This document shows positions 1 to 64,000 of a stretch of DNA of 64,000 nucleotides, piece after piece. Below the pieces are notes generated by a model that had not been told where the DNA came from, did no database searches, and saw only the letters and a program-made list of their open reading frames with translations. Within the stretch, counting starts at the first letter, position 1. The number at the start of each line of letters is the position of its first letter. A program made the translations under genes and the position numbers. The stretch is from NCBI RefSeq assembly GCF_030408455.1, contig NZ_CP046977.1, forward strand, positions 1,798,001 to 1,862,000, given 5' to 3'. Origin of the DNA: Corynebacterium atrinae (GTDB lineage: Bacteria; Actinomycetota; Actinomycetes; Mycobacteriales; Mycobacteriaceae).

Positions 1-549
1 CTGGCCTTCCCTTCGCTGATGGCCAGCCTGCTCACCCCGTACCTGCAGGTGATCGATGAGGACATCGAGTACAACACTTTGCTCGCCGTGCTTCGCCCGG
101 CATCGATGTTGGTCATGCTCGCCGGGCTGGTCATCGTGTGGTGGCTGTTTCGGCAAAATGCCCGCCGCAACATCATGGGCACCGCGGCCGCCTACCAAGT
201 GGCCTTCGTCTTCAACTCGGTGACGCTGCCGTGGTACTACGCCTCCGTCATCTCCCTGTTGGGGACGTTCCGGCCCCCAGGGTGGGTACTGCGGCTGGGT
301 ACCGGGGCGTCGATCATCATCACCGTGGCGTTTACGGGCAGCGGCAACCACGTGCTGTTCAACCCCTGGTGGATGGTACCGATGACCGTCCTCGCCTGGC
401 TGCTCACCGACTTCATTTACCGCGACGGGGCGATTGGGCGCCGACTGCGCGCTACAGAGCCATCGCCTGTGCCCGACGCAGCACCTCACGCGCGAGATGG
501 CCGTGAAGAGCCTCAACGGGACGCCCCGGCAGGGTCTCGTCCGGAGTGA
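1..549 (+). CDS. mptA: Alpha-(1->6)-mannopyranosyltransferase, C-terminal part
   Basis: The reading frame is open from the first base, so the 5' end lies outside the window; 182 codons are visible. The product is very hydrophobic, with about four membrane segments (for example around residues 38-50 and 100-118), and ends in a polar Pro/Arg-rich tail of about 35 residues. This fits the end of a GT-C fold polyprenyl-phosphomannose-dependent mannosyltransferase that extends the lipomannan backbone at the outer face of the membrane. The assignment to MptA rests mainly on position: in C. glutamicum the mptA-type gene lies beside pknL. The tail is antisense to the last 98 bp of the next gene, which is unusual. 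MptB or a related GT-C enzyme remains possible. Confidence 0.65.
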   Translation: MAFPSLMASLLTPYLQVIDEDIEYNTLLAVLRPASMLVMLAGLVIVWWLFRQNARRNIMGTAAAYQVAFVFNSVTLPWYYASVISLLGTFRPPGWVLRLGTGASIIITVAFTGSGNHVLFNPWWMVPMTVLAWLLTDFIYRDGAIGRRLRATEPSPVPDAAPHARDGREEPQRDAPAGSRPE

Positions 550-817
550 ATAGGTAGGTCAGGATTTCTTCATCGGTGTAGCCGCCATCCGTCAGGAGGG
601 TGATCACACCGGGAACGAACTTCCCCGTCGTGCCATCGGGGCCAAACAGGGCAGCCGGGACGACGCGCTTGCCGTCCCGAACGTAGGCGACAAGCTTGTT
701 ATCGTTGAGCAGATCGTGCACTCGGGTGATCACCACGCCGAGCTTTTCGGATACCTCAGGCAGGCTCAGCAAAGTCTCATCGGCGAGCAGAGTTTCCAGG
801 TCATTATTCGAATTCAC
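452..817 (-). CDS. Rv2175c-like winged-helix DNA-binding protein
   Basis: A 121-residue protein with a helix-turn-helix near residues 14-60 (LSLPEVSEKLGV, then RVHDLLNDNKLVAYVRDGK) and a C-terminal helical part, matching the Rv2175c family. In mycobacteria Rv2175c is a DNA-binding substrate of PknL, and here the gene is divergent from pknL, the same pairing. The frame stays open upstream, but I chose the GTG at 817 because a TAGAGT hexamer (825-830) ends 7 nt before it; GTG at 826 and ATG at 877 are alternatives. Its 3' end overlaps the mptA end by 98 bp on the other strand. Its DNA target is not evident from the sequence. Confidence 0.8.
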   Translation of the reverse strand: MNSNNDLETLLADETLLSLPEVSEKLGVVITRVHDLLNDNKLVAYVRDGKRVVPAALFGPDGTTGKFVPGVITLLTDGGYTDEEILTYLFTPDETLPGRPVEALHGHLAREVLRRAQAMAL

Positions 818-886
818 GGCCCCCACTCTACTGCTATCCCTGCGCTGCGTTGGCATGAGGAGCGTTCGGTACTCCATACTGTTGAC
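818..886. promoter_or_regulatory. Divergent promoter region pknL / Rv2175c-like gene
   Basis: Only 69 bp separate the two start codons. On the plus strand CATACT (875-880) ends 6 nt before the pknL ATG; on the minus strand TAGAGT (825-830) ends 7 nt before GTG 817. Both fit leaderless transcription. Neither has a convincing -35 element. Confidence 0.5.
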
Positions 887-4470
<3,584 letters not shown>

Positions 4471-4498
4471 CTATTCATAGCATGCGAAAGCCCAGGAC

Positions 4499-5023
4499 CT
4501 ATAGGCTGGTCGCCGTCCGCAGGACCTGGTTGTGTCGGCTGAGGGGAAGGACCGCGGCGCAGGCGCGGTACTTGGCGAGGTTGTGGCGGGCGTCGACAAG
4601 CGCGTCGTGGTTGCCGTTCGGGATCTCCGGCAGGGTGGGTCTTCCGGCGAATTCCCAGTACTGGCGCAGCTCGCGGGTGTAGCGCGGTAGTTCCCTCGGC
4701 AGGCCCGTCATATCACCCCAGAGCTGGGCCAATACCACGTGATCATACGCGCCGACCCACGCCCACAACTCAGGACGACCCTTCCCGGAGGTGAGGAATT
4801 CGAGGACTTCCCTCCGGATCTGGGCTCGATTGCGCCACACGTCGGAGGAGGGACTGGGAAGCTGGTTGAGGACATTCTCCCGGACCCAGGAGTTCGCTCG
4901 CGCCGAATTGAATTCGGTGGAGACTGCATAAAATTCGCGACCGTCCTCAGCGACGATCCCGATGGAGACGAGATCAATGGTGCATCCATCTTCAATGAAC
5001 TCAGTGTCGTAGAAGTAACGCAC
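4499..5023 (-). CDS. 3'-5' exoribonuclease of the Rv2179c type (DEDD fold)
   Basis: 174 residues, RNase T/DEDD-like exonuclease fold: YDTEF with D6 and E8 at the start, an Asp in the WVGAYDHVV segment and the closing HDALVDARHNL motif give the acidic metal-binding set. The M. tuberculosis homologue Rv2179c is annotated as a 3'-exoribonuclease acting on RNA with 3' overhangs. It starts with GTG; an AAGGGA ribosome binding site lies 6 nt upstream, so this gene has a leader. It lies directly upstream of aroG on the same strand (31-bp gap) and may be co-transcribed. The cellular RNA substrate is not deducible. Confidence 0.82.
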   Translation of the reverse strand: MRYFYDTEFIEDGCTIDLVSIGIVAEDGREFYAVSTEFNSARANSWVRENVLNQLPSPSSDVWRNRAQIRREVLEFLTSGKGRPELWAWVGAYDHVVLAQLWGDMTGLPRELPRYTRELRQYWEFAGRPTLPEIPNGNHDALVDARHNLAKYRACAAVLPLSRHNQVLRTATSL

Positions 5024-5127
5024 CGACGGTCCCTTCTTTAAAGCTGCCCCGCGGGCATCGCGGGATCGGATTCAGAGTAACCCGTCACATGCTGCGCCTG
5101 GGCGTGGGGTCCAGTGCAACTAAGGGC

Positions 5128-5133
5128 TATAGT
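5128..5133 (+). promoter_or_regulatory. -10 TATAGT, leaderless GT87 gene
   Basis: TATAGT followed by 6 nt and the GTG at 5140. No Shine-Dalgarno sequence precedes that GTG, which supports leaderless initiation and the choice of start. Confidence 0.6.
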
Positions 5134-5139
5134 CTTCGT

Positions 5140-6528
5140 GTGCGTGACAACAACCAGGGGGGTGACCCCGCCCTCGCTCCCCCGCGGCTAAGGGGGCGTC
5201 CTTTCACGATCCTCGCAATCGTTGCGTTGGTCTTCAGCATCGGCGCCACCGGGAGGTGGGTCATTGATTTCGGGCCCCGTTGGTTCTACCACACTGACTA
5301 CGACGTCTACCGGGCTGGTGGTCAGGCCTTCCTTAACGGGGAGAACCTGTATACGCAGGTGTATTCGGTCGTGGGCATTGATCTTCCCTTCACCTATCCC
5401 CCGCTCGCGGCGATCCTCTTTTCTCCCCTAGCCCTCATTCCATACTCGATCGGCTCGGCGGCCATGACGGTGGCGTCGGCCATCGTGTTGTGGTGGTGCA
5501 TCGTCATTGTGCTGCGCCAATGTCTGCCCACCTTCGCCACCTCAGACGTTCGGCTCCTGGCTCTTTTCATCCTCCCGCTAGCCCTGCTCCTGGAACCGCT
5601 GAGCGAGACCCTCTACTTCGGCCAAATCAACGTTTTCCTCATGGCCCTCGTCCTGGCGGATACTCTCACCCGCCGAAAGTGGCTACCTCGCGGTGTTCTC
5701 ATCGGGCTGGCTGCCGCGATCAAACTTACCCCCGCGGTTTTCGGCCTCGTCTTCTTGGTGCGCCGGCAATGGAAAGACGCTGCCGTCACCACCGCCTCTG
5801 GGATCGGATTCACGGCCCTTGCGGCGATCATTAGCCCGCACAACTCCGTGACGTATTGGCTGCACACGCTGTCGGATCCCACCCGGATCGGCAACCTGAA
5901 GTTTGCTGCCAACCAGTCAATTCAGGGGATGCTTTCCCGCTTCGCTGAAGCTGGGCAGGAGGCACCTCGTCAGTGGTGGGTGGCGCTTGTTGCGCTCGCT
6001 TTGTTCACGATCATCGTGGCCCTCGTGCGGATCGAGCGCAACGCGGCGACACGGGGAGTTGACCCGACGCTCGCCCTCGTCCTGGTGACCTCTTTCGTGT
6101 CCCTGCTGTGTTCCCCGGTGTCGTGGTCGCATCACTGGACGTGGTTGGTCCCACTCGCAGTCACGCTTGGAGTCAACGCCTACCGCATGGCCCCCGGCAC
6201 GCCTCGTTCGATCGCCGGCTTGCTCGCAGTGGTGGTCACCCTCGTTGGACTACTGGGAGCACACTGGCGTATTCAAGTTCCGCGTGACATGGAATACCTC
6301 TGGCCCTGGTGGTCGCAGGCAACGGGCAACTCTTACCTGCTGGTGGCCACCCTTGTGCTCATCACTGTGATCCTCATTCCGCACGTCCTGCTGCCTCAGG
6401 CTCCCTCATCCGTGCCCGGCACCCAGCCGATGATTCCGAGCGTGCTCCTGCGGGCCTGGATACTTGTGATCATCTTGGGCTATCTCGGAATAGTCGTCCC
6501 AATAGTCGTCCCGGCGTTGATCGCTTAG
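5140..6528 (+). CDS. GT87 (DUF2029) alpha-(1->2)-mannosyltransferase-like membrane protein, copy 1
   Basis: 462 residues, polytopic (about ten membrane segments), with the GT87/DUF2029 features: a periplasmic DYDVYR aspartate motif after the first helix, FTYPPLAA, FGQINVFLM, and IKLTPAVFGLVFLVRRQWK. Members transfer mannose from polyprenyl-phosphomannose to lipomannan or phosphatidylinositol mannosides (Rv2181/MptC type). Start at GTG 5140 is chosen from the TATAGT placed 6 nt upstream; a GTG- or ATG-like start 17 codons earlier is less likely. It is followed after 11 bp by a close paralogue. The nearby mptA and pimB support a lipoglycan role; the exact linkage formed is inferred from family only. 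Confidence 0.82.
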   Translation: MRDNNQGGDPALAPPRLRGRPFTILAIVALVFSIGATGRWVIDFGPRWFYHTDYDVYRAGGQAFLNGENLYTQVYSVVGIDLPFTYPPLAAILFSPLALIPYSIGSAAMTVASAIVLWWCIVIVLRQCLPTFATSDVRLLALFILPLALLLEPLSETLYFGQINVFLMALVLADTLTRRKWLPRGVLIGLAAAIKLTPAVFGLVFLVRRQWKDAAVTTASGIGFTALAAIISPHNSVTYWLHTLSDPTRIGNLKFAANQSIQGMLSRFAEAGQEAPRQWWVALVALALFTIIVALVRIERNAATRGVDPTLALVLVTSFVSLLCSPVSWSHHWTWLVPLAVTLGVNAYRMAPGTPRSIAGLLAVVVTLVGLLGAHWRIQVPRDMEYLWPWWSQATGNSYLLVATLVLITVILIPHVLLPQAPSSVPGTQPMIPSVLLRAWILVIILGYLGIVVPIVVPALIA

Positions 6529-6539
6529 TACTCCCGCAC

Positions 6540-7700
6540 ATGGTTGGACTTTCGCTATCACCCCGCGCCCGCCGGGCCGCCACCATGGGTGCAATCCTCG
6601 CGCTCATTGTCATTCTGTTCTTCCTGCTGGTACGACCCGGGCCGACATGGATGTACCACGTGGACACCGATGTCTACCGCTCGGGCGCCGCCGCCTTCTT
6701 GGCGGGAGACAACCTCTACACCCGCTCCTACGAGGTTGACAGTGGGGCCCTGCCGTTTACTTACCCGCCGCTGGCCGCGATACTGTTCGTGCCCTTGACC
6801 TGGCTGTCCCTCGATTTTTCGGCCCTGGCCCTCACCGCTGCGACGGTGGCGGCGCTCTGGTGGTGTCTGACCATCGTGCTGCGCCACTGCTTCCCCGAGT
6901 ATCCAGGTCGCAATCGCCGTCTCCTAGCGCTGTGGCTCCTGCCTCTCGCCCTGCTCATGGAACCGATCCGCTCCACCATCGACTTCGGGCAAATCAATGT
7001 TGTGCTCATGGCCCTAGTCATCAGTGATCTGCTCGGGCGACGAGGCCCGGTTCCCCGCGGAGTCCTCGTCGGCTTAGCCGCAGCCATCAAGCTCACCCCG
7101 GCGGTCTTCGGACTCGTATTCTTAGTGCGCCGCCAATGGAAAGAGGCCCTGACCAGTATCGCCGCTGGCCTCGGGTTCAGCCTCTTCGCCGCGGTGATTA
7201 GCCCACACAACTCCTGGACCTATTGGACCTCGACGCTGTTTCACACCGACCGCATTGGGGACCTGGGTTACGCCAAGAACCAATCTATCCAAGGGCTCCT
7301 CACCCGACTCGGAGTCCCGCACACCGCAGAAGGGTCTCTGCTCTGGGTGGGGCTGGTCGCCGCTACCCTCCTCCTCATCGTTGGCGGCATGATGCGGGTG
7401 CACCGCCTACCGGGCGGCGAGTTGGGCGTCGTCCTCTTGGCTTCCCTAGCGGCGCTGTTGTGTTCACCTGTGTCCTGGTCGCACCATTGGACCTGGTTGG
7501 TGCCTTTCGCGGTCCTCTTCGCCGCAGTTGGCCTCTACCGCAGCGGCCGCTGGATACTCATGGCGGGATGCATTGCGGCCATCGGGGTCATTGGACCGGG
7601 TTGGGCGCCCCTGGGCAATTCCTACGTGGCGATGGGTTGCGTTCTCGCAGTGCTGGCGGTGACGCAACCGCGGGCGTTTGTACCACGCGGACGTCGATAG
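6540..7700 (+). CDS. GT87 (DUF2029) mannosyltransferase-like membrane protein, copy 2
   Basis: 386 residues, clearly a tandem paralogue of the gene just upstream: both share DTDVYR/DYDVYR, LPFTYPPLAAIL, FGQIN and the block PRGVLxGLAAAIKLTPAVFG, and both end the core with LLCSPVSWSHHWTWLVP. It lacks the C-terminal extension of copy 1 and begins directly at the first membrane helix. ATG 6540 is the only sensible start; the frame upstream overlaps copy 1. The 11-bp gap suggests one operon, although a TAGTAC just before the start could give a separate transcript. Donor is expected to be polyprenyl-phosphomannose; the acceptor is unknown. Confidence 0.82.
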   Translation: MVGLSLSPRARRAATMGAILALIVILFFLLVRPGPTWMYHVDTDVYRSGAAAFLAGDNLYTRSYEVDSGALPFTYPPLAAILFVPLTWLSLDFSALALTAATVAALWWCLTIVLRHCFPEYPGRNRRLLALWLLPLALLMEPIRSTIDFGQINVVLMALVISDLLGRRGPVPRGVLVGLAAAIKLTPAVFGLVFLVRRQWKEALTSIAAGLGFSLFAAVISPHNSWTYWTSTLFHTDRIGDLGYAKNQSIQGLLTRLGVPHTAEGSLLWVGLVAATLLLIVGGMMRVHRLPGGELGVVLLASLAALLCSPVSWSHHWTWLVPFAVLFAAVGLYRSGRWILMAGCIAAIGVIGPGWAPLGNSYVAMGCVLAVLAVTQPRAFVPRGRR

Positions 7701-7883
7701 TCATCTTTCGACGTCGTGGTGCTGCTTGTGCGCCGGGCGGAAGGGAAGGAACAAGATCAGCGCGATGGCGACGACGATGACCGGCGCAATGATGGACACT
7801 TTGAGCTCAAGTGCGGCCACCACCAAATAGGCAATGATGAGTGCGGTGACCGCCACGATCTTCCACAGCCAGAGACTCTTCAT
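7701..7883 (-). CDS. Small two-helix membrane protein
   Basis: 60 residues: two closely spaced hydrophobic segments (about 8-26 and 29-47) and a short basic, His-containing tail. It starts with ATG and its stop abuts the stop of the GT87 gene on the opposite strand. Small membrane proteins of this size and place occur in related genomes, but I recognise no domain. Regular codon use and the compact fit between neighbours argue that it is real. Function unknown. Confidence 0.6.
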   Translation of the reverse strand: MKSLWLWKIVAVTALIIAYLVVAALELKVSIIAPVIVVAIALILFLPFRPAHKQHHDVER

Positions 7884-7946
7884 TTCGATCCCCTCACCGT
7901 CAATATCTCAGTTTCCAACAGAGACTCTAACCCTCGCGTTCCCGAA

Positions 7947-9122
7947 TTAGGAATGCCGGGGCTTTTGACCCGCGGAATGGGCCGGCTCCTCAACCAACGG
8001 TTCCGCGAGAGATGCCCTTGTCGCCGCGTTGTTAACGCGCCCAGCCAGGGCCGGGGGCTTGATCGTCCAGCCGATGACCGGGATGTTCGAAATCAGCCAC
8101 ATGGTGTAGGAACCGATCGCCGAGATGATGAGGCCAACCACCATCCAGAACGCGGTATGTTCCCACAGCATCGGAGCGTCCCGAGCAATAGCGAGGTCAG
8201 TGTTTCGCACGTTGTAGTGGAACAACACCGTCAGCGCCATCGGATGACCCAAATAGATAACGAGGGTGTGGTGTCCCAGGAACTTCAGCACCCGGGCGAC
8301 GACCTTGATCTTAGCCAGCAGCACCGCCACCACCAGCGCCATGGGGATCATGGCCATCTGCACCAGGGAAATGACGACGACCCGGGCCTCGCTGAGAGTG
8401 AGGTACTCCGCACCTGGCAGGAACCACGGCAGATCAACATCGTTGTTGGCGTGATAGATGGAAAACCACAGGGATGCAACGAAGGCCGCCACGTAGAGCG
8501 CAGAGCTGCCCACGACGTTGCGTACCGACGCCCCCTCAGCCGCAAACGCGGCAATCCTGTCCCGGAGGTAGGCACCAATGAGAAATGGCGGCAAATACAA
8601 AACCAGACGGCCGAACATCAGGTGCTCTGATTGGAAGGGTAGGAACACCAGCGGCACTAGCGCCACTAGAAAAACTAAACCTGGGTTGAGTTTTCGAACT
8701 GCCCACAGGATGAGATTAAACACAATGAGCGTCAGCAGGAACCAATACATGGTTCGGCCTTCTGCGAGGTATTCAACATACTTTCCCGCCACCGGCATCG
8801 GTGAGCCGTCAAACAAGTGGTACTCGCGGAACTTCAACCACAGCTCAATAGGGCCCCAAAAAACATATGGGACGATGAAAAACCAGAGACGCTTGAGAAA
8901 GAGGTCAGCGAAGGATAGCCGCAAAACCTTGGCGGAGAAGAAACCACTGACGAGGAAGAACAACGGCATGCGCAGCGGGTCGAGGAGGCGATTGGCGTGT
9001 GCCAGCATCGTGTCCATGCCGCCTGGAACCGCCAAACTTACGTGCAAAACAACCACGCCAAGAATGGAAAGCCCTTTGGCAATGTCCGGCCAGTCGAGGC
9101 GTTGCTGGGCGCTCAATGTCAT
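7947..9122 (-). CDS. Acyltransferase 3 family membrane protein
   Basis: 391 residues from ATG 9122 (GTG 9131, three codons earlier, is equally possible). About ten membrane helices with the acyltransferase-3 opening RLDWPDIAKGLSILGVVVLH, whose Asp and His are the family hallmarks, and the MPLFFLVSGFF motif. Such proteins O-acetylate or O-acylate cell-surface glycans, peptidoglycan or trehalose mycolates using a cytoplasmic acyl donor. It lies among envelope genes (plsC, pimB, NlpC/P60), which fits an envelope substrate, but the acceptor cannot be named. A stop-to-start gap of about 95 bp separates it from plsC upstream on the same strand. Confidence 0.8.
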   Translation of the reverse strand: MTLSAQQRLDWPDIAKGLSILGVVVLHVSLAVPGGMDTMLAHANRLLDPLRMPLFFLVSGFFSAKVLRLSFADLFLKRLWFFIVPYVFWGPIELWLKFREYHLFDGSPMPVAGKYVEYLAEGRTMYWFLLTLIVFNLILWAVRKLNPGLVFLVALVPLVFLPFQSEHLMFGRLVLYLPPFLIGAYLRDRIAAFAAEGASVRNVVGSSALYVAAFVASLWFSIYHANNDVDLPWFLPGAEYLTLSEARVVVISLVQMAMIPMALVVAVLLAKIKVVARVLKFLGHHTLVIYLGHPMALTVLFHYNVRNTDLAIARDAPMLWEHTAFWMVVGLIISAIGSYTMWLISNIPVIGWTIKPPALAGRVNNAATRASLAEPLVEEPAHSAGQKPRHS

Positions 9123-9217
9123 ACCCTTCACCCCAAGCTGATAATGCTATTCAATAGACCTGTACTCAACAATTCACTCAAGTACTCTATCCGGGGATTT
9201 AGCAGGATACAAGCGGG

Positions 9218-9958
9218 TCAGTGCAAGTTAGGCTCGGCTCCATAGGGGTACCCATGGCCTGCTGCCAAGGATTCCTTCACCTCCGAGGCATACACATCGA
9301 CATAGGGTTCACCCGTCATGTCAGACAAAATCGCCATGATGTGATCCGTCAGGGGGCGGCTCGCTTCCCGCGAATCCGGGTCGATGCCCAGGGACGTGAC
9401 ATAGCCGCGGGCGTCGATAGGCTCCCCGACCTTCATCCGCACCTTGGCCGGACGCGGGACCCACGTACCGATGGGATTTGCGTTGCGGGCACCGATCATG
9501 GCGACGGGAACGATGTCGACGTGGTTGGCCAGCGCAATCCGGGCCATCCCCGTGCGCCCCTTATAAATCCGGCCATCCGGCGAACGCGTCCCTTCCGGAT
9601 AGATGGCAAAGATCTCGCCCTTATCCAAAATTCGCGTGGCCGCCTCCAACGTCGCGTCACCAGCATTGGAGGCCTTACGATCAACCGGCACCTGGGCCGT
9701 GGCCTTAAAGAACCACCGCTGGATCGCGCCAACGACGCCGGTGTTAGTGAAGTACTCCGACTTGGCCGGGAAAGTTACCTCGCGGGGGCACACCGCCGGG
9801 AAGTAGAACGAGTCCATCACGGATTGGTGATTAGAAGCAATGACGACCGGGCCCGTGGCAGGGATGTTCTCGAGGCCGGTGACCTCCACTCGGTTCCAGA
9901 CCTTCAGCACCGGGCCGATCAACACATTTCGAAACATCCAGTACCACTTGTTGCTCAT
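9218..9958 (-). CDS. plsC: 1-acyl-sn-glycerol-3-phosphate acyltransferase
   Basis: 246 residues with the two defining motifs of the PlsC family: NHQSVMDS (H-X4-D) near residue 43 and YPEGTRSPDG near residue 120. It acylates lysophosphatidic acid to phosphatidic acid, or a related lyso-lipid, at the inner membrane face. ATG 9958 is the natural start. It lies 28 bp downstream of glk on the same strand and upstream of the acyltransferase 3 gene, so a glk-plsC transcript is likely. Related corynebacterial genomes keep the same order. Confidence 0.87.
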   Translation of the reverse strand: MSNKWYWMFRNVLIGPVLKVWNRVEVTGLENIPATGPVVIASNHQSVMDSFYFPAVCPREVTFPAKSEYFTNTGVVGAIQRWFFKATAQVPVDRKASNAGDATLEAATRILDKGEIFAIYPEGTRSPDGRIYKGRTGMARIALANHVDIVPVAMIGARNANPIGTWVPRPAKVRMKVGEPIDARGYVTSLGIDPDSREASRPLTDHIMAILSDMTGEPYVDVYASEVKESLAAGHGYPYGAEPNLH

Positions 9959-9986
9959 ATCTTCTCCCGGAACAATCGCCTAGTTG

Positions 9987-10952
9987 TTAGAATTTTTCCT
10001 GCTGGCGGGCCAGATCAGCCACGCCAATCATACCTGCATCCGCACCTAGTTCTGCCCGCGAAACGGTTGGCAGCGGTCGGTGACCCGCCCCGACAATTTT
10101 GTCCGCCATGTTCGCTGAAGCCGCATCGAGGAAAAGGTCCGCATCGCGCGACACTCCCCCACCCACGATGATCATCTCTGGATCGAGCACGTCCTGCACG
10201 ATCGCCAGCCCCTCACCGACCCACCGGGCAAAGCTCTCTACCGTGCGCACTCCCAGCGGATCACCCAGGCGAGCGGCCTCCATGACCATGTGGCCACTCA
10301 CCTTGTCGCGATCCATAAGAATCGCCCGATAGAGGGGGCTTTCCTCAGCCTTAACCGTTGGAGCCAAATCCCAGGCAGTGTCGACCAAGGCCGTCCCCGA
10401 GGCGTAGCGTTCCAAGCACCCGCGCTTCCCGCAGGAGCATTCACGCCCGCCGTGAACAACCGTCAGATGGCCGAATTCGGGGGCGGTACCAAAAGCCCCG
10501 CGAAATAGAGTGCCGTTAACCATCAATGCCGCGCCGATACCCGTACCGAGAGCAAAGAACACCCAGATGCCAGCGCCTTGCGCCGCACCGAACCGGTATT
10601 CGCCCCAGGCGGCAGAGTTGGCGTCGTGCTCAAGCCGCACGGGTAGCCCAAGGCGCTCCGCGAGAATGCGCCGTACGGGAGCATCCCGCCATGGCAGGTG
10701 GGGAGCGAATCTCACGACTTCGCACTGCGGATCAAGGAATCCCGCCACGGCCAATCCGACCGCAGCAATGTCATGGTGCCCGCTTAGATCCGACACGATC
10801 TCCACGATCGTGTCTTCCAATTCCACGGCGGTCGACGGTGTGGCGGCAACCCGGATGTCAGTAATTCTTCCCTGCTCATCCACCACTCCCGCTCGAATGT
10901 TGGTGCCGCCGATGTCGAAGCCGACCGTTACACGGGGCGGAGTGGAAGTCAT
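9987..10952 (-). CDS. glk: ROK-family glucokinase
   Basis: 321 residues. ATP-binding FDIGGTNIRAG near residues 11-21, glucose-binding EHDANSAAWGEY, and the ROK zinc site ECSCGKRGCLERYASG. It phosphorylates glucose to glucose 6-phosphate with ATP and provides PTS-independent glucose use. The frame runs 69 codons further upstream; ATG 10952 is chosen because the ROK fold begins there and AAGGTG lies 5 nt upstream. The following genes plsC and acyltransferase are probably in the same transcription unit. Confidence 0.9.
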   Translation of the reverse strand: MTSTPPRVTVGFDIGGTNIRAGVVDEQGRITDIRVAATPSTAVELEDTIVEIVSDLSGHHDIAAVGLAVAGFLDPQCEVVRFAPHLPWRDAPVRRILAERLGLPVRLEHDANSAAWGEYRFGAAQGAGIWVFFALGTGIGAALMVNGTLFRGAFGTAPEFGHLTVVHGGRECSCGKRGCLERYASGTALVDTAWDLAPTVKAEESPLYRAILMDRDKVSGHMVMEAARLGDPLGVRTVESFARWVGEGLAIVQDVLDPEMIIVGGGVSRDADLFLDAASANMADKIVGAGHRPLPTVSRAELGADAGMIGVADLARQQEKF

Positions 10953-11043
10953 CAGGGCACCTTCATCAAACTGGAAGCTGGTCTTGAGCGTAATTGTGTA
11001 ATCAGAAAAGTATATCGAGGCCCGTGGAACCCAGTCACATTGG

Positions 11044-12171
11044 TTAGACCAGGCTCCGCAGCCTCTGGCCCATAATCTGCCACGTCCAGTGCTTTTCGAC
11101 GTTCGCGCGGCCCGCCGCCCCCATCGCCCTCCGGCGATCGACGTCCCCCAGGAGGCCACGAAGTGCCTCCGTCAAAGCCGAAAGGTCGCGTCCGTCGACG
11201 ACGACACCGGTCTCCTCCGTCACGGTCTCCGGTGCCCCACCGGAGGTGCCCGCCACAACCGGCACTCCGCTGGCTTGGGCTTCCAGGTAGACGATACCGA
11301 GGCCCTCGACATCGAGGCCTTTCCCACGAGTGCGCGCCGGCATGGCAAAAACATCCGCCGCGGACAGGACCGCTCGCATCTGGTCGAACGGCAACGAGCC
11401 AGCGAAGACCACGAGGTCGTCTACCCCGCTAGCCGTGGCCAGGCGCCGCAAGCGGCGTTCGTCGCGACCCCGACCGATGATGAGCAATCGTACCGACGGG
11501 AATTCTCGCCTCAGCTGGGGAAGTGCCCGAATCAGCTGATCCTGACCTTTGCGAGGCACTAGGCGCGAAATGCAGGCCACCACCGGTTGATCGGGCCCGA
11601 GATTCATCCCAGACCGAGTATCGACGCGTTCTTGAGCTGTCGCCGGGGTAAACAGGTCCACGTCGACGCCCGAAGGCAAGTGAACAAATTCAGGGTGCGG
11701 ACCGAAAGCCGAACGAAATCGCCGCAATGTGTATTCAGAGATGAAGGTGACCACATCCACCGTGTTGCCGATCCTCCGCAGCACCTGGCGAGCTCCCGGA
11801 ATCATCGACCATCCGACTTCATGCCCGTGAGTAGACGCAATGATCTTCCGGGCTCCCGCGCGGCGAGCATTGTGGGCCATGAGCGCCAGAGGCGCCGCTG
11901 CCCCAAACCACACAGTGTCAATTTTCTCCTGCGCGATGATCTCCGCCATGCGCCGCGACGTCGCCGGAGTAGGCAGCATGACCCTCCGAGGCCACCGGAC
12001 AACCTTGTACTCCGCCTGCCGGTCGTATTCAGCCGCCAGGGCAGCATCCTGTGTGGAGGCGAACACGATGACCTCTGATGGGTCAAGCGTGGCAACGAAG
12101 TCCCGTACATAGGATTGGATGCCCCCGACTGTCGGGGGAAAGTCGTTGGTGACGAGAAGAGTGCGCGCCAT
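11044..12171 (-). CDS. pimB: GDP-mannose-dependent PI-monomannoside mannosyltransferase
   Basis: 375 residues, GT4 family GT-B fold: GGIQSYVRDF after the first strand, the linker phrase VACISRLVPRKGQD, RGRDERRLRRLA, and the E-X7-E nucleotide-sugar motif in VEGLGIVYLEAQASGVPVVAG. Corynebacterial PimB' adds the second mannose to phosphatidylinositol monomannoside in the cytoplasm. The start at ATG 12171 removes 27 upstream residues that lie over the preceding gene. The neighbouring NlpC/P60 gene ends 4 bp before it, so the two are co-transcribed. Order and length match C. glutamicum pimB'. Confidence 0.87.
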   Translation of the reverse strand: MARTLLVTNDFPPTVGGIQSYVRDFVATLDPSEVIVFASTQDAALAAEYDRQAEYKVVRWPRRVMLPTPATSRRMAEIIAQEKIDTVWFGAAAPLALMAHNARRAGARKIIASTHGHEVGWSMIPGARQVLRRIGNTVDVVTFISEYTLRRFRSAFGPHPEFVHLPSGVDVDLFTPATAQERVDTRSGMNLGPDQPVVACISRLVPRKGQDQLIRALPQLRREFPSVRLLIIGRGRDERRLRRLATASGVDDLVVFAGSLPFDQMRAVLSAADVFAMPARTRGKGLDVEGLGIVYLEAQASGVPVVAGTSGGAPETVTEETGVVVDGRDLSALTEALRGLLGDVDRRRAMGAAGRANVEKHWTWQIMGQRLRSLV

Positions 12172-12175
12172 AGGG

Positions 12176-13228
12176 CTAGAAGCGCGCAGCGCCGGCCCAC
12201 GGCATGGAGTCGACCGAGACCACCTGAACCGGAATGCCGTAGTCCGAGGCATGGACGAGCTGCCCGTTCCCGATATACATCCCCACGTGGGTCACACCCG
12301 GGTAGTATCCGACGATGTCTCCCGGCTGGAGCTCCGCCCGAGAAACCGGAGTACCTCCGGCGAGCTGTGCCTGAGAAGTGCGCGGAATGGACTTCCCCTG
12401 CTGCTGGTAAGCCCAGTACATCAGGCCAGAGCAGTCAAATTGGTTCGGACCGCTTGCACCCCAGCCATATGGCGAACCCAGCTTGCTCAATGCTGCCGAC
12501 ACCGCGCCACTCCCGGCAAAGGAGGCGATGTCCAACCCGGTGAGAGGGTTATTCTTTGCCATCCACCTAGCTCGGTCTTCGGGACTGAGCCCGTTGACCT
12601 TCTCCTCGATATCCTTCACCCGTGCTTTGAGTTCATCCTGCTGCTCCTCGAGCGTGCGCTTTTGTTGCTCCAGCAGTGACTGCTGGAACCCAGCCTCCGC
12701 CAAAGCACGGGAGGCGTCGGTATGCGCCTTACCTGCCTCCGCAGTGGCGTCGGAAAGCTTTTCGACGGCCCTCTCCGTGTTCCGCGTCAGCGTCGCTAGA
12801 TACGCCGAGCGATCGATGGCGTTTTGGGGGCTGCGGGCCGCTATGGCATTGGTGATGGGGTCAATCATGGTACCGCGGTATTTCGCCCCCGCAATGTCAT
12901 TAACCTGCCCCTGGAATGCCCGCTCAGCCTCCTGGGCAACCTGTGCCCGCTCGCGTGCGCCTTCAGCCTCCACCCGCAGCGAATCGAGGTGTTGCTGGCT
13001 TTCCTCGATATCAACCTCGAGTTGCTTGACTTCTTCGCTCTGGCTGGTTGCCTCATGAGAAATCTCGTCCATCGCCGCGATGAGCGTATCGACATCATCA
13101 GCGCGCACCATCGCCTCATTCGAGGTCAACAGCACAGCTGCCACAATGCTGGCAGCAATGGTTCGGTATCGACGATTGAGGTGCAGACGAAAAGACAAGG
13201 GAACGCTCTCTACAACTGGGTGAAACAC
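12176..13228 (-). CDS. Secreted NlpC/P60 endopeptidase with coiled coil (RipC-like)
   Basis: 350 residues. An N-terminal signal peptide ends near AMVRADD (about residue 43); residues 45-220 form a long coiled coil; the NlpC/P60 domain occupies about 235-350 with Cys in FDCSGLMYWAYQQ, His in THVGMYIGNG and the third polar residue in VHASD. These are D,L-endopeptidases that cut peptide stems of peptidoglycan during division; the coiled coil resembles RipC-type proteins that are activated by FtsEX. Start is GTG 13228; a TATAGT (13242-13247, minus strand) lies 14 nt upstream of the GTG. Co-transcribed with pimB. Confidence 0.85.
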   Translation of the reverse strand: MFHPVVESVPLSFRLHLNRRYRTIAASIVAAVLLTSNEAMVRADDVDTLIAAMDEISHEATSQSEEVKQLEVDIEESQQHLDSLRVEAEGARERAQVAQEAERAFQGQVNDIAGAKYRGTMIDPITNAIAARSPQNAIDRSAYLATLTRNTERAVEKLSDATAEAGKAHTDASRALAEAGFQQSLLEQQKRTLEEQQDELKARVKDIEEKVNGLSPEDRARWMAKNNPLTGLDIASFAGSGAVSAALSKLGSPYGWGASGPNQFDCSGLMYWAYQQQGKSIPRTSQAQLAGGTPVSRAELQPGDIVGYYPGVTHVGMYIGNGQLVHASDYGIPVQVVSVDSMPWAGAARF

Positions 13229-13346
13229 AAAGGACGTTCCAACTATAAGCCCCTCCTGAGGAAGAGTTGCTAGCCGCCTAGAAAGTCGTGACTTAAGCGA
13301 CGAGTGTGACCAAAGTGCCTAACCGGACCAAGGATGGAATCACCAA

Positions 13347-13377
13347 CGCCGCCCAACACAACTGGTGCGGGGCGGCG
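13347..13377. terminator. GC hairpin after the NlpC/P60 gene
   Basis: Arms CGCCGCCC (13347-13354) and GGGCGGCG (13370-13377) with a 15-nt loop. No T tract follows on the minus strand, so termination function is uncertain. Confidence 0.3.
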
Positions 13378-13391
13378 CGGAAGAGTGCAGC

Positions 13392-14012
13392 CTAGAAGCG
13401 CACTGCCGAGTGGATCGGCATGTAGTTCAGGGGACGCTCAGCGACCGGAGTGCCGGAGCCGAGTGCGTCGATGATCATGCCGTTGCCAGCGTAGATGCCA
13501 ACGTGCGATGCGCCGCCGTAGTAAGCGATGACGTCGCCGGGCTGCAAGGAATCAAGAGAAACCTGCTGGCCAGCAGATGCCTGCGCCTGAGAGGTGCGCG
13601 GGATCGACTTGCCCACCTGCTGGTATGCCCAGGAGGTCAGACCGGAGCAGTCGAAAGCGTTCGGCCCCACAGCACCCCAGCTGTAGGGAGCGCCAATCTT
13701 GGAGCGGGCAGCTGCGACGATAGCCTCGCCCGTAGAGTTCGACGAGGATGCAGCAATTGGGTTGGGGACGTTGGAGGTGAAGTTGTTAACCTCGGCCTGC
13801 AGGTTCGGGATGAACTGCTGAGCAACGGGGTTGGACTGAATGCCGGGTACCGCGTCGAGGCCCTGAACGTTGAAACGAATGTCCGTGTTCGGGACTGCGA
13901 CCTCGACTGCGTTAGCAGCGCCGGGGGCCAGAAGGGTTGCACCCATAACGACGGCGGAGGCAGTCGCTGCGCGACGGGTAGCGGTCTTGCTGATACGGCG
14001 GTGCTTTGCCAT
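13392..14012 (-). CDS. Secreted NlpC/P60 peptidoglycan hydrolase under riboswitch control
   Basis: 206 residues. Signal peptide with basic start (MAKHRRISKTATRR) and cleavage after ANA near residue 34; a short linker with Ser/Asn; NlpC/P60 domain about 95-206 with catalytic Cys in FDCSGLTSWAYQQ, His in SHVGIYAGNG. It shares the PRTSQAQ and YSWGA/YGWGA blocks with the hydrolase gene downstream, so the two are related. A GGAG ribosome binding site lies at 14021-14024, immediately after a ydaO-type aptamer, which makes expression dependent on c-di-AMP. Equivalent to the gene called nlpC in C. glutamicum. Acts on peptidoglycan stem peptides outside the membrane. Confidence 0.88.
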   Translation of the reverse strand: MAKHRRISKTATRRAATASAVVMGATLLAPGAANAVEVAVPNTDIRFNVQGLDAVPGIQSNPVAQQFIPNLQAEVNNFTSNVPNPIAASSSNSTGEAIVAAARSKIGAPYSWGAVGPNAFDCSGLTSWAYQQVGKSIPRTSQAQASAGQQVSLDSLQPGDVIAYYGGASHVGIYAGNGMIIDALGSGTPVAERPLNYMPIHSAVRF

Positions 14013-14021
14013 GGATATTTC

Positions 14022-14205
14022 TCCAAATCTTCCTGTGCGCCTACCGGGTTAGCTGTCGGGTTGGGAGACGGAAGCTTCCCTACCCCACTCCACGGCGATC
14101 AAATCGCCGCTCTTGCGGGAATTCACCCCAGATGAATGCTGGTGGTTCCCCGGCCCCTCCCCACTGGCACCCCTAGTGGAATACCCTCGGTTCGGATTAG
14201 GCTTG
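14022..14205 (-). ncRNA. ydaO/yuaA-type c-di-AMP riboswitch
   Basis: The minus-strand leader of the NlpC/P60 gene contains the ordered signature blocks of this aptamer class: CCTAATCCGA (14191-14200), GGGGAACCA (14143-14151), GGGGTGAAT (14121-14129), GGGAAGCTTCCGTCTCCC, and the highly characteristic ACCCGACAGCTAACCCGG / GTAGGC run (14039-14062). ydaO aptamers bind c-di-AMP and are known upstream of cell-wall hydrolase genes in Actinobacteria. The ribosome binding site follows the aptamer at once, so translational occlusion or early termination are both possible. In most known cases ligand binding switches expression off. Confidence 0.9.
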
Positions 14206-14641
14206 GTATTTTCAGTTCACATCATGTGGCTGCTTCATGGTGAAGCACCTCAATGTCTCAATCAGGTTACGAAACAACAACGAAACTTGTCCAACCCACA
14301 CGTCAATCAGGCGTTGTTATGAAGCCGTTATCAACCCGTCGCGGCAGAGGCGACCTCCGACTGACAGGCAAGACGATTGGGACATGACCTCCAATAAGGA
14401 CACGAGATATCTGCGACTACCTGCAACGATGCCATCCCCTTTTGAGTCAGAAAACGTTCCAAGAATGCTCTCCGGAGACTCCCAGCTTCGGCGACAAACG
14501 TTTTTTGTGATCCCGCTCACACCCTTAAGGATAATGTCCCATCCGCACCGCGAGTCACAAATGTAACGGTTCGAGATGCCTTCCTCGTGTTGAGCCTTCT
14601 GCACTAGACGAACGCGACAGCGCTTCTCCTATATATAAAGA
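14206..14641. other. Gene-free stretch upstream of the riboswitch
   Basis: No supported gene. It holds the promoter side of the NlpC/P60 unit (CATGAT on the minus strand near 14220-14225) and a direct repeat ACGAAAC at 14269-14275 and 14280-14286, spaced 11 bp. The rest up to the qcrB terminator shows no structure I can interpret. Confidence 0.5.
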
Positions 14642-14680
14642 AGGAGCCCGGCACCCCCAGGTATTGGGTGCCGGGCTCCT
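14642..14680 (-). terminator. Intrinsic terminator of ctaE-qcrCAB
   Basis: Perfect 15-bp stem, AGGAGCCCGGCACCC (14642-14656) with GGGTGCCGGGCTCCT (14666-14680), 9-nt loop, followed on the minus strand by TTCTTTATATA. It lies 30 bp after the qcrB stop. Confidence 0.9.
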
Positions 14681-14709
14681 AATTGGTGAGCGCAGTCTTT
14701 CAGAACCTA

Positions 14710-16338
14710 CTAGTCGAGCAGGCCCTTGTCGCGATCAGCCTGACGATTAGCCTCTTGCAGCTTCTCGAACATGGCCTTCTCTTCTGCCTCATTCTCGTGG
14801 TGAATGGAGTCGAGGCGATCGGTGACATCCTGCGGATCCGGGCTGAACGCGCCGCCGCGGCTGACGACATCGGCGAAGCCGAGCTCGTTCATCTGCTTCG
14901 GGACTCGTGCGCCTGCGTACGCCAACGGCACCGGGTGCCCATGAGAGTCGACCGGGCCTAGCGGCTGGTGGATCTCGACGAAGGCACCATTCGGCATCTG
15001 CTTGATGACGCCGGTTTCGATACCGTGCTCCAGGACCTCGCGGTCAGAGCGCTGCAGACCAACACAGATGCGGTGAGTGACGTAGTAGGCCAGCGGCGGC
15101 AAGATGATGATGCCGATGCGTCCCACCCAGGTCATAGCATTCAGCGAGATCTGGAAGAAGTGGGCCACGTGGTCGTTACCACCAGAGATGGTAACCAGCA
15201 TGAAGAACACGATGGACATAACGCCGATGCCGGTACGAACCGGAACATCGCGCGGACGCTGCAGCAAGTTGTGGTGAGCATCGTCGCCAGTGGCCTTCTT
15301 CTCAATCCACGGGTAAGCGAACAGAGCCACGACCATCAGACCACAGACCAGGGCAACCCAGAAGGCGGAGGGAATGGTGTAGTTGCCAAGGTAGAGCTCC
15401 CACGCCGGCATGACTCGGGCAACACCGTCAGTCCACAGCATGTAGACGTCAGGCTGGGAGCCTGCGGAGACCTGCGAAGGATTGTAGGGGCCGATCGTCC
15501 AAATAGCATTGATCGTGGTGAGGCCGGACATCAGCGCGAGCACACCGGCGGTCAAGAGGCCGAAGCCGATTGCCTTGGTGGCGAACAGCGGCATGATGCG
15601 AATACCAACCACGTTGTTCTCGGTGCGGCCAGCGCCCGGGAACTGAGTGTGCTTCTGGTACCAAACCAGGGCCAGGTGAGCCGCAATCAAACCGAGGATA
15701 ATGCCCGGAATGATGAGGACGTGCGCGATGTAGAAACGGTCCAGCATCAGATCGGACGGGAAGTCGCCACCGAAGATGAGCCAGTGCAGCCAGGTACCGA
15801 TGATCGGCAGACCAACAATGATGGCAGACATGATGCGCAGGCCGACGCCGGAGAGCAGGTCATCCGGGAGGGAGTAGCCCATGAAGCCTTCGGCCATGCC
15901 GAGGATGATGAGGGTACAACCGATGATCCAGTTGGCTTCACGCGGGCGACGGAACGCACCGGTGAAGAAGACGCGCAGCATGTGCACGACCATGGCCATC
16001 ATGAACATCAGTGCGGCCCAGTGGTGCATCTGCCGGACGAAAAGGCCTCCGCGGACTTCGAAGGAAATATCCAGGGCCGTTGCGTAGGCACGTGACATTT
16101 CGACGCCGTTGAGCGGAAGGTACGCACCGTCGTAAATCACCTTGGTAATCGACGGGTCGAAGAACAGTGCCAGGTACACACCGGTCAGCAGCAGGATGAT
16201 GAAGCTGTAGAGCGCCATCTCTCCCAGCATGAAGGACCAGTGGGTCGGGAAGACCTTGTTCAACTGCGGGCGAATGAGGCCCGCGATGGTGTAGCGGGAA
16301 TCGATATTGTTGCCAGCTTGGGCAAGTTTTTTGCTCAT
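14710..16338 (-). CDS. qcrB: Cytochrome bc1 complex, cytochrome b subunit
   Basis: 542 residues, larger than mitochondrial cytochrome b as usual in actinobacteria because of a C-terminal extension. Eight to nine helices; haem b ligand histidines lie in the second and fourth helices (for example [23 protein letters not shown]), with [11 protein letters not shown] and the Q-site region preserved. It oxidises menaquinol and passes electrons to QcrA and to haems b. The start ATG overlaps the qcrA stop by one base (TAATG). The polar tail [20 protein letters not shown] is expected in the cytoplasm. Part of the bc1-aa3 supercomplex. Confidence 0.95.
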
Positions 16339-17555
16339 TATGACTTACGCTCCCAGAATGCCGGGCCGACGGGCTCAATGAAGTTACCGTTTGCTACCAG
16401 GTAACCGTCTTCATCCACAGTGATCGGCAGCTGCGGAAGTGCACGGGCGGCGGGACCGAAGACGGGCTTTCCGTACTGCAGTGCGTCGAACTGCGACTGG
16501 TGGCAAGGGCACAGGATTCGGTTGGTCTGAGCCTCGTAGAGCGAGGTCGGGCAACCAATGTGGGTGCAGATCTTCGAGTAGGCGTAGTAGTCGCCGTAGT
16601 GGAAGGATTCCTGACCCTCACGCTCAATTGCGCGCTCCGCGTCAGCAGAACGAAGGCGAATAAGCATGACAGAGTTACGAGGGCCATGGATGGAGTGCAT
16701 CTGGTTCTCGTACACATCGCGGGTGGGATCGTAGAGGTCGCCATCGTTGCAGTCTTCCTCAGTCAACGGGTAGACGGTCTCCATTCCGCCAGCGGCGAGA
16801 TCCTCAGGACGGACTCGGACCAAGCGGGAAACACCAGCGGTGGTCCAGTGGGTACCGGCCTGCCCCTTGTGCTCCTCGGCGACAGCACCCGTGTCGCGAG
16901 CGAGGTACAGCTTGACGCCCTCGTTCTGCAGGGTCCATCCGGAGGTCCACAGCGTGCCGTCACCCATGATGCCGAGCTCGCCCTTCTTCCACGGGTTCTT
17001 GATCATGCCGCCCAGCGGGGCTACAACAACCAGACCGAAAAGAACCGCCGCGCCGCCGAAGAGCCCCTGGAGAGCCTTACGACGACCGAGGGTGGAAGTC
17101 TCCCAGGAGTCGTTCAGCAATGCCGTGATCGTGCGACGGTCGACCTCTTCCGAGGGGCCGTCGTGACGACGCTGGACCGAGATCTCCTCGGGCACAATCT
17201 TCTTCACGTACAAGACGACAGCCATTCCCAGCGAGATGATGGAAAGACCGGCGGTAAGGCCCAGCAGCGGTGTGTAGAAGGTGTGGAAGAGGTGTCCCTC
17301 TTCGCCCAAGTTCTTAAACTCCCACGGCCAGAAGATGTAGACGCCCAGGAAGGCAATCGCCGTCACGATGGCGATGATCAACCAGATTGCGACGCTGCGA
17401 GACGCCCGCTTCTCAGCGGGGTCATTGGGAACCGGGAAGCGTGCCTTGCGGTACGCAACGGTGACATCGTCAAGCTCAGTGCCCAGGCGGGCGAGCTCAT
17501 CGTTGCTCATAGCGTTGAGTTCCTGCTTGGTGTACTTCTTCTTGTCGTTGCTCAT
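16338..17555 (-). CDS. qcrA: Cytochrome bc1 complex, Rieske iron-sulfur subunit
   Basis: 405 residues. Three N-terminal membrane helices (about 55-80, 95-118, 180-200), typical of actinobacterial QcrA, then the Rieske fold with cluster ligands in ICTHIGCP and CPCHQSQFD. It takes one electron from menaquinol and hands it to QcrC. ATG 17555 is preferred to an in-frame start 19 codons upstream because the qcrC stop overlaps it as ATGA and the protein length then matches the family. Confidence 0.95.
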
Positions 17556-18439
17556 GAGCGCGATCCAATCCACATTGCGGCTGCACCAACTAGGGTGATG
17601 CCAATGAACCACATAGCCATACCTTCAGAGACGGGGCCGAGGCCACCGAGGCTCCATCCGCCGGGAGACGGAGTCTCCTTGGAAGCCTTGATGAAGGCGA
17701 TGATGTCCTTCTTCTCGTCGGCAGACAGCTGACGATCAGAGAACTTAGGCATGTTCTGCGGCCCGGTCAGCATGGCCTGGTAGATTTCCTGCTCGTTCGC
17801 AGGATCCAGGGTCGGGGCGTACTTTCCGGAGGAGAGTGCGCCACCACGACCGGTGAAGTTGTGGCAGGAGGCGCAGTTCAGACGGAAGAGCTCGCCACCG
17901 CGGGCGATGTCTTGGGCGTCGATCTGGCCGTTGTAGTTAGCACCACGGAGATCCTCCATAGCGATGGTGCCGTCCTCGTTGTACACGAGCTCCGGACCGC
18001 CACCATTGGCTGCCACGTAAGCGGCCATAGCGAGAGTCTGCTGCTCGGTGTAGCGAGGAGTCTTACGCTCAGCCTGAGCGTCATTCGACATCATCGGCAT
18101 ACGGCCGGAGTGAACCTGGAAGTAAACGGCACCTTCGCCGGTGCCGATGAGCGACGGTCCGCGATCCGGGACGCCTTGGAGGTTGGCACCGTGGCAGGTG
18201 ATGCAGGCCAGATTGTAGAGGTCCTTGCCCTCTTGGATCAGAGCCTGATCATCACGCTGCGCGGTGGCTACCTGTGCGTCCGGAGTCAGCGCCGTTGCGA
18301 GAAGACCCGCGCCGGTGAGGCCGAGGGTCAATGCGAAGGCGCCCGCGATGAGCCGACGCGCCTTGCGCCGACTGCGGACCTTCTTAGCCGGGGTGTTCGA
18401 CGAAGTGTCGCCCGCGGCGTTGTTCGGAGTATTTTCCAT
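17552..18439 (-). CDS. qcrC: Cytochrome bc1 complex, dihaem cytochrome c subunit
   Basis: 295 residues with two CXXCH haem c sites, CITCH in the first and CASCH in the second cytochrome c domain, an N-terminal signal anchor (about 28-50) and a C-terminal membrane helix near 270-290. Actinobacteria lack soluble cytochrome c, and this dihaem subunit connects the bc1 complex directly to the CuA site of CtaC. ATG 18439. It follows ctaE after 70 bp that contain a stable hairpin. Confidence 0.95.
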
Positions 18440-18480
18440 CAGTTTCCCTTTTGAAAATCGTGAACGGAAAGTGAAGGGCT

Positions 18481-18513
18481 GTAGGCCGAGTAGCTCGGCT
18501 GGCTACGGCCTAC
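18481..18513 (-). other. Intercistronic hairpin ctaE/qcrC
   Basis: GTAGGCC-GTAGC pairs with GCTAC-GGCCTAC (arms 18481-18494 and 18502-18513, a 2-nt bulge, 7-nt loop) and overlaps the ctaE stop codon. No T tract follows, so an mRNA processing or stability element is more likely than a full terminator. Confidence 0.5.
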
Positions 18514-19124
18514 TGGACTAGGTACAAAGTGATGAAGACGCCGATCCAAATAACGTCGACGAAGTGCCAGTAGTACGACACGACCATGGCCGCGGTGGCC
18601 TGTGCCGGCGTGAACTTGGACTTTTGGAGACGGAGGAGGATCACGACAAACGCGATCACACCGGCCGTCACGTGGGCTGCGTGGAAGCCCGTAATGATGT
18701 AGAAAACGGAACCAAAGACGCTGGACTGAATAGTCACACCGTGATGGATCATCTCGTAGTACTCGAAGGACAGGAAGCCAAGGAAGGCCACTGCCAATGC
18801 CACGGTGATGCCAAACCAGCGTCGAAGACCGTATACGTCACCCCTTTCAGCTGCGAAGACGCCCAACTGTGCGGTGAAGGAGGAGACCACAAGGATCGTC
18901 GTAATGATGAATCCATAAGTCACGTTGAGGTGGGAAGTCTGATACTCCCAGTCTCCTGCTAGGCCATTCGCACGCGATGTGAAGTACATCGCGAACAGTC
19001 CGGCGAAGAACATCAATTCCTGCGACAGGAACACAATGGTGCCGACACTGACCATGTTGGGTCGGTTCAGTGCCGGAACACGCTGTGGTGCTGCCATACC
19101 TGGGTTTGAAACTGCGCTCGTCAC
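18510..19124 (-). CDS. ctaE: Cytochrome c oxidase subunit III
   Basis: 204 residues, five membrane helices, the short actinobacterial form of subunit III. Recognisable segments are the FFAGLFAMYFTSRANG stretch, FEYYEMIHHGV and the final HFVDVIWIGVFITLYL. The frame extends 90 codons upstream into low-quality sequence; GTG 19124 is chosen because the protein then has family length and CATACT (19132-19137) ends 7 nt before it. First gene of the ctaE-qcrC-qcrA-qcrB unit. Confidence 0.93.
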   Translation of the reverse strand: MTSAVSNPGMAAPQRVPALNRPNMVSVGTIVFLSQELMFFAGLFAMYFTSRANGLAGDWEYQTSHLNVTYGFIITTILVVSSFTAQLGVFAAERGDVYGLRRWFGITVALAVAFLGFLSFEYYEMIHHGVTIQSSVFGSVFYIITGFHAAHVTAGVIAFVVILLRLQKSKFTPAQATAAMVVSYYWHFVDVIWIGVFITLYLVQ

Positions 19125-19131
19125 GTATGTA

Positions 19132-19137
19132 AGTATG
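19132..19137 (-). promoter_or_regulatory. -10 CATACT, leaderless ctaE
   Basis: CATACT on the minus strand, 7 nt, then GTG 19124. No Shine-Dalgarno sequence is present in the gap. Confidence 0.55.
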
Positions 19138-19613
19138 ACGGGTTGAGAGGGGGAAGTCACTTCATATCCCCCCGCCAAGAATGGGCCTTTAGGAACGCGA
19201 CCTGCGGTTTTGGAGGCACCCCAAGTTCCTGAACTTTTCCCCTTACCCCCGGGAACTTTTCCACCACATTGAACGACGAGGCATTCGTGCAGGTCATCTC
19301 CCCCATTAGTGTCCTCGACCCCCCAAGGACACTTGTTTCGCGCAACGATACCCGATGATTCACCCACGGTCTCGAGAACCACACAATCACCCAAAGAGAT
19401 CTAAATCACATGCAAGCGGCGCGCTTTCCCCTGCTTTCAAACTTTCGGTTGACCCCCTCTGAACTGCACCAACCCCCGCTTCGAGCACCACAAAATGCAG
19501 ATATCCGTGGCTGACTGAGGTGTGGTGCCGATGACACTTCGCTTCCCGGTAGGCGAAGCAGTAGGCACCCCCTCCCGGACGATGGTCGCCAGCCTGAACC
19601 ACAGCGAGCAAAA
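19138..19613. other. Gene-free stretch between ctaE and ctaF
   Basis: About 475 bp with frames that are broken or poor in every direction. It must hold the upstream control region of the respiratory operon on the minus strand. A small hairpin (CTTCGC 19537-19542 with GCGAAG 19553-19558) is the only structure I noted. Confidence 0.45.
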
Positions 19614-19645
19614 CGGCGCCTCCCCCTTCTCAAGGGGAGGCGCCG
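19614..19645 (-). terminator. Intrinsic terminator of ctaC-ctaF
   Basis: 12-bp perfect stem CGGCGCCTCCCC (19614-19625) with GGGGAGGCGCCG (19634-19645), 8-nt loop, followed on the minus strand by TTTTGC; 38 bp after the ctaF stop. Confidence 0.88.
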
Positions 19646-19683
19646 CCAGGATTGCGTGGAGTTCGTTCAGACCACTAAGGAAA

Positions 19684-20115
19684 CTAGTGCTTTTCCTTAG
19701 GCAGCCCGTACTGGAGATTCAACATGGTGCCGGACCATACGAGAAGTACTGCACCGAGGCCAATCATCCAGAAGTGCCAGAAGGCGATGCCGAGTCCGAG
19801 GACCGCGATGGAACCGGCCATAGCTGCGGGCCAGATAGAGCTCGGAGAGAAGAAACCGAGAATACCGGCCTTGTCAGCGACCTCAGCCTCTTCCCAATCC
19901 TCAGGAACAATATCGGTGCGCCGCTCGGTGAAATTGATGTAGCCAGCGAGCATGATTGCGAGACCGAAGGACAGGACGAGGGCGACGATGCCGACCCACT
20001 CCGCGCCGTAGAGGTACGCGTCATCCTGAACGTTGACCGTGGCGAAGATGTAGATCAACGCCATGAGGCCGAGGAACGCGGAGATTCCGTACAGCAGTTT
20101 TGAGCTAGGATTCAT
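19684..20115 (-). CDS. ctaF: Cytochrome c oxidase subunit IV (actinobacterial)
   Basis: 143 residues with four membrane helices in two pairs (about 8-28, 40-60, 92-112, 115-133) and the [11 protein letters not shown] loop typical of actinobacterial CtaF. In C. glutamicum this small subunit is part of the aa3 oxidase. ATG 20115 lies 15 bp after the ctaC stop, so the two are translated from one mRNA. Confidence 0.92.
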
Positions 20116-20130
20116 TGCTTTTCTCCCCGC

Positions 20131-21225
20131 TTAGGTGTTGGCGTTGTTGTCGACGACGTTGTCGCCGTCCCAGGTCTGACGGGACGAGTTGAACGGGTGG
20201 GTAGAGACTGCGTAAGGCGCCTGTCCGATCGACTCGAGTGCCGCGGAATTCGGGGCATCGGGGTTGTCGATGCGGTATTGCATGTAGGCGCGGAAGTCCT
20301 CCGGGGAGACAGCACGCAGCTCGAAGTTCATCATCGAGTGGTAGGTGCCACACATCTCGGCACAGCGACCGACGAAGGCACCTTCTTCTTCGATTGCTTC
20401 AATCTGGAAAGCTCGCTGCTGCTGGTTGGCTTCCGGGTGGGCGTAAGCGTCGCGCTTGAACAGGAACTCCGGGATCCAGAAAGAGTGAGCAACGTCGCCG
20501 GAGGCGAGTTGGAACTCAATTGCAGTGTTGGTCGGGAGGACCAAGACCGGAACCTCTTCGGTGGTGCCAAGAGTCTCGATCTTGTTGAAGTGGAGGTAGG
20601 ACTGATCACCCTTGGACATGCCATGGATCGGGTTCGGGTTCTTCACCGTCTCCGGGTCATCCACCTTGGACAGGTCAGCCAATGCTTGACGCTCGGCGTC
20701 CGCACCGTCGTAGTCAGAACCAGTGGGGCTCAGTTCAGCGGCCACGTTCTGGTAGCCGAACTTCCAGTTCCACTGGAATGCGGTGACGTCGACCGTAACC
20801 TGCGGGTCCTTATCCAGGGCAACAACCTTGTGTTGGGTCTGGATGGTGAAGAAGAACAGGACCATGACGATCACGATCGGCATGATGGTCAGCACCAGCT
20901 CAAGCGGAATGTTGTACTGAAGCTGCTTCGGGAACTCGCCCTTGCCCTTCTTTTCCGCCTTCTTGGCACCCCAGCTGAAGATGGCCACCAGCATGAGAAT
21001 CCACATGATGATGCCGATAATCCAGGCGGTAACCCAGACCCACACCCAGAAGTTGTACATGGCGGTAGCTTCCGGGGTGATACCCGTCGGCCAGCCCATG
21101 CCTAGAATCTTGCCGACGCCCTCTGGGGGTGCGACGTCGCAACCAGCAAGCATCATGCCGCCGAGAGCCATCACACCGCCGAGACCCGCCTTGCGAGCGA
21201 GACCGCGTTTTTTACGCTGTTCCAC
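20131..21225 (-). CDS. ctaC: Cytochrome c oxidase subunit II (lipoprotein)
   Basis: 364 residues. Signal peptide with lipobox LAGC near residue 29, two membrane helices, then the CuA cupredoxin domain with FVGRCAEMCGTYHSMM (the two Cys, Glu carbonyl, His and Met ligands). It accepts electrons from QcrC. GTG 21225 is chosen because AGGAAGG lies 9 nt upstream and the longer frame adds no signal features. A charged insertion around residues 160-195 (region of DYDGADAERQALADL) is typical of the actinobacterial protein. Confidence 0.94.
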   Translation of the reverse strand: MEQRKKRGLARKAGLGGVMALGGMMLAGCDVAPPEGVGKILGMGWPTGITPEATAMYNFWVWVWVTAWIIGIIMWILMLVAIFSWGAKKAEKKGKGEFPKQLQYNIPLELVLTIMPIVIVMVLFFFTIQTQHKVVALDKDPQVTVDVTAFQWNWKFGYQNVAAELSPTGSDYDGADAERQALADLSKVDDPETVKNPNPIHGMSKGDQSYLHFNKIETLGTTEEVPVLVLPTNTAIEFQLASGDVAHSFWIPEFLFKRDAYAHPEANQQQRAFQIEAIEEEGAFVGRCAEMCGTYHSMMNFELRAVSPEDFRAYMQYRIDNPDAPNSAALESIGQAPYAVSTHPFNSSRQTWDGDNVVDNNANT

Positions 21226-21662
21226 GTGTGTCTGCCTTCCTGTCCACACTAAATCCCTTGAACACTGGTGAAGCATTCCTATCTCAGGAGGATAGTTCAT
21301 CCACGGACCTCATCCGAGTGGTTTCACTTCCCCCGCGCAGGGTAATTGCCCACCAACGCCACATAATTCCCCCAGGATGTTACAGCCCATGTGGGATAAC
21401 CTCCGAAAGGTGCTGGACAAGCACGCAGTGCCATGTAACCCAACTCACATTGACTAGTTGCCTCCATCATCCGAAAGTATCCCTCCGTTAGGGTGCGAGT
21501 TCACCCCTTTGCTCGTTTCCCCAGCCCTGCACCCCCGGAGCCCGAAGGCCCACAACGCCGTGATTTAGCGCTAACTCCCCCTTCGGCCGTATCGTAGGGC
21601 CATCCACTTCTCATGGTCCGCTCCCCCGGATGCATCCCGCTATATAGAGGAGAAATTCTTAG
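21226..21662. other. Divergent control region ctaC / asnB
   Basis: 437 bp without a gene. On the minus side an inverted repeat CTATC...GATAG (21280-21296 region) lies about 65 bp upstream of ctaC. On the plus side the asnB leader carries GAGGAG before ATG 21663. I could not place -35/-10 pairs with confidence. Confidence 0.45.
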
Positions 21663-23585
21663 ATGTGTGGCTTTATAGGCTTGCTCACTAGCCGCGGCAA
21701 CGCCCCTGACTATGTCGAGGCGGTCACTCGCGCGTTGCCGTGTATGCGCCATCGCGGCCCCGATGAAGCGGGCACGTGGAATGACGAGCACGCCGTGTTC
21801 GGGTTTAACCGCTTGTCCATCGTGGACTTGGAGCACTCCCATCAGCCATTGGTTTGGGGACCACCGGAGTCTCCCGAGCGTTACGCCCTCATCTTTAACG
21901 GCGAGATCTACAACTATCTTGAGCTGCACGAGGAGCTCGGCGCCGCTGGCTGGCAGTTCAACACCAATGGTGACTCAGAAACCATCGTTGTGGGCTACCA
22001 CCATTGGGGCGAGGACGTTGTGGAGCATCTGCGCGGCATGTTTGCCTTCACCATCTGGGATAGCCAGGAGCAGGTGATGTTCTGCGCGCGGGACCAATTC
22101 GGCATTAAGCCGCTGTATTACGCGACTGCGGACGCTGGCACGGTCTTCGCCTCGGAGAAGAAGTCCATTCTCGAAATGGCCCCGGAGTTGGGTCTGGATC
22201 TCAGCCTTGACCAGCGGGGTATCGAGCACTACGTCGACCTGCAGTATGTGCCCGAGCCGGAATCTCTCCACACCGCGATTAGGCGTGTGGAGTCCGGCTG
22301 CACGGTGACGCTACGCCCGGGAGGGGCGGTCGTCGATAAGCGGTATTTTAAGCCCTCCTTCCCAGTACAGGAAGTCCCGAAGGGACGAGAACAGGACCTG
22401 TTCGACCGGATTGCGCGGGTGTTGGAAGATAGCGTCGAGAAGCATATGCGCGCCGATGTCACGGTCGGGTCCTTCCTATCCGGTGGTATCGATTCAACCG
22501 CCATTGCGACGCTGGCGAAGCGCCACAACCCGAACTTGTTGACCTTCACCACCGGCTTCGAGCGCGAGGGCTACTCCGAGGTGGACGTGGCGGCAGAATC
22601 GGCGGCAGCCATCGGCGTCGAACACATCGTGAAAGTCGTTTCACCTGAGGAGTACGCCAACGCCATCCCGAAGATCATGTGGTACCTCGACGACCCGGTA
22701 GCCGACCCGTCCCTGGTACCGCTGTTCTTCGTGGCACAGGAAGCACGCAAACACGTCAAGGTTGTTCTTTCCGGCGAAGGCGCCGATGAGCTCTTCGGTG
22801 GCTACACCATCTATAAAGAGCCTCTCTCGCTCGCGCCATTTGAAAAGATCCCCACTCCACTGCGCAAGGGACTGCGACACCTCTCCCGCGTGCTACCTGA
22901 CGGGGTGAAGGGAAAGTCACTGCTCGAGCGCGGCTCCCAAACCATGGAAGAGCGCTATTACGGCAACGCTCGATCATTCAACTTCGAACAGTTGCAACGA
23001 GTCATCCCGTGGGCAAAAGAAGAGTGGGACCACAAAGAAGTCACCGCTCCGATCTACGCTCAATCCCGCGACATGGACCCCGTCGCCCGGATGCAGCACC
23101 TGGACCTGTTCACGTGGATGCGCGGGGACATCCTGGTCAAGGCCGACAAAATCAACATGGCCAACTCCCTCGAACTGCGCGTTCCTTTCTTGGACAAAGA
23201 AGTCTTTGCGGTGGCCCAAACCATCCCTTACGACTTGAAAATCTCCAACGGGACGACCAAGTATGCGCTGCGCAAGGCCATGGAGCAGATCGTTCCCCCG
23301 CACGTGCTGCACCGCAAGAAACTCGGATTCCCGGTGCCGATGCGCCACTGGCTCGCCGGTGACGAACTCTTCGGCTGGGCGCTCGACACCATCAACGAAT
23401 CCCAGACCGACGACATCTTCAACCGTCCCGCCGTGTTGGAAATGCTCAAGGAACACCGCGACGGCGTCTCTGATCATTCCCGCCGCCTGTGGACCGTCCT
23501 GGCGTTCATGATCTGGCACGGCATCTTTGTCGAGAACCGCATCGATCCGCAGATCGAGGAGAAGGACTACCCTGTTTCTCTCTAG
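21663..23585 (+). CDS. asnB: Glutamine-hydrolysing asparagine synthetase (LtsA type)
   Basis: 640 residues. N-terminal class II glutaminase with catalytic Cys2 (MCGFIGLL), RHRGPDE-like RHRGPDEAG and NGEIYNY; C-terminal synthetase with the PP-loop SGGIDSTAIA near residue 270 and GEGADELFGGY. Converts aspartate and glutamine to asparagine and glutamate with ATP. The C. glutamicum orthologue ltsA influences lysozyme sensitivity and cell-wall integrity, consistent with an amidotransferase acting on envelope precursors. Divergent from ctaC as in C. glutamicum. ATG 21663 is fixed by the need for Cys at position 2. Confidence 0.93.
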   Translation: MCGFIGLLTSRGNAPDYVEAVTRALPCMRHRGPDEAGTWNDEHAVFGFNRLSIVDLEHSHQPLVWGPPESPERYALIFNGEIYNYLELHEELGAAGWQFNTNGDSETIVVGYHHWGEDVVEHLRGMFAFTIWDSQEQVMFCARDQFGIKPLYYATADAGTVFASEKKSILEMAPELGLDLSLDQRGIEHYVDLQYVPEPESLHTAIRRVESGCTVTLRPGGAVVDKRYFKPSFPVQEVPKGREQDLFDRIARVLEDSVEKHMRADVTVGSFLSGGIDSTAIATLAKRHNPNLLTFTTGFEREGYSEVDVAAESAAAIGVEHIVKVVSPEEYANAIPKIMWYLDDPVADPSLVPLFFVAQEARKHVKVVLSGEGADELFGGYTIYKEPLSLAPFEKIPTPLRKGLRHLSRVLPDGVKGKSLLERGSQTMEERYYGNARSFNFEQLQRVIPWAKEEWDHKEVTAPIYAQSRDMDPVARMQHLDLFTWMRGDILVKADKINMANSLELRVPFLDKEVFAVAQTIPYDLKISNGTTKYALRKAMEQIVPPHVLHRKKLGFPVPMRHWLAGDELFGWALDTINESQTDDIFNRPAVLEMLKEHRDGVSDHSRRLWTVLAFMIWHGIFVENRIDPQIEEKDYPVSL

Positions 23586-23596
23586 TGTGCTCCCTC

Positions 23597-23602
23597 TAGA
23601 GT
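23597..23602 (+). promoter_or_regulatory. -10 TAGAGT, leaderless DUF1345 gene
   Basis: TAGAGT, 7 nt, ATG 23610; it begins 12 bp after the asnB stop codon. Confidence 0.55.
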
Positions 23603-23609
23603 GAGACGC

Positions 23610-24272
23610 ATGCCTTCTGGATCCCCTCATCACGGCCCCACCGCTCGCACCCAGGCCACCCGCCGAGCGTGGCTCATGCTCGGCGTTGGCCTGGTAGTTT
23701 TCCTCATCGCCGGGTTCACCGGGAACTGGTTGCGCGCCCCGGCCTACGCCTGGGGCGCGGCAGCCGTGGCATTCAATATCTCTGCGTGGCGCTCATTCGC
23801 GCATCTCGACGCGGCCGGAACCGCCGCCCACGCCGGAGGCGAAGTCCCGTCCAGCCGCGCACGCCGCCTGTTGCTCAACCTGGCCACGGTCCTCTCCTTT
23901 GCCACGGTCATTCTCCTCCTCATTGACACCTCCCGTGCTGCCGACCTCCAACGCGCCATCAGCGCAGGAACAGCCCTGACGGTCATCGTGGCCAGCTGGC
24001 TGCTCATTCACACCGTCTTCACCCTGCGTTACGCCGCAGAGTACTTCGAAAACGACCCACCAAAGGGCATCGACTTCAACCAAGACGATCCGCCCCGCTA
24101 CCTCGACTTCGCCTACATGGCGTTCTCGACAGGCATGACGTACCAGGTTTCGGACACGTCGATCACGACCTCCAAGATCAGGACGACGATCCTTATCCAC
24201 AGCTTCTACGCCTTCATCTTTGGCACCGCCATCATGGCCACGACCATCAATTTGGTGGTTTCGCTGGCTTAA
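23610..24272 (+). CDS. DUF1345 membrane protein
   Basis: 220 residues with five membrane helices and the conserved DUF1345 end: FAYMAFSTGMTYQVSDTSI followed by RTTILIHSFYAFIFGTAI. The function of the family is not known to me. ATG 23610 is chosen over the in-frame GTG 23601 because TAGAGT overlaps that GTG and ends 7 nt before the ATG. It follows asnB by 24 bp but appears to have its own promoter. Confidence 0.82.
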   Translation: MPSGSPHHGPTARTQATRRAWLMLGVGLVVFLIAGFTGNWLRAPAYAWGAAAVAFNISAWRSFAHLDAAGTAAHAGGEVPSSRARRLLLNLATVLSFATVILLLIDTSRAADLQRAISAGTALTVIVASWLLIHTVFTLRYAAEYFENDPPKGIDFNQDDPPRYLDFAYMAFSTGMTYQVSDTSITTSKIRTTILIHSFYAFIFGTAIMATTINLVVSLA

Positions 24273-24330
24273 GCTGCCTGTCCGGATGTGATCGCGACGG
24301 GCTCCTCGCGACTTTTAGGGCATTTTGACG

Positions 24331-24609
24331 CCATCAGCGCAACGCGACCTGGGGATTCACCGCCACAGCGCCGCTCAGGTCGCGATCAGGACGTCGCGAT
24401 CAGCCGTCCTCGCGACCGGAAGCCCTCCCCGAGCACCATCGGCGCGACGCGACCTGGGGATTCACCGCCGCCTCGCCGCTCACGTCGCAATCAGGACGTC
24501 GCAATCAGCCGTCCTCGCGACCGGAAGCCCTCCCCCAGCACCATCAGCTCAACGCGACCTGGGGATTCACCGCCACCGCGCCGCTCACGTCGCGACCAGG
24601 ACATCGCGA
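24331..24609. repeat. 105-bp tandem repeat, 2.7 copies
   Basis: Two full units and one 69-bp partial unit with an exact 105-bp period: CCATC at 24331, 24436 and 24541; CGACCTGGGGATTCACCGCC recurs at the same register in each. Units are roughly 90 percent identical by eye. Each unit contains several GTCGCGA words, and unit 1 can fold with GGTCGCGA pairing to TCGCGACC around GGACG/CGTCC. The period is a multiple of three, so a frame runs through it (35-residue repeats), but its composition and lack of a start signal argue against coding. Confidence 0.9.
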
Positions 24610-24656
24610 CGACCCCCGACCACGCTGGCGCCCCTCAAAACCACCCTCAAACCAAC

Positions 24657-24697
24657 AGTGGCCGGCTCCCCCTACCCAAAAGGGGGAACCGGCCACT
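24657..24697. terminator. Hairpin between DUF1345 gene and erpA
   Basis: AGTGGCCGG-CT-CCCCCT (24657-24673) pairs with AGGGGG-AA-CCGGCCACT (24681-24697), 7-nt loop. It lies 30 bp after the erpA stop and could act in both directions; T tracts on either side are weak. Confidence 0.7.
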
Positions 24698-24726
24698 GCC
24701 GTTAAGTATCTGCCGTCATAAAAACA

Positions 24727-25071
24727 TCAGTTGAAGGAATCGCCGCAGGCGCAGGAACCGCCGGCATTGGGGTTATCGATGGTGAAGCCCTGGGACTCGA
24801 TGGTGTCAGCGAAATCGATGCGAGCACCGGTGAGGTAGGGAACGGACATCTTGTCTACGACGAGGCGGACGCCACCGACCTCGTCGGCCTTGTCGCCATC
24901 GAGGGTGCGGTCGTCGAAGTAGAGCTGGTAACGAAGGCCGGCGCAGCCACCGGGCTGGACGGCGATGCGGAGGGCGAGGTCGTCACGGCCTTCCTGATCC
25001 AGGAGGGCTTTGGCCTTGACGGCCGCAGCGTCGGTGAGGATAACGCCGGTGCTGGAGGTAGGGGCGGTCAT
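24727..25071 (-). CDS. erpA: Iron-sulfur cluster insertion protein (HesB/IscA family)
   Basis: 114 residues, A-type carrier with the three invariant cysteines in GGCAGLRY and near the end in SCACGDSF. It delivers Fe-S clusters to apoproteins; in this neighbourhood the Rieske subunit and lipoyl synthase are obvious clients. ATG 25071; GGAG-type sequence lies upstream in the leader. Single gene, followed by a hairpin. Confidence 0.88.
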   Translation of the reverse strand: MTAPTSSTGVILTDAAAVKAKALLDQEGRDDLALRIAVQPGGCAGLRYQLYFDDRTLDGDKADEVGGVRLVVDKMSVPYLTGARIDFADTIESQGFTIDNPNAGGSCACGDSFN

Positions 25072-25251
25072 GGGGTTCTCCTTGAGATTGTTGTGCTGCC
25101 GGTGTGCGGCGTATAGCCGACCACCATACCCTGGATCCCGGGGGAGGGGCCACCTGGGTTTCAGGGCATCCTAAGTGTGGACGGCGGTCCGCTTACTTAT
25201 CGTCAACGCTCATCTGTGGACCCATATTCCCGATTCGTGGGCCGAGCCTTG

Positions 25252-25257
25252 TAGCCT
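25252..25257 (+). promoter_or_regulatory. -10 TAGCCT, leaderless DUF3043 gene
   Basis: TAGCCT, 7 nt, GTG 25265, with no ribosome binding site in between. Confidence 0.5.
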
Positions 25258-25264
25258 GGGATTC

Positions 25265-25963
25265 GTGAAACTCCCGTGGCAAAAATCCGAGAATCCTTCT
25301 TCTACTGACGTCAACTCTCCGACGAGCGCTGAGCAGTCCTCTGCGGAGTCGGAGCAGCGCCCTAAGGGCTACACACCGCCGAAGGGGCGGCCGACTCCCA
25401 AGCGGCGGGAGGTGGAGATCGAGCGGGGTGTGATCCGCGATCCTTCGACTCCTCGTTCCCCTGCTCAGCGCAATGCTCAGCGAAAAGAGCTAAAGAAGTC
25501 GATGTCGAAGGAGGAGTGGAAGGCATACAAGGCGAAGGAGCGGGAGGAGTCTCGTAAACACCAGCGGGATATGCAGGCCGCTATGGATCGAGGCGACGAG
25601 CGTTACCTCATGGCGCGCGACCGGGGCGAGGAGCGTCGTTTTGTGCGTGACTGGATTGATTCCCGCCGCTTCCTCAACAACTACGTCATGCCGGTGGCAA
25701 TTGGCTTGTTGGTGATCTTGTTCGTTGGTACGTGGTTGCCGCAGTTTGCCAACATCATGTCCATGTTCGCGATGGTGCTGATGGTCTTCTTCTTCATCGA
25801 GGGCATTTGGTTGGGTTCGAAGGTTAATCGTGCGGTCCGGGCGAAGTTCCCTGGCACGTCTGCTGCGGGTTTGGGGCTCGGGTTCTACGCTTATTCCCGC
25901 GCGACGCAGCCGCGTAAGTGGCGGACGCCGAAGCCGCGTTTGTCGGTCGGCGATCAGCCGTAG
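25265..25963 (+). CDS. DUF3043 membrane protein
   Basis: 232 residues. A disordered, highly charged N-terminal half (Ser/Glu then Lys/Arg-rich, with KGYTPPKGRPTPKRREVE typical of the family) and two membrane helices near 145-165 and 168-190. DUF3043 proteins are widespread in actinobacteria; their role is unknown. The frame extends 30 codons upstream, but the GTG at 25265 gives the conserved KLPWQK start and has TAGCCT 7 nt before it. Confidence 0.82.
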   Translation: MKLPWQKSENPSSTDVNSPTSAEQSSAESEQRPKGYTPPKGRPTPKRREVEIERGVIRDPSTPRSPAQRNAQRKELKKSMSKEEWKAYKAKEREESRKHQRDMQAAMDRGDERYLMARDRGEERRFVRDWIDSRRFLNNYVMPVAIGLLVILFVGTWLPQFANIMSMFAMVLMVFFFIEGIWLGSKVNRAVRAKFPGTSAAGLGLGFYAYSRATQPRKWRTPKPRLSVGDQP

Positions 25964-26010
25964 TCCTTAGTAGTCCTTGATCTGTCTACTCGTGTGATGG
26001 AGGCTTCACC

Positions 26011-27015
26011 GTGATGGATGACGCGATGTTTGAATCAGTCAGCGCCCCCGACGAGCAGGCCAGGCAGGCTGTTGTTCAGGCGCTCGGGAATCTGCAACCA
26101 GCGGCGGGAATGGGCCGCTTGGCGGAGGTGGCCGCGTGGTTGGCGGCCTGCCAGGGGCAGGTGCCAGCCGCGCCGCTGCAGCGGTGCCGGGTGGTGGTGT
26201 TCGCGGGGGATCACGGCGTCGCCAAGCTGGGTGTTTCCGCCTTGCCACTTGAGCTTTCGGTGAAGCGTGCGCAGGCCTTGCAGGTGGGCGATGGTCTGGC
26301 GAATGTCCTGGCGCGGGAGGCGGGGGCGTCGATACGCGTGGTCGATGTGTCGTTGGACCACGAGGCATGGGGCGAAGAGCGGGTTTCGCGATCGTCTGGG
26401 TCAATTGATCGCGAGGATGCGATGTCGCCGGAGCAGTTCGGGCGGGCCCTGGAAATTGGTAGGCGGGTCGCCGACGAAGAGATCGATGCCGCGGCTGACC
26501 TGCTTATTCCGGGTGATTTAGGGGTCGCGACGACGACTGTTGCGGCGGCCGTCATGGGGGCGTTGACTCGCACCGAGCCCGTCGCGATCGTCGGCCCGGG
26601 CGTGGGTGTCAGCGATGAGATGTGGAAGATCAAAGTCGCCGCGATTCGCGATGCGATGTTCCGGGTCCGCGGTCAGGTGGCCACTCCGTTGGAGACTCTG
26701 CGGATGATTTCTTCGCCGGATTTCGTGGCTCTCGTGGCGTTCATTGCGCAGGCTGCGGCCCGTCGCACCCCCGTGCTTCTCGACGGCGCCCTGGTGTCCG
26801 CCGCCGCCTACGTCGCCGAAATGCTCGCCCCGGGAGTGCGTGGGTGGCTGTGGGCCGGGCAGCTCACGCCCGAACCCGCCCACCTCATCGCCCTGCAGGC
26901 GATGGACCTCACTCCCCTGTTGGCGCTCGACATGACCGCGGGCCAAGCCACCGGGGCGCTGAGTGCGCTTCCGCTGGTCAAGGCCGCAGCGGAGATGGCG
27001 GCCGAGCTGGCTTAG
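26011..27015 (+). CDS. cobT: CobT-like nicotinate-nucleotide:dimethylbenzimidazole phosphoribosyltransferase
   Basis: 334 residues, CobT fold with FAGDHGVAKLGVSALP near residue 70, DLLIPGDLGVATTT and VGPGVGVSDE. The enzyme activates the lower ligand of cobalamin. Two positions are odd: the usual GEMGIGNTT reads GDLGVATTT, and the usual GEGTGA near the C-terminus reads GQATGA, so both glutamates implicated in catalysis in Salmonella CobT appear replaced (Asp, Gln). cobU and cobS are not next to it. Start GTG 26011 with GGAGG 7 nt upstream; ATG 26014 is the alternative. Its stop overlaps that of ilvE by 4 nt. Confidence 0.8.
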   Translation: MMDDAMFESVSAPDEQARQAVVQALGNLQPAAGMGRLAEVAAWLAACQGQVPAAPLQRCRVVVFAGDHGVAKLGVSALPLELSVKRAQALQVGDGLANVLAREAGASIRVVDVSLDHEAWGEERVSRSSGSIDREDAMSPEQFGRALEIGRRVADEEIDAAADLLIPGDLGVATTTVAAAVMGALTRTEPVAIVGPGVGVSDEMWKIKVAAIRDAMFRVRGQVATPLETLRMISSPDFVALVAFIAQAAARRTPVLLDGALVSAAAYVAEMLAPGVRGWLWAGQLTPEPAHLIALQAMDLTPLLALDMTAGQATGALSALPLVKAAAEMAAELA

Positions 27016-28121
27016 TTCGCCGGGACGAGAGTGTGCAGCCACCCGTGGGTGTCGGGCACGAGGCCGCGCTGGATGCCGGTGAGGCGCTCGCGCAGCTCCA
27101 TCGTGATCGGGCCTGGCTCGTTGTGGTTGATCTCGAACTCGCCGTGTTCGGAGAGCACCCGGCCGACGGGGGTGATCACGGCCGCAGTGCCGCACGCCAG
27201 GGTTTCGCTCATGGCACCTGATTCGGCATCATCGCGCCATTCGGTCTTAGAAATTCGCCGTTCTTCCGTCTCGTGGCCGAGATCCCGGGCCACCTGCAAC
27301 AAAGAGTCGCGAGTGATGCCGGGCAGCAGGGAGCCCGACAGTTCTGGGGTGACCACGCGCGCCTGATCCCCTGAGCCGTAGACGAACATGAGGTTCATGC
27401 CGCCCATCTCTTCGATGTAGTTGTGCTCGATGGCGTCGAGCCACACCACTTGGTCGCACCCCTTCTCTTCGGCTTGGGCCTGGGCGAGCAGCGAGGCAGC
27501 ATAGTTGCCGGCGAACTTGGCGGCGCCGGTGCCACCGGGGGCGGCGCGGACGTAGTCCTCGGAGAGCCAGACGGACACGGGCTTGACGCCGCCGGTGAAG
27601 TAGGCCCCGACGGGCGAGGCGATGACCAAGAAGGTGTACTTGTTGGCGGGGCTGACGCCGAGGGAGACTTCGGTGGAGATCATGAAGGGGCGCAGGTAGA
27701 GGCTGGCTTCGCCGCCGGCGGCGGGGACCCAGCGCTCATCGACGTCGACAAGCAGGCGCAACGCCTCGACGAAGTCTTCGGTCGGCAGCTCCGGCATGGC
27801 CATGCGGACAGCGGAACGCTGCATGCGCTCGGCGTTGGCGGTGGGACGGAAGGCGGCGACGGAGCCGTCGGGCTGCCGGTAGGCCTTAATTCCCTCAAAA
27901 ATTGCCTGGCCGTAATGGAACACGGTGGTTGCCGGGTCCATGGGCAGGGGGGCGTAGGGGCGGACGCGCGCGTCGTGCCAGCCCTGGTCCTCATCCCACT
28001 CGATGGTGACCATGTGGTCGGTGAAATTCTTGCCGAACCGTGGGTTCGCCAGGATCTCCCGCAGTGCCTGATCGGACGTCGGGGAGTCCGTGCGTTCCAC
28101 GGTGAAGTTGAGAGACGTCAT
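27012..28121 (-). CDS. ilvE: Branched-chain amino acid aminotransferase
   Basis: 369 residues, class IV PLP aminotransferase of the actinobacterial type. The PLP lysine lies in GGTGAAKFAGNYAAS, followed by the substrate region WLDAIEHNYIEEMGGMNLMFV. It makes valine, leucine and isoleucine from their 2-oxo acids with glutamate. ATG 28121. Convergent with cobT, divergent from pepA with an 83-bp gap between start codons, as in C. glutamicum. Confidence 0.93.
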   Translation of the reverse strand: MTSLNFTVERTDSPTSDQALREILANPRFGKNFTDHMVTIEWDEDQGWHDARVRPYAPLPMDPATTVFHYGQAIFEGIKAYRQPDGSVAAFRPTANAERMQRSAVRMAMPELPTEDFVEALRLLVDVDERWVPAAGGEASLYLRPFMISTEVSLGVSPANKYTFLVIASPVGAYFTGGVKPVSVWLSEDYVRAAPGGTGAAKFAGNYAASLLAQAQAEEKGCDQVVWLDAIEHNYIEEMGGMNLMFVYGSGDQARVVTPELSGSLLPGITRDSLLQVARDLGHETEERRISKTEWRDDAESGAMSETLACGTAAVITPVGRVLSEHGEFEINHNEPGPITMELRERLTGIQRGLVPDTHGWLHTLVPAN

Positions 28122-28204
28122 GGCGACAACGCTACACCCGCACTAAACGGGGCCGATCTATAAGCTGGACCCACACCTTAACCACCCTAGGAGGTACTCG
28201 ATTC

Positions 28205-29713
28205 ATGGCTGATGCCACTTTCGCCCTGCCCGCCCGCGGCACCACCCCGCAGCTCAAGCTGGCCAAGAAAGCCCCCAAGTCCACCGACGCCATCCTCGTC
28301 CCCGTCCTTCGCGGGGACGACGGCTTAGAACTCCCGGCTTCCACCATGCTTGACGACGCCGCCCTGCGCACCGTCCTCACCTCCCTCACCGTCGTCGGAG
28401 CGACAGGTCGCTCCGGCGAAGTCACCCGGGTTCCCGCTCCGAAGAGCGTGGCAGCAGACAGCGTCATCGCCGTGGGCCTGGGCGATCCGGAAGATCTCAC
28501 CGACGAGGACGTACGCCGCGCCGCTGGCACCGCCGCCCGCTCGCTCAAGGGACTGGGTACGGTCGCCACGACCCTCGGCATTTTCGGCTTGGCACCGGCC
28601 GTCGAGGGCCTGATTCTGGGCGCGTACCACTACCGCGGTGTGCGCAGCGAGGAAGAAAAGGCATCGTCTGCTCCCGTGGGCACCGTGGTGTTCTTGGGCG
28701 ACCCTAAAAAGGACTCTGCGGAATTCGACACCGCCGTCACCACCGCTGAGGCCGTTGCCTTTGCCCGGGATCTCGTGAACACCCCCTCCTCTCACCTGTA
28801 CCCGGAGTCTTATGCCGCGATCCTCTCTGCCGCGGCATCCGAGGTAGGCCTGGACGTGGAGGTCCTCGATGAGAAGGCGCTGAAGAAGCAGGGATTCGGT
28901 GGCATCCTCGCCGTCGGGCAAGGCTCGGCCCGCGGCCCACGCCTGGTTCGCTTGACCTGGTCTCCGAAGAAGGCGAAGAAGTCAGTGGCGCTGGTGGGCA
29001 AGGGCATCACTTTCGATACCGGCGGCATCTCGCTCAAGCCCGGCGCGAAGATGGAGGACATGATCTCCGACATGGGCGGCTCGGCAGCCGTCGCTGCGAC
29101 GATCATCGCCGCCGCCAAGCTGGGGTTGCCCGTCACTATCACCGCCACGTTGCCGCTGGCGGAAAACATGCCCGACGGTGAGGCCCAGCGCCCCGGAGAC
29201 GTGATCACCCACTACGGCGGGATCACCTCCGAGATCATTAATACTGACGCTGAGGGCCGCCTCGTGCTGGCCGATGCCATCGTCCGCGCCAGTGAGGACA
29301 AGCCCGAGTACCTCATCGAGACAGCCACCCTCACCGGCGCACAGCTCGTTGCCTTGGGCACCCGGACCTCCGGCGTCATGGGCTCCGACGATCTGCGTGA
29401 CCGCATCGCTGCCGTGGGTCGCGCCGTCGGCGAGCCGGCGTGGGCCATGCCGATCCTGGAAGAGCAGGAGGACGAGTTGAAGTCCCCCGCCGCTGACATC
29501 CGCAATTCGCACAATTCTCGCTTCGGCGGGATGGAATTCGCGGCGCTGTACCTGTCGAAGTTCGTCCCCGAGGGCCTCGAGTGGGCTCACGTGGACATCG
29601 CGGGGCCGTCCTTTAACAGTGGCGGCGCCTACGGATACACGGGCAAGCGCGCTACCGGTGTGCCGGTGCGGACCTTCCTCGCCCTACTGCAGGAGATCGC
29701 CCAGGAGCGTTAA
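28205..29713 (+). CDS. pepA: Leucyl aminopeptidase (M17)
   Basis: 502 residues with the M17 metal and active-site motifs: LVGKGITFDTGGISLKPG near 262, DMGGSAAV, and the signature NTDAEGRLVLADAI near 348. A cytosolic zinc/manganese peptidase that removes N-terminal residues, also known as a DNA-binding regulator in E. coli. ATG 28205 with AGGAGG 11 nt upstream. It ends beside a minus-strand 34-codon ORF. Confidence 0.92.
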   Translation: MADATFALPARGTTPQLKLAKKAPKSTDAILVPVLRGDDGLELPASTMLDDAALRTVLTSLTVVGATGRSGEVTRVPAPKSVAADSVIAVGLGDPEDLTDEDVRRAAGTAARSLKGLGTVATTLGIFGLAPAVEGLILGAYHYRGVRSEEEKASSAPVGTVVFLGDPKKDSAEFDTAVTTAEAVAFARDLVNTPSSHLYPESYAAILSAAASEVGLDVEVLDEKALKKQGFGGILAVGQGSARGPRLVRLTWSPKKAKKSVALVGKGITFDTGGISLKPGAKMEDMISDMGGSAAVAATIIAAAKLGLPVTITATLPLAENMPDGEAQRPGDVITHYGGITSEIINTDAEGRLVLADAIVRASEDKPEYLIETATLTGAQLVALGTRTSGVMGSDDLRDRIAAVGRAVGEPAWAMPILEEQEDELKSPAADIRNSHNSRFGGMEFAALYLSKFVPEGLEWAHVDIAGPSFNSGGAYGYTGKRATGVPVRTFLALLQEIAQER

Positions 29714-29814
29714 GCGGGATATCCCATCTCGTCGAGGAATCGGCGGGTGGCCTTCAGCCCGGCTCGTTGGAAGGCAGGGAGGAGATTGGTGACAAGGTGA
29801 TTGATGAGTTCCAT
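29710..29814 (-). CDS. Possible 34-residue leaderless small protein
   Basis: MELINHLVTNLLPAFQRAGL followed by KATRRFLDEMGYPA, a short amphipathic, basic peptide. A TAGGGT hexamer (29822-29827, minus strand) ends exactly 7 nt before the ATG, the same geometry as many genes here, and GAGG also lies just upstream. It is divergent from a DeoR-family regulator with TGATCA repeats in between, so it could be the regulated partner. Its stop touches the pepA stop. No homologue is recognised; chance ORF cannot be excluded. Confidence 0.4.
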   Translation of the reverse strand: MELINHLVTNLLPAFQRAGLKATRRFLDEMGYPA

Positions 29815-29830
29815 GGGCCTCACCCTAGAA

Positions 29831-29882
29831 GATCATTCGATCACCTTCACTGATCATTTTGTAGCCCTTTGATCAGTACAGT
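29831..29882. promoter_or_regulatory. Putative DeoR-type operator and -10
   Basis: TGATCA at 29851-29856 and 29870-29875 (19 bp apart) plus GATCATTCGATCA at 29831-29843. TACAGT (29877-29882) ends 6 nt before the regulator ATG, so the last TGATCA abuts the -10. This suits autoregulation. Confidence 0.5.
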
Positions 29883-29888
29883 TGGGGT

Positions 29889-30647
29889 ATGGATCGGGAA
29901 CAACGCCTCAAAGCGATCATTCGGGCCGTCGATAGACCGGGAGTAACCACCGTCGCCTCCCTGGTGTCCCTCACCGGTGCATCCGGGGTCACCATCCGCC
30001 GGGACCTAGCGGAGCTGGAAGCCATCGGCGCAGTTGACAGGGTGCACGGCGGGGCAACCAAAGTGGCCACCCGCGGTGCACCCCAACCGTTTTCCCTCCG
30101 CCAATCCGAGGACCGAGAAGAGAAACAAGCCCTCGCGATAGCCGTGGCCGACATGATCAACGATGAGGAGTCAGTGATCATCGACAACGGCACCACCTGC
30201 CAAGCCGTCGCTCGGCGTCTGTCCGGCCGCCCCATCACCGCCCTCTGCCTTTCGCTCTACTCGGCCGCAGCCATCGGCAAGCGCCCCGGGGCCCGCGTCA
30301 TCATCCCCGGGGGCGAGGTCGAAAACGACACCCTTGCCCTCCACGGCAGCGCCGCCCTCTCAACAATCCGCGATTTTTCGGCCGACGTCATCGTGCTGGG
30401 AAGCTGCTCCACATCCCTGGAACGAGGCTTAGCCACCGTCACCTACCCCGACTCTGAGAACAAGCGGGCGGGGATGGCTGCGGCGTCGAGAAGCATTTTG
30501 GTGGTGACCCCGCGGAAACTCGGAAGAGTGTCCACCTTCCGCTTCGCCGACGTCGCCGACTTGGACGTGCTGGTCACCACCGACGATGCCCCGCGCGACA
30601 TTCTCGCCGACATCCGTGACCTCGGTGTGCGGGTGGTCACCGTCTAA
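29889..30647 (+). CDS. DeoR/GlpR family transcriptional regulator
   Basis: 252 residues. Winged HTH at the N-terminus (REQRLKAIIRAVDRPGVTTV, then GVTIRRDLAELEAIGAVDRVHGGA, the family signature) and a DeoR C-terminal sugar-phosphate sensor domain with IIDNGTTCQAVA. These proteins usually repress sugar or nucleoside genes and respond to phosphorylated sugars. No sugar operon is adjacent. ATG 29889 is leaderless by the TACAGT geometry. It ends with a 4-nt overlap against the next minus-strand gene. Confidence 0.87.
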   Translation: MDREQRLKAIIRAVDRPGVTTVASLVSLTGASGVTIRRDLAELEAIGAVDRVHGGATKVATRGAPQPFSLRQSEDREEKQALAIAVADMINDEESVIIDNGTTCQAVARRLSGRPITALCLSLYSAAAIGKRPGARVIIPGGEVENDTLALHGSAALSTIRDFSADVIVLGSCSTSLERGLATVTYPDSENKRAGMAAASRSILVVTPRKLGRVSTFRFADVADLDVLVTTDDAPRDILADIRDLGVRVVTV

Positions 30648-31036
30648 TCGGGCAGCTCCCCTCGCTCGAATTTCTCCCGGCGCAAGCGCTGCTCCTCCCG
30701 CTTCCTCAGCAATCGGTCCCGCTCAATCTTCTCGCGCATGCGTTGGGGATAGCCGGTCTCCTCCACGTCATAAACGGGCACATCCAAGAGTTTGGCGACG
30801 GCGTCGATCCCCTTCGGTCCACCAATCCTCCGCCGCGTGAAATCACCGTTTTCATCCACCAAAACCACCGACATCTCGTTGACCACGGTCTCCGGCTCAA
30901 CAAATGCCTCGACGAATGCTCGGCCAACAACCCAGCTACGCAGGTAATCCGCATCGTTTTGGCGGATCGTGTCACCAGGAGCTCGGGGCGGACGGATCGA
31001 GGACCGGGATCTGTTTCGTCCGAATAGATTGAACAC
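30644..31036 (-). CDS. Conserved hypothetical protein upstream of the E2 gene
   Basis: 130 residues, soluble. A basic start, a central part with a predicted alpha/beta region (VVNEMSVVLVDENGDFTRRR, GPKGIDAVAKLLDVPVYDVEETGYPQRM) and a strongly charged helical tail (REKIERDRLLRKREEQRLRR). The same place in C. glutamicum holds a hypothetical gene. Start GTG 31036, with TACAAT (31045-31050, minus strand) ending 8 nt before it. No known domain recognised. Confidence 0.72.
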   Translation of the reverse strand: MFNLFGRNRSRSSIRPPRAPGDTIRQNDADYLRSWVVGRAFVEAFVEPETVVNEMSVVLVDENGDFTRRRIGGPKGIDAVAKLLDVPVYDVEETGYPQRMREKIERDRLLRKREEQRLRREKFERGELPD

Positions 31037-31160
31037 GACTTACAATTGTAGGGGCATGTACCCAGCGGCCGGGGTTCGGTGACATGATCATGACCTAACC
31101 CGGTACGCTGAGAACGAATAGCTATCGACAAACTAACGACTTTCGAGGAGTCAAAACACC

Positions 31161-33188
31161 ATGGCGTTCTCCGTAGAGATGCCCGAGCTGGGCGAATCCG
31201 TCACTGAAGGCACCATCACCCAGTGGCTGAAGCAGGTCGGCGACACCGTGGAGGTCGACGAACCTCTGCTGGAAGTGTCCACCGACAAGGTTGACACCGA
31301 GATCCCCTCCCCCCAGGCTGGTGTCCTGCTGGAAATCAAGGCCGAAGAGGACGACACCGTCGACGTCGGCGCCGTCATCGCCATTATTGGTGACGCCGAT
31401 GAGTCCACCGACTCTTCCGATTCCGCCGACGAAGAGGTCGAGGAAGAGGAGGCTCCGAAGGAAGAGAAGAAGGAGTCCGCTCCGAAATCCTCCGGCGGGT
31501 CTGGCAAGGCCACCGATGTTGAGATGCCCGAACTCGGCGAATCCGTCACCGAAGGCACCATCACCCAGTGGCTCAAGTCCGTCGGCGACACCGTCGAGGT
31601 CGACGAACCCCTCCTCGAAGTCTCCACCGACAAGGTCGACACCGAGATCCCCTCCCCCGTCGCCGGCACCCTCCTCGAAATCCTCGCTGACGAAGACGAC
31701 ACCGTCGACGTCGGAGCCGTCATCGCCCGCGTCGGCGACGAATCGGCTGCCCCCTCCGGCTCCTCCGACGATTCGGATGACGATGTGCCCTCCGAGGAGG
31801 CCATCGAGGAAGCAGAGTCCAAGGACGATAACGAGACCGTCGACGAGGCTGCCCCTGCCGAAGAGTCTTCCGACTCCGGAGACGCCACCGATGTTGAGAT
31901 GCCCGAACTCGGCGAATCCGTCACCGAAGGCACCATCACCCAGTGGCTCAAGTCCGTCGGCGACACCGTCGAGGTCGACGAACCCCTCCTCGAAGTCTCC
32001 ACCGACAAGGTCGACACCGAGATCCCCTCCCCCGTCGCCGGCACCCTCCTCGAAATCCTCGCTGACGAAGACGACACCGTCGACGTCGGAGCCGTCATCG
32101 CCCGCGTCGGTTCCGGCGCACCGAAGAAGGCTGAGAAAAAGGAAGAGCCGAAGAAGGTAGAGCCGAAGGCTGAGGAGCCGAAGAAGGAGGAACCGAAGCC
32201 GGAGCCAAAGGCCGAGAAGACTGAGAAGGCCGAGAAGAAGGTCAACAACGCTGACGTTCCTTACGTGACCCCCTTGGTGCGCAAGCTGGCCGATAAGCAC
32301 GGCGTTGACCTCTCCACGGTTGAGGGCACGGGCGTTGGCGGGCGCATCCGCAAGCAGGATGTCCTGGCCGCAGCTGAGGGTGGTTCCGAGGCGAAGTCCG
32401 CAGCTCCGGCTGAGAAGGATGCCCGCGCGCACTGGTCCACCAAGTCTGTTGACCCGGCGAAGGCTGAGCTGATCGGTACGACTCAGAAGGTCAATCGCAT
32501 CCGAGAGATCACCGCTGCGACGATGATCAAGTCCTTGCAGACGACCGCCCAGCTGACCCATGTTCAGGAAGTCGACATGACTCGCGTCGCTGAGCTGCGT
32601 AAGGCCGCCAAGGGTGCTTTCGTGAAGAAGCATGGGTCGAACCCGACGTACCTGGTGTTCATTGTCAAGGCTGTCGCCGAGGCTCTGGTGTCTCACCCGA
32701 ACGTCAACGCGTCCTACAACGCCGAGACGAAGGAGATGACCTACCACTCCGACGTCAACATCGCGATCGCCGTGGATACCCCGCAGGGTCTGCTCGTCCC
32801 GGTGATCAAGAAGGCTCAGGATCTGTCCATGGCCGAGATCGCTGCAGCCATCACTGATTTGGCCGAGCGCGCTCGCAACAGGAAGCTGCGTCCGGACGAT
32901 CTGGCCGGCGGCACGTTCACGGTGACCAACATTGGTTCGGAAGGTGCCCTGCTGGATACCCCGGTCCTGACCCCGCCGCAGGCTGGCATCTTGGGTACCG
33001 CGGCCATCGAGAAGCGTCCGGTTGTCGTGACCGATGACGGCGTGGACTCCATCGCCATCCGTCAGATGTGCTACCTGCCGTTCACCTATGACCACCAGGT
33101 CATCGATGGCGCCGATGCAGGTCGCTTCATCACCACGATTAAGGATCGCCTCGAGACCGCTGATTTCCAGGACGATCTGGACATCTAA
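31161..33188 (+). CDS. aceF: Dihydrolipoamide acyltransferase (E2) with three lipoyl domains
   Basis: 675 residues. Three lipoyl domains at about 2-77, 117-192 and 242-317, each with the lipoylated Lys in [12 protein letters not shown], separated by acidic Asp/Glu/Ser linkers; a Lys/Glu/Pro linker; peripheral-subunit-binding domain near 368-405 ([16 protein letters not shown]); catalytic core to the end with the [16 protein letters not shown] motif. C. glutamicum AceF (formerly annotated sucB) has the same length and serves both pyruvate and 2-oxoglutarate dehydrogenase. GAGGAG lies upstream of ATG 31161. Lipoyl domains 2 and 3 are encoded by identical DNA (see repeat). Adjacent gcvH, lipB and lipA supply and use the same cofactor. 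Confidence 0.93.
31509..32110 (+). repeat. 227-bp perfect direct repeat inside the E2 gene
   Basis: 31509-31735 and 31884-32110 are identical by eye, 375 bp (125 codons) apart, and encode lipoyl domains 2 and 3. Domain 1 (31161 onward) is the same protein with many synonymous differences. Confidence 0.9.
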
Positions 33189-33204
33189 GCAGTCCGGCTA
33201 GCAG

Positions 33205-33240
33205 GCCGCCCTTCAACTTCGGTTGGAGGGCGGCTTTGTG
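33205..33240 (+). terminator. Intrinsic terminator of the E2 gene
   Basis: GCCGCCCTTCAAC (33205-33217) with GTTGGAGGGCGGC (33222-33234), one G-T wobble, a TTCG tetraloop and then TTTGTG. Confidence 0.88.
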
Positions 33241-33269
33241 CGTGGGTGTGGGCCAACTGGGCCCAAAAG

Positions 33270-33341
33270 TGCGATATGACTTCACCCATTAATCGAGAGT
33301 GCCGACTGAGCTACTCGATTATTGGGTGAAGTCATATCGCA
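33270..33341. repeat. 28-bp inverted repeat, 16-nt loop
   Basis: Arms 33270-33297 and 33314-33341 differ at one position: TGCGATATGACTTCACCC... and ...GGGTGAAGTCATATCGCA. It is AT-richer than its surroundings, lies after the E2 terminator, and no T tract follows, so it is not an ordinary terminator. The rest of the 350-bp gap before gcvP shows only the gcvP promoter. Confidence 0.9.
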
Positions 33342-33483
33342 GTGAGCACCCGCACCCACCGATTTCAAACGATAATCGACACCGCTACCCACCACCCCGC
33401 ACCCACCACCCACGAGATCACCAACCTTCCCCCAGGTAGAACGGTCGCTTCCGAATACCCAACAACAAACGTGCTCTGGCCCA

Positions 33484-33489
33484 TATAAT
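33484..33489 (+). promoter_or_regulatory. -10 TATAAT of gcvPTH
   Basis: A consensus TATAAT; the start codon is 48 nt further, so unlike many neighbours gcvP has a leader, with AAGGAG at 33522-33527. No -35 is obvious, and I see no glycine riboswitch in the leader. Confidence 0.6.
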
Positions 33490-33537
33490 CGTGGTCATTG
33501 AGTCCTGCCCCACGTTGCTTCAAGGAGCCATCACCGA

Positions 33538-36417
33538 ATGTCACTTTCTCCGGTCACCGACCCCGCGTCCTACCTGGCTCGCCACTTAGGCCCAGACCCC
33601 ACCGAGGAGAAGGTGATGCTGGATCAGCTCGGCTACTCCTTTATCGATGAGCTCATTGATGGGGCGATTCCCGCGGATATTCGGGTCGAGCAGACACCTG
33701 TTATTGGTGAGGCGCTGACGGAAACCGAGGCGCAGGCCAAGCTGAGGTCTTATGCGGATCAGAATGTGGTCCTCAAGGCGTTTTATGGTCAGGGTTTCTC
33801 GGACACGATCACTCCGCCAGTTATTCGCCGCAATGTGGTGGAGAATCCGGGCTGGTACACCGCATATACGCCTTACCAGCCGGAAATCTCGCAGGGCCGC
33901 CTGGAAGCGCTGCTCAATTTTCAGACGATGGTGTCTGAACTGACGGGTTTGCCGCTGGCTAATGCGTCGTTGCTCGATGAGGCGTCCGCCGTCGCCGAGG
34001 CCGTGGGCCTGATGTCGCGGGCAAAGAAGAAGGGCCGGCGGGTCATCCTCGATTCGCGTCTGCATCCGCAGGTGCTGGGGGTGGCGGCGGAACGCGCCCG
34101 CGCCATCGATCTCGAGGTGGAGATCACTGATCTCACCGGCGAGCTCGTCGGGGAAGACTTGTGTGGAGTTGTTATTGCTTACCCGGGTACGGAGGGGGAC
34201 GTCGCCGATCCTCGCAGCATTATTGACGCGATCCACGACCGGGATGGCATCGCCACCGTGGTCACCGATCTGATGTCGTTGTTCTTGTTGGAGTCCCCTG
34301 GCGAGCTGGGGGCGGACATCGCAGTGGGCAATTCTCAGCGTTTCGGTGTGCCCCTGTTTTATGGCGGTCCGCATGCCGCTTTCATGGCGGTCAGTGATGC
34401 CCTCAAGCGGCAGATGCCGGGGCGCTTGGTGGGCGTGTCCATCGACTCGGACGGCAATCCGGCCTACCGCCTGGCCCTGCAGACCCGTGAACAGCACATT
34501 CGCCGCGAACGGGCGACGTCCAACATCTGTACGGCACAGGCGTTGCTCGCGGTCACGGCCTCGATGTACGCGGTCTATCATGGCCCGGCGGGCCTGCAGG
34601 CGATCGCCGAGCGGATTCATGATCGTGCATCCAGCTTCGCCGAGACGCTGCGGGCCGGCGGTGTCACCGTGCTTCACGACGCCTTCTTCGACACCGTTGC
34701 CGTCCGCGTTGCGGACGGTGGGGCGCAGGGGGTCGTCGATAAGCTGGCGGAAGCCGGCTACCTGGTGCGACCCATCAACGCTCACACCGTGGGAGTGTCC
34801 TTTGGTGAGTCGGCAACGGAGGCTGACGTTGCGGCGTTGGCTGCGGCGTTCACTGACGCGGACGTCGAAAAGCCGGTACCTGCCGTGCCGGATGCGGTGG
34901 AGCGGACGACGGAGACGCTGACCCACCCGATTTTCTCCTCGATCCATTCGGAGACGCAGATGCTGCGCTACCTGCGCTTACTCTCCGACAAGGATCTGGC
35001 CCTGGATCGGACGATGATTCCGCTGGGTTCCTGCACGATGAAGCTCAACCCGACCGCCGGGATGGAGACCATTACGTGGCCGGAGTTCGCCAACATTCAC
35101 CCCTTCGCGCCGGATTCCCAAGCTCAGGGCTGGATCGCACTCATTGAGGAGCTCGAGGGTTGGTTGGAGTCCGTGACCGGCTACGCCAAGGTGTCGGTGC
35201 AGCCGAACGCCGGCTCCCAGGGCGAGCTGGCTGGCCTCCTGGCTATTCGCCGCTATCACGTGGCCAACGGCGATCATAAGCGCGACATCTGCCTCGTGCC
35301 GGCCTCCGCGCACGGTACGAATGCGGCCTCGGCGACGCTGGCCAATTTGCGCGTCGTGGTCGTTGCCACCGCCGAGGACGGCTCGATTGACCTCGCGGAT
35401 CTGGATGCCAAGCTGGAGCAGTACGGCAAGCACGTCGCCGCCATCATGATCACTTACCCGTCTACCCACGGCGTGTTCGAGGACACGGTGCGCACCGTGT
35501 GCGAGAAGGTCCATGCGGTCGGCGGCCAGGTCTACATCGACGGCGCGAACATGAACGCCCTCACTGGCTTGGCGCAGCCTGGGAAGTTCGGCGGCGATGT
35601 CTCCCACCTCAACCTGCACAAGACCTTCACCATCCCCCACGGCGGAGGCGGCCCGGGTGTCGGCCCGGTGTGCGTGGCCGAGCACCTCGTTCCTTTCCTC
35701 CCCGCAAACCCCGTCACCACCGATCCCTCGAAGCCTGCCTCGGAAGACACCGGCGTACCCATCGCCTCATCCAAGTACGGCTCCGCGGGAGTCCTGCCGA
35801 TCTCGTGGTCCTACATCGCCATGATGGGTTCCGAGGGCCTGGCGCGCGCCACCGCCAACGCCATCCTCGGCGCCAATTACCTCGCCCGAAACCTGCGCGA
35901 TTCCTTCCCGGTGCTGTACACGGGCAAGAACGACCTCGTGGCTCACGAGTGCATCCTCGACCTGCGGGAGCTGACCAAGGAGTCCGGCGTCACCGCCGCG
36001 GATGTGGCCAAGCGACTCATCGACTACGGCTTCCACGCCCCCACCCTGGCCTTCCCGGTCGCAGGCACGCTCATGGTCGAGCCGACGGAATCCGAGAACC
36101 TCGCAGAGCTGGATCGCTTCATTGAAGCGATGCGATCCATCCGGGCGGAGATCCAAGAGATTATCGACGGCCGCGTCGCCTACGACGACTCCGTCCTGCA
36201 CCACGCCCCGTACACCGCGTGGTCGGTCTCGCGGAATGAGTGGGATCACTCCTTCAGCCGTGAGCAGGCCGCGTGGCCCGTGGCGGGGTTGCATCGCGCG
36301 AAGTTCTTCCCGCCGGTGCGCCGCCTCAACGAGGCCTACGGTGACCGCAACCTCGTCTGCTCGTGTCCTCCGCCCGAGGCATTCGACTTTCATGCCGACA
36401 CCGACTCCGACTCTTAA
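33538..36417 (+). CDS. gcvP: Glycine dehydrogenase (decarboxylating), P protein
   Basis: 959 residues, the fused single-chain P protein of the glycine cleavage system. The PLP lysine is in HLNLHKTFTIPHGGGGPGVGP near residue 705; N-terminal half carries YTPYQPEISQGRLEALLNFQ. It decarboxylates glycine and passes the aminomethyl group to lipoyl-GcvH. First gene of gcvP-gcvT-gcvH (14- and 56-bp gaps). The set is inserted between the E2 gene and lipB relative to the C. glutamicum order I recall. Confidence 0.95.
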   Translation: MSLSPVTDPASYLARHLGPDPTEEKVMLDQLGYSFIDELIDGAIPADIRVEQTPVIGEALTETEAQAKLRSYADQNVVLKAFYGQGFSDTITPPVIRRNVVENPGWYTAYTPYQPEISQGRLEALLNFQTMVSELTGLPLANASLLDEASAVAEAVGLMSRAKKKGRRVILDSRLHPQVLGVAAERARAIDLEVEITDLTGELVGEDLCGVVIAYPGTEGDVADPRSIIDAIHDRDGIATVVTDLMSLFLLESPGELGADIAVGNSQRFGVPLFYGGPHAAFMAVSDALKRQMPGRLVGVSIDSDGNPAYRLALQTREQHIRRERATSNICTAQALLAVTASMYAVYHGPAGLQAIAERIHDRASSFAETLRAGGVTVLHDAFFDTVAVRVADGGAQGVVDKLAEAGYLVRPINAHTVGVSFGESATEADVAALAAAFTDADVEKPVPAVPDAVERTTETLTHPIFSSIHSETQMLRYLRLLSDKDLALDRTMIPLGSCTMKLNPTAGMETITWPEFANIHPFAPDSQAQGWIALIEELEGWLESVTGYAKVSVQPNAGSQGELAGLLAIRRYHVANGDHKRDICLVPASAHGTNAASATLANLRVVVVATAEDGSIDLADLDAKLEQYGKHVAAIMITYPSTHGVFEDTVRTVCEKVHAVGGQVYIDGANMNALTGLAQPGKFGGDVSHLNLHKTFTIPHGGGGPGVGPVCVAEHLVPFLPANPVTTDPSKPASEDTGVPIASSKYGSAGVLPISWSYIAMMGSEGLARATANAILGANYLARNLRDSFPVLYTGKNDLVAHECILDLRELTKESGVTAADVAKRLIDYGFHAPTLAFPVAGTLMVEPTESENLAELDRFIEAMRSIRAEIQEIIDGRVAYDDSVLHHAPYTAWSVSRNEWDHSFSREQAAWPVAGLHRAKFFPPVRRLNEAYGDRNLVCSCPPPEAFDFHADTDSDS

Positions 36418-36431
36418 AAGGGGAACCACAC

Positions 36432-37532
36432 ATGTTTGACCTCCGCCACAGCCCCCTGCACTCCCGCCACGAGGCCCTGGGCGCATCATTTACTCCCTTC
36501 GGTGTCTGGGACATGCCGTTGAAGTATGGCAACGAGCTCGAGGAGCACCGCGCCGTCCGCGGCGCCGCCGGGCTGTTCGATCTGTCCCACATGGGCGAGA
36601 TCCGAGTGACTGGCCCGCAGGCGGGCGAGTTCCTGGATTACGTGCTCATCTCCTCCTTGTCTCCTCTGCCAGTGGGTAAGGCGAAGTACTCGATGATTGT
36701 CAACGACGACGGCGGCATCATGGACGATCTCATCTCTTATCGCCTGGCTGAGGACGAATTCCTCGTTGTCCCCAACGCGGGCAACTCCGACGTGGTGTGG
36801 GAGGCCTTCGAGGAGCGCGCCCAGGGCTTCGACGTGGAGTTGGCCAACGAATCGCTCACCACCGCGCTCGTCGCCGTGCAGGGACCGAACTCTGTCGCCA
36901 TCCTCCACGAGCTGGTGGCTGACGAGGACGCCGCGACTATCACCGACATGAAGTACTACTCCGCCTCGCCAGTCGTCGTGAGCGGCATCGAGGCGTTGGT
37001 GGCCCGTACTGGCTATACCGGCGAGGACGGCTTCGAGCTGTTCGTGCCCAACGAAGTCGCCGAGGAACTGTGGGACAAAGTCACCGCCGCTGGCCAGGCC
37101 CACAGCCTCATCCCGGCCGGACTGGCCGCCCGCGATTCGCTCCGTCTTGAGGCGGGCATGCCGCTCTACGGCAATGAACTCACCCTCGAGATCACGCCGG
37201 TGGAGGCGGGCATGGGCATGGCCTTCAAGAAGAAGGAGGCTGATTTCGTCGGGCGTGACGCCCTGGTCGGCCGCGAGGCCACTTCGCGCATCGTGGGCCT
37301 GCGCGGCGAGGGCCGACGGGCAGCCCGCGCTGGTGCCGAGGTCTACCGGGGCGAGGAGCTGCTCGGTCATGTCACCTCAGGTCAGCCCTCCCCCACGCTG
37401 GGCCACCCGGTGGCCCTCGCCCTGCTCAGTGGCGAGGTTTCCGTCGGCGATGAGCTCGAGGTGGATATCCGCGGCAAGCGCCATCCCTACACGGTCGTGG
37501 AAACCCCCTTCTACCAGCGCCCGGCCCGCTAG
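36432..37532 (+). CDS. gcvT: Aminomethyltransferase, T protein
   Basis: 366 residues. Folate-binding GcvT fold: VRGAAGLFDLSHMGEIRVTG near the start, the aspartate region and GYTGEDGFELFVP, ARDSLRLEAGMPLYGNEL in the middle. Releases ammonia and gives 5,10-methylene-tetrahydrofolate. ATG 36432 is chosen rather than the open frame upstream because AAGGGG lies 9 nt before it and gcvP ends only 14 bp earlier. Confidence 0.95.
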   Translation: MFDLRHSPLHSRHEALGASFTPFGVWDMPLKYGNELEEHRAVRGAAGLFDLSHMGEIRVTGPQAGEFLDYVLISSLSPLPVGKAKYSMIVNDDGGIMDDLISYRLAEDEFLVVPNAGNSDVVWEAFEERAQGFDVELANESLTTALVAVQGPNSVAILHELVADEDAATITDMKYYSASPVVVSGIEALVARTGYTGEDGFELFVPNEVAEELWDKVTAAGQAHSLIPAGLAARDSLRLEAGMPLYGNELTLEITPVEAGMGMAFKKKEADFVGRDALVGREATSRIVGLRGEGRRAARAGAEVYRGEELLGHVTSGQPSPTLGHPVALALLSGEVSVGDELEVDIRGKRHPYTVVETPFYQRPAR

Positions 37533-37588
37533 TATCAAGTCCCAGTACCGTCACCATCCTGACCCACAACTCATAGGAGCACCCCAAC

Positions 37589-37978
37589 ATGGCTAACCTG
37601 CCCGAGAACTTCGCCTACTCCGAGGACCACGAGTGGATCGACACCACCGCTGACGCTGCCACCGGCACCACCGTCAAGATTGGCATTACCTCCGTAGCCA
37701 CCGATCGCCTCGGCGAGGTCGTCTTCGCTGAGCTGCCCGAGGTCGGCGACACCGTCACGGCGGGTGAGACCTGTGGCGAGGTGGAGTCCACCAAGTCCGT
37801 GTCTGACCTCTACTCCCCCGTCACCGGTACCGTCACGGCCGTCAATGACTCGGTTCATGATGATTACTCTGTGATTAACAACGACCCCTTCGGTGAGGGG
37901 TGGCTATTCCAGGTCGAGGTCTCTGAGACGGGTCCGCTCATGACCGCTGCGGAGTACGCGCAGGCCAACGGCGTGTAG
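37589..37978 (+). CDS. gcvH: Glycine cleavage H protein
   Basis: 129 residues with the lipoylation site [18 protein letters not shown] (Lys near 70). Carries the aminomethyl group between P, T and L proteins. The L protein (lipoamide dehydrogenase) is not in this window. TAGGAG lies upstream of ATG 37589. A terminator follows and separates gcvPTH from lipB. Confidence 0.95.
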
Positions 37979-37995
37979 CACACCGTCGATTCACG

Positions 37996-38040
37996 GGCCC
38001 CGTGGCCGGTTCTGTTCCCCGAACCGGCTGCGGGGCCTTT
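37996..38040 (+). terminator. Terminator of gcvPTH
   Basis: GGCCCCG..GCCGGTTC (37996-38012) with GAACCGGC..CGGGGCC (38021-38037), a 2-nt internal mismatch, 8-nt loop, then TTTC. Confidence 0.8.
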
Positions 38041-38060
38041 CGCGTATCCTGAACCCCATC

Positions 38061-38840
38061 ATGACTGCACCACGCGACCCGTTTTTCCCCGCTGACCTGT
38101 CTATCCGGGCGTCGAGCGAACCGTTGAATGTCCAGCGCCTCGGGGTGGTGGAATATGAGGCGGCGTGGGAGCTACAGGCCCAGCTAGCTGCCCAGCGCGC
38201 CGCCGGGGAGATCGGGGATCAGCTGCTCATTCTTGAGCACCCCAGCGTCTACACCGCGGGCAAACGCACACAGCCTGAGGACCGCCCGACCAATGGTCTG
38301 CCGGTGGTGGACGTCGACCGCGGGGGCCGCATCACGTGGCACGGCGAGGGCCAGCTCGTCGCCTACCCCATCGTCCGTCTGGCGGAACCTGTCGATGTCG
38401 TCGACTACGTCCGCCGACTGGAGGAAGCCGTTATCCAGACGGTGCGGGAGGCCGGGGTTACCCGTGCCGGGCGTATCGACGGCCGCTCCGGGGTCTGGCT
38501 CCCGAGCACCGTCACCGCCGCCGACGCGGCCGCGTCGCGCCGCGATCGAAAGATCGCGGCCTTGGGCATCCGCATCACCCGGGGTGTGACCATGCACGGG
38601 CTGAGCCTCAACTGCGATAACACCCTCGAGTTCTATGAGCACATCGTCGCCTGCGGCATCGACGACGCCGACGTCACCACGATGAGCCTGGAGCTCGGGC
38701 GGGACGTGACGGTGGCATCGATGACCGACGCGCTCGTCGATAATCTTGATGCGGCCTTGGCCGGCCGCCTGCAGGTCGCCGACCACACGTTCGGTTCGGC
38801 GCCTGACCCCACCAAGGGCCCGGGACGGAAGCGCCAGTAG
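38061..38840 (+). CDS. lipB: Octanoyltransferase
   Basis: 259 residues. Motifs of the LipB family: [34 protein letters not shown], and the catalytic pair Lys in [18 protein letters not shown] and Cys in EHIVACGI. It moves octanoyl from acyl carrier protein to lipoyl domains such as those of the E2 gene and GcvH. A TATCCT (38045-38050) ends 10 nt before ATG 38061, implying a leader of only a few nucleotides. lipA follows after 61 bp with its own promoter. Confidence 0.93.
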
Positions 38841-38889
38841 GTGCTTATACACCTCTCAACCGGTATTTTCCTCGAATTTGAATTCCAAG

Positions 38890-38895
38890 TAGGGT
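38890..38895 (+). promoter_or_regulatory. -10 TAGGGT, leaderless lipA
   Basis: TAGGGT, 6 nt, GTG 38902. Confidence 0.55.
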
Positions 38896-38901
38896 GATGG
38901 C

Positions 38902-39945
38902 GTGACTATTGCACCAGATGGCCGAAAAATGCTCCGCGTTGAGGCTCGCAATTCGAAGACGCCCATCGAGAGCAAACCCCGCTGGATCCGCAACGCGGTG
39001 AAGACGGGGCCCGAATACGAAGACATGAAGCGCAAAGTCGCCGGCGCCTCCCTGCACACGGTGTGCCAAGAGGCAGGCTGCCCCAACATTCACGAATGCT
39101 GGGAGTCCCGGGAAGCAACGTTCCTCATCGGCGGCGCCAACTGCTCGCGCCGCTGCGATTTTTGCCAGATCAACTCCGCTAAGCCGGAGCCGCTCGACCG
39201 CGACGAGCCTCGCCGCGTTGCGGAGTCCGTCCGCGAGATGGGCCTGAACTATTCGACCATCACCGGTGTGACCCGCGATGACCTCGACGACGAAGGAGCC
39301 TGGCTTTACGCGGAGGTCGTCCGCCAGATCCACGAGCTCAACCCGAACACCGGCGTAGAGAACCTCGTGCCGGACTTCTCGGGCCGCCCCGAGCTGCTCG
39401 AGCAGGTTTTTGAGTCCCGCCCGGAGGTCTTCGCCCACAACGTGGAGACGGTGCCGCGCATTTTCCGCCGCATCCGCCCCGCTTTCCGCTACGAGCGCTC
39501 CCTCGATGTCATTCGGCAGGCGCGCGACTATGGGCTGATCACCAAGTCCAACTTGATCCTCGGCATGGGCGAGACCCCGGAGGAAATCACCGAGGCACTG
39601 CAAGACTTGCATTCCGCGGGCTGCGACATCATCACCATCACGCAATACCTCCGCCCCGGCCCCATGTACCACCCCATTGACCGCTGGGTTCGCCCGGAGG
39701 AATTCGTCGCCCACGCCGACTTCGCTCGCGAAATTGGATTCGGCGCCGTCATGTCCGGCCCGCTGGTGCGCTCCTCCTACCGCGCCGGCCGCCTCTACTC
39801 GGAGGCCATGGCTGCCCGTGGTTTGGTGGTTCCCGACAGTCTTTCCCATCTGGCCCAGACCTCCCAGGGATCTACTGATCAGGAGGCAACGACGCTCCTG
39901 CAGAAGTACGGCCCCTCCACAGAAACCCCCGTGAGCTCACGCTAA
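38902..39945 (+). CDS. lipA: Lipoyl synthase
   Basis: 347 residues, radical SAM enzyme with both cluster motifs: auxiliary [12 protein letters not shown] near residues 54-65 and radical [11 protein letters not shown] near 77-84, plus the final RSSYRA serine motif. Inserts two sulfur atoms into octanoyl groups, consuming its auxiliary Fe-S cluster. Starts with GTG 38902 by leaderless geometry. DUF4191 gene begins 10 bp after it. Confidence 0.95.
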
Positions 39946-39948
39946 GGT
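39943..39948 (+). promoter_or_regulatory. -10 TAAGGT overlapping the lipA stop
   Basis: TAAGGT begins with the lipA stop codon and ends 7 nt before ATG 39956, so the DUF4191 gene can be transcribed without lipA. Confidence 0.5.
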
Positions 39949-39955
39949 AGACGAC

Positions 39956-40747
39956 ATGGCAGACGATAAGCAGAAAGCGGCGATGAAGGCCGCCAAATCA
40001 GAGGAGAGGGCCGCTAAGCGGGCGAAGCGTAAGCAAACGTGGAGCCAGTTCTGGGAGGCCTTCAACCTGCAGCGCAAGCAGGACAAGAAGCTCATCCCGT
40101 TGATGCTCCTCGCGATCGTCGGCATGGGCTTGGCGTTCTTCCTCATCGGCCTGCTGTTTAAAGGCCAATGGTTCATGCTCTCGCTGGGCATCGGCCTTGG
40201 CTTCGTGCTGGCCATGTACATCTTCTCTAAGCGCCTCGAAGGCTCGATGTATGACCGAGTGGGCGATACCCCGGGTGCCGCCGGTTGGACTCTGGAGAAC
40301 ATGCGCAACACCGTCGGCATCGTCTGGCACACCAAGACTGCTGTGGCAATGAACACTCACATGGATACAGTCCACCGCGTCGTGGGTAACCCCGGCGTGG
40401 TGCTCGTCGGCGAGGGTGAGCCGCACCGTGTCAAGCCCTTGATGAATCAACAGAAGAAGCGCATCAACCGCTTGGCCGGAGATGTGCCGATCTATGAGGT
40501 GCTCGTCGGCGAGGGTGAAGGCCAGGTCACCTTGAAGAAGCTGCAGCGTGAGCTGCTGAAACTTCCCCGTAACTATAAGAAGGACGAGGTCTACGCCGTC
40601 AACGCGAAGATCGAGGCCATGGATCGCATCGGCAGCGGCAACCCCGGCGCGGGTCTGCCGAAGGGGCCACTGCCCAAGGCAGCCAACATGAGTGGCATGA
40701 ATCGCCGCCTCAAGCGAGCCAACAAGGGTAAGGGCGGAAACACCTAA
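39956..40747 (+). CDS. DUF4191 membrane protein
   Basis: 263 residues. Basic N-terminal region (KAAKSEERAAKRAKRKQTW), two membrane helices near 48-68 and 72-92, then a soluble domain with MYDRVGDTPGAAGWTLENM and VVGNPGVVLVGEGEP, and a basic tail. DUF4191 genes follow lipA throughout the Actinobacteria; the function is unknown, a link to lipoate metabolism is suggested only by this synteny. Leaderless ATG. Confidence 0.85.
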   Translation: MADDKQKAAMKAAKSEERAAKRAKRKQTWSQFWEAFNLQRKQDKKLIPLMLLAIVGMGLAFFLIGLLFKGQWFMLSLGIGLGFVLAMYIFSKRLEGSMYDRVGDTPGAAGWTLENMRNTVGIVWHTKTAVAMNTHMDTVHRVVGNPGVVLVGEGEPHRVKPLMNQQKKRINRLAGDVPIYEVLVGEGEGQVTLKKLQRELLKLPRNYKKDEVYAVNAKIEAMDRIGSGNPGAGLPKGPLPKAANMSGMNRRLKRANKGKGGNT

Positions 40748-40778
40748 ACGTCCAATCGTGCCCGTTTTATGCTGTGAT

Positions 40779-40812
40779 GCCCCCGATTATCCCCACTTTT
40801 GGGGACGGGGGC
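40779..40812 (+). terminator. GC hairpin between DUF4191 gene and permease gene
   Basis: GCCCCCG-ATTA-TCCCCA pairs with TGGGGA-CGGGGGC around a CTTT loop. No T tract follows; weak terminator or RNA structure. Confidence 0.4.
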
Positions 40813-40851
40813 GTACTGCTTATCACTGAGGTATCTGGCAACATGGTCTAA

Positions 40852-42471
40852 GTGAACATTTTCGTCGAGAGCCCCTTGTTGGCTCTTCTCGTCATCATGG
40901 CTGTGGGCCTGTTGTTCGGCCGCGTACGCATCTTTGGCTTTCGCCTAGGCGTCGCGGCCGTCCTTTTCGTTGGCCTGGTCATGGCTGCAATCGAGCCTGC
41001 TATCCAGATCCCCTCCCTCATCTACATTGTCGGACTATCGCTGTTCGTCTACACGATCGGCCTCGAGTCCGGACACGACTTCTTTGCCAACTTCCGTTCC
41101 AAAGGTCTGCGCAATAATCTCCTCGCGGTGCTTGCCTTCGCCGTCATTTCGGCGGTGACCTACGGATTGGTCAAGCTGTTCGGCCTGCATGGTGTCACAG
41201 GTACCGGTATGTTTACCGGCGCCCTCACCAACACCCCGGCCATGGCAGCCGTTGTCGAGGCCCTGCCCACGATCTACACGGATGCGGGCGAGCTGAAGTC
41301 GGTGGAGGCGCTCCCGCTGGTGGCCTACTCGCTGGCATATCCGCTCGGCGTGCTGTTGGTCATCCTCACCATCGCCTTCTTGGGCAAGCTATGGAAGGTC
41401 GACTACGACCAGGAAGCCCTTGAGCATGGCGTGGCGGTCCAGGAGCTATACACTCGCCGGATCTTGGTTAAACGCGACGACCTCCACGCCATTGCCGAAT
41501 TGCCGGAAGATCTCAACCTCTCAGTCATCGTCTCCCGGCTGGAGCGCGACGGCGAGCAACGCATCCCCTCCCAGTCGGCTTGGGCGAAGCAGGGAGACAT
41601 CCTCTCCGTCGTCGGCACCGAGGAAGAGCTGGAGCGCGCCGCAGAGCTGCTCGGCGAGGCCCTGCCCGGCGATCCCTTCCACGGCCATGACCTGGACTAC
41701 CGCCGCATCTTCGTGTCCAACAATGACCTCGTGGGCATCCCCCTGGCGAAGCTGCGGCCGCAACTGTCCGGCCTGCTCATCACCCGCGTGCGCCGCGGCG
41801 ATCACGACATGATCGCCACCCCGGACACCATCTTGCAGCTCGGCGACCGCGTGCGCGTTGTCTCCGCACATAACCGCATGGGCAAGGTCACCCGCCTGTT
41901 CGGCGACTCCTATCGGCGGCTTTCCGACGTCAATTTGTTCCCCCTCGTTGCCGGTCTCGCCATCGGCGTGGCGGTGGGCATGATCGCCATCCCGATCCCT
42001 GGCGGCGCCGAGCTCAAGCTCGGTAGCGCGGGCGGCCCCCTCATCGTGGCCCTCATCCTGGGTGCGATCGGGCGCTCGGGAAAGATCGTGTGGCAGGTCC
42101 CCTACGGGGCGAACTTGGCCCTGCGGCAGATGGGTATCGCGCTGTTCCTTGCGGCGATTGGCACGACCGCCGGCGCCGGGTTCCGCGACGCGCTCTCCGA
42201 CCCGGTCTCGCTCACCATCATCGCCGCCGGCGGGCTGGTGACGTTCATCCTCTCGGTGTTCGTCATGGTCGTCGGCTACAAGATCATGAAGCTATCCTTC
42301 GGCGAGACCGCGGGCGTTCTCGCGGGTATCCAAACGCAGCCTGCCGTGCTGGCCTATCTTTCCGATACAGCCAAGAACGAGCTGCCCGCCATGGGCTACA
42401 CCTCGGTGTACCCGGTGTCGATGGTGCTGAAGATCATCGCCGCCCAGGTGCTGCTGATCCTGTTGATCTAG
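40852..42471 (+). CDS. sucE1: AspT/YbjL-family permease, succinate exporter type
   Basis: 539 residues. Two blocks of five membrane helices (about 4-165 and 360-538) around a cytosolic region with two TrkA-C (RCK_C) domains near 205-350, the layout of the aspartate:alanine exchanger superfamily. The C. glutamicum gene in this position (next to lipBA and DUF4191) is the succinate exporter SucE. Start GTG 40852; no clear ribosome binding site. The product would excrete dicarboxylates under low oxygen. Confidence 0.82.
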   Translation: MNIFVESPLLALLVIMAVGLLFGRVRIFGFRLGVAAVLFVGLVMAAIEPAIQIPSLIYIVGLSLFVYTIGLESGHDFFANFRSKGLRNNLLAVLAFAVISAVTYGLVKLFGLHGVTGTGMFTGALTNTPAMAAVVEALPTIYTDAGELKSVEALPLVAYSLAYPLGVLLVILTIAFLGKLWKVDYDQEALEHGVAVQELYTRRILVKRDDLHAIAELPEDLNLSVIVSRLERDGEQRIPSQSAWAKQGDILSVVGTEEELERAAELLGEALPGDPFHGHDLDYRRIFVSNNDLVGIPLAKLRPQLSGLLITRVRRGDHDMIATPDTILQLGDRVRVVSAHNRMGKVTRLFGDSYRRLSDVNLFPLVAGLAIGVAVGMIAIPIPGGAELKLGSAGGPLIVALILGAIGRSGKIVWQVPYGANLALRQMGIALFLAAIGTTAGAGFRDALSDPVSLTIIAAGGLVTFILSVFVMVVGYKIMKLSFGETAGVLAGIQTQPAVLAYLSDTAKNELPAMGYTSVYPVSMVLKIIAAQVLLILLI

Positions 42472-42477
42472 CCTGCG

Positions 42478-42954
42478 TTAGCCGCGGATGACGGCCGTGC
42501 CGGTGGCACGGTCGTGGAGCCCGCGGCCGTCGGAATCCACCATCGCGGCGGGCAGAACCAAGGCGGTGAGCAGAGTGCGCGCGACGGCGCGCCACAGGCC
42601 CACGCGGGCCCCACCGACGTCGACCCGGGCAACTCCCATGCCGAGAGCGATGTGCCCCGGTGTGCGGGAGAACAGCCACCCGCAAACAATGCCCAGGATG
42701 ACCCAGAAGATGAGGGTGACCGTGGCGACGTCGCCAAGCGACGAAGAAAAACGCACGAAGACGATGGCGAACATCCAGCAGATGAACCAATCGATGGCCA
42801 CACCGACGGCGCGGCGGGCGACAGATGCCAAGGAGCTCGGTCCTGTGGCGGGCAATCCCAGCTTCTCGCCGGGCCATTGGCCGGGGGCAAAGGGGTCGTC
42901 GTGTTCGCCGGGGATCTGCGGGCCGTCGAGCCAGCTGCGCTTGGGGTTTGCCAT
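42478..42954 (-). CDS. RDD-family membrane protein
   Basis: 158 residues with an RDD domain: RRAVGVAIDWFICWMF (the Arg-Asp pair), a second helix, and GMGVARVDVGGARVGLWRAVART followed by a final hydrophobic segment. Unknown function; often near glnA in corynebacteria. ATG 42954, with TAGGCT ending 7 nt before it. Convergent with the permease gene (6-bp gap). Confidence 0.83.
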   Translation of the reverse strand: MANPKRSWLDGPQIPGEHDDPFAPGQWPGEKLGLPATGPSSLASVARRAVGVAIDWFICWMFAIVFVRFSSSLGDVATVTLIFWVILGIVCGWLFSRTPGHIALGMGVARVDVGGARVGLWRAVARTLLTALVLPAAMVDSDGRGLHDRATGTAVIRG

Positions 42955-42961
42955 GCCTGAA

Positions 42962-42967
42962 AGCCTA
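42962..42967 (-). promoter_or_regulatory. -10 TAGGCT, leaderless RDD gene
   Basis: TAGGCT on the minus strand, 7 nt, ATG 42954. Confidence 0.5.
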
Positions 42968-43013
42968 GCGGGAGCCTTCGCATAGTTCGAATGAGTGATT
43001 ACCCCCACTCCGC

Positions 43014-43047
43014 TTGACAATAAAATCGGTCGATCGACTAATATTAT
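43014..43047 (+). promoter_or_regulatory. glnA promoter with central palindrome
   Basis: TTGACA (43014-43019), 19 bp, TAATAT (43039-43044). The spacer carries the palindrome GTCGATCGAC (43029-43038). Its place between -35 and -10 suits repressor binding. It only partly resembles the AmtR site, so the regulator is open. Confidence 0.55.
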
Positions 43048-43106
43048 CTCCAGCGCCTGTAGCATGGGTGTCAGCTCAACAGATTGTCTACCAACGAGGA
43101 GCCACC

Positions 43107-44543
43107 ATGGCCTTTAAGTCCATCGAAGAAGTAGTCAAGTTCATCAAGGATGAAAACGTCGAATTCCTCGACGTTCGCTTCACCGATGTCCCCGGCATCG
43201 AACAGCACTTCACCATCCCCGCTGAACTCTTCGACGAGGAAGCCGCCGAGGAAGGCCTCGCATTCGACGGCTCCTCAGTCCGTGGCTTCACGACGATCGA
43301 CGAGTCCGACATGAACCTCCTGCCGGACATTGCCACCGCGCGGCTCGACCCCTTCCGCAAGGCGAAGACCCTCAACATGAAGTTCTTCGTGCACGACCCC
43401 TTCACCCGTGAGCCCTTCTCCCGCGACCCGCGCAACGTTGCCCGCAAGGCCGAGGAGTACTTGGCATCCACCGGCATCGCCGACACCTGCTTCTTCGGCG
43501 CCGAGGCGGAGTTCTACCTCTTCGACTCCGTCCGCTACTCCGCCGACATCAACTCCAGCTTCTACGAGGTCGACTCCGACGAGGGCTGGTGGAACCGCGG
43601 CGAGGAGTACAACCTCGACGGCTCCCGCAACCTCGGCTACAAGACCCGCGTCAAGGGCGGCTACTTCCCCGTCCCGCCGTACGACACCACGACTGATATC
43701 CGCGACGAGATGGTCCGCCACCTCCGCTCCGCCGGCTTCGACCTCGAGCGCTTCCACCACGAGGTGGGCACCGGCGGCCAGCAGGAAATCAACTACAAGT
43801 TCAACACTCTCCTGCACGCAGCCGATGACCTGCAGTCCTTCAAGTACATCGTGAAGAACACCGCTGTGGCGAACGCGAAGTCCGCCACTTTCATGCCCAA
43901 GCCACTCGCCGGTGACAACGGCTCCGGTATGCACGCCCACCAGTCCCTGTGGAAGGACGGCAAGCCGCTGTTCCATGACGAGTCCGGCTACGCTGGCCTG
44001 TCCGACATCGCCCGCTACTACATCGGCGGCATCCTCCACCACGCCGGCGCGGTCCTGGCCTTCACCAACCCGACGCTGAACTCCTACCACCGTCTGGTCC
44101 CCGGCTTCGAAGCCCCGATCAACCTCGTGTACTCGCAGCGCAACCGTTCCGCCGCCGTGCGCATCCCGATCACCGGTTCCAACCCGAAGGCCAAGCGCAT
44201 CGAGTTCCGCGCCCCGGACCCCTCCGGCAACCCCTACTTCGGCTTCGCCGCCATGATGCTCGCCGGCCTCGACGGCATCAAGAACCGCATCGAGCCGCAC
44301 GCCCCCGTGGACAAGGACCTCTACGAGCTCCCGCCGGAGGAAGCAGCCTCCATCCCGCAGGCACCGACCTCCCTCGAAGCCTCCCTGGCAGCCCTGCAGG
44401 AAGACTCCGAGTTCCTCACCGAAGGCGACGTCTTCACCGAGGACCTCATCGACACCTACGTCAAGTTCAAGTACGACAACGAGATCTCCCCGTCGCGCCT
44501 GCGCCCGACGCCGCTCGAGTTCGAGATGTACTACGACTGCTAG
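43107..44543 (+). CDS. glnA: Glutamine synthetase type I
   Basis: 478 residues, dodecameric GSI-beta type. Motifs [19 protein letters not shown], the ATP region [16 protein letters not shown], and the adenylylation site Tyr in [11 protein letters not shown]. It makes glutamine from glutamate and ammonia and is inactivated by adenylylation by GlnE, encoded 17 kb away in this window. Start ATG 43107 with ACGAGGAG upstream; the longer frame begins before the promoter and is excluded. Confidence 0.95.
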
Positions 44544-44577
44544 GAGGGACTGCTTAGCCGCGGCCCCACATGCTCCT

Positions 44578-44625
44578 GCAAGGCCCCGCCTCCCACCGTC
44601 TCCGCGGTGTGAAGCGGGGCCTTGC
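44578..44625 (+). terminator. Terminator of glnA
   Basis: Perfect 12-bp stem GCAAGGCCCCGC (44578-44589) with GCGGGGCCTTGC (44614-44625); the loop holds a second stem CACCG/CGGTG. T tract weak. Confidence 0.8.
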
Positions 44626-44648
44626 GTCTATAGGTTCGGACAGCAGCA

Positions 44649-44808
44649 AACCCACTGGCGGTGGCGCGCTACTCGGTCCGACTAGCGCTTGCTGTGATTT
44701 CACCATAGTGAAACGGGTCCCTTCATCCGCCCTGGAGCGCCTGAGACGAGTCGTTTCTACGGGGTGATATCACGCCTACAGAGGGTTCCCATCGCTGACA
44801 GCCCTTGA
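44649..44808. repeat. Structured direct repeat, copy A
   Basis: About 160 bp that recur at 45900-46056. The first 60 bp after 44654 are identical in both copies. Internal hairpins: GCGCTA-C-TCGG-T-CCGA-C-TAGCGC (44666-44688) and TTTCAC-CATA-GTGAAA (44698-44713), enclosed by GGCGG (44657-44661) and CCGCC (44727-44731). GTGATATCAC lies further on (44764-44773). Copy A ends at the promoter of the SRPBCC gene. Confidence 0.9.
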
Positions 44809-44851
44809 CGCCATTAACTAACAGTGTTAGCTTCAGAACTAACACTGTTAG
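44805..44851 (+). promoter_or_regulatory. SRPBCC gene promoter with double TetR-type operator
   Basis: TTGACG (44805-44810), 17 bp, TAGCTT (44828-44833). Two palindromes flank and overlap the -10: CTAACAGTGTTAG (44818-44830) and CTAACACTGTTAG (44839-44851), centres 21 bp apart, so on the same face of the helix. The tetR gene two positions on is the likely source of the repressor. Confidence 0.8.
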
Positions 44852-44866
44852 TCATAGGAGGCTGCC

Positions 44867-45379
44867 ATGAGAACCCGCACCATCATCACCCTTTCCGTCA
44901 CCGGTCTTTGTGTTGCCACCGCGACGGCCGGATTCCTAATTCCCTACCGCGTAGAACAACGCGCCACTGCCACCGCGTCGCGCGAGCAGGCATGGGAAGT
45001 CATCACTGATTTGCCCGGACACGTGGATTGGAACCCGCACACTGTTGAATTGTCGGGAACGCCTGCAGTCGGCGAGACTTTACTCAATCGCACCCAGTCC
45101 AGTGGGACAGAATTCACCTTCCGGCCGGTTGTCCTCGTGGCCAAATCTGGGCAGGAGCTGCGCTGGCGAGGAACTACACTGATGAGAGGCATCGCGGACG
45201 GGGAACACTATTTCCGGATCGACCCAGGTCCCAGACCAGGGACCGTGACCATCGTCCAGGGCGAAGAGTTTCGAGGAGCCGCCGTGATGCTACTGCGGCC
45301 CTTCTTCAATCTCGAGGAGGAATTCGCCACCAGCACCGAAGCGCTGGCGGCGGCCATCACCGACCACGCCCACAGGTAG
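44867..45379 (+). CDS. SRPBCC-fold membrane-anchored protein
   Basis: 170 residues. A short basic start and one membrane helix (about 5-24), then an SRPBCC (START/polyketide cyclase-like) domain with REQAWEVITDLPGHVDWNP and a C-terminal amphipathic helix. Such folds bind hydrophobic ligands; the ligand is not deducible. AGGAGG at 44856-44861, 5 nt before ATG. Controlled by the double operator upstream; tetR begins 9 bp after its stop. The cassette lies between two direct repeats, a sign of acquisition or duplication. Confidence 0.78.
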   Translation: MRTRTIITLSVTGLCVATATAGFLIPYRVEQRATATASREQAWEVITDLPGHVDWNPHTVELSGTPAVGETLLNRTQSSGTEFTFRPVVLVAKSGQELRWRGTTLMRGIADGEHYFRIDPGPRPGTVTIVQGEEFRGAAVMLLRPFFNLEEEFATSTEALAAAITDHAHR

Positions 45380-45382
45380 ATT
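45377..45382 (+). promoter_or_regulatory. -10 TAGATT overlapping the SRPBCC stop
   Basis: TAGATT starts with the stop codon of the SRPBCC gene and ends 6 nt before ATG 45389: possible leaderless tetR transcript independent of the operator. Confidence 0.45.
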
Positions 45383-45388
45383 TTGAGT

Positions 45389-45901
45389 ATGGATCGCCCC
45401 ACACCCCAGCCCCTCACTCACCGGACCGCTGCGATCATCTCTGTGGCGCGAGAGATGCTTGAGGAAACAGGCTGGGAGACTCTGACGATGCGCCGCCTGG
45501 CCGAGCGTGTGGGAATGAAGGCACCGTCGCTATACAACCACGTTGCCAACAAGGAGGAGCTGGGAACCATCATTCTCACGCAATCCTTCTTCCAGATGGG
45601 CGACGCACTGTGGGAGGCAACGACAGTCGCGAATCTGCTTGACCGCTACCGCACTCAAGCAACGCGACATCCGCATCACTATCGGTTAGCAACTACCGGC
45701 CCCCTTGAGCGCTCAGCACTTCCCCCCGGGCTGGAGGATTGGTCGGGCGCCCCATTCGCCCGGGTCACCGGCGATCCGCTCAAGGCGCAGAGCCTGTTTG
45801 CCTCGACACACGGGCTAGCAATCCTCGAGATCGATGGCCGTTTCCCGCCAGGCTCCCCGATCGACGATCTATGGGAGCAAACAGCAGAGATCTACCGCTA
45901 A
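45389..45901 (+). CDS. TetR-family transcriptional regulator
   Basis: 170 residues. N-terminal TetR HTH: HRTAAIISVAREMLEETGWE, then TMRRLAERVGMKAPSLYNHVANKEEL. The C-terminal ligand domain ends with the LAILEIDGRFPP type motif of the TetR-C/WHG group. Likely represses the SRPBCC gene through the CTAACA-TGTTAG sites. ATG 45389; TTG 45383 is an alternative. Its stop codon is where repeat copy B begins. Confidence 0.83.
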   Translation: MDRPTPQPLTHRTAAIISVAREMLEETGWETLTMRRLAERVGMKAPSLYNHVANKEELGTIILTQSFFQMGDALWEATTVANLLDRYRTQATRHPHHYRLATTGPLERSALPPGLEDWSGAPFARVTGDPLKAQSLFASTHGLAILEIDGRFPPGSPIDDLWEQTAEIYR

Positions 45902-46056
45902 CCTACTGGCGGTGGCGCGCTACTCGGTCCGACTAGCGCTTGCTGTGATTTCACCATAGTGAAACAGACCCCCACATCCGCCCTGGAGCGCCTGAGACGA
46001 GCCCTTTCTACCGCGTGATCTCACGAACCGCAGGGACCCCATCCCTGACAGCCCGT
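45900..46056. repeat. Structured direct repeat, copy B
   Basis: Same orientation as copy A, offset 1251 bp. Both hairpins and the closing GGCGG (45908-45912)/CCGCC (45978-45982) are unchanged; the five substitutions within that 75-nt core all lie in the unpaired linker 45966-45974. The later palindrome reads CGTGATCTCACG. Beyond it the 242-bp gap before the CPBP gene shows nothing else. Confidence 0.9.
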
Positions 46057-46143
46057 TGCCAGCCGCCCCTCCCGACTCCCCCAGCGAGATTCCTTAATCT
46101 CACCTAAGTAAGTACACAGTTCTCTACTTGGGAGTCAACCACC

Positions 46144-46830
46144 TTGTTATCATCGCGCCTGCGCACGCCCCTGATCTACGCGGCAATCTATGTGCTGGTT
46201 TCTCAGCTTCTACCGCAAATCTTCGGGCTCTTCATCCCGAAGAGCACCACCGGCTTTTGGAACAGCCTCAATGTGGGAGGGTACTTCTTCCTCGCGATCT
46301 TGGCGGTGGTGATGTTTCGGGAGGTGTTCCGTGAGGCCCTGGCCGAGATAAAGAACCATCCGCTCAAGGTCCTAGGTCAGACGGCCATCGCGTTTGTGGC
46401 CATCTTTGCCATCTCGGCGTTGTTCCTGCTACTCAAGGGCACGGAGGGGGCGCCGACGGCGAACCAGGAGGCCGTGAACCAGTTCTTGGCCACCTCGGCG
46501 TTCGCCGTCATCATCGCGGTAATTCTGGGCCCGGTAGTGGAAGAGATCGTGTTCCGGGAGATTCTCATCGGCCGACTGAGCATCAAGTTCCCAGTGTGGT
46601 TGCTCAGCGTGGCGTCGGTGGTGTTGTTTAGCCTCATTCACCTGCGCAGCTTCACGCCCGCAGGCCTGATGGAGGCAGGTCAGTACATTGCGATTGGCGT
46701 CGTCATGACCGCGTTGTACCTGTTCAATGGTCGAAAGCTGGCTTATCCCCTTGTGGGCCACGCGGTGAATAACCTCGTGGCCACGGGGTTGAGCTTCGCG
46801 GCGATCTCGGCGCAGTCCGCCGCGGCTTAA
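46144..46830 (+). CDS. CPBP-family intramembrane metalloprotease
   Basis: 228 residues, six to seven helices with the ABI/CPBP motifs: VVEEIVFREIL (EEXXXR), FSLIHL and VGHAVNNLVA (His and Asn). Members process CAAX-like or other membrane proteins or act in bacteriocin immunity; the target is unknown. Start is the TTG at 46144, with GGGAG 9 nt upstream; no ATG or GTG fits better without losing the first helix. Follows repeat copy B. Confidence 0.8.
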   Translation: MLSSRLRTPLIYAAIYVLVSQLLPQIFGLFIPKSTTGFWNSLNVGGYFFLAILAVVMFREVFREALAEIKNHPLKVLGQTAIAFVAIFAISALFLLLKGTEGAPTANQEAVNQFLATSAFAVIIAVILGPVVEEIVFREILIGRLSIKFPVWLLSVASVVLFSLIHLRSFTPAGLMEAGQYIAIGVVMTALYLFNGRKLAYPLVGHAVNNLVATGLSFAAISAQSAAA

Positions 46831-46835
46831 GCCGC

Positions 46836-47396
46836 CTAGACGTTGGCGGACTCGGTGATAGCGGCAGCGTCGATAAGCTCGTCGGCGATGGCATTGACCC
46901 AGTCAATGCCCTGCTGACCCGGGGTAAAGACCATGTCGGGGAAGTGCTCGGTGAAGGAGAATTCGGCCTGGGCCGGGACGAGCTTCATTCCGACGCGTCC
47001 AACGATGTCGTGCCAGTGCGCGACGGAGGTGCGGGCGGCACCAGCACCGTAACCGATGAAGCCGACGGGCTTACCGGTCCACTCCTCAAACAGCTGATCA
47101 TAAGCATCCTTCATCGGGCCAGGAATGGAGGCGTTGTACTCCGGGGTGACGAAGATGAAGGCGTCGAATTGACCGATAAGTTCCGCCCAGGCGCGGGTCT
47201 TCGGGTCGGCGTAATCGCCGTTTTTGACCATGCGCGGGGGGTTGGCGGTCATGGGGTTAAGGTCTTGCTCCTTGAGGTCAACGAGCACGTACTCGTTGCC
47301 ATCGTGTCGAGCCTCAAGCTGCTCGATGGCCCACTGGCCGATGGTGATGCCGGAGCGTCCCTCACGGATGGAACCGACGAACACTGCGATCTTCAT
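46836..47396 (-). CDS. NADPH-dependent FMN reductase family protein
   Basis: 186 residues, flavodoxin-like fold: VFVGSIREGRSG binds the FMN phosphate, VTPEYNASIPGPMKDAYDQL is the family motif, GYGAGAARTS follows. Reduces quinones, azo compounds or FMN with NAD(P)H. ATG 47396 with GAGGAG 5 nt upstream; the longer frame is discarded. Convergent with the CPBP gene. Substrate unknown. Confidence 0.87.
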   Translation of the reverse strand: MKIAVFVGSIREGRSGITIGQWAIEQLEARHDGNEYVLVDLKEQDLNPMTANPPRMVKNGDYADPKTRAWAELIGQFDAFIFVTPEYNASIPGPMKDAYDQLFEEWTGKPVGFIGYGAGAARTSVAHWHDIVGRVGMKLVPAQAEFSFTEHFPDMVFTPGQQGIDWVNAIADELIDAAAITESANV

Positions 47397-47485
47397 GATT
47401 ACTCCTCTGTTTGTTGACTCGCCAACATTATCACTTGGTGTCGTATCCACAAAACAATCGTGAGCGACCTCACTTCGGCTAAAAA

Positions 47486-48244
47486 TTAGCACTCACGATA
47501 CGGATCATCGACGATCATTCCCGTCGATTCATGCAGCTCACCGAGGTTGTACGCCTCCCGCAGATTGTCAATCGTTAAGACCTGCTCCGGGGGCCCGAAA
47601 GCAACGACTCGGTTGGACATAAGGATGACATGGTCGGCTGCGCGCGCCTCATCCAGATCATGGGTGGTGTGGACAACCGTGCGGCCATCATCGGTCTCAT
47701 CGTGAATGATCTCATCGATCGTGCGAGCGGACACGAGATCGAGCCCGGTGAGCGGCTCATCGAGGAGCAACACGTCGTGTGATTGGGCGAGGCCTTGTGC
47801 AACATAGACGCGCTGGCGCTGCCCGCCGGACAGCTCTTCCAGGTGCCGACGGGCGAGATCGGTGACGCGCAAGCGGTCCATGACGGCGTCGATACGCTTT
47901 TTATCAGCGGCGTTTAGCCGCCCAAACCACCCCGACTGGGGATAGCGGCCCATGGAGACGATCTCGCGCACTGACAGTGGCACGCCCTCCGGGAAGCTCA
48001 CGGATTGCATGACGTAGCTAATGCGCCGTTTAGCCGCATCGGCCCGTCCCCCCAACACCACCAACTCGCCGCCGAGCGGCTCAATGAGCCCGCCGAGAGC
48101 GTGCAACAGCGTCGACTTGCCGGACCCATTGGGGCCGATGATGGCCGTGAGTTTGCCCGCTGGGATGGAAAAATCCGATGGCTGCACGGCGATGGTGCGG
48201 TCATAGCCCAGGCTCAGGTCGCGGGCGTGCGCGAATTCACTCAT
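47486..48244 (-). CDS. Metal ABC transporter, ATP-binding protein
   Basis: 252 residues with Walker A GPNGSGKST, signature LSGGQRQRVYVAQGLAQ, Walker B VLLLDEPLTGLD and switch His in TTHDLDEA. Third gene of a minus-strand metal import operon; its ATG overlaps the permease stop by 4 nt (ATGA). Energises uptake of a divalent metal, probably zinc. Confidence 0.9.
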   Translation of the reverse strand: MSEFAHARDLSLGYDRTIAVQPSDFSIPAGKLTAIIGPNGSGKSTLLHALGGLIEPLGGELVVLGGRADAAKRRISYVMQSVSFPEGVPLSVREIVSMGRYPQSGWFGRLNAADKKRIDAVMDRLRVTDLARRHLEELSGGQRQRVYVAQGLAQSHDVLLLDEPLTGLDLVSARTIDEIIHDETDDGRTVVHTTHDLDEARAADHVILMSNRVVAFGPPEQVLTIDNLREAYNLGELHESTGMIVDDPYREC

Positions 48245-49098
48245 GCTGCCACTCCCGCGGTAACGGCGGGGCGTTTAGTGCGCCGACGGCGGAGATACTG
48301 GACTTCCATGACGAGGAGGAAGAAGACGATGGGCACGAGCGCCATCGTGGCCGCGGCGGCGGTACCCCAGTAGTAGCTGAGGATGAGGCCGATGACGACG
48401 GAGGCGGCGCCGATCACCGCCGATAGCGCAATCATCATGGGAATGGAGCGCGAAAGCAGTGCCGCGGCCGAGGGCGGGGCGACGAGCAGGCTGAACACCA
48501 GCATCGTGCCCACGGCCTGGAAGCTGCCGATGACGGCGGTGGCGATGAGCACGAGCAGGAGGGCATGAGTGAGCTTGGGTCGCATGCCCAGGGACTCGGC
48601 CTTGACCGGGGAGAAAGACAGCACGAGCAGGGGCCGGTAGAGCAGAAGCGAACCGACGATCACCACAACCGCCAGCACTGCCTGCTGCTGGATCGCCGCC
48701 CATGACACGCCGAGGGCATCACCGAACAGGATGCTGGTCAACGAGCCGGTGAAGGAACTCGAGCGGGAAATGATGACCACGCCCAGGGCCATCATGCCCA
48801 CGAACAACAGGCCGATAGCCGTGTCTTCTTTGAGGTTGGTGTGCCGGTGAATCACCTCCACGGCCCCCACCATCACCGCGGCGGCGACGGCGGCACCCAG
48901 GATGGGGCTGAAGTCGAAGACGACCGCCGCCGCGATTCCCGGCAGGACGCCGTGGACGAAGGCGTCTCCGAAAAAGCTCATGCCGCGCAGAACGAGCCAC
49001 ACGCCCACGGTGGCGCTCATCACGGCGGCGATGAGTCCACCGATGAGGGCTCGCTGCTGGAATCCCAGCAAGAACGGTTCTATTAGCCAATCGATCAC
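48241..49098 (-). CDS. Metal ABC transporter, permease
   Basis: 285 residues, ABC-3 family, about eight helices; MSFFGDAFVHGVLPGIA and LVAPPSAAALL are typical. Starts with GTG 49098, 37 bp after the binding-protein gene. Same family as ZnuB/MntB, so zinc or manganese; the His-rich binding protein favours zinc. Confidence 0.9.
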   Translation of the reverse strand: MIDWLIEPFLLGFQQRALIGGLIAAVMSATVGVWLVLRGMSFFGDAFVHGVLPGIAAAVVFDFSPILGAAVAAAVMVGAVEVIHRHTNLKEDTAIGLLFVGMMALGVVIISRSSSFTGSLTSILFGDALGVSWAAIQQQAVLAVVVIVGSLLLYRPLLVLSFSPVKAESLGMRPKLTHALLLVLIATAVIGSFQAVGTMLVFSLLVAPPSAAALLSRSIPMMIALSAVIGAASVVIGLILSYYWGTAAAATMALVPIVFFLLVMEVQYLRRRRTKRPAVTAGVAA

Positions 49099-49135
49099 GG
49101 GTCTACGGTAGTCCCTTCTGCCGCCAAGGGAGGTG

Positions 49136-50095
49136 TTAGGAGAGCGCTTGGGCGATGAGGCGGGCGTTTTCGCGCATCATTCCTTGGTAGTCTGCGGCCG
49201 GAGAATCAGCCGGGCCGGTGCTGCCAACGTACAGCGGAACGACCTGCACGTCATTGCCTACTTCCCGCGCGAGCGAGTCGACCAGGCCCTGGCCAACGGC
49301 GGTGTTGGAGAAGATCACCGGAACTCCCCGGTCCTTGATGGTCGCGGCCAGCGCTGCGAGATCCTGGGACGAGGGCTCGGCTTCCGTGGAGCCACCAGGG
49401 ACGACCACGCCGGCGGATTCGAAGCCGTAGGCGGCGTTGAAGTACCCAAAGGCATCGTGATCAGTAACGATCACGCGCTTGTCCGCCGGAACCTTAGCCA
49501 GGGTCTCCCGCAGCTCCCCGTCGAGCTCGGCGAGTTGCTTGCTCACGTCGTTTCCGCACTCGGACCACTTCGAATCCTCGGAGAGTTCTGCGGCCTTCGT
49601 GCCAATGAGCTCCGCAGCCTGTGCCATGCGCCCGGCATCGAGCCAGAAGTGCGGATCAAATTCGCCGTGGTCATGCCCTTCATGTCCGGCGTGATCATGG
49701 TCATCGTGATCACCGAAGGGAAGGGGGTTGAATTCCTCAGCCACGTCCACGACGGGGATGCCGTCGAGTTCGACCTGGTCCAGGGTGGTGGCCAGTCCAT
49801 CTTCGAGGCCTAGGCCATTGGCGATCACCACGTCGGACTTCATCAACGCCGCGATCTGCGCGGAGGAGGCGGAAAAATCGTGCGGATCGGCGCCGACCGG
49901 CATCAACGTGGTGTAGTTGCCACCGGCGCAGGCGGCGATCTGCTCCGTCACGCTGCCCAGCGGAGTTGTCGTGGCCACGATGGTCAGCTCGTCGTTGGCG
50001 CCATTGTCGGAATCGCTGGCAGAAGAGCAGGCGGCTAGCGCGAGGCTGGAGACTGCGGCAAGTCCAATGAGGGAGGCAGATCGCTGGAGGCGCAT
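49136..50095 (-). CDS. znuA: Metal ABC transporter, substrate-binding lipoprotein
   Basis: 319 residues. Lipobox LAAC near residue 22; cluster A-I fold with metal ligands at GADPHDFS and HFWLDAGRM and at TDHDAFGYF. A flexible loop HDDHDHAGHEGHDHGEFD near 148-165 is the hallmark of zinc-binding ZnuA-type proteins and is absent from most manganese proteins. ATG 50095 is chosen for the signal peptide. Two overlapping inverted repeats upstream suggest metal-dependent repression. Confidence 0.87.
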   Translation of the reverse strand: MRLQRSASLIGLAAVSSLALAACSSASDSDNGANDELTIVATTTPLGSVTEQIAACAGGNYTTLMPVGADPHDFSASSAQIAALMKSDVVIANGLGLEDGLATTLDQVELDGIPVVDVAEEFNPLPFGDHDDHDHAGHEGHDHGEFDPHFWLDAGRMAQAAELIGTKAAELSEDSKWSECGNDVSKQLAELDGELRETLAKVPADKRVIVTDHDAFGYFNAAYGFESAGVVVPGGSTEAEPSSQDLAALAATIKDRGVPVIFSNTAVGQGLVDSLAREVGNDVQVVPLYVGSTGPADSPAADYQGMMRENARLIAQALS

Positions 50096-50120
50096 GATTG
50101 GGGTGAACTCCTGAACTCTA

Positions 50121-50152
50121 ATTGGAACACTATTGAAAGCAGTTCCCAATAG
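50121..50152 (-). promoter_or_regulatory. Operator-like inverted repeats before the zinc ABC operon
   Basis: CTATTG (50130-50135) with CAATAG (50147-50152), interleaved with ATTGGAAC (50121-50128) and GTTCCCAAT (50142-50150). TACTAT (minus strand 50149-50154) could be the -10. A Zur-type repressor is the natural candidate; I cannot match it to a known box. Confidence 0.5.
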
Positions 50153-50211
50153 TACCCGGCGGGTGCACATGACGACAAATGAATGAATTCATCTCGCATG
50201 ACTGACGCTGA

Positions 50212-50217
50212 CATAAT
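50212..50217 (+). promoter_or_regulatory. -10 CATAAT, leaderless yjdM
   Basis: CATAAT, 6 nt, ATG 50224. Confidence 0.5.
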
Positions 50218-50223
50218 GACCCC

Positions 50224-50580
50224 ATGAGCACCGACACCGATCAATTGCCGCCCTGCCCCCAGTGCGCGAGCGAGTTCACCTACGAGATGGACCCCCTGCT
50301 GGTGTGCCCCGAATGCGGCCACGAATGGACCCCGGCCTCAGACACTGAGACCGATGGCCCCGCAGAGATCACCGATGCGGTGGGAAACGTGCTTGTCGAC
50401 GGCGACACAGTCACCGTCGTCAAAACCCTCAAGGTCAAAGGCTCCACGCAGCCGCTGAAGTCGGGCACGAAGGTGCGCAACATCCGCCTCATCGATACCT
50501 CCGATGAGCACAATATCGACTGCAAAATCGATGGCTTCGGGGCCATGAAACTGAAATCAAGCGTGGTCAAGAAGGCTTAG
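50224..50580 (+). CDS. yjdM: Zinc-ribbon protein of the YjdM/PhnA family
   Basis: 118 residues. N-terminal zinc ribbon CPQC...CPEC (about 12-33), then the conserved alkylphosphonate-utilisation PhnA domain (DAVGNVLVDGDTVTVVKTL, KGSTQPLKSGTKVRNIRL). Despite the name the role is not in phosphonate breakdown as far as is known. It lies divergent from the zinc importer, suggestive for a zinc protein. Shares 4 nt at its stop with the VIT-family gene. Confidence 0.88.
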   Translation: MSTDTDQLPPCPQCASEFTYEMDPLLVCPECGHEWTPASDTETDGPAEITDAVGNVLVDGDTVTVVKTLKVKGSTQPLKSGTKVRNIRLIDTSDEHNIDCKIDGFGAMKLKSSVVKKA

Positions 50581-51299
50581 GCCATTCCGCCGAACAACGC
50601 ACCGGCGAAGTAGGTCAGTGCCAAGCCCGCCGAACCACCGATGAGTAGCCGCAACATTGAGCGAAGCTTTGATGTTCCGGCCAGGTAGGCGGATACCACT
50701 CCAGTGATCGCCAGGGCCACCAAAGTAATAATCGTGACGATCCACGCCATGTAGTCATGTGGAGCGACAAGTACAGCCAGCATCGGCAGGATGGCACCCA
50801 GGAGGAAGGCCGCCGCGGATGAGCCCGCCGCCGCCAGTGGACTAGTCAACTCACCTTCGGTCATTCCCAACTCGAGCTTCAGATGCACCGGCAGGGGATC
50901 ACCCGCCCCGATCTCCGCGGCAGCTTTCTCGGCGGTGGTGCGTTCAATTCCATAGGTCTGAAGAATGCCAACCAGCTCTTCTTCCTCCGCCTCCGGCAAC
51001 TCTGCTAGCTCTCTTTTCTCTTTGTCCATGAGCATCCGCTCTGAGTCCTTTTGCGCGGACACTGAGACATACTCGCCCAGGGACATCGACACGGCACCAG
51101 CAACGGTTGCGGCAATGCCGGCCGTGAGAATTGGACCCTCGTCAGCCCCGGTTGCGATGATGCCCAAAAGAAGCGCGGCTACCGAGACAATTCCGTCGTT
51201 AGCTCCGAGGACTCCGGCGCGAAGCCAATTGAGGCGCGAGTTGTGGCCAGTATTGTGAGCTTCGCCCCTATGTCCGAGCAAGACTTGAGATATAGCCAT
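50577..51299 (-). CDS. VIT1/CCC1-family transporter
   Basis: 240 residues. Five helices with the VIT signature NWLRAGVLGANDGIVSVAALLLG and AGAVSMSLGEYVSVSAQKD, and a cytosolic charged helical domain (about 80-150). VIT/CCC1 proteins export or sequester iron or manganese. AGGAAA lies 8 nt before ATG 51299, and DUF2231 gene ends 12 bp upstream, so the pair is an operon. Confidence 0.88.
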   Translation of the reverse strand: MAISQVLLGHRGEAHNTGHNSRLNWLRAGVLGANDGIVSVAALLLGIIATGADEGPILTAGIAATVAGAVSMSLGEYVSVSAQKDSERMLMDKEKRELAELPEAEEEELVGILQTYGIERTTAEKAAAEIGAGDPLPVHLKLELGMTEGELTSPLAAAGSSAAAFLLGAILPMLAVLVAPHDYMAWIVTIITLVALAITGVVSAYLAGTSKLRSMLRLLIGGSAGLALTYFAGALFGGMA

Positions 51300-51311
51300 A
51301 GTGTGCGTTTC

Positions 51312-51776
51312 CTAACTTCCGTTGTTGGCCCACACGAGGGCGGCACCCTCGTGACCGGTGCCAATGACAGTGACCAGGGCGGCGACAGCAACGGCCGCCG
51401 CCAACACTCGAATTGCGACCATGATGACGCTGCCTGTCGCTGGTCGACGGGAGAAGAACCAATAGCCTGCCGCGACAGCCAACATGACGAACACGGCCAC
51501 GGTGAGAAAGTCCGCCCACCCGGCGTGATCGGCCACGGGGCCGGGATTGTGCTCCGAGAATCCTTGGGCCTCCAGAAGAGCCTCTCCGGTGAACTTGGCG
51601 CCAAGAGTAGCTGCGGCACCTACTGCGGCGACGACTACGGTCAACGTAGCCAACCGGCCGCGCAGCCGTGGAGCCACGGCCCAGACGAGAAGAAGGAGCG
51701 CGGCCACGGGGACCGCTACCACGGTGAGGTGGACGATGAGTGGGTGAGCCGGAATCCCGGCAACTGACATGGTCAT
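51312..51776 (-). CDS. DUF2231 membrane protein
   Basis: 154 residues, four helices; begins AGIPAHPLIVHLTVVAVPVA with the His pair typical of DUF2231. Unknown function, sometimes linked to haem or metal redox chemistry. ATG 51776 or 51770. First gene of the DUF2231-VIT pair, so a role with transition metals is plausible. Confidence 0.82.
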   Translation of the reverse strand: MTMSVAGIPAHPLIVHLTVVAVPVAALLLLVWAVAPRLRGRLATLTVVVAAVGAAATLGAKFTGEALLEAQGFSEHNPGPVADHAGWADFLTVAVFVMLAVAAGYWFFSRRPATGSVIMVAIRVLAAAVAVAALVTVIGTGHEGAALVWANNGS

Positions 51777-51907
51777 AAATGAGATTAATAGTCTGTTGCC
51801 CAGATCACGTAAAGCGTGGGAATCCTACCCTGACCTGAGAAAACACCAGGTGGGGAGTTGAAATTTCAGACTGCAGGAAAACTCACAGCTAAAAGACAGC
51901 CAACACC

Positions 51908-52441
51908 CTAACGATCGCGCTTGCGATAGCCAATGCGGGGGCGGAACCCAGCCGGGTGCTTCAACTGCGCCACCGCATCCGCAATGTTCAGGCGGAAACG
52001 CGGGGTGATCGATTGCGGAAGCCGAGAGACCTCGAACCAGCCCACCTCCGTCGATTCCTCGTCCCCAACCCGCGGTTCGGCCTCCCCTACCGGAGACAGG
52101 CGCAAGCAGGTGTCCATGTAGGCGGTGACATCGCCGTTGGAGTAGGTGACGGGCCCGACCTGGCCGACGCCGAGGAGGGCTTCGACGCGGGCGTCGATAA
52201 GCGTTTCTTCCTTGACTTCCCGCAGAGCCGTCTCCGACGGGTCTTCGCCGGGCTCGCAGATGCCGCACACCGGGGTCCACCGGCCATCGTCGGCACGCTT
52301 GACCAATAACACCTCCGGGACGGCCCACAGAGGTGCCCCCGGCGGCACATCCCGCAGGACGATGGCCGTGACGCCGGGCAGCCATAAGGGATCGTGGCCG
52401 ACCTTGTCCCGCAGGGCGAGGATGAAATCGGGAGTGGGCAT
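51908..52441 (-). CDS. Nudix hydrolase
   Basis: 177 residues with a Nudix box GICEPGEDPSETALREVKEETLID near 59-82; the Gly of the canonical box end is Leu. Sequence before it (VTAIVLRD, VLLVKRADDGRWTPV) is typical of the family. Substrate unknown: nucleoside diphosphates linked to another group. AAGGAC lies 7 nt before ATG 52441. Confidence 0.87.
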   Translation of the reverse strand: MPTPDFILALRDKVGHDPLWLPGVTAIVLRDVPPGAPLWAVPEVLLVKRADDGRWTPVCGICEPGEDPSETALREVKEETLIDARVEALLGVGQVGPVTYSNGDVTAYMDTCLRLSPVGEAEPRVGDEESTEVGWFEVSRLPQSITPRFRLNIADAVAQLKHPAGFRPRIGYRKRDR

Positions 52442-52456
52442 TATCAGCGTCCTTAA

Positions 52457-53314
52457 CTAGAGGTAGTCCCCGCCGGGAACGACCCGGTCGACGAGCTGCT
52501 GGATCTGGGGCATGGCAGTATACGACATTGTCATTGCCTCAAGCCCGAGGTCACACCCGGTGGCATCGGCAGCGCCACGGGTGCCGGAAACCAGCCCAAT
52601 GATGACGCGCTGGCCCTCTAGGTCGGCGTAGACCGGGCCACCGGAATCGCCGGGCTGGGCGCAGACCTGCGCGGTGGAGGCAAAGGCCTCAAGCTCAGAG
52701 CCGTCGTGGCCGGTGAGGATGGCCCACGCCTCGGAAGCCTCCGGCGCGCCACACGTCTCCCCGGTCGTGTTCCCGTATTTGCAGACCACGGGCGGCAAGG
52801 CGCCGATCTCCTGCGCCACCGCAGTGCCAGCTGCATTATCTGGGGCCCGCATGGGGATCCACCGATTCGTGATCTCGATGATCCCGGCATCGAGCCTCTC
52901 CCCGGCAGGATCATAAAGATCGGAGTAGATGAAAGTTCCCACCGGGGTGTCGAAATTCGCCTGCATATCGGAGGTGCTCGCCCAGACGTGGTTGCCCACC
53001 TGGCCACAGTGCGAAGCCGTCACCGCGTAGGCCTTCTCCCCCGCCGTGAAGCTGTAAGCGATGGTGCACTGACCAACGCGGATCTCTTGACCCGGAACTG
53101 GCAGTGTTGACGTGATGCTCACCGCCGTGCCGGGCGCCCAAGGACTGTCCGTTGGCACGCGGACCGAGGCGCTGGGTACGAACTGCTCTGGCGCGGGGGC
53201 GGCCTCAGACAGGACAGTCGGGTGGGCCGCCTGCTCGGTGATGGCATAGCCCGCGATGCCGGCCACCCCGGCAGCGATCATGATTGCGGTGGTGGCCCAG
53301 ATGCCAGTTCTCAC
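52457..53314 (-). CDS. Secreted trypsin-like serine protease
   Basis: 285 residues. N-terminal signal/anchor helix (about 5-25), then an S1-type fold with His in VTASHCG, Asp in RLDAGIIEI and Ser in AQPGDSGGPVY. Four cysteines can form disulfides. Acts outside the membrane; substrate unknown. Start GTG 53314 overlaps the preceding small gene's stop as GTGA, so the two are translationally coupled and follow thrC. Confidence 0.85.
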   Translation of the reverse strand: MRTGIWATTAIMIAAGVAGIAGYAITEQAAHPTVLSEAAPAPEQFVPSASVRVPTDSPWAPGTAVSITSTLPVPGQEIRVGQCTIAYSFTAGEKAYAVTASHCGQVGNHVWASTSDMQANFDTPVGTFIYSDLYDPAGERLDAGIIEITNRWIPMRAPDNAAGTAVAQEIGALPPVVCKYGNTTGETCGAPEASEAWAILTGHDGSELEAFASTAQVCAQPGDSGGPVYADLEGQRVIIGLVSGTRGAADATGCDLGLEAMTMSYTAMPQIQQLVDRVVPGGDYL

Positions 53315-53469
53315 GCCTCGTCGAAGTCCTCGGTGCCGGTGATCCCAGCTTCTTTGGCAGCTTCCTTCGCCGCCTCCTCCTCCGCGGCCTTCGCCTTAAT
53401 CTGAGCGGCAAACCTCTCCGGGTCGAACTCGTTGAAGTATTCCTGACTCATCTTAAATTCCATGCCCAT
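53311..53469 (-). CDS. Small acidic/Ala-rich protein between thrC and the protease
   Basis: 52 residues: MGMEFKMSQEYFNEFDPERF, a charged helix AAQIKAKAAEEEAAKEAAKEA and the end GITGTEDFDEA. AGGAGG lies 8 nt before the ATG at 53469 and its stop overlaps the protease GTG, so it is very probably translated. 12 bp after the thrC stop. ATG 53463 and 53451 are alternative starts. Function unknown. Confidence 0.72.
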   Translation of the reverse strand: MGMEFKMSQEYFNEFDPERFAAQIKAKAAEEEAAKEAAKEAGITGTEDFDEA

Positions 53470-53481
53470 GCTTGCGGCCTC

Positions 53482-54930
53482 CTAGACGGTCGTGGTGCGG
53501 ATCGAGTCAGACAAGAACTGTTTCACGGTCTCGGCGTCATTCGGCAGGTCAACCACATGGCGCTCGGCGTCCAGGATGCCACGGAAACGCTCCGGAACTG
53601 CTGGCTGCTGGCCAATGGCTTCCTCAATGGTGTCGCCGAACTTCACCGGCAGGGCTGTTTCCAAACACACGATGGGCGAATCGATCTCACCTACCCAGCC
53701 GCGAGCGACGTGCACTCCGTCCGCAGTGTGCGGATCGAGGAGGACTCCAAGGCGCTCGAACGTCTCCCGAATGGTGGCGACCCGGTCCTCGTGGGTCGAG
53801 CGACCGGAAGCAAAGCCGAACCCGTCCGGGTCGGCGATCGCGGGGAACGCGGGGTCGTCGGCAAGCGAGAAACCACCCATTTTGACATCAACGCCGAAGA
53901 ACTGCGCGGTGCGATCAGCATCGCGGCCGAGCACGTCGAAGACGAAGCGCTCGAAGTTCGAGGCGCGGGAGATATCCATCGACGGCGACGAGGTGGCCAT
54001 CGTTTCCTCAGCCGGGCGCGGCCGATAGTTGCCCGTGCGGAAGAACTCATCCAGCACATCATTTTCGTTGGTGGCGACGATAAGGCGATCAATTGGCAGG
54101 CCCATCTGGCGGGCGATGTGACCAGCACAAATGTCGCCGAAGTTGCCGGTGGGCACAGCGAAAGAAACCAGCTGATCATTGCTCTCGGTGACCTTGAGCC
54201 ACGAGGAGATGTAGTAGACCACCTGCGCCATCAAGCGAGCCCAGTTGATGGAGTTGACGGCGCCAATGCGGTGCTCGCGCTTGTACTCCGCATCCGCAGA
54301 CACGGCCTTGACCACATCCTGGCAATCATCAAAAACCCCGTCGAGGGCGATGTTGAAAATGTTGGGATCGTCGAGGCCAAACATCTGAGCCTGCTGGAAC
54401 GGAGTCATCCGACCAGCCGGGGTAAGCATGAACACCCTGATGCCGTCGCGTCCGCGCATGGCGTACTCGGCGGAAGAGCCGGTATCGCCTGAGGTAGCGC
54501 CGAGGATGTTAATGGTCTCGCCGCGCCGCGCAAGTTCGTATTCAAAGAGCTCGCCGAGCAACTGCATCGCCATGTCTTTGAAGGCCGCGGTGGGACCCTC
54601 CGACAAGTGGCCGATATACAACGAACCAGCCAGGTGCGTGACGGGGACGATCTCCTCGCTGGCGAACTTCGGCGTGTGGTACGCCCGATGCGCAATGGCC
54701 TCCAGGTCCGCGGCCGGGATGTCATCGACAAAGAGCCCCAGCACCTCTGCGGCTAAGGCGGCGTAGCCTTCTTCAGCGAGCAGACTGCGCCAGCGGGTGA
54801 GCTGCTCATCGCTGAGCTGAGGATACTCTTCGGGCAGGTACAGCCCGCCGTCCGGCGCCAACCCACCGAGGAGGATATCGGTGAAGGAAACGGGGGTACG
54901 GGAAGCGTCTCGCGTCGAAATGTATTTCAC
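53482..54930 (-). CDS. thrC: Threonine synthase
   Basis: 482 residues, PLP fold II. PLP lysine in GPTAAFKDMAMQLLG, GATSGDTGSSAEYA, and AVPTGNFGDICAG. Converts O-phosphohomoserine to threonine. It begins with GTG 54930 (KYISTRD start conserved); TAAGGT (54938-54943, minus strand) ends 7 nt before. thrA/hom and thrB are elsewhere, as in C. glutamicum. Confidence 0.94.
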   Translation of the reverse strand: MKYISTRDASRTPVSFTDILLGGLAPDGGLYLPEEYPQLSDEQLTRWRSLLAEEGYAALAAEVLGLFVDDIPAADLEAIAHRAYHTPKFASEEIVPVTHLAGSLYIGHLSEGPTAAFKDMAMQLLGELFEYELARRGETINILGATSGDTGSSAEYAMRGRDGIRVFMLTPAGRMTPFQQAQMFGLDDPNIFNIALDGVFDDCQDVVKAVSADAEYKREHRIGAVNSINWARLMAQVVYYISSWLKVTESNDQLVSFAVPTGNFGDICAGHIARQMGLPIDRLIVATNENDVLDEFFRTGNYRPRPAEETMATSSPSMDISRASNFERFVFDVLGRDADRTAQFFGVDVKMGGFSLADDPAFPAIADPDGFGFASGRSTHEDRVATIRETFERLGVLLDPHTADGVHVARGWVGEIDSPIVCLETALPVKFGDTIEEAIGQQPAVPERFRGILDAERHVVDLPNDAETVKQFLSDSIRTTTV

Positions 54931-54937
54931 GGAGACC

Positions 54938-54943
54938 ACCTTA
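54938..54943 (-). promoter_or_regulatory. -10 TAAGGT, leaderless thrC
   Basis: TAAGGT on the minus strand, 7 nt, GTG 54930. Confidence 0.55.
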
Positions 54944-55021
54944 CTTGCCCTTCGCACACCCGCATGCCGATGGTTGAAACTAAACCCTGCTAGAACAGCC
55001 CCCACGCCCCGACCCGGGGTA

Positions 55022-55027
55022 TATGGT
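55022..55027 (+). promoter_or_regulatory. -10 TATGGT, leaderless MFS gene
   Basis: TATGGT, 7 nt, GTG 55035. Confidence 0.5.
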
Positions 55028-55034
55028 CTTATGG

Positions 55035-56390
55035 GTGAACAAGCCGCGCCTCGACCCCCACCCCCGTGAACAAGTAACCAGAAAAGCTATCACCGTTTGG
55101 GTGTTTGCCGTGCTGGTCTACGTCGTGGCGATTACCGGGCGCACCTCCTTCGGCGTCGCCTCAGTCGATGCCATTGAGCGTTTCGACGTCGATGCCTCCC
55201 GCATCGCCGTCTTCACCTCCGTCCAAATCGGCGTCTACGCCTTCGCGCAGATTCCCGTCGGCATGCTCACCGACCGTTTCGGACCGCGCAAAATGCTCGT
55301 CGTCGGCGCGATCATCATGGCCCTGGGCCAGGTCATTTTGGCGTTCTCGACCTCGTACTGGGTAGCGATCATCGCCCGCGTATTCATCGGGGCCGGCGAT
55401 GCCACCGCCTTCCTGTCGGTCATGCGCATCCTCCCCTACTGGTTCCCCCTGAAAAAGACCCCGCTGTTTACCCAGATGACAGCTGCCATCGGTCAGACCG
55501 GTCAATTTCTTTCCGCCGTGCCCTTCCTCACCCTCCTGCACGGGCCCGGCTGGACCCCCGCATTCCTCAGCCTCGGCGCACTGGGCATCATCATCGCGCT
55601 GGCCGCGTGGGTCGCGGTGGCCGATTCCCCCGAGGCTTGGGCAGCAGCGGAAAAGGGGAAGGAGACGGAAAAGAAGCCCGCACCAGAACGGATGCCCATG
55701 GGCAAGCTCCTGGCCACCGTGTTCCGCGAACCACTGTGCTGGCAAGGATTTTTCAACCACTACGCCTCAATGATGCCGCAGATCGTCTTCACCTTGCTCT
55801 GGGGTGTGCCGATGATGACCTTGGGCATGGGCCTTTCTCCCTCGACCGTCGGCATGGTCTTGTCCATCAACGTCGTCGCATCCATGGCCGCCGGGCCTAT
55901 CCTCGGCCCCATTTCCGCCCGCCTGGGTAGCAACCGCGTCGTCGCCGCCATCCTCTTCGCCGGCTGCATTGGCCTCACCTGGATCATTTTCTTCCTGCCC
56001 GCCGAACCTCGCGGAGTTTCCGCAATCATCGTGGTCAACATCGTCATGGCGCTGTTCACCCCCTCCTCCAACTACGGCTTCGACGACATCCGTGAGGGCC
56101 TCGACCGCCGCATCGTTGCCACTGCCACCGGCATGTCCAACATGGGCGGCTTCTTCGCGGGCATGTTCGCCGCCCAAGCCGTAGGATTCCTCCTCGACTA
56201 TTCCTCCGACGGTGCCGCCTATACCTGGGCCGACTTCCGTCTGGCCTGGTGGGCCGTCATCATCGCGTGGGGCATCGGCATCCTCGGCCTTATCACCTTC
56301 CGCTTCATCGTCGCTCGCCGTCGCGCTCGCCGCGAGGCAGAGGGACTTGGCAGCGGCACCGTCCGGATTGTGGAATCCTCGGACGGCTAG
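55035..56390 (+). CDS. Major facilitator superfamily permease
   Basis: 451 residues, twelve helices, with the MFS loop motif GMLTDRFGPRKMLVVG between helices 2 and 3 and a central charged loop (AAEKGKETEKKPAPER). TRTSFGVASVD near helix 1 resembles anion/nitrate-type permeases, but I would not assign a substrate. The gene lies next to thrC in related genomes. GTG 55035 is preferred to ATG 55023 because the latter overlaps the -10. Confidence 0.82.
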   Translation: MNKPRLDPHPREQVTRKAITVWVFAVLVYVVAITGRTSFGVASVDAIERFDVDASRIAVFTSVQIGVYAFAQIPVGMLTDRFGPRKMLVVGAIIMALGQVILAFSTSYWVAIIARVFIGAGDATAFLSVMRILPYWFPLKKTPLFTQMTAAIGQTGQFLSAVPFLTLLHGPGWTPAFLSLGALGIIIALAAWVAVADSPEAWAAAEKGKETEKKPAPERMPMGKLLATVFREPLCWQGFFNHYASMMPQIVFTLLWGVPMMTLGMGLSPSTVGMVLSINVVASMAAGPILGPISARLGSNRVVAAILFAGCIGLTWIIFFLPAEPRGVSAIIVVNIVMALFTPSSNYGFDDIREGLDRRIVATATGMSNMGGFFAGMFAAQAVGFLLDYSSDGAAYTWADFRLAWWAVIIAWGIGILGLITFRFIVARRRARREAEGLGSGTVRIVESSDG

Positions 56391-56410
56391 CTCCCGGGAT
56401 AACTTCGGGG

Positions 56411-57118
56411 CTATTCCATGAGGTAGCGCAGGGTACCGGCCGGATCATCCAGGAACTCCCGCGTCGCCACGACCGCCTCTGCCTCGTCGTAGACCGTCTC
56501 CGCCATGCCTTCCTCGTTGATCTCAACGATCGTCGCACCCGGAACCGCCAGGATGATCGGTGAATGAGTGGCGATGATGAACTGGCTACCCTGCCGCACG
56601 GCCTGGTGGATCTCCGCAACCAGCGCCATTTGCCTCACCACCGAGAGCCCCGACTCAGGCTCATCGAAAAGATACAGCCCGGCGGCCTCGCTAATCTGCT
56701 CGTCGAGCAAGGTCATCACGGATTCACCATGCGACATGTGCTTGAGTGAATCAACGGGGTCTGGGGCCTCCACCTCGAGAGCATCAACCGCATCGTAATG
56801 AGTCTCAGCGCGCAGGAAATAGCCCCGCAACGGAATCTCTTTGCCATGCAGAGTGATCCACTGGGCCAGCTCGGAGTGCGAGGGCGCAGCGTTAGCAGGT
56901 AAATGCTTGCGCAGGGGCCCACCACTGCTGTCGAATCCCACCGCAACGGCGATGGACTCCACGAGAGTCGACTTTCCCGACCCGTTATCACCAACGATGA
57001 TGGTGACAGGGCTATTCAAGCGCAGGCCATTTAGCTGCACGAGGTGTCGCACCACGGGAAGATGGCGGACATAGCTGTCGTCCTGGGAATCTTCCAGGCG
57101 CACCGCGGTGATGAACAT
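56411..57118 (-). CDS. AAA ATPase of the SMC/RecF/ABC type
   Basis: 235 residues. Walker A GDNGSGKST near residue 43, a short insertion in place of long coiled coils, signature-like MSHGESVMTLL, Walker B LYLFDEPESGLS and switch His in IATHSPIIL. Stand-alone soluble ATPase of the predicted ATP-binding type; partner unknown. ATG 57118 with TAACAT 6 nt upstream (minus strand 57125-57130). An inverted repeat covers the start. Confidence 0.83.
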   Translation of the reverse strand: MFITAVRLEDSQDDSYVRHLPVVRHLVQLNGLRLNSPVTIIVGDNGSGKSTLVESIAVAVGFDSSGGPLRKHLPANAAPSHSELAQWITLHGKEIPLRGYFLRAETHYDAVDALEVEAPDPVDSLKHMSHGESVMTLLDEQISEAAGLYLFDEPESGLSVVRQMALVAEIHQAVRQGSQFIIATHSPIILAVPGATIVEINEEGMAETVYDEAEAVVATREFLDDPAGTLRYLME

Positions 57119-57130
57119 GTGTTCATGTTA
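57111..57130 (-). promoter_or_regulatory. -10 and operator-like palindrome at the AAA ATPase start
   Basis: TAACAT (57125-57130), 6 nt, ATG 57118. ATGAACA (57111-57117) and TGTTCAT (57120-57126) form an inverted repeat over the transcription and translation start. Confidence 0.5.
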
Positions 57131-57138
57131 GTGCTTTT

Positions 57139-57174
57139 CGGCCCCGCATCCGCGGAAGACGGGACACGGGGCCG
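57139..57174 (-). terminator. GC hairpin after the 94-residue gene
   Basis: CGGCCCCG (57139-57146) with CGGGGCCG (57167-57174), 20-nt loop, no T tract. Confidence 0.4.
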
Positions 57175-57179
57175 GAAGG

Positions 57180-57464
57180 TTAATGGCGGGGCGGATCCTG
57201 ACGGCCGGTGAGGATATCAATGACGCTGCGAATAGCCGCATCACCAACCGCCGGCCCACGGGGTGCCTGATGGGATTTGATCACCGGCTCACCGGTCGTG
57301 GCGACCGGACGCTCTGCAGTGCCATCGGCAATGACGAGCAACGTGGTGTCCTCCAGCTCGAGGGTGACGTTGTCGCTGACGCCAGCGGTGCGGGCGGCGT
57401 CGACAAGCGCGCGAAGATCTGCGAACGTAGCATCGGCCAGGTCGATGGAGAGAGATACGGCCAT
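57180..57464 (-). CDS. Conserved hypothetical protein, 94 residues
   Basis: Begins MAVSLSIDLADATFADLRAL and continues with a helical-strand pattern (VDAARTAGVSDNVTLELEDTTLLVIAD), ending in a flexible His tail. AAGGAG lies 6 nt before ATG 57464, good evidence for translation. It stands between glnE and the AAA ATPase on the same strand. The alternating pattern suggests a small alpha/beta domain. No family recognised. Confidence 0.72.
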   Translation of the reverse strand: MAVSLSIDLADATFADLRALVDAARTAGVSDNVTLELEDTTLLVIADGTAERPVATTGEPVIKSHQAPRGPAVGDAAIRSVIDILTGRQDPPRH

Positions 57465-57559
57465 GATGGTCTCCTTAGTGCTGAGTGTTGGTCACGGCCC
57501 AGCGTAGGCACTGCACCCTGCCAGGAACAGGGCCCTTAAGGGTTTGCCCTGCCCCCGCA

Positions 57560-60500
57560 TCAGGGCTCCATCGTCTCCTCACCCCAAAACACCTCGTCGA
57601 CGACCTGCCGCGCCTGACGGGTGATCTTTAGATAGGCCTCCAAGAACCCCTGGTAGTCCTCCGGATCCCAGCCAGCCGCGCCCGCCACCTGCGCCAGGGC
57701 GGGGCCGGGTTGCGGCAGCTGATCAGTGCGCCTCCCGCGCACGAGCACGAGAGCATTGCGGGCGTTGGTAGCCATCAACCACGCCTCACGCAAAGTCGCC
57801 ACCTTCCCCGGCGAGATGATGCCCTTTTCTTTGATGACATCGAGGATCTCCAACGTGGAAGTGTTGTGCATCTCCGGGAAGTTGTGGGCATGCATCATAG
57901 TCAGGAGCTGAACGGTCCACTCGATGTCAGTCAAGGCCCCGCGACCAAGCTTGGTGTGCGTGTTGCGGTCAGCACCGCGCGGTAGCCGCTCATCATCGAT
58001 CCGCGCTTTCATGCGGCGGATCTCCCGAATCTCGCTTGCCGACGCCCCGCCTTCCGGATACCGAAACTCATCGATCATGCGCAGGAACTTCTCACCCACC
58101 CCCTCATCACCAGCAACGACAGTCGCGCGGAGCAGGGCCTGGGTCTCCCAAACCTCTCCCCATTCCCGGTAATAGCGCTCATACGATTCGATGGTTCGCA
58201 CAGCCGCCCCGGATCGCCCCTCCGGGCGCAGGCCGAGATCCACTTCCAAGGGCGGATCACCGGAAGGTTTGGACAGCCTCGAACGCATGCGATCACAAAT
58301 CCCGATCGCCCACTTCACCGCGTCACCGTCGTCGACTCCCTCGGTGGGCTCGCAGACGAACATGACATCGGCATCAGAGCCGTACCCGAGCTCGGCCCCA
58401 CCCAGGCGGCCCATTCCAATGATGACGATCCACGCCGGCGGCGTATCGACGCCCCGTTCCAACAGGTCAGCCCGCACCTCAGCCAACAGGCTAGCCTGGA
58501 GAACTGCGTCCCACACCAACGACAATTCCAAGCACACCTGCTCAACCGGCATGAAGTGCAGGAGGTCAGCCGACGCGATTCGAGCGAGCTCCACCCGACG
58601 CAGCGAGCGCGCCACGGCGACCGCTTTATCCGGATCATCGTGTCGCTTCGACGAGGCCACAAGCGCCTTGTTGACCTGATCTGGCGCCACTTCCATGAGT
58701 TTGGGCCCGCTCGCGCCATCCCCGAGCTGCTTGACGAAGTCCGGGGCCGAGATAATCAGATCCGAGGTGTACGGCGACGTACCGAGGATGCGCATGAGGC
58801 GCTGGCCCACGACTCCTTCATCGCGCAGCATCCGCAGGAACCAAACCTTGTCGTAAGCGGCTTCCGATAGTTTGCGGTAGTTGAGCAGTCCCGCGTCCGG
58901 GTCGGCCGTCTCCGAGAGCCAGGTCATGAGAGTTGGCAAGAGCATGGCCTGAAGCTTTGCCTTGCGGGAGGCTCCGGAGGCCAACGCGGTCAGGTGCTCG
59001 AAGGCACGGGTAGGGTGGAGATAGCCCAGCGCCGCCAACTGCAGTTTCGCCGCTTCCGGCGACAGCGTGATCTCATCGACCGACAGGTTGACCACGGTGT
59101 GTAGCAGGGGCCGGTAGAACAGGCGCGAGTGTAGATCCGAAATCAGAAGCCTGATTTTGCGCAGCTGTGCAGTGAAAACTTCGATGGCGGATTTCTTAGC
59201 GCTGGCCGCAAACCCACTCGTGCGCGCCAACCACGCAAGGTTCTTCTCGTCTTCTTCAGCGGGAAGGGTGTGCGTCCGACGCAGGCGCTGCAATTGCAAC
59301 CGGTGTTCCAAGAGGCGAAGGAACTCATAAGCCTCAATCAGTTGGTGACCATCTTCTCTTCCGACGAAGCCGCCATCGACGAGTGCCGCGAGGGCTTGAA
59401 CGGTAGAAAGCACTCGCAGGGATTCGTCCGAACGGCCGTGAACGAGCTGCAATAGTTGCACCGCAAACTCAACATCGCGAAGTCCACCGACACCCAACTT
59501 GAGCTCGCGGGTACGCAGGTTCTCCGGCACATTCTCTAACACTCGACGACGCATTGCCTGGACGTCTTCCACGAAGGACTCTCGTTGGGAGGCGGACCAC
59601 ACCATGGGGGCCAACGCCTCCACGTAAGCCTGGGCGAGCGGCACGTAGCCGGTCATCGGCCGTGCCTTGAGCAGAGCCTGGAACTCCCAGGTTTCTGCCC
59701 ATCGCCGGTAATAGGCGACGTGGCTGTCCAACGTACGTACAAGCGCGCCAGATTTTCCCTCGGGCCTCAGGTTGGCGTCAACCTCGAAGAAGGCGGCCGA
59801 TCCGATCCTCATGAACTCGCCAGCCAAGCGCGTGGCCCGTGGGCTGGGTGGCTCGGCAATGAAAATGACGTCAACGTCGGAGATGTAGTTCAACTCCTGT
59901 GCACCGCACTTCCCCATCGCAATGATCCCCAGGCGAGTGTCCACGTCTTTTTCCCCATAGACACCGGTGACGGCAACAGACAGGGCGGCGGTGAGGGCGG
60001 CGTCAGCAAGCGATGAGAGCAGACCTGTGACAGTGCGGAAATCGATGCGTGGCTGCTGTAACCCGACATGGCGGCGGGAGACGAAGGTACCAGCAAAGTC
60101 GTGAGCGGCGATGCGCATGATGAGCGTACGATACGCCAGCTTCAAGTCATTCTTGGCTTCCGGCCCGCAGATAGCTGCCCGGTACGTACCGGGGGTGGAA
60201 AGATCCTCCCGGGCAGTATCTGGGCCGAGGTCCTCACCATCTTCCTCCGACACAACAATGGACGCTGGTGTTGCCCCCACTGCGCCGAGCATCGTCTGCA
60301 TGAGCTCTTCGGGATGGGGAAGCTCCTTGTCCAGCTCGCGCCATAACTCGGGATTGGCCACCAAGTGATCACCTAGCGCAGTTGACCCTCCCACCAGAGC
60401 GAACAGCCTTATGCGCAGGTCGGTGTTGTCGCGCAATCCCCGATCGAGTTCGAATCGATCATCTCCCAGGGCATTCATCAGCCGCACGATGGTATTCAAC

Positions 60501-60661
60501 GCCAGGTCCGAATCGCCCGCGCTGGCCAAAGCCCACAGCAGATCCGTGGAATCGGGGTTGTCCCAACCAAGCCACGTGAGATCGGCCGATGAATGCGGAC
60601 CTGTCAGGTTGAGGACGGCCGGGGAGGGAACAGTCGATCGAGGTTGGGCTGCTGCAGACAT
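57560..60661 (-). CDS. glnE: Bifunctional glutamine synthetase adenylyltransferase/deadenylyltransferase
   Basis: 1033 residues, two nucleotidyltransferase halves each followed by a helical GlnE domain. N-terminal (adenylyl-removing) half: IIAMGKCGAQELNYISDVDV and GGLRDVEFAVQLLQLVHG; C-terminal (adenylylating) half: IGMGRLGGAELGYGSDADVM and GRGALTDIEWTVQLLTMMHA. Modifies the Tyr of GlnA in response to nitrogen status. ATG 60661 with AAGGAG 12 nt upstream; 18 bp after glnA2, so the two form an operon as in C. glutamicum. Confidence 0.95.
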   Translation of the reverse strand: MSAAAQPRSTVPSPAVLNLTGPHSSADLTWLGWDNPDSTDLLWALASAGDSDLALNTIVRLMNALGDDRFELDRGLRDNTDLRIRLFALVGGSTALGDHLVANPELWRELDKELPHPEELMQTMLGAVGATPASIVVSEEDGEDLGPDTAREDLSTPGTYRAAICGPEAKNDLKLAYRTLIMRIAAHDFAGTFVSRRHVGLQQPRIDFRTVTGLLSSLADAALTAALSVAVTGVYGEKDVDTRLGIIAMGKCGAQELNYISDVDVIFIAEPPSPRATRLAGEFMRIGSAAFFEVDANLRPEGKSGALVRTLDSHVAYYRRWAETWEFQALLKARPMTGYVPLAQAYVEALAPMVWSASQRESFVEDVQAMRRRVLENVPENLRTRELKLGVGGLRDVEFAVQLLQLVHGRSDESLRVLSTVQALAALVDGGFVGREDGHQLIEAYEFLRLLEHRLQLQRLRRTHTLPAEEDEKNLAWLARTSGFAASAKKSAIEVFTAQLRKIRLLISDLHSRLFYRPLLHTVVNLSVDEITLSPEAAKLQLAALGYLHPTRAFEHLTALASGASRKAKLQAMLLPTLMTWLSETADPDAGLLNYRKLSEAAYDKVWFLRMLRDEGVVGQRLMRILGTSPYTSDLIISAPDFVKQLGDGASGPKLMEVAPDQVNKALVASSKRHDDPDKAVAVARSLRRVELARIASADLLHFMPVEQVCLELSLVWDAVLQASLLAEVRADLLERGVDTPPAWIVIIGMGRLGGAELGYGSDADVMFVCEPTEGVDDGDAVKWAIGICDRMRSRLSKPSGDPPLEVDLGLRPEGRSGAAVRTIESYERYYREWGEVWETQALLRATVVAGDEGVGEKFLRMIDEFRYPEGGASASEIREIRRMKARIDDERLPRGADRNTHTKLGRGALTDIEWTVQLLTMMHAHNFPEMHNTSTLEILDVIKEKGIISPGKVATLREAWLMATNARNALVLVRGRRTDQLPQPGPALAQVAGAAGWDPEDYQGFLEAYLKITRQARQVVDEVFWGEETMEP

Positions 60662-60679
60662 AAGAGGAAAGCGCTCCTT

Positions 60680-62017
60680 TTAATAGTCGAGGGTGTTCCG
60701 TAGTTCCCAGGGAGTGATCTGCTCTTGGTAGTTGTGCCACTCTTTCCACTTAGAGCGCAGGAAGTATTCGTAGACGTGCTCACCGAGGACATCAGCCGCA
60801 AACTCGGATTTTTCCAACAGTCGAAGGGCTTGGTCGAGGGAGGCCGGCAAATCCTCGTATCCCATGGCGCGGCGCTCGCGGCGGGTAAGCTGCGAGATGT
60901 CGTCTTCGGCCGGATCATCCAATGGGTATTGCTCACGGATGCCCTTGAGCCCGGCGGCAATGATGAGCGAATACGCCAGGTAGGGGTTGCAAGCCGAATC
61001 CAGGGAGCGGACTTCCACCCGGCGCGAGTCGGCCTTGGCTAGGCGATAGGTGGGCACGCGGACTAGAGCCGATCGGTTGGACACACCCCAGGTGGCGGAG
61101 GTCGGAGCTTCGTTTCCGAACACGATGCGCTTGTAGGAGTTGGGCCATTGATTCGTCACCGCAGAGATCTCTGCAGCATGCTTTAGAACGCCGGCGATGA
61201 AGTGCTTCCCTGTTTTCGACAGCGAGATGTCATCATCGGGATCGTGGAAGGCGTTGGAGTCGCCTTCAAACAGGGAGATGTGCGAGTGCATGGCGGAACC
61301 CGCGTGTTCGGTGAACGGCTTTGGCATGAACGTGGCGCGCACCCCACTCGCGATCGCTACTTGCTTGATCAAATAACGGAAGGTCATGATGTTATCGGAC
61401 ATGGTCAGGGCATCAGCGTGGCGCAAATCAATCTCCTGCTGGCCTGGCGCGGTCTCGTGGTGGGAAAACTCCGTAGCAATCCCCATTGATTCCAAGGCCA
61501 CCATTGCCTCCCGTCGAAACTTCGGGGCCATGTTGCTCGTCGCCTGATCAAAGTAGCCACCGTTGTCCGTGGGCATGAGAGCGGACAGATCATCTGTATT
61601 GGTGACCAGGTAGAACTCAATCTCGGGTGAGATCATGCAGGTGAAACCCTCATCCGCCGCTAGCTTGACCTGACGGCGCAAAATCTGGCGAGGGTCAGAC
61701 CACGACGGCTGCCCGTCGGGCGTAGTGATGTCGCAGAACATCTGCGCAGACTGAATCTCAGGACTTCCTGCATCGAATGGCAAGACGCGGAAAGTGGAAG
61801 GATCGGGCAACGCGATGGTGTCGGATTCGGAAATCCGGGAGAAGCCCTCGATGGAGGACCCATCGAAGCCGACCCCTTCCTCAAAAGCGCTTTCCAGCTC
61901 AGAGGGGCTCATCATCACTGACTTGAGGTAGCCAAGTATGTCAGTGAACCAAAGACGGATGAAACGAATGTCGTGTTCTTCGACGGTGCGCAGCACGAAT
62001 TCCTGTTGTCGATTCAT
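60680..62017 (-). CDS. glnA2: Glutamine synthetase type I-alpha-like, GlnA2
   Basis: 445 residues, shorter than GlnA. FDGSSIEGFSRI, ISPEIEFYLV, MPKPFTEHAGSAMHSHISL are present; the LYELPPEE adenylylation motif of GlnA is replaced by LTRRERRAMGYEDLP, so it should not be modified by GlnE although encoded with it. In other actinobacteria GlnA2-like enzymes can be weak GS or gamma-glutamylpolyamine synthetases. ATG 62017 chosen by TAGGGT geometry. Confidence 0.92.
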   Translation of the reverse strand: MNRQQEFVLRTVEEHDIRFIRLWFTDILGYLKSVMMSPSELESAFEEGVGFDGSSIEGFSRISESDTIALPDPSTFRVLPFDAGSPEIQSAQMFCDITTPDGQPSWSDPRQILRRQVKLAADEGFTCMISPEIEFYLVTNTDDLSALMPTDNGGYFDQATSNMAPKFRREAMVALESMGIATEFSHHETAPGQQEIDLRHADALTMSDNIMTFRYLIKQVAIASGVRATFMPKPFTEHAGSAMHSHISLFEGDSNAFHDPDDDISLSKTGKHFIAGVLKHAAEISAVTNQWPNSYKRIVFGNEAPTSATWGVSNRSALVRVPTYRLAKADSRRVEVRSLDSACNPYLAYSLIIAAGLKGIREQYPLDDPAEDDISQLTRRERRAMGYEDLPASLDQALRLLEKSEFAADVLGEHVYEYFLRSKWKEWHNYQEQITPWELRNTLDY

Positions 62018-62024
62018 GCCACTA

Positions 62025-62030
62025 ACCCTA
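62025..62030 (-). promoter_or_regulatory. -10 TAGGGT, leaderless glnA2
   Basis: TAGGGT on the minus strand, 7 nt, ATG 62017. Confidence 0.55.
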
Positions 62031-62190
62031 ATGACGGAATCCGACACTAGATGACAAGCGGGGGTGAAAATTCCTCTCATCGTCGCTGTTCGCTCCGGAG
62101 CAACCTGCGCGCGGGGGTAGCAATGTCGGGGGCGCCTGCTGAACTAGAACTACCAACCAATCGAACAAATAAACGAACAGGACCTCTTAC

Positions 62191-63327
62191 ATGCCTAACT
62201 TCAGCGACGATGTAAAGCACAAGCTCCAGGCAGAAGCAGCTTCAGAGCTGGTCTACCGCCGCCAACTCAAAGGCGAAATCTCAGATCTCCTCATGATCAG
62301 CGCCAGCCGAGGCTGGACGCCCGATGACCTCCGCCACGTGAGCGGCACCAACATTGATCCTCTCTTGCTCGAGGCCCAAAACCGCATTCACGGCTGCACA
62401 ACCCCGGCAATCCGGGCGGCCTGGCAGCGGCATTGCCTGACTACCCAGGACGTCACCCTCCCCATCCCCGAACTGGAAATGATTAAAGCGCGCCTCGGCG
62501 CTGTGCCTCGCCTGCGCGATGCAGACATCGTCACCGATGTCTCCTGCCTCGGGCTGCTTCGTGACGTTGCTTGTCAAGGCGCTCAAGGGACCACCACGAA
62601 GCCATCCGCCGACGGAAGACCGTCCACAGCGGAGGCTCGCATCCGTCAAAGAATCGCCCTCCTCCTGAAAAAGGCCGAATCGACGAACTACGAAGCGGAG
62701 GCCGAGTCCTTCATAGCCAAGGCCCAGCAACTCCGCCAGCGCTACCGTCTCGACTCAGCTACTGAGGATGACTCCACTTTTGCAGACTCCCAGCTGGTTT
62801 CCGTGCGCATCCGACTAACCGGCACGTGGGTGCGATACCAATACCTGTTGCTATGCAATGTTGCGCGTCCCAACTCGTGTGAGAGCATCCTCATTCCTTC
62901 AGTGGATATCGCGAGCGTTGTCGGCCACCCCGAGGATGTGTGGCACGTAGTCGAGCTTTTCGCTGAACTCAATCGTCAGCGGGACTTCTTCATGCGCACC
63001 TCGCCCGGTGCGCGCGAGGCGGCGCAGCTTCGCCAGACCGCCCCGTACCGTAGGTCCTTCCTCCTTGCCTTCGCCACCCGCATCGGCACCCTGCTCGCCG
63101 CCGCCAACAAGGAAGTCCCCGAGCCACAACCAAGTGACAGTATGGCTCTAGCTCTGCTCGTGCGCCGAGGTCAGGCCGCTAGCGACTTCATGGAAAGCGT
63201 CTTCGGATCGGCCCGCAGCATGACTTTTTCCCCCACACATCGGCGAGGATTTGAAGATGGCTTCAACGCCGCGACTAACTCCCACTTCTCTGCGAAAAGC
63301 CCGACTACCGCTCAGCGAGCCGGGTGA
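62191..63327 (+). CDS. DUF2786-containing protein
   Basis: 378 residues, soluble. DUF2786 at about 150-190 (RIRQRIALLLKKAESTNYEA, then EAESFIAKAQQLRQRYRLD). A helical N-terminal region precedes it and a C-terminal part with many Arg follows. DUF2786 occurs in bacterial and some phage proteins with no known function. ATG 62191 with AGGA 8 nt upstream. It is divergent from glnA2-glnE. Confidence 0.82.
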   Translation: MPNFSDDVKHKLQAEAASELVYRRQLKGEISDLLMISASRGWTPDDLRHVSGTNIDPLLLEAQNRIHGCTTPAIRAAWQRHCLTTQDVTLPIPELEMIKARLGAVPRLRDADIVTDVSCLGLLRDVACQGAQGTTTKPSADGRPSTAEARIRQRIALLLKKAESTNYEAEAESFIAKAQQLRQRYRLDSATEDDSTFADSQLVSVRIRLTGTWVRYQYLLLCNVARPNSCESILIPSVDIASVVGHPEDVWHVVELFAELNRQRDFFMRTSPGAREAAQLRQTAPYRRSFLLAFATRIGTLLAAANKEVPEPQPSDSMALALLVRRGQAASDFMESVFGSARSMTFSPTHRRGFEDGFNAATNSHFSAKSPTTAQRAG

Positions 63328-63391
63328 GAGGAGCGGCGCTAAGCTAGAAATTGCACATAAGCCCTAGTAAAACTAATTATAGGAGTTCTTG

Positions 63392-64000
63392 ATGAGTACT
63401 CGTGCCTTTCTCGAGGTCGAAGCCAAGTTCGCCGTAGCCGATAACGCCACGTGCCCCGATTTGACCCAGATAGAGGGTGTCAAATCAGTAATGGCTACAG
63501 CTCATCACCAACTGTCTGCCATTTACTACGACACCGATGATCTCCGCCTCACCCGATCAAAGATCACTCTGAGGCGCCGTGAAGGCGGCAGCGATGATGG
63601 CTGGCACATAAAGTTCCCGGGTTCCGCCGGACGCTTAGAAGTGCACGCCCCCCTCGGCGAACCAATCGATGGGATTCTTCGGATACCAGAAGAACTCCGC
63701 GACCAGGTGCGCGCTTTAGTACGCAACAACGAGCTGAAACCCATTGCTCAAGTGGACAACCATCGCACAGAGATAACTCTTGGCGGCGAGGGGGGTGCCC
63801 CCGTGGCCGAGTTCTGTGACGATCACGTCTCCGCTTGGTCGCTACTTCCCGGCGGAGACAACACCACGTGGCGGGAATGGGAAGTCGAGCTTTCCGGAGA
63901 CGTCGCCGGGACGGATACTGCCGCCGACATCATGCCCTCCGCTACCTCCCTTCTCATCAGCGCAGGTGCCAAAGTATCTTCGTCACCGTCCAAGCTCGTC
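63392..64000 (+). CDS. CYTH-domain protein, 5' part (3' end outside window)
   Basis: 203 codons to the window edge without a stop. CYTH triphosphate tunnel fold: FLEVEAKFAV (ExExK), SAIYYDTDDLRLTRSKITLRRREGGSDDGWHIKFP. Proteins of this type in actinobacteria usually continue into a CHAD domain that binds polyphosphate; that part is not visible. AGGAG lies 6 nt before ATG 63392. The gene follows the DUF2786 gene by 64 bp. Confidence 0.85.
   Translation, partial: MSTRAFLEVEAKFAVADNATCPDLTQIEGVKSVMATAHHQLSAIYYDTDDLRLTRSKITLRRREGGSDDGWHIKFPGSAGRLEVHAPLGEPIDGILRIPEELRDQVRALVRNNELKPIAQVDNHRTEITLGGEGGAPVAEFCDDHVSAWSLLPGGDNTTWREWEVELSGDVAGTDTAADIMPSATSLLISAGAKVSSSPSKLV

Follow-up and report, generated by a model that had tools for sequence, protein, structure and literature searches.

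The SRPBCC and tetR genes of this Corynebacterium genome probably form an old operon, and the direct repeats that flank them are likely not what carried them there. The explanation that we favor, and regard as likely though well short of certain, combines this old operon with the copying of a palindrome-bearing segment from one of its sides to the other and with nested homologous exchange of the locus between species; the cassette itself would not have been carried by the repeats. The window, that is, the whole stretch of DNA that was analyzed, comprises 64,000 nucleotides (G000:C1:1798001–1862000). We refer to the window genome as G000 and to its sister genome as G169; the structure described here is known from these two genomes only, with one genome per species. 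The features of the locus are collected in Table 1.

Table 1. Positions of the repeats, genes, putative control sites, and exchange tracts, in window coordinates.
Feature	Position	Strand	Remarks
Outer exchange tract (putative)	42951..48200	.	96.7% identical to G169, vs 87.8% and 83.0% in the flanking segments
Inner, probably most recent exchange tract with G169	44214..45965	.	left limit at ~44214 in glnA or at 44649; right limit between 45936 and 45966
Direct repeat copy A	44649..44804	+	matches copy A of G169 at 154/156 positions
Imperfect 80-nt palindrome within A (dispersed family)	44694..44773	+	R1 E = 1.1e-20 (A belongs to the training set); fold −31.5 kcal/mol
Putative promoter: −35 TTGACG (44805–44810), −10 TAGCTT (44828–44833)	within 44805..44852	+	by eye; a consensus scan found no promoter
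Two operator-like palindromes	44817–44830, 44839–44852	+	recur as CTAAC..GTTAG in relatives
SRPBCC gene (Polyketide_cyc2, SRPBCC superfamily), 170 aa	44867..45379	+	N-terminus hydrophobic (by eye)
tetR gene (TetR_N, TetR_C_33), 170 aa	45389..45901	+	Pfam domains; frame also listed from an upstream TTG at 45383
Direct repeat copy B	45900..46055	+	begins on the tetR stop codon; final 90 nt diverged
80-nt palindrome in B, decayed	45945..46024	+	fold −14.1 kcal/mol in G000 vs −34.8 in G169
CPBP (Rce1-like) gene	46144..46830	+	within the genus, close match in G169 only

A first, sequence-only reading of this DNA had described two direct copies of an element of about 160 bp lying 1251 bp apart, and both BLAST and a site-by-site comparison, from which the ends in Table 1 are taken, bear this out. 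The two copies are identical at 136 of 155 positions overall; the agreement is 65/66 over 44649–44714, 49/59 over 44715–44773, and 22/30 over 44774–44804, and the ungapped core spans 129 nt at 91% identity (44646–44774 and 45897–46025) and is followed by a 23-nt block at 87%. Given agreement at this level, chance is an unreasonable source of the similarity. The same reading had also placed the copies and named the genes correctly: B starts on the stop codon of tetR (TAA, 45899–45901), A ends directly 5′ of the putative −35 hexamer of the SRPBCC gene (a promoter recognized by eye), and the names SRPBCC, tetR, and CPBP hold (Polyketide_cyc2; TetR_N plus TetR_C_33; CPBP/Rce1-like). It had proposed a BLASTN search with the element as a check. 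In its own genome B matches A and B only (second match at E = 3.9e-50), that is, there is no third full-length copy of the 156-nt element among the 11 of 11 candidates scored; G169 also has no third full-length copy (20 of 20 scored), its two further matches being 28 and 82 nt long. Full-length elements are present in 2 of the 242 genomes of the genus, G000 and G169 (best three candidates per genome scored). The weak matches in other genomes prove, when read, to be chance-like stretches of 20–40 nt; the exception is one place at 396 kb in G169, which led to the palindrome family described below.

The operon has relatives that lack the repeats. When the SRPBCC protein is compared with 201 genomes of the genus, 14 match at E ≤ 0.001, and the close relatives are encoded by G169 (99% identity), G102 (77%), G019 (64%), G074 (60%), and G175 (58%). 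Among named records, the two nearest to the SRPBCC alignment are Corynebacterium sp. genomes, hence the genus given here. In G102, G019, G175, and G074 the SRPBCC gene is followed by tetR and, further downstream, by a gene for FMN reductase; GlnA is encoded upstream in G102, G019, and G175 (with other ORFs between in G019 and G175), and the G074 locus ends before the position of glnA. BLAST finds the repeat element at none of these four SRPBCC–tetR loci. In all four, a region with a CTTGAC hexamer and CTAAC..GTTAG palindromes lies 5′ of the SRPBCC gene; G102 and G019 have both palindromes intact, and in G175 and G074 one of the pair is degenerate. Because promoter and operators recur in four species without the repeat, they are independent of A; because they also lie outside the repeat in the window, ordinary promoter sequence is rejected as the source of the similarity between A and B. 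The presence of the operon, with a similar promoter/operator, in four species without repeats suggests that the SRPBCC–tetR pair is probably older than the repeats.

The sequence-only reading had seen in the repeats the signature of an acquired or duplicated module, that is, of two genes that entered between duplicated ends. The gene pair is indeed flanked by direct repeats, and the divergence of the cassette between G000 and G169 is anomalously low; however, the pair is found with a similar promoter/operator and shared neighbors in four species without repeats, and SRPBCC followed by TetR also occurs in records of Bowdeniella nasicola and Actinocorallia populi, so we consider this manner of entry very unlikely. 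The repeats therefore lose their standing as a mark of acquisition, and what survives of the claim is an apparent recent exchange between G000 and G169 (338/340 vs 602/665 identical third codon positions, detailed below). The statement that no transposase accompanies the unit stands: none of the ten proteins of 40852–50095 that were scanned has a transposase domain, the protein of 42478–42960 being without a Pfam match. An origin from a plasmid or a phage is also rejected, since 44600–46200 has no match among 72,556 plasmid records and 45880–46100 none among 50,697 phage records (sets from which records very near the window genome were possibly excluded). A search for a solved structure that matches the SRPBCC profile found none, and the results of the literature search include no paper that describes this operon or the palindrome family in Corynebacterium.

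The protein families themselves suggest how the operon is controlled: TetR probably represses it via the paired putative operators and is probably released by a ligand, perhaps hydrophobic, that is connected with the SRPBCC protein. With promoter and operators outside the repeat, the operon can probably be expressed without it.

Inside each repeat lies an imperfect palindrome of 80 nt that the sequence-only reading had not reported. Its 20-nt end, GTGATWTCACCNNGTMGAAA, was searched in eight genomes with at most three mismatches and occurs in facing pairs, 60 nt from start to start, with 8 pairs in G169 and 3 in G000; the palindrome thus has an inverted pair of conserved short palindromic ends and a variable middle. 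A covariance model made from 13 copies (R1) was run on the 242 genus genomes and matches in 10 of them at E ≤ 0.01. With the best 19 candidates per genome scored, R1 locates at least 10 places in G169, at least 4 in G000, at least 8 in G154, at least 7 in G220, at least 3 each in G175 and G074, and at least 1 each in G155, G241, G018, and G163 (a partial match in G163); the training set includes all four places in G000 and nine of the ten in G169, and the remaining genomes are independent of it. A second model (R2), made from 14 sequences of ~70 nt from G220, G074, and G175, independently finds 6 of the G169 places at E ≤ 0.01 and none in G000; therefore, the units of 70 and 80 nt belong to a single family, whose relatives elsewhere in the genus are about 70–82 nt long. 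In a draw of 301 genomes of the taxonomic family, R2 matches 10, none of them in the genus. Five of these outside loci were read: four resemble other hairpins, and one, G505:C1:2285616 (L151, in another genus of the family), has hairpin arms close to the 70-nt form (R2 E = 3e-9; its genome has one strong place and one weak) and possibly extends the palindrome family beyond the genus.

Some individual places deserve description in their own right. The R1 scan of the window finds A, B, and one weaker match at 33276–33335. This match lies in a strong palindrome at 33270–33341 (E = 7e-6). Its spacer has opposite orientations in G000 and G169, with reverse-complement matches at 33 of 34 core bases; the middle of this hairpin has been flipped or replaced between the species. 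At two loci of G000 (L092, ~7634–7680; L097, ~13260–13300) there are apparent half-length, decayed palindrome remnants where G169 has full copies. One G169 copy (L040, 1441–1600) lies just 5′ of an ORF that resembles the gene with which an IS3-type insertion sequence begins.

The palindromes are best seen as independently decaying DNA palindromes and not as a conserved RNA because their pairing is free of compensatory change: 68.1% of cells are paired vs a shuffled mean of 70.6, and pairs with changes on both sides number 12 vs 13.3 in shuffles. The pairing is clearly above that of slid versions (37–44%), as it must be for any palindrome. We reject an RNA gene on this lack of covariation, on the lack of an Rfam match at gathering score in 42900–47500, and on the folding of element A, which is little better than that of shuffles (z −1.7, −1.4). 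Two microRNA matches over the operator palindrome region were below the gathering score and were discarded.

The limits of the family members indicate how A and B arose. The palindrome copies of G154, G169, and G220 were extracted together with 400-nt flanks and aligned pairwise; of the 41 pairs with an alignment of at least 60 nt, 28 stop within 85 nt, 11 reach 87–102 nt, and two run on, A/B of G169 for 156 nt and a G154 pair for 264 nt. Because only these two extend past 102 nt, A and B were probably copied from a segment that already held the palindrome, and, with shared flanks beyond the palindrome, one of them probably derives from the other by segmental copying. The G154 pair (L101 and L119) is a second case of palindromes with common flanks, 84% identical over its 264 nt, like A/B. 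Alternatively, A and B could be independent insertions of one mobile element of ~156 nt, and it is consistent with this that both are intergenic and that their first 66 nt are nearly identical; however, 39 of the 41 palindrome pairs have at most 102 nt in common, and neither G000 nor G169 holds the third full-length copy that was sought above. We find independent insertion quite unlikely and treat A and B as copies of one segment.

The window was aligned to 66.9 kb of G169 and then segmented by identity. The segment 42951–48200 has an identity of 0.967, and the next-highest segment in the window, 13401–21500, has 0.904. At third codon positions, three genes of this tract are identical to G169 at 206/227 (CPBP), 175/186 (FMN reductase), and 221/252 (ABC ATPase) sites, 602/665 together, vs 364/539, 117/160, 176/285, and 193/319 for four genes outside the tract (p = 3e-37; Fisher, sites treated as independent). 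The cassette is closer still, with 170/170 for SRPBCC and 168/170 for tetR, 338/340 together (p = 8e-10 vs the three tract genes; Fisher, sites treated as independent). Slow evolution is not the cause of this near-identity, since SRPBCC and tetR are identical to their G102 counterparts at only 73/137 and 79/169 third positions. The right border of the outer tract lies within a ZnuA-type ABC transporter operon: identity between G000 and G169 drops abruptly at 48200–48250, between the ATPase gene (221/252) and the adjacent permease gene (176/285). The inner tract ends on the right inside B, where mismatches turn dense. On its left, glnA has 53 mismatches in its first 1107 nt and 1 in its last 330 nt, but the 105-nt gap from glnA to A contains 10 mismatched positions, three of which are one indel; the start of the inner tract is therefore either in glnA, near 44214, or where A begins. 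With this mixed left edge, a single clean inner tract bounded by the repeats is no more than a possibility.

This pattern implies a nested, recent exchange between two species at the locus, with one breakpoint inside B; a third species may have been the donor of the exchanged tract. We propose the following course. SRPBCC–tetR would be an old operon that lies 3′ of glnA and probably regulates itself. In G000 and G169, an 80-nt dispersed palindrome lies just 5′ of the operon promoter, and a 156-nt segment with the same 80-nt element lies on the other side, at the tetR stop codon. Homologous recombination would have exchanged about 5.2 kb (42951–48200) between the two species. A later exchange would have affected a smaller tract, from A through the operon into the first part of B, with one of its breakpoints inside B. 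The order of copying, the direction of exchange, and a RecA-type enzyme are parts of this course that we infer.

A and B probably also convert each other. The A copies of G000 and G169 are far closer (Table 1) than the B copies (130/154), and the 88 nt directly after B are identical at 85. In the middle third (44715–44773), A and B agree at 57/59 positions in G169 vs 49/59 in G000, and the A copies of the two genomes at 59/59. At position 44685, A and B both carry G in G000 and both carry T in G169. These signs point to gene conversion between A and B after the split of the species; they are not conclusive, the sharing within a genome amounting to one site. Ten bases of the palindrome are peculiar to B of G000: three (44751, 44753, 44763) equal the family consensus, at five the consensus base is that of A, one fits neither, and one has no consensus. 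Because only 3 of the 10 fit the family consensus, the difference may be due either to B having decayed rapidly in G000 or to its having been overwritten in G169.

The breakpoint inside B also bears on the possibility that the repeats are machinery, that is, that A and B serve as homology arms with which the operon moves between cells and species as a transposase-free cassette, by an A × B circle or a double crossover. The inner tract ends in B and includes A, and B of G000 is tract-like in its first part and diverged in the rest, the pattern expected from a crossover within B; however, the left end may be in glnA rather than in A (1 mismatch in 330 nt), the outer 5.2-kb tract requires no repeats, and no empty site, circle, or genome with a single copy and no cassette was seen (with one genome per species). 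We regard this as unlikely. A wider proposal is that the palindrome-bearing repeat pair makes a resident regulator–effector operon a transposase-free exchange cassette, swapped between species by recombination in A and B; it seems doubtful to us, and, if true, would reset the divergence of the operon to near zero while its neighbors keep theirs. In the explanation that we favor, the repeats are probably bystanders for expression yet would be substrates for homologous recombination.

The gene that looks new at the locus is the one for CPBP. Its protein is matched in 7 of 242 genus genomes at E ≤ 1e-8, with a best identity of 33% outside G000 and G169, and a search of 5.8 billion proteins at E ≤ 1e-10 found one cluster (2009 candidates scored). 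What is inserted at the two edges of the operon varies from species to species: A, B, and the CPBP gene in G000 and G169; another palindrome and a GDSL hydrolase gene in G102; an unassigned 381-aa ORF in G019; and a winged-helix regulator gene and a further ORF in G175. The G102 palindrome (L006, 1285–1355) lies between glnA and SRPBCC, in the position that A has in G000, and has perfect arms of 18 nt.

The family can be compared with known classes of repeats. MITEs are short, non-coding, scattered elements with inverted-repeat ends. The palindromes resemble them in having terminal inverted repeats with defined ends (28 of the 41 alignments stop within 85 nt). No target-site duplication was recognized by eye, and none of the six G169 loci compared with G000 offers a clean empty site. 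Unlike a composite transposon, the unit has no transposase in or beside it (among the ten window proteins scanned), and, unlike a structured RNA, the palindrome has no excess of compensatory base changes over shuffles. REP/REPIN palindromes, grouped into GTAG and CGTC superfamilies (PMC3733652), are similar in being short, dispersed palindromes with conserved ends. However, the unit here is one hairpin of about 70–82 nt and does not reach the high copy number of REPINs (at least 4 in G000, at least 10 in G169, and elsewhere at least 8 in the richest genome, best 19 candidates per genome); the CGTC string in its arms is paired rather than an unpaired end tag and hence gives no ground for placing the unit in the CGTC superfamily. 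RAYT mobilization is rejected because the Y1 transposase (PF01797, Y1_Tnp) is found in 0 of 10 genomes searched (8 with palindrome matches, plus G102 and G019 without; G018 and G163 left out), with a control that was positive in 5 of 14 known genomes. Within the same genus, the dispersed stem-loop families Cod-1, -3, and -5 of Corynebacterium diphtheriae (Cod-5: 74 nt, 35 copies) are similar in description (PMC2267715). The accessible part of another source, PMC12306157, does not mention Corynebacterium.

These results correct a natural misreading: direct repeats look like the scar of an acquisition, yet the genes between them are probably older than the repeats. They also document a low-copy family of palindromic DNA in Corynebacterium, with no Y1 transposase in the genomes searched. 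If the course proposed here is right, the locus would clearly illustrate how one operon can undergo nested interspecies exchange, with a repeat as the site of a breakpoint.
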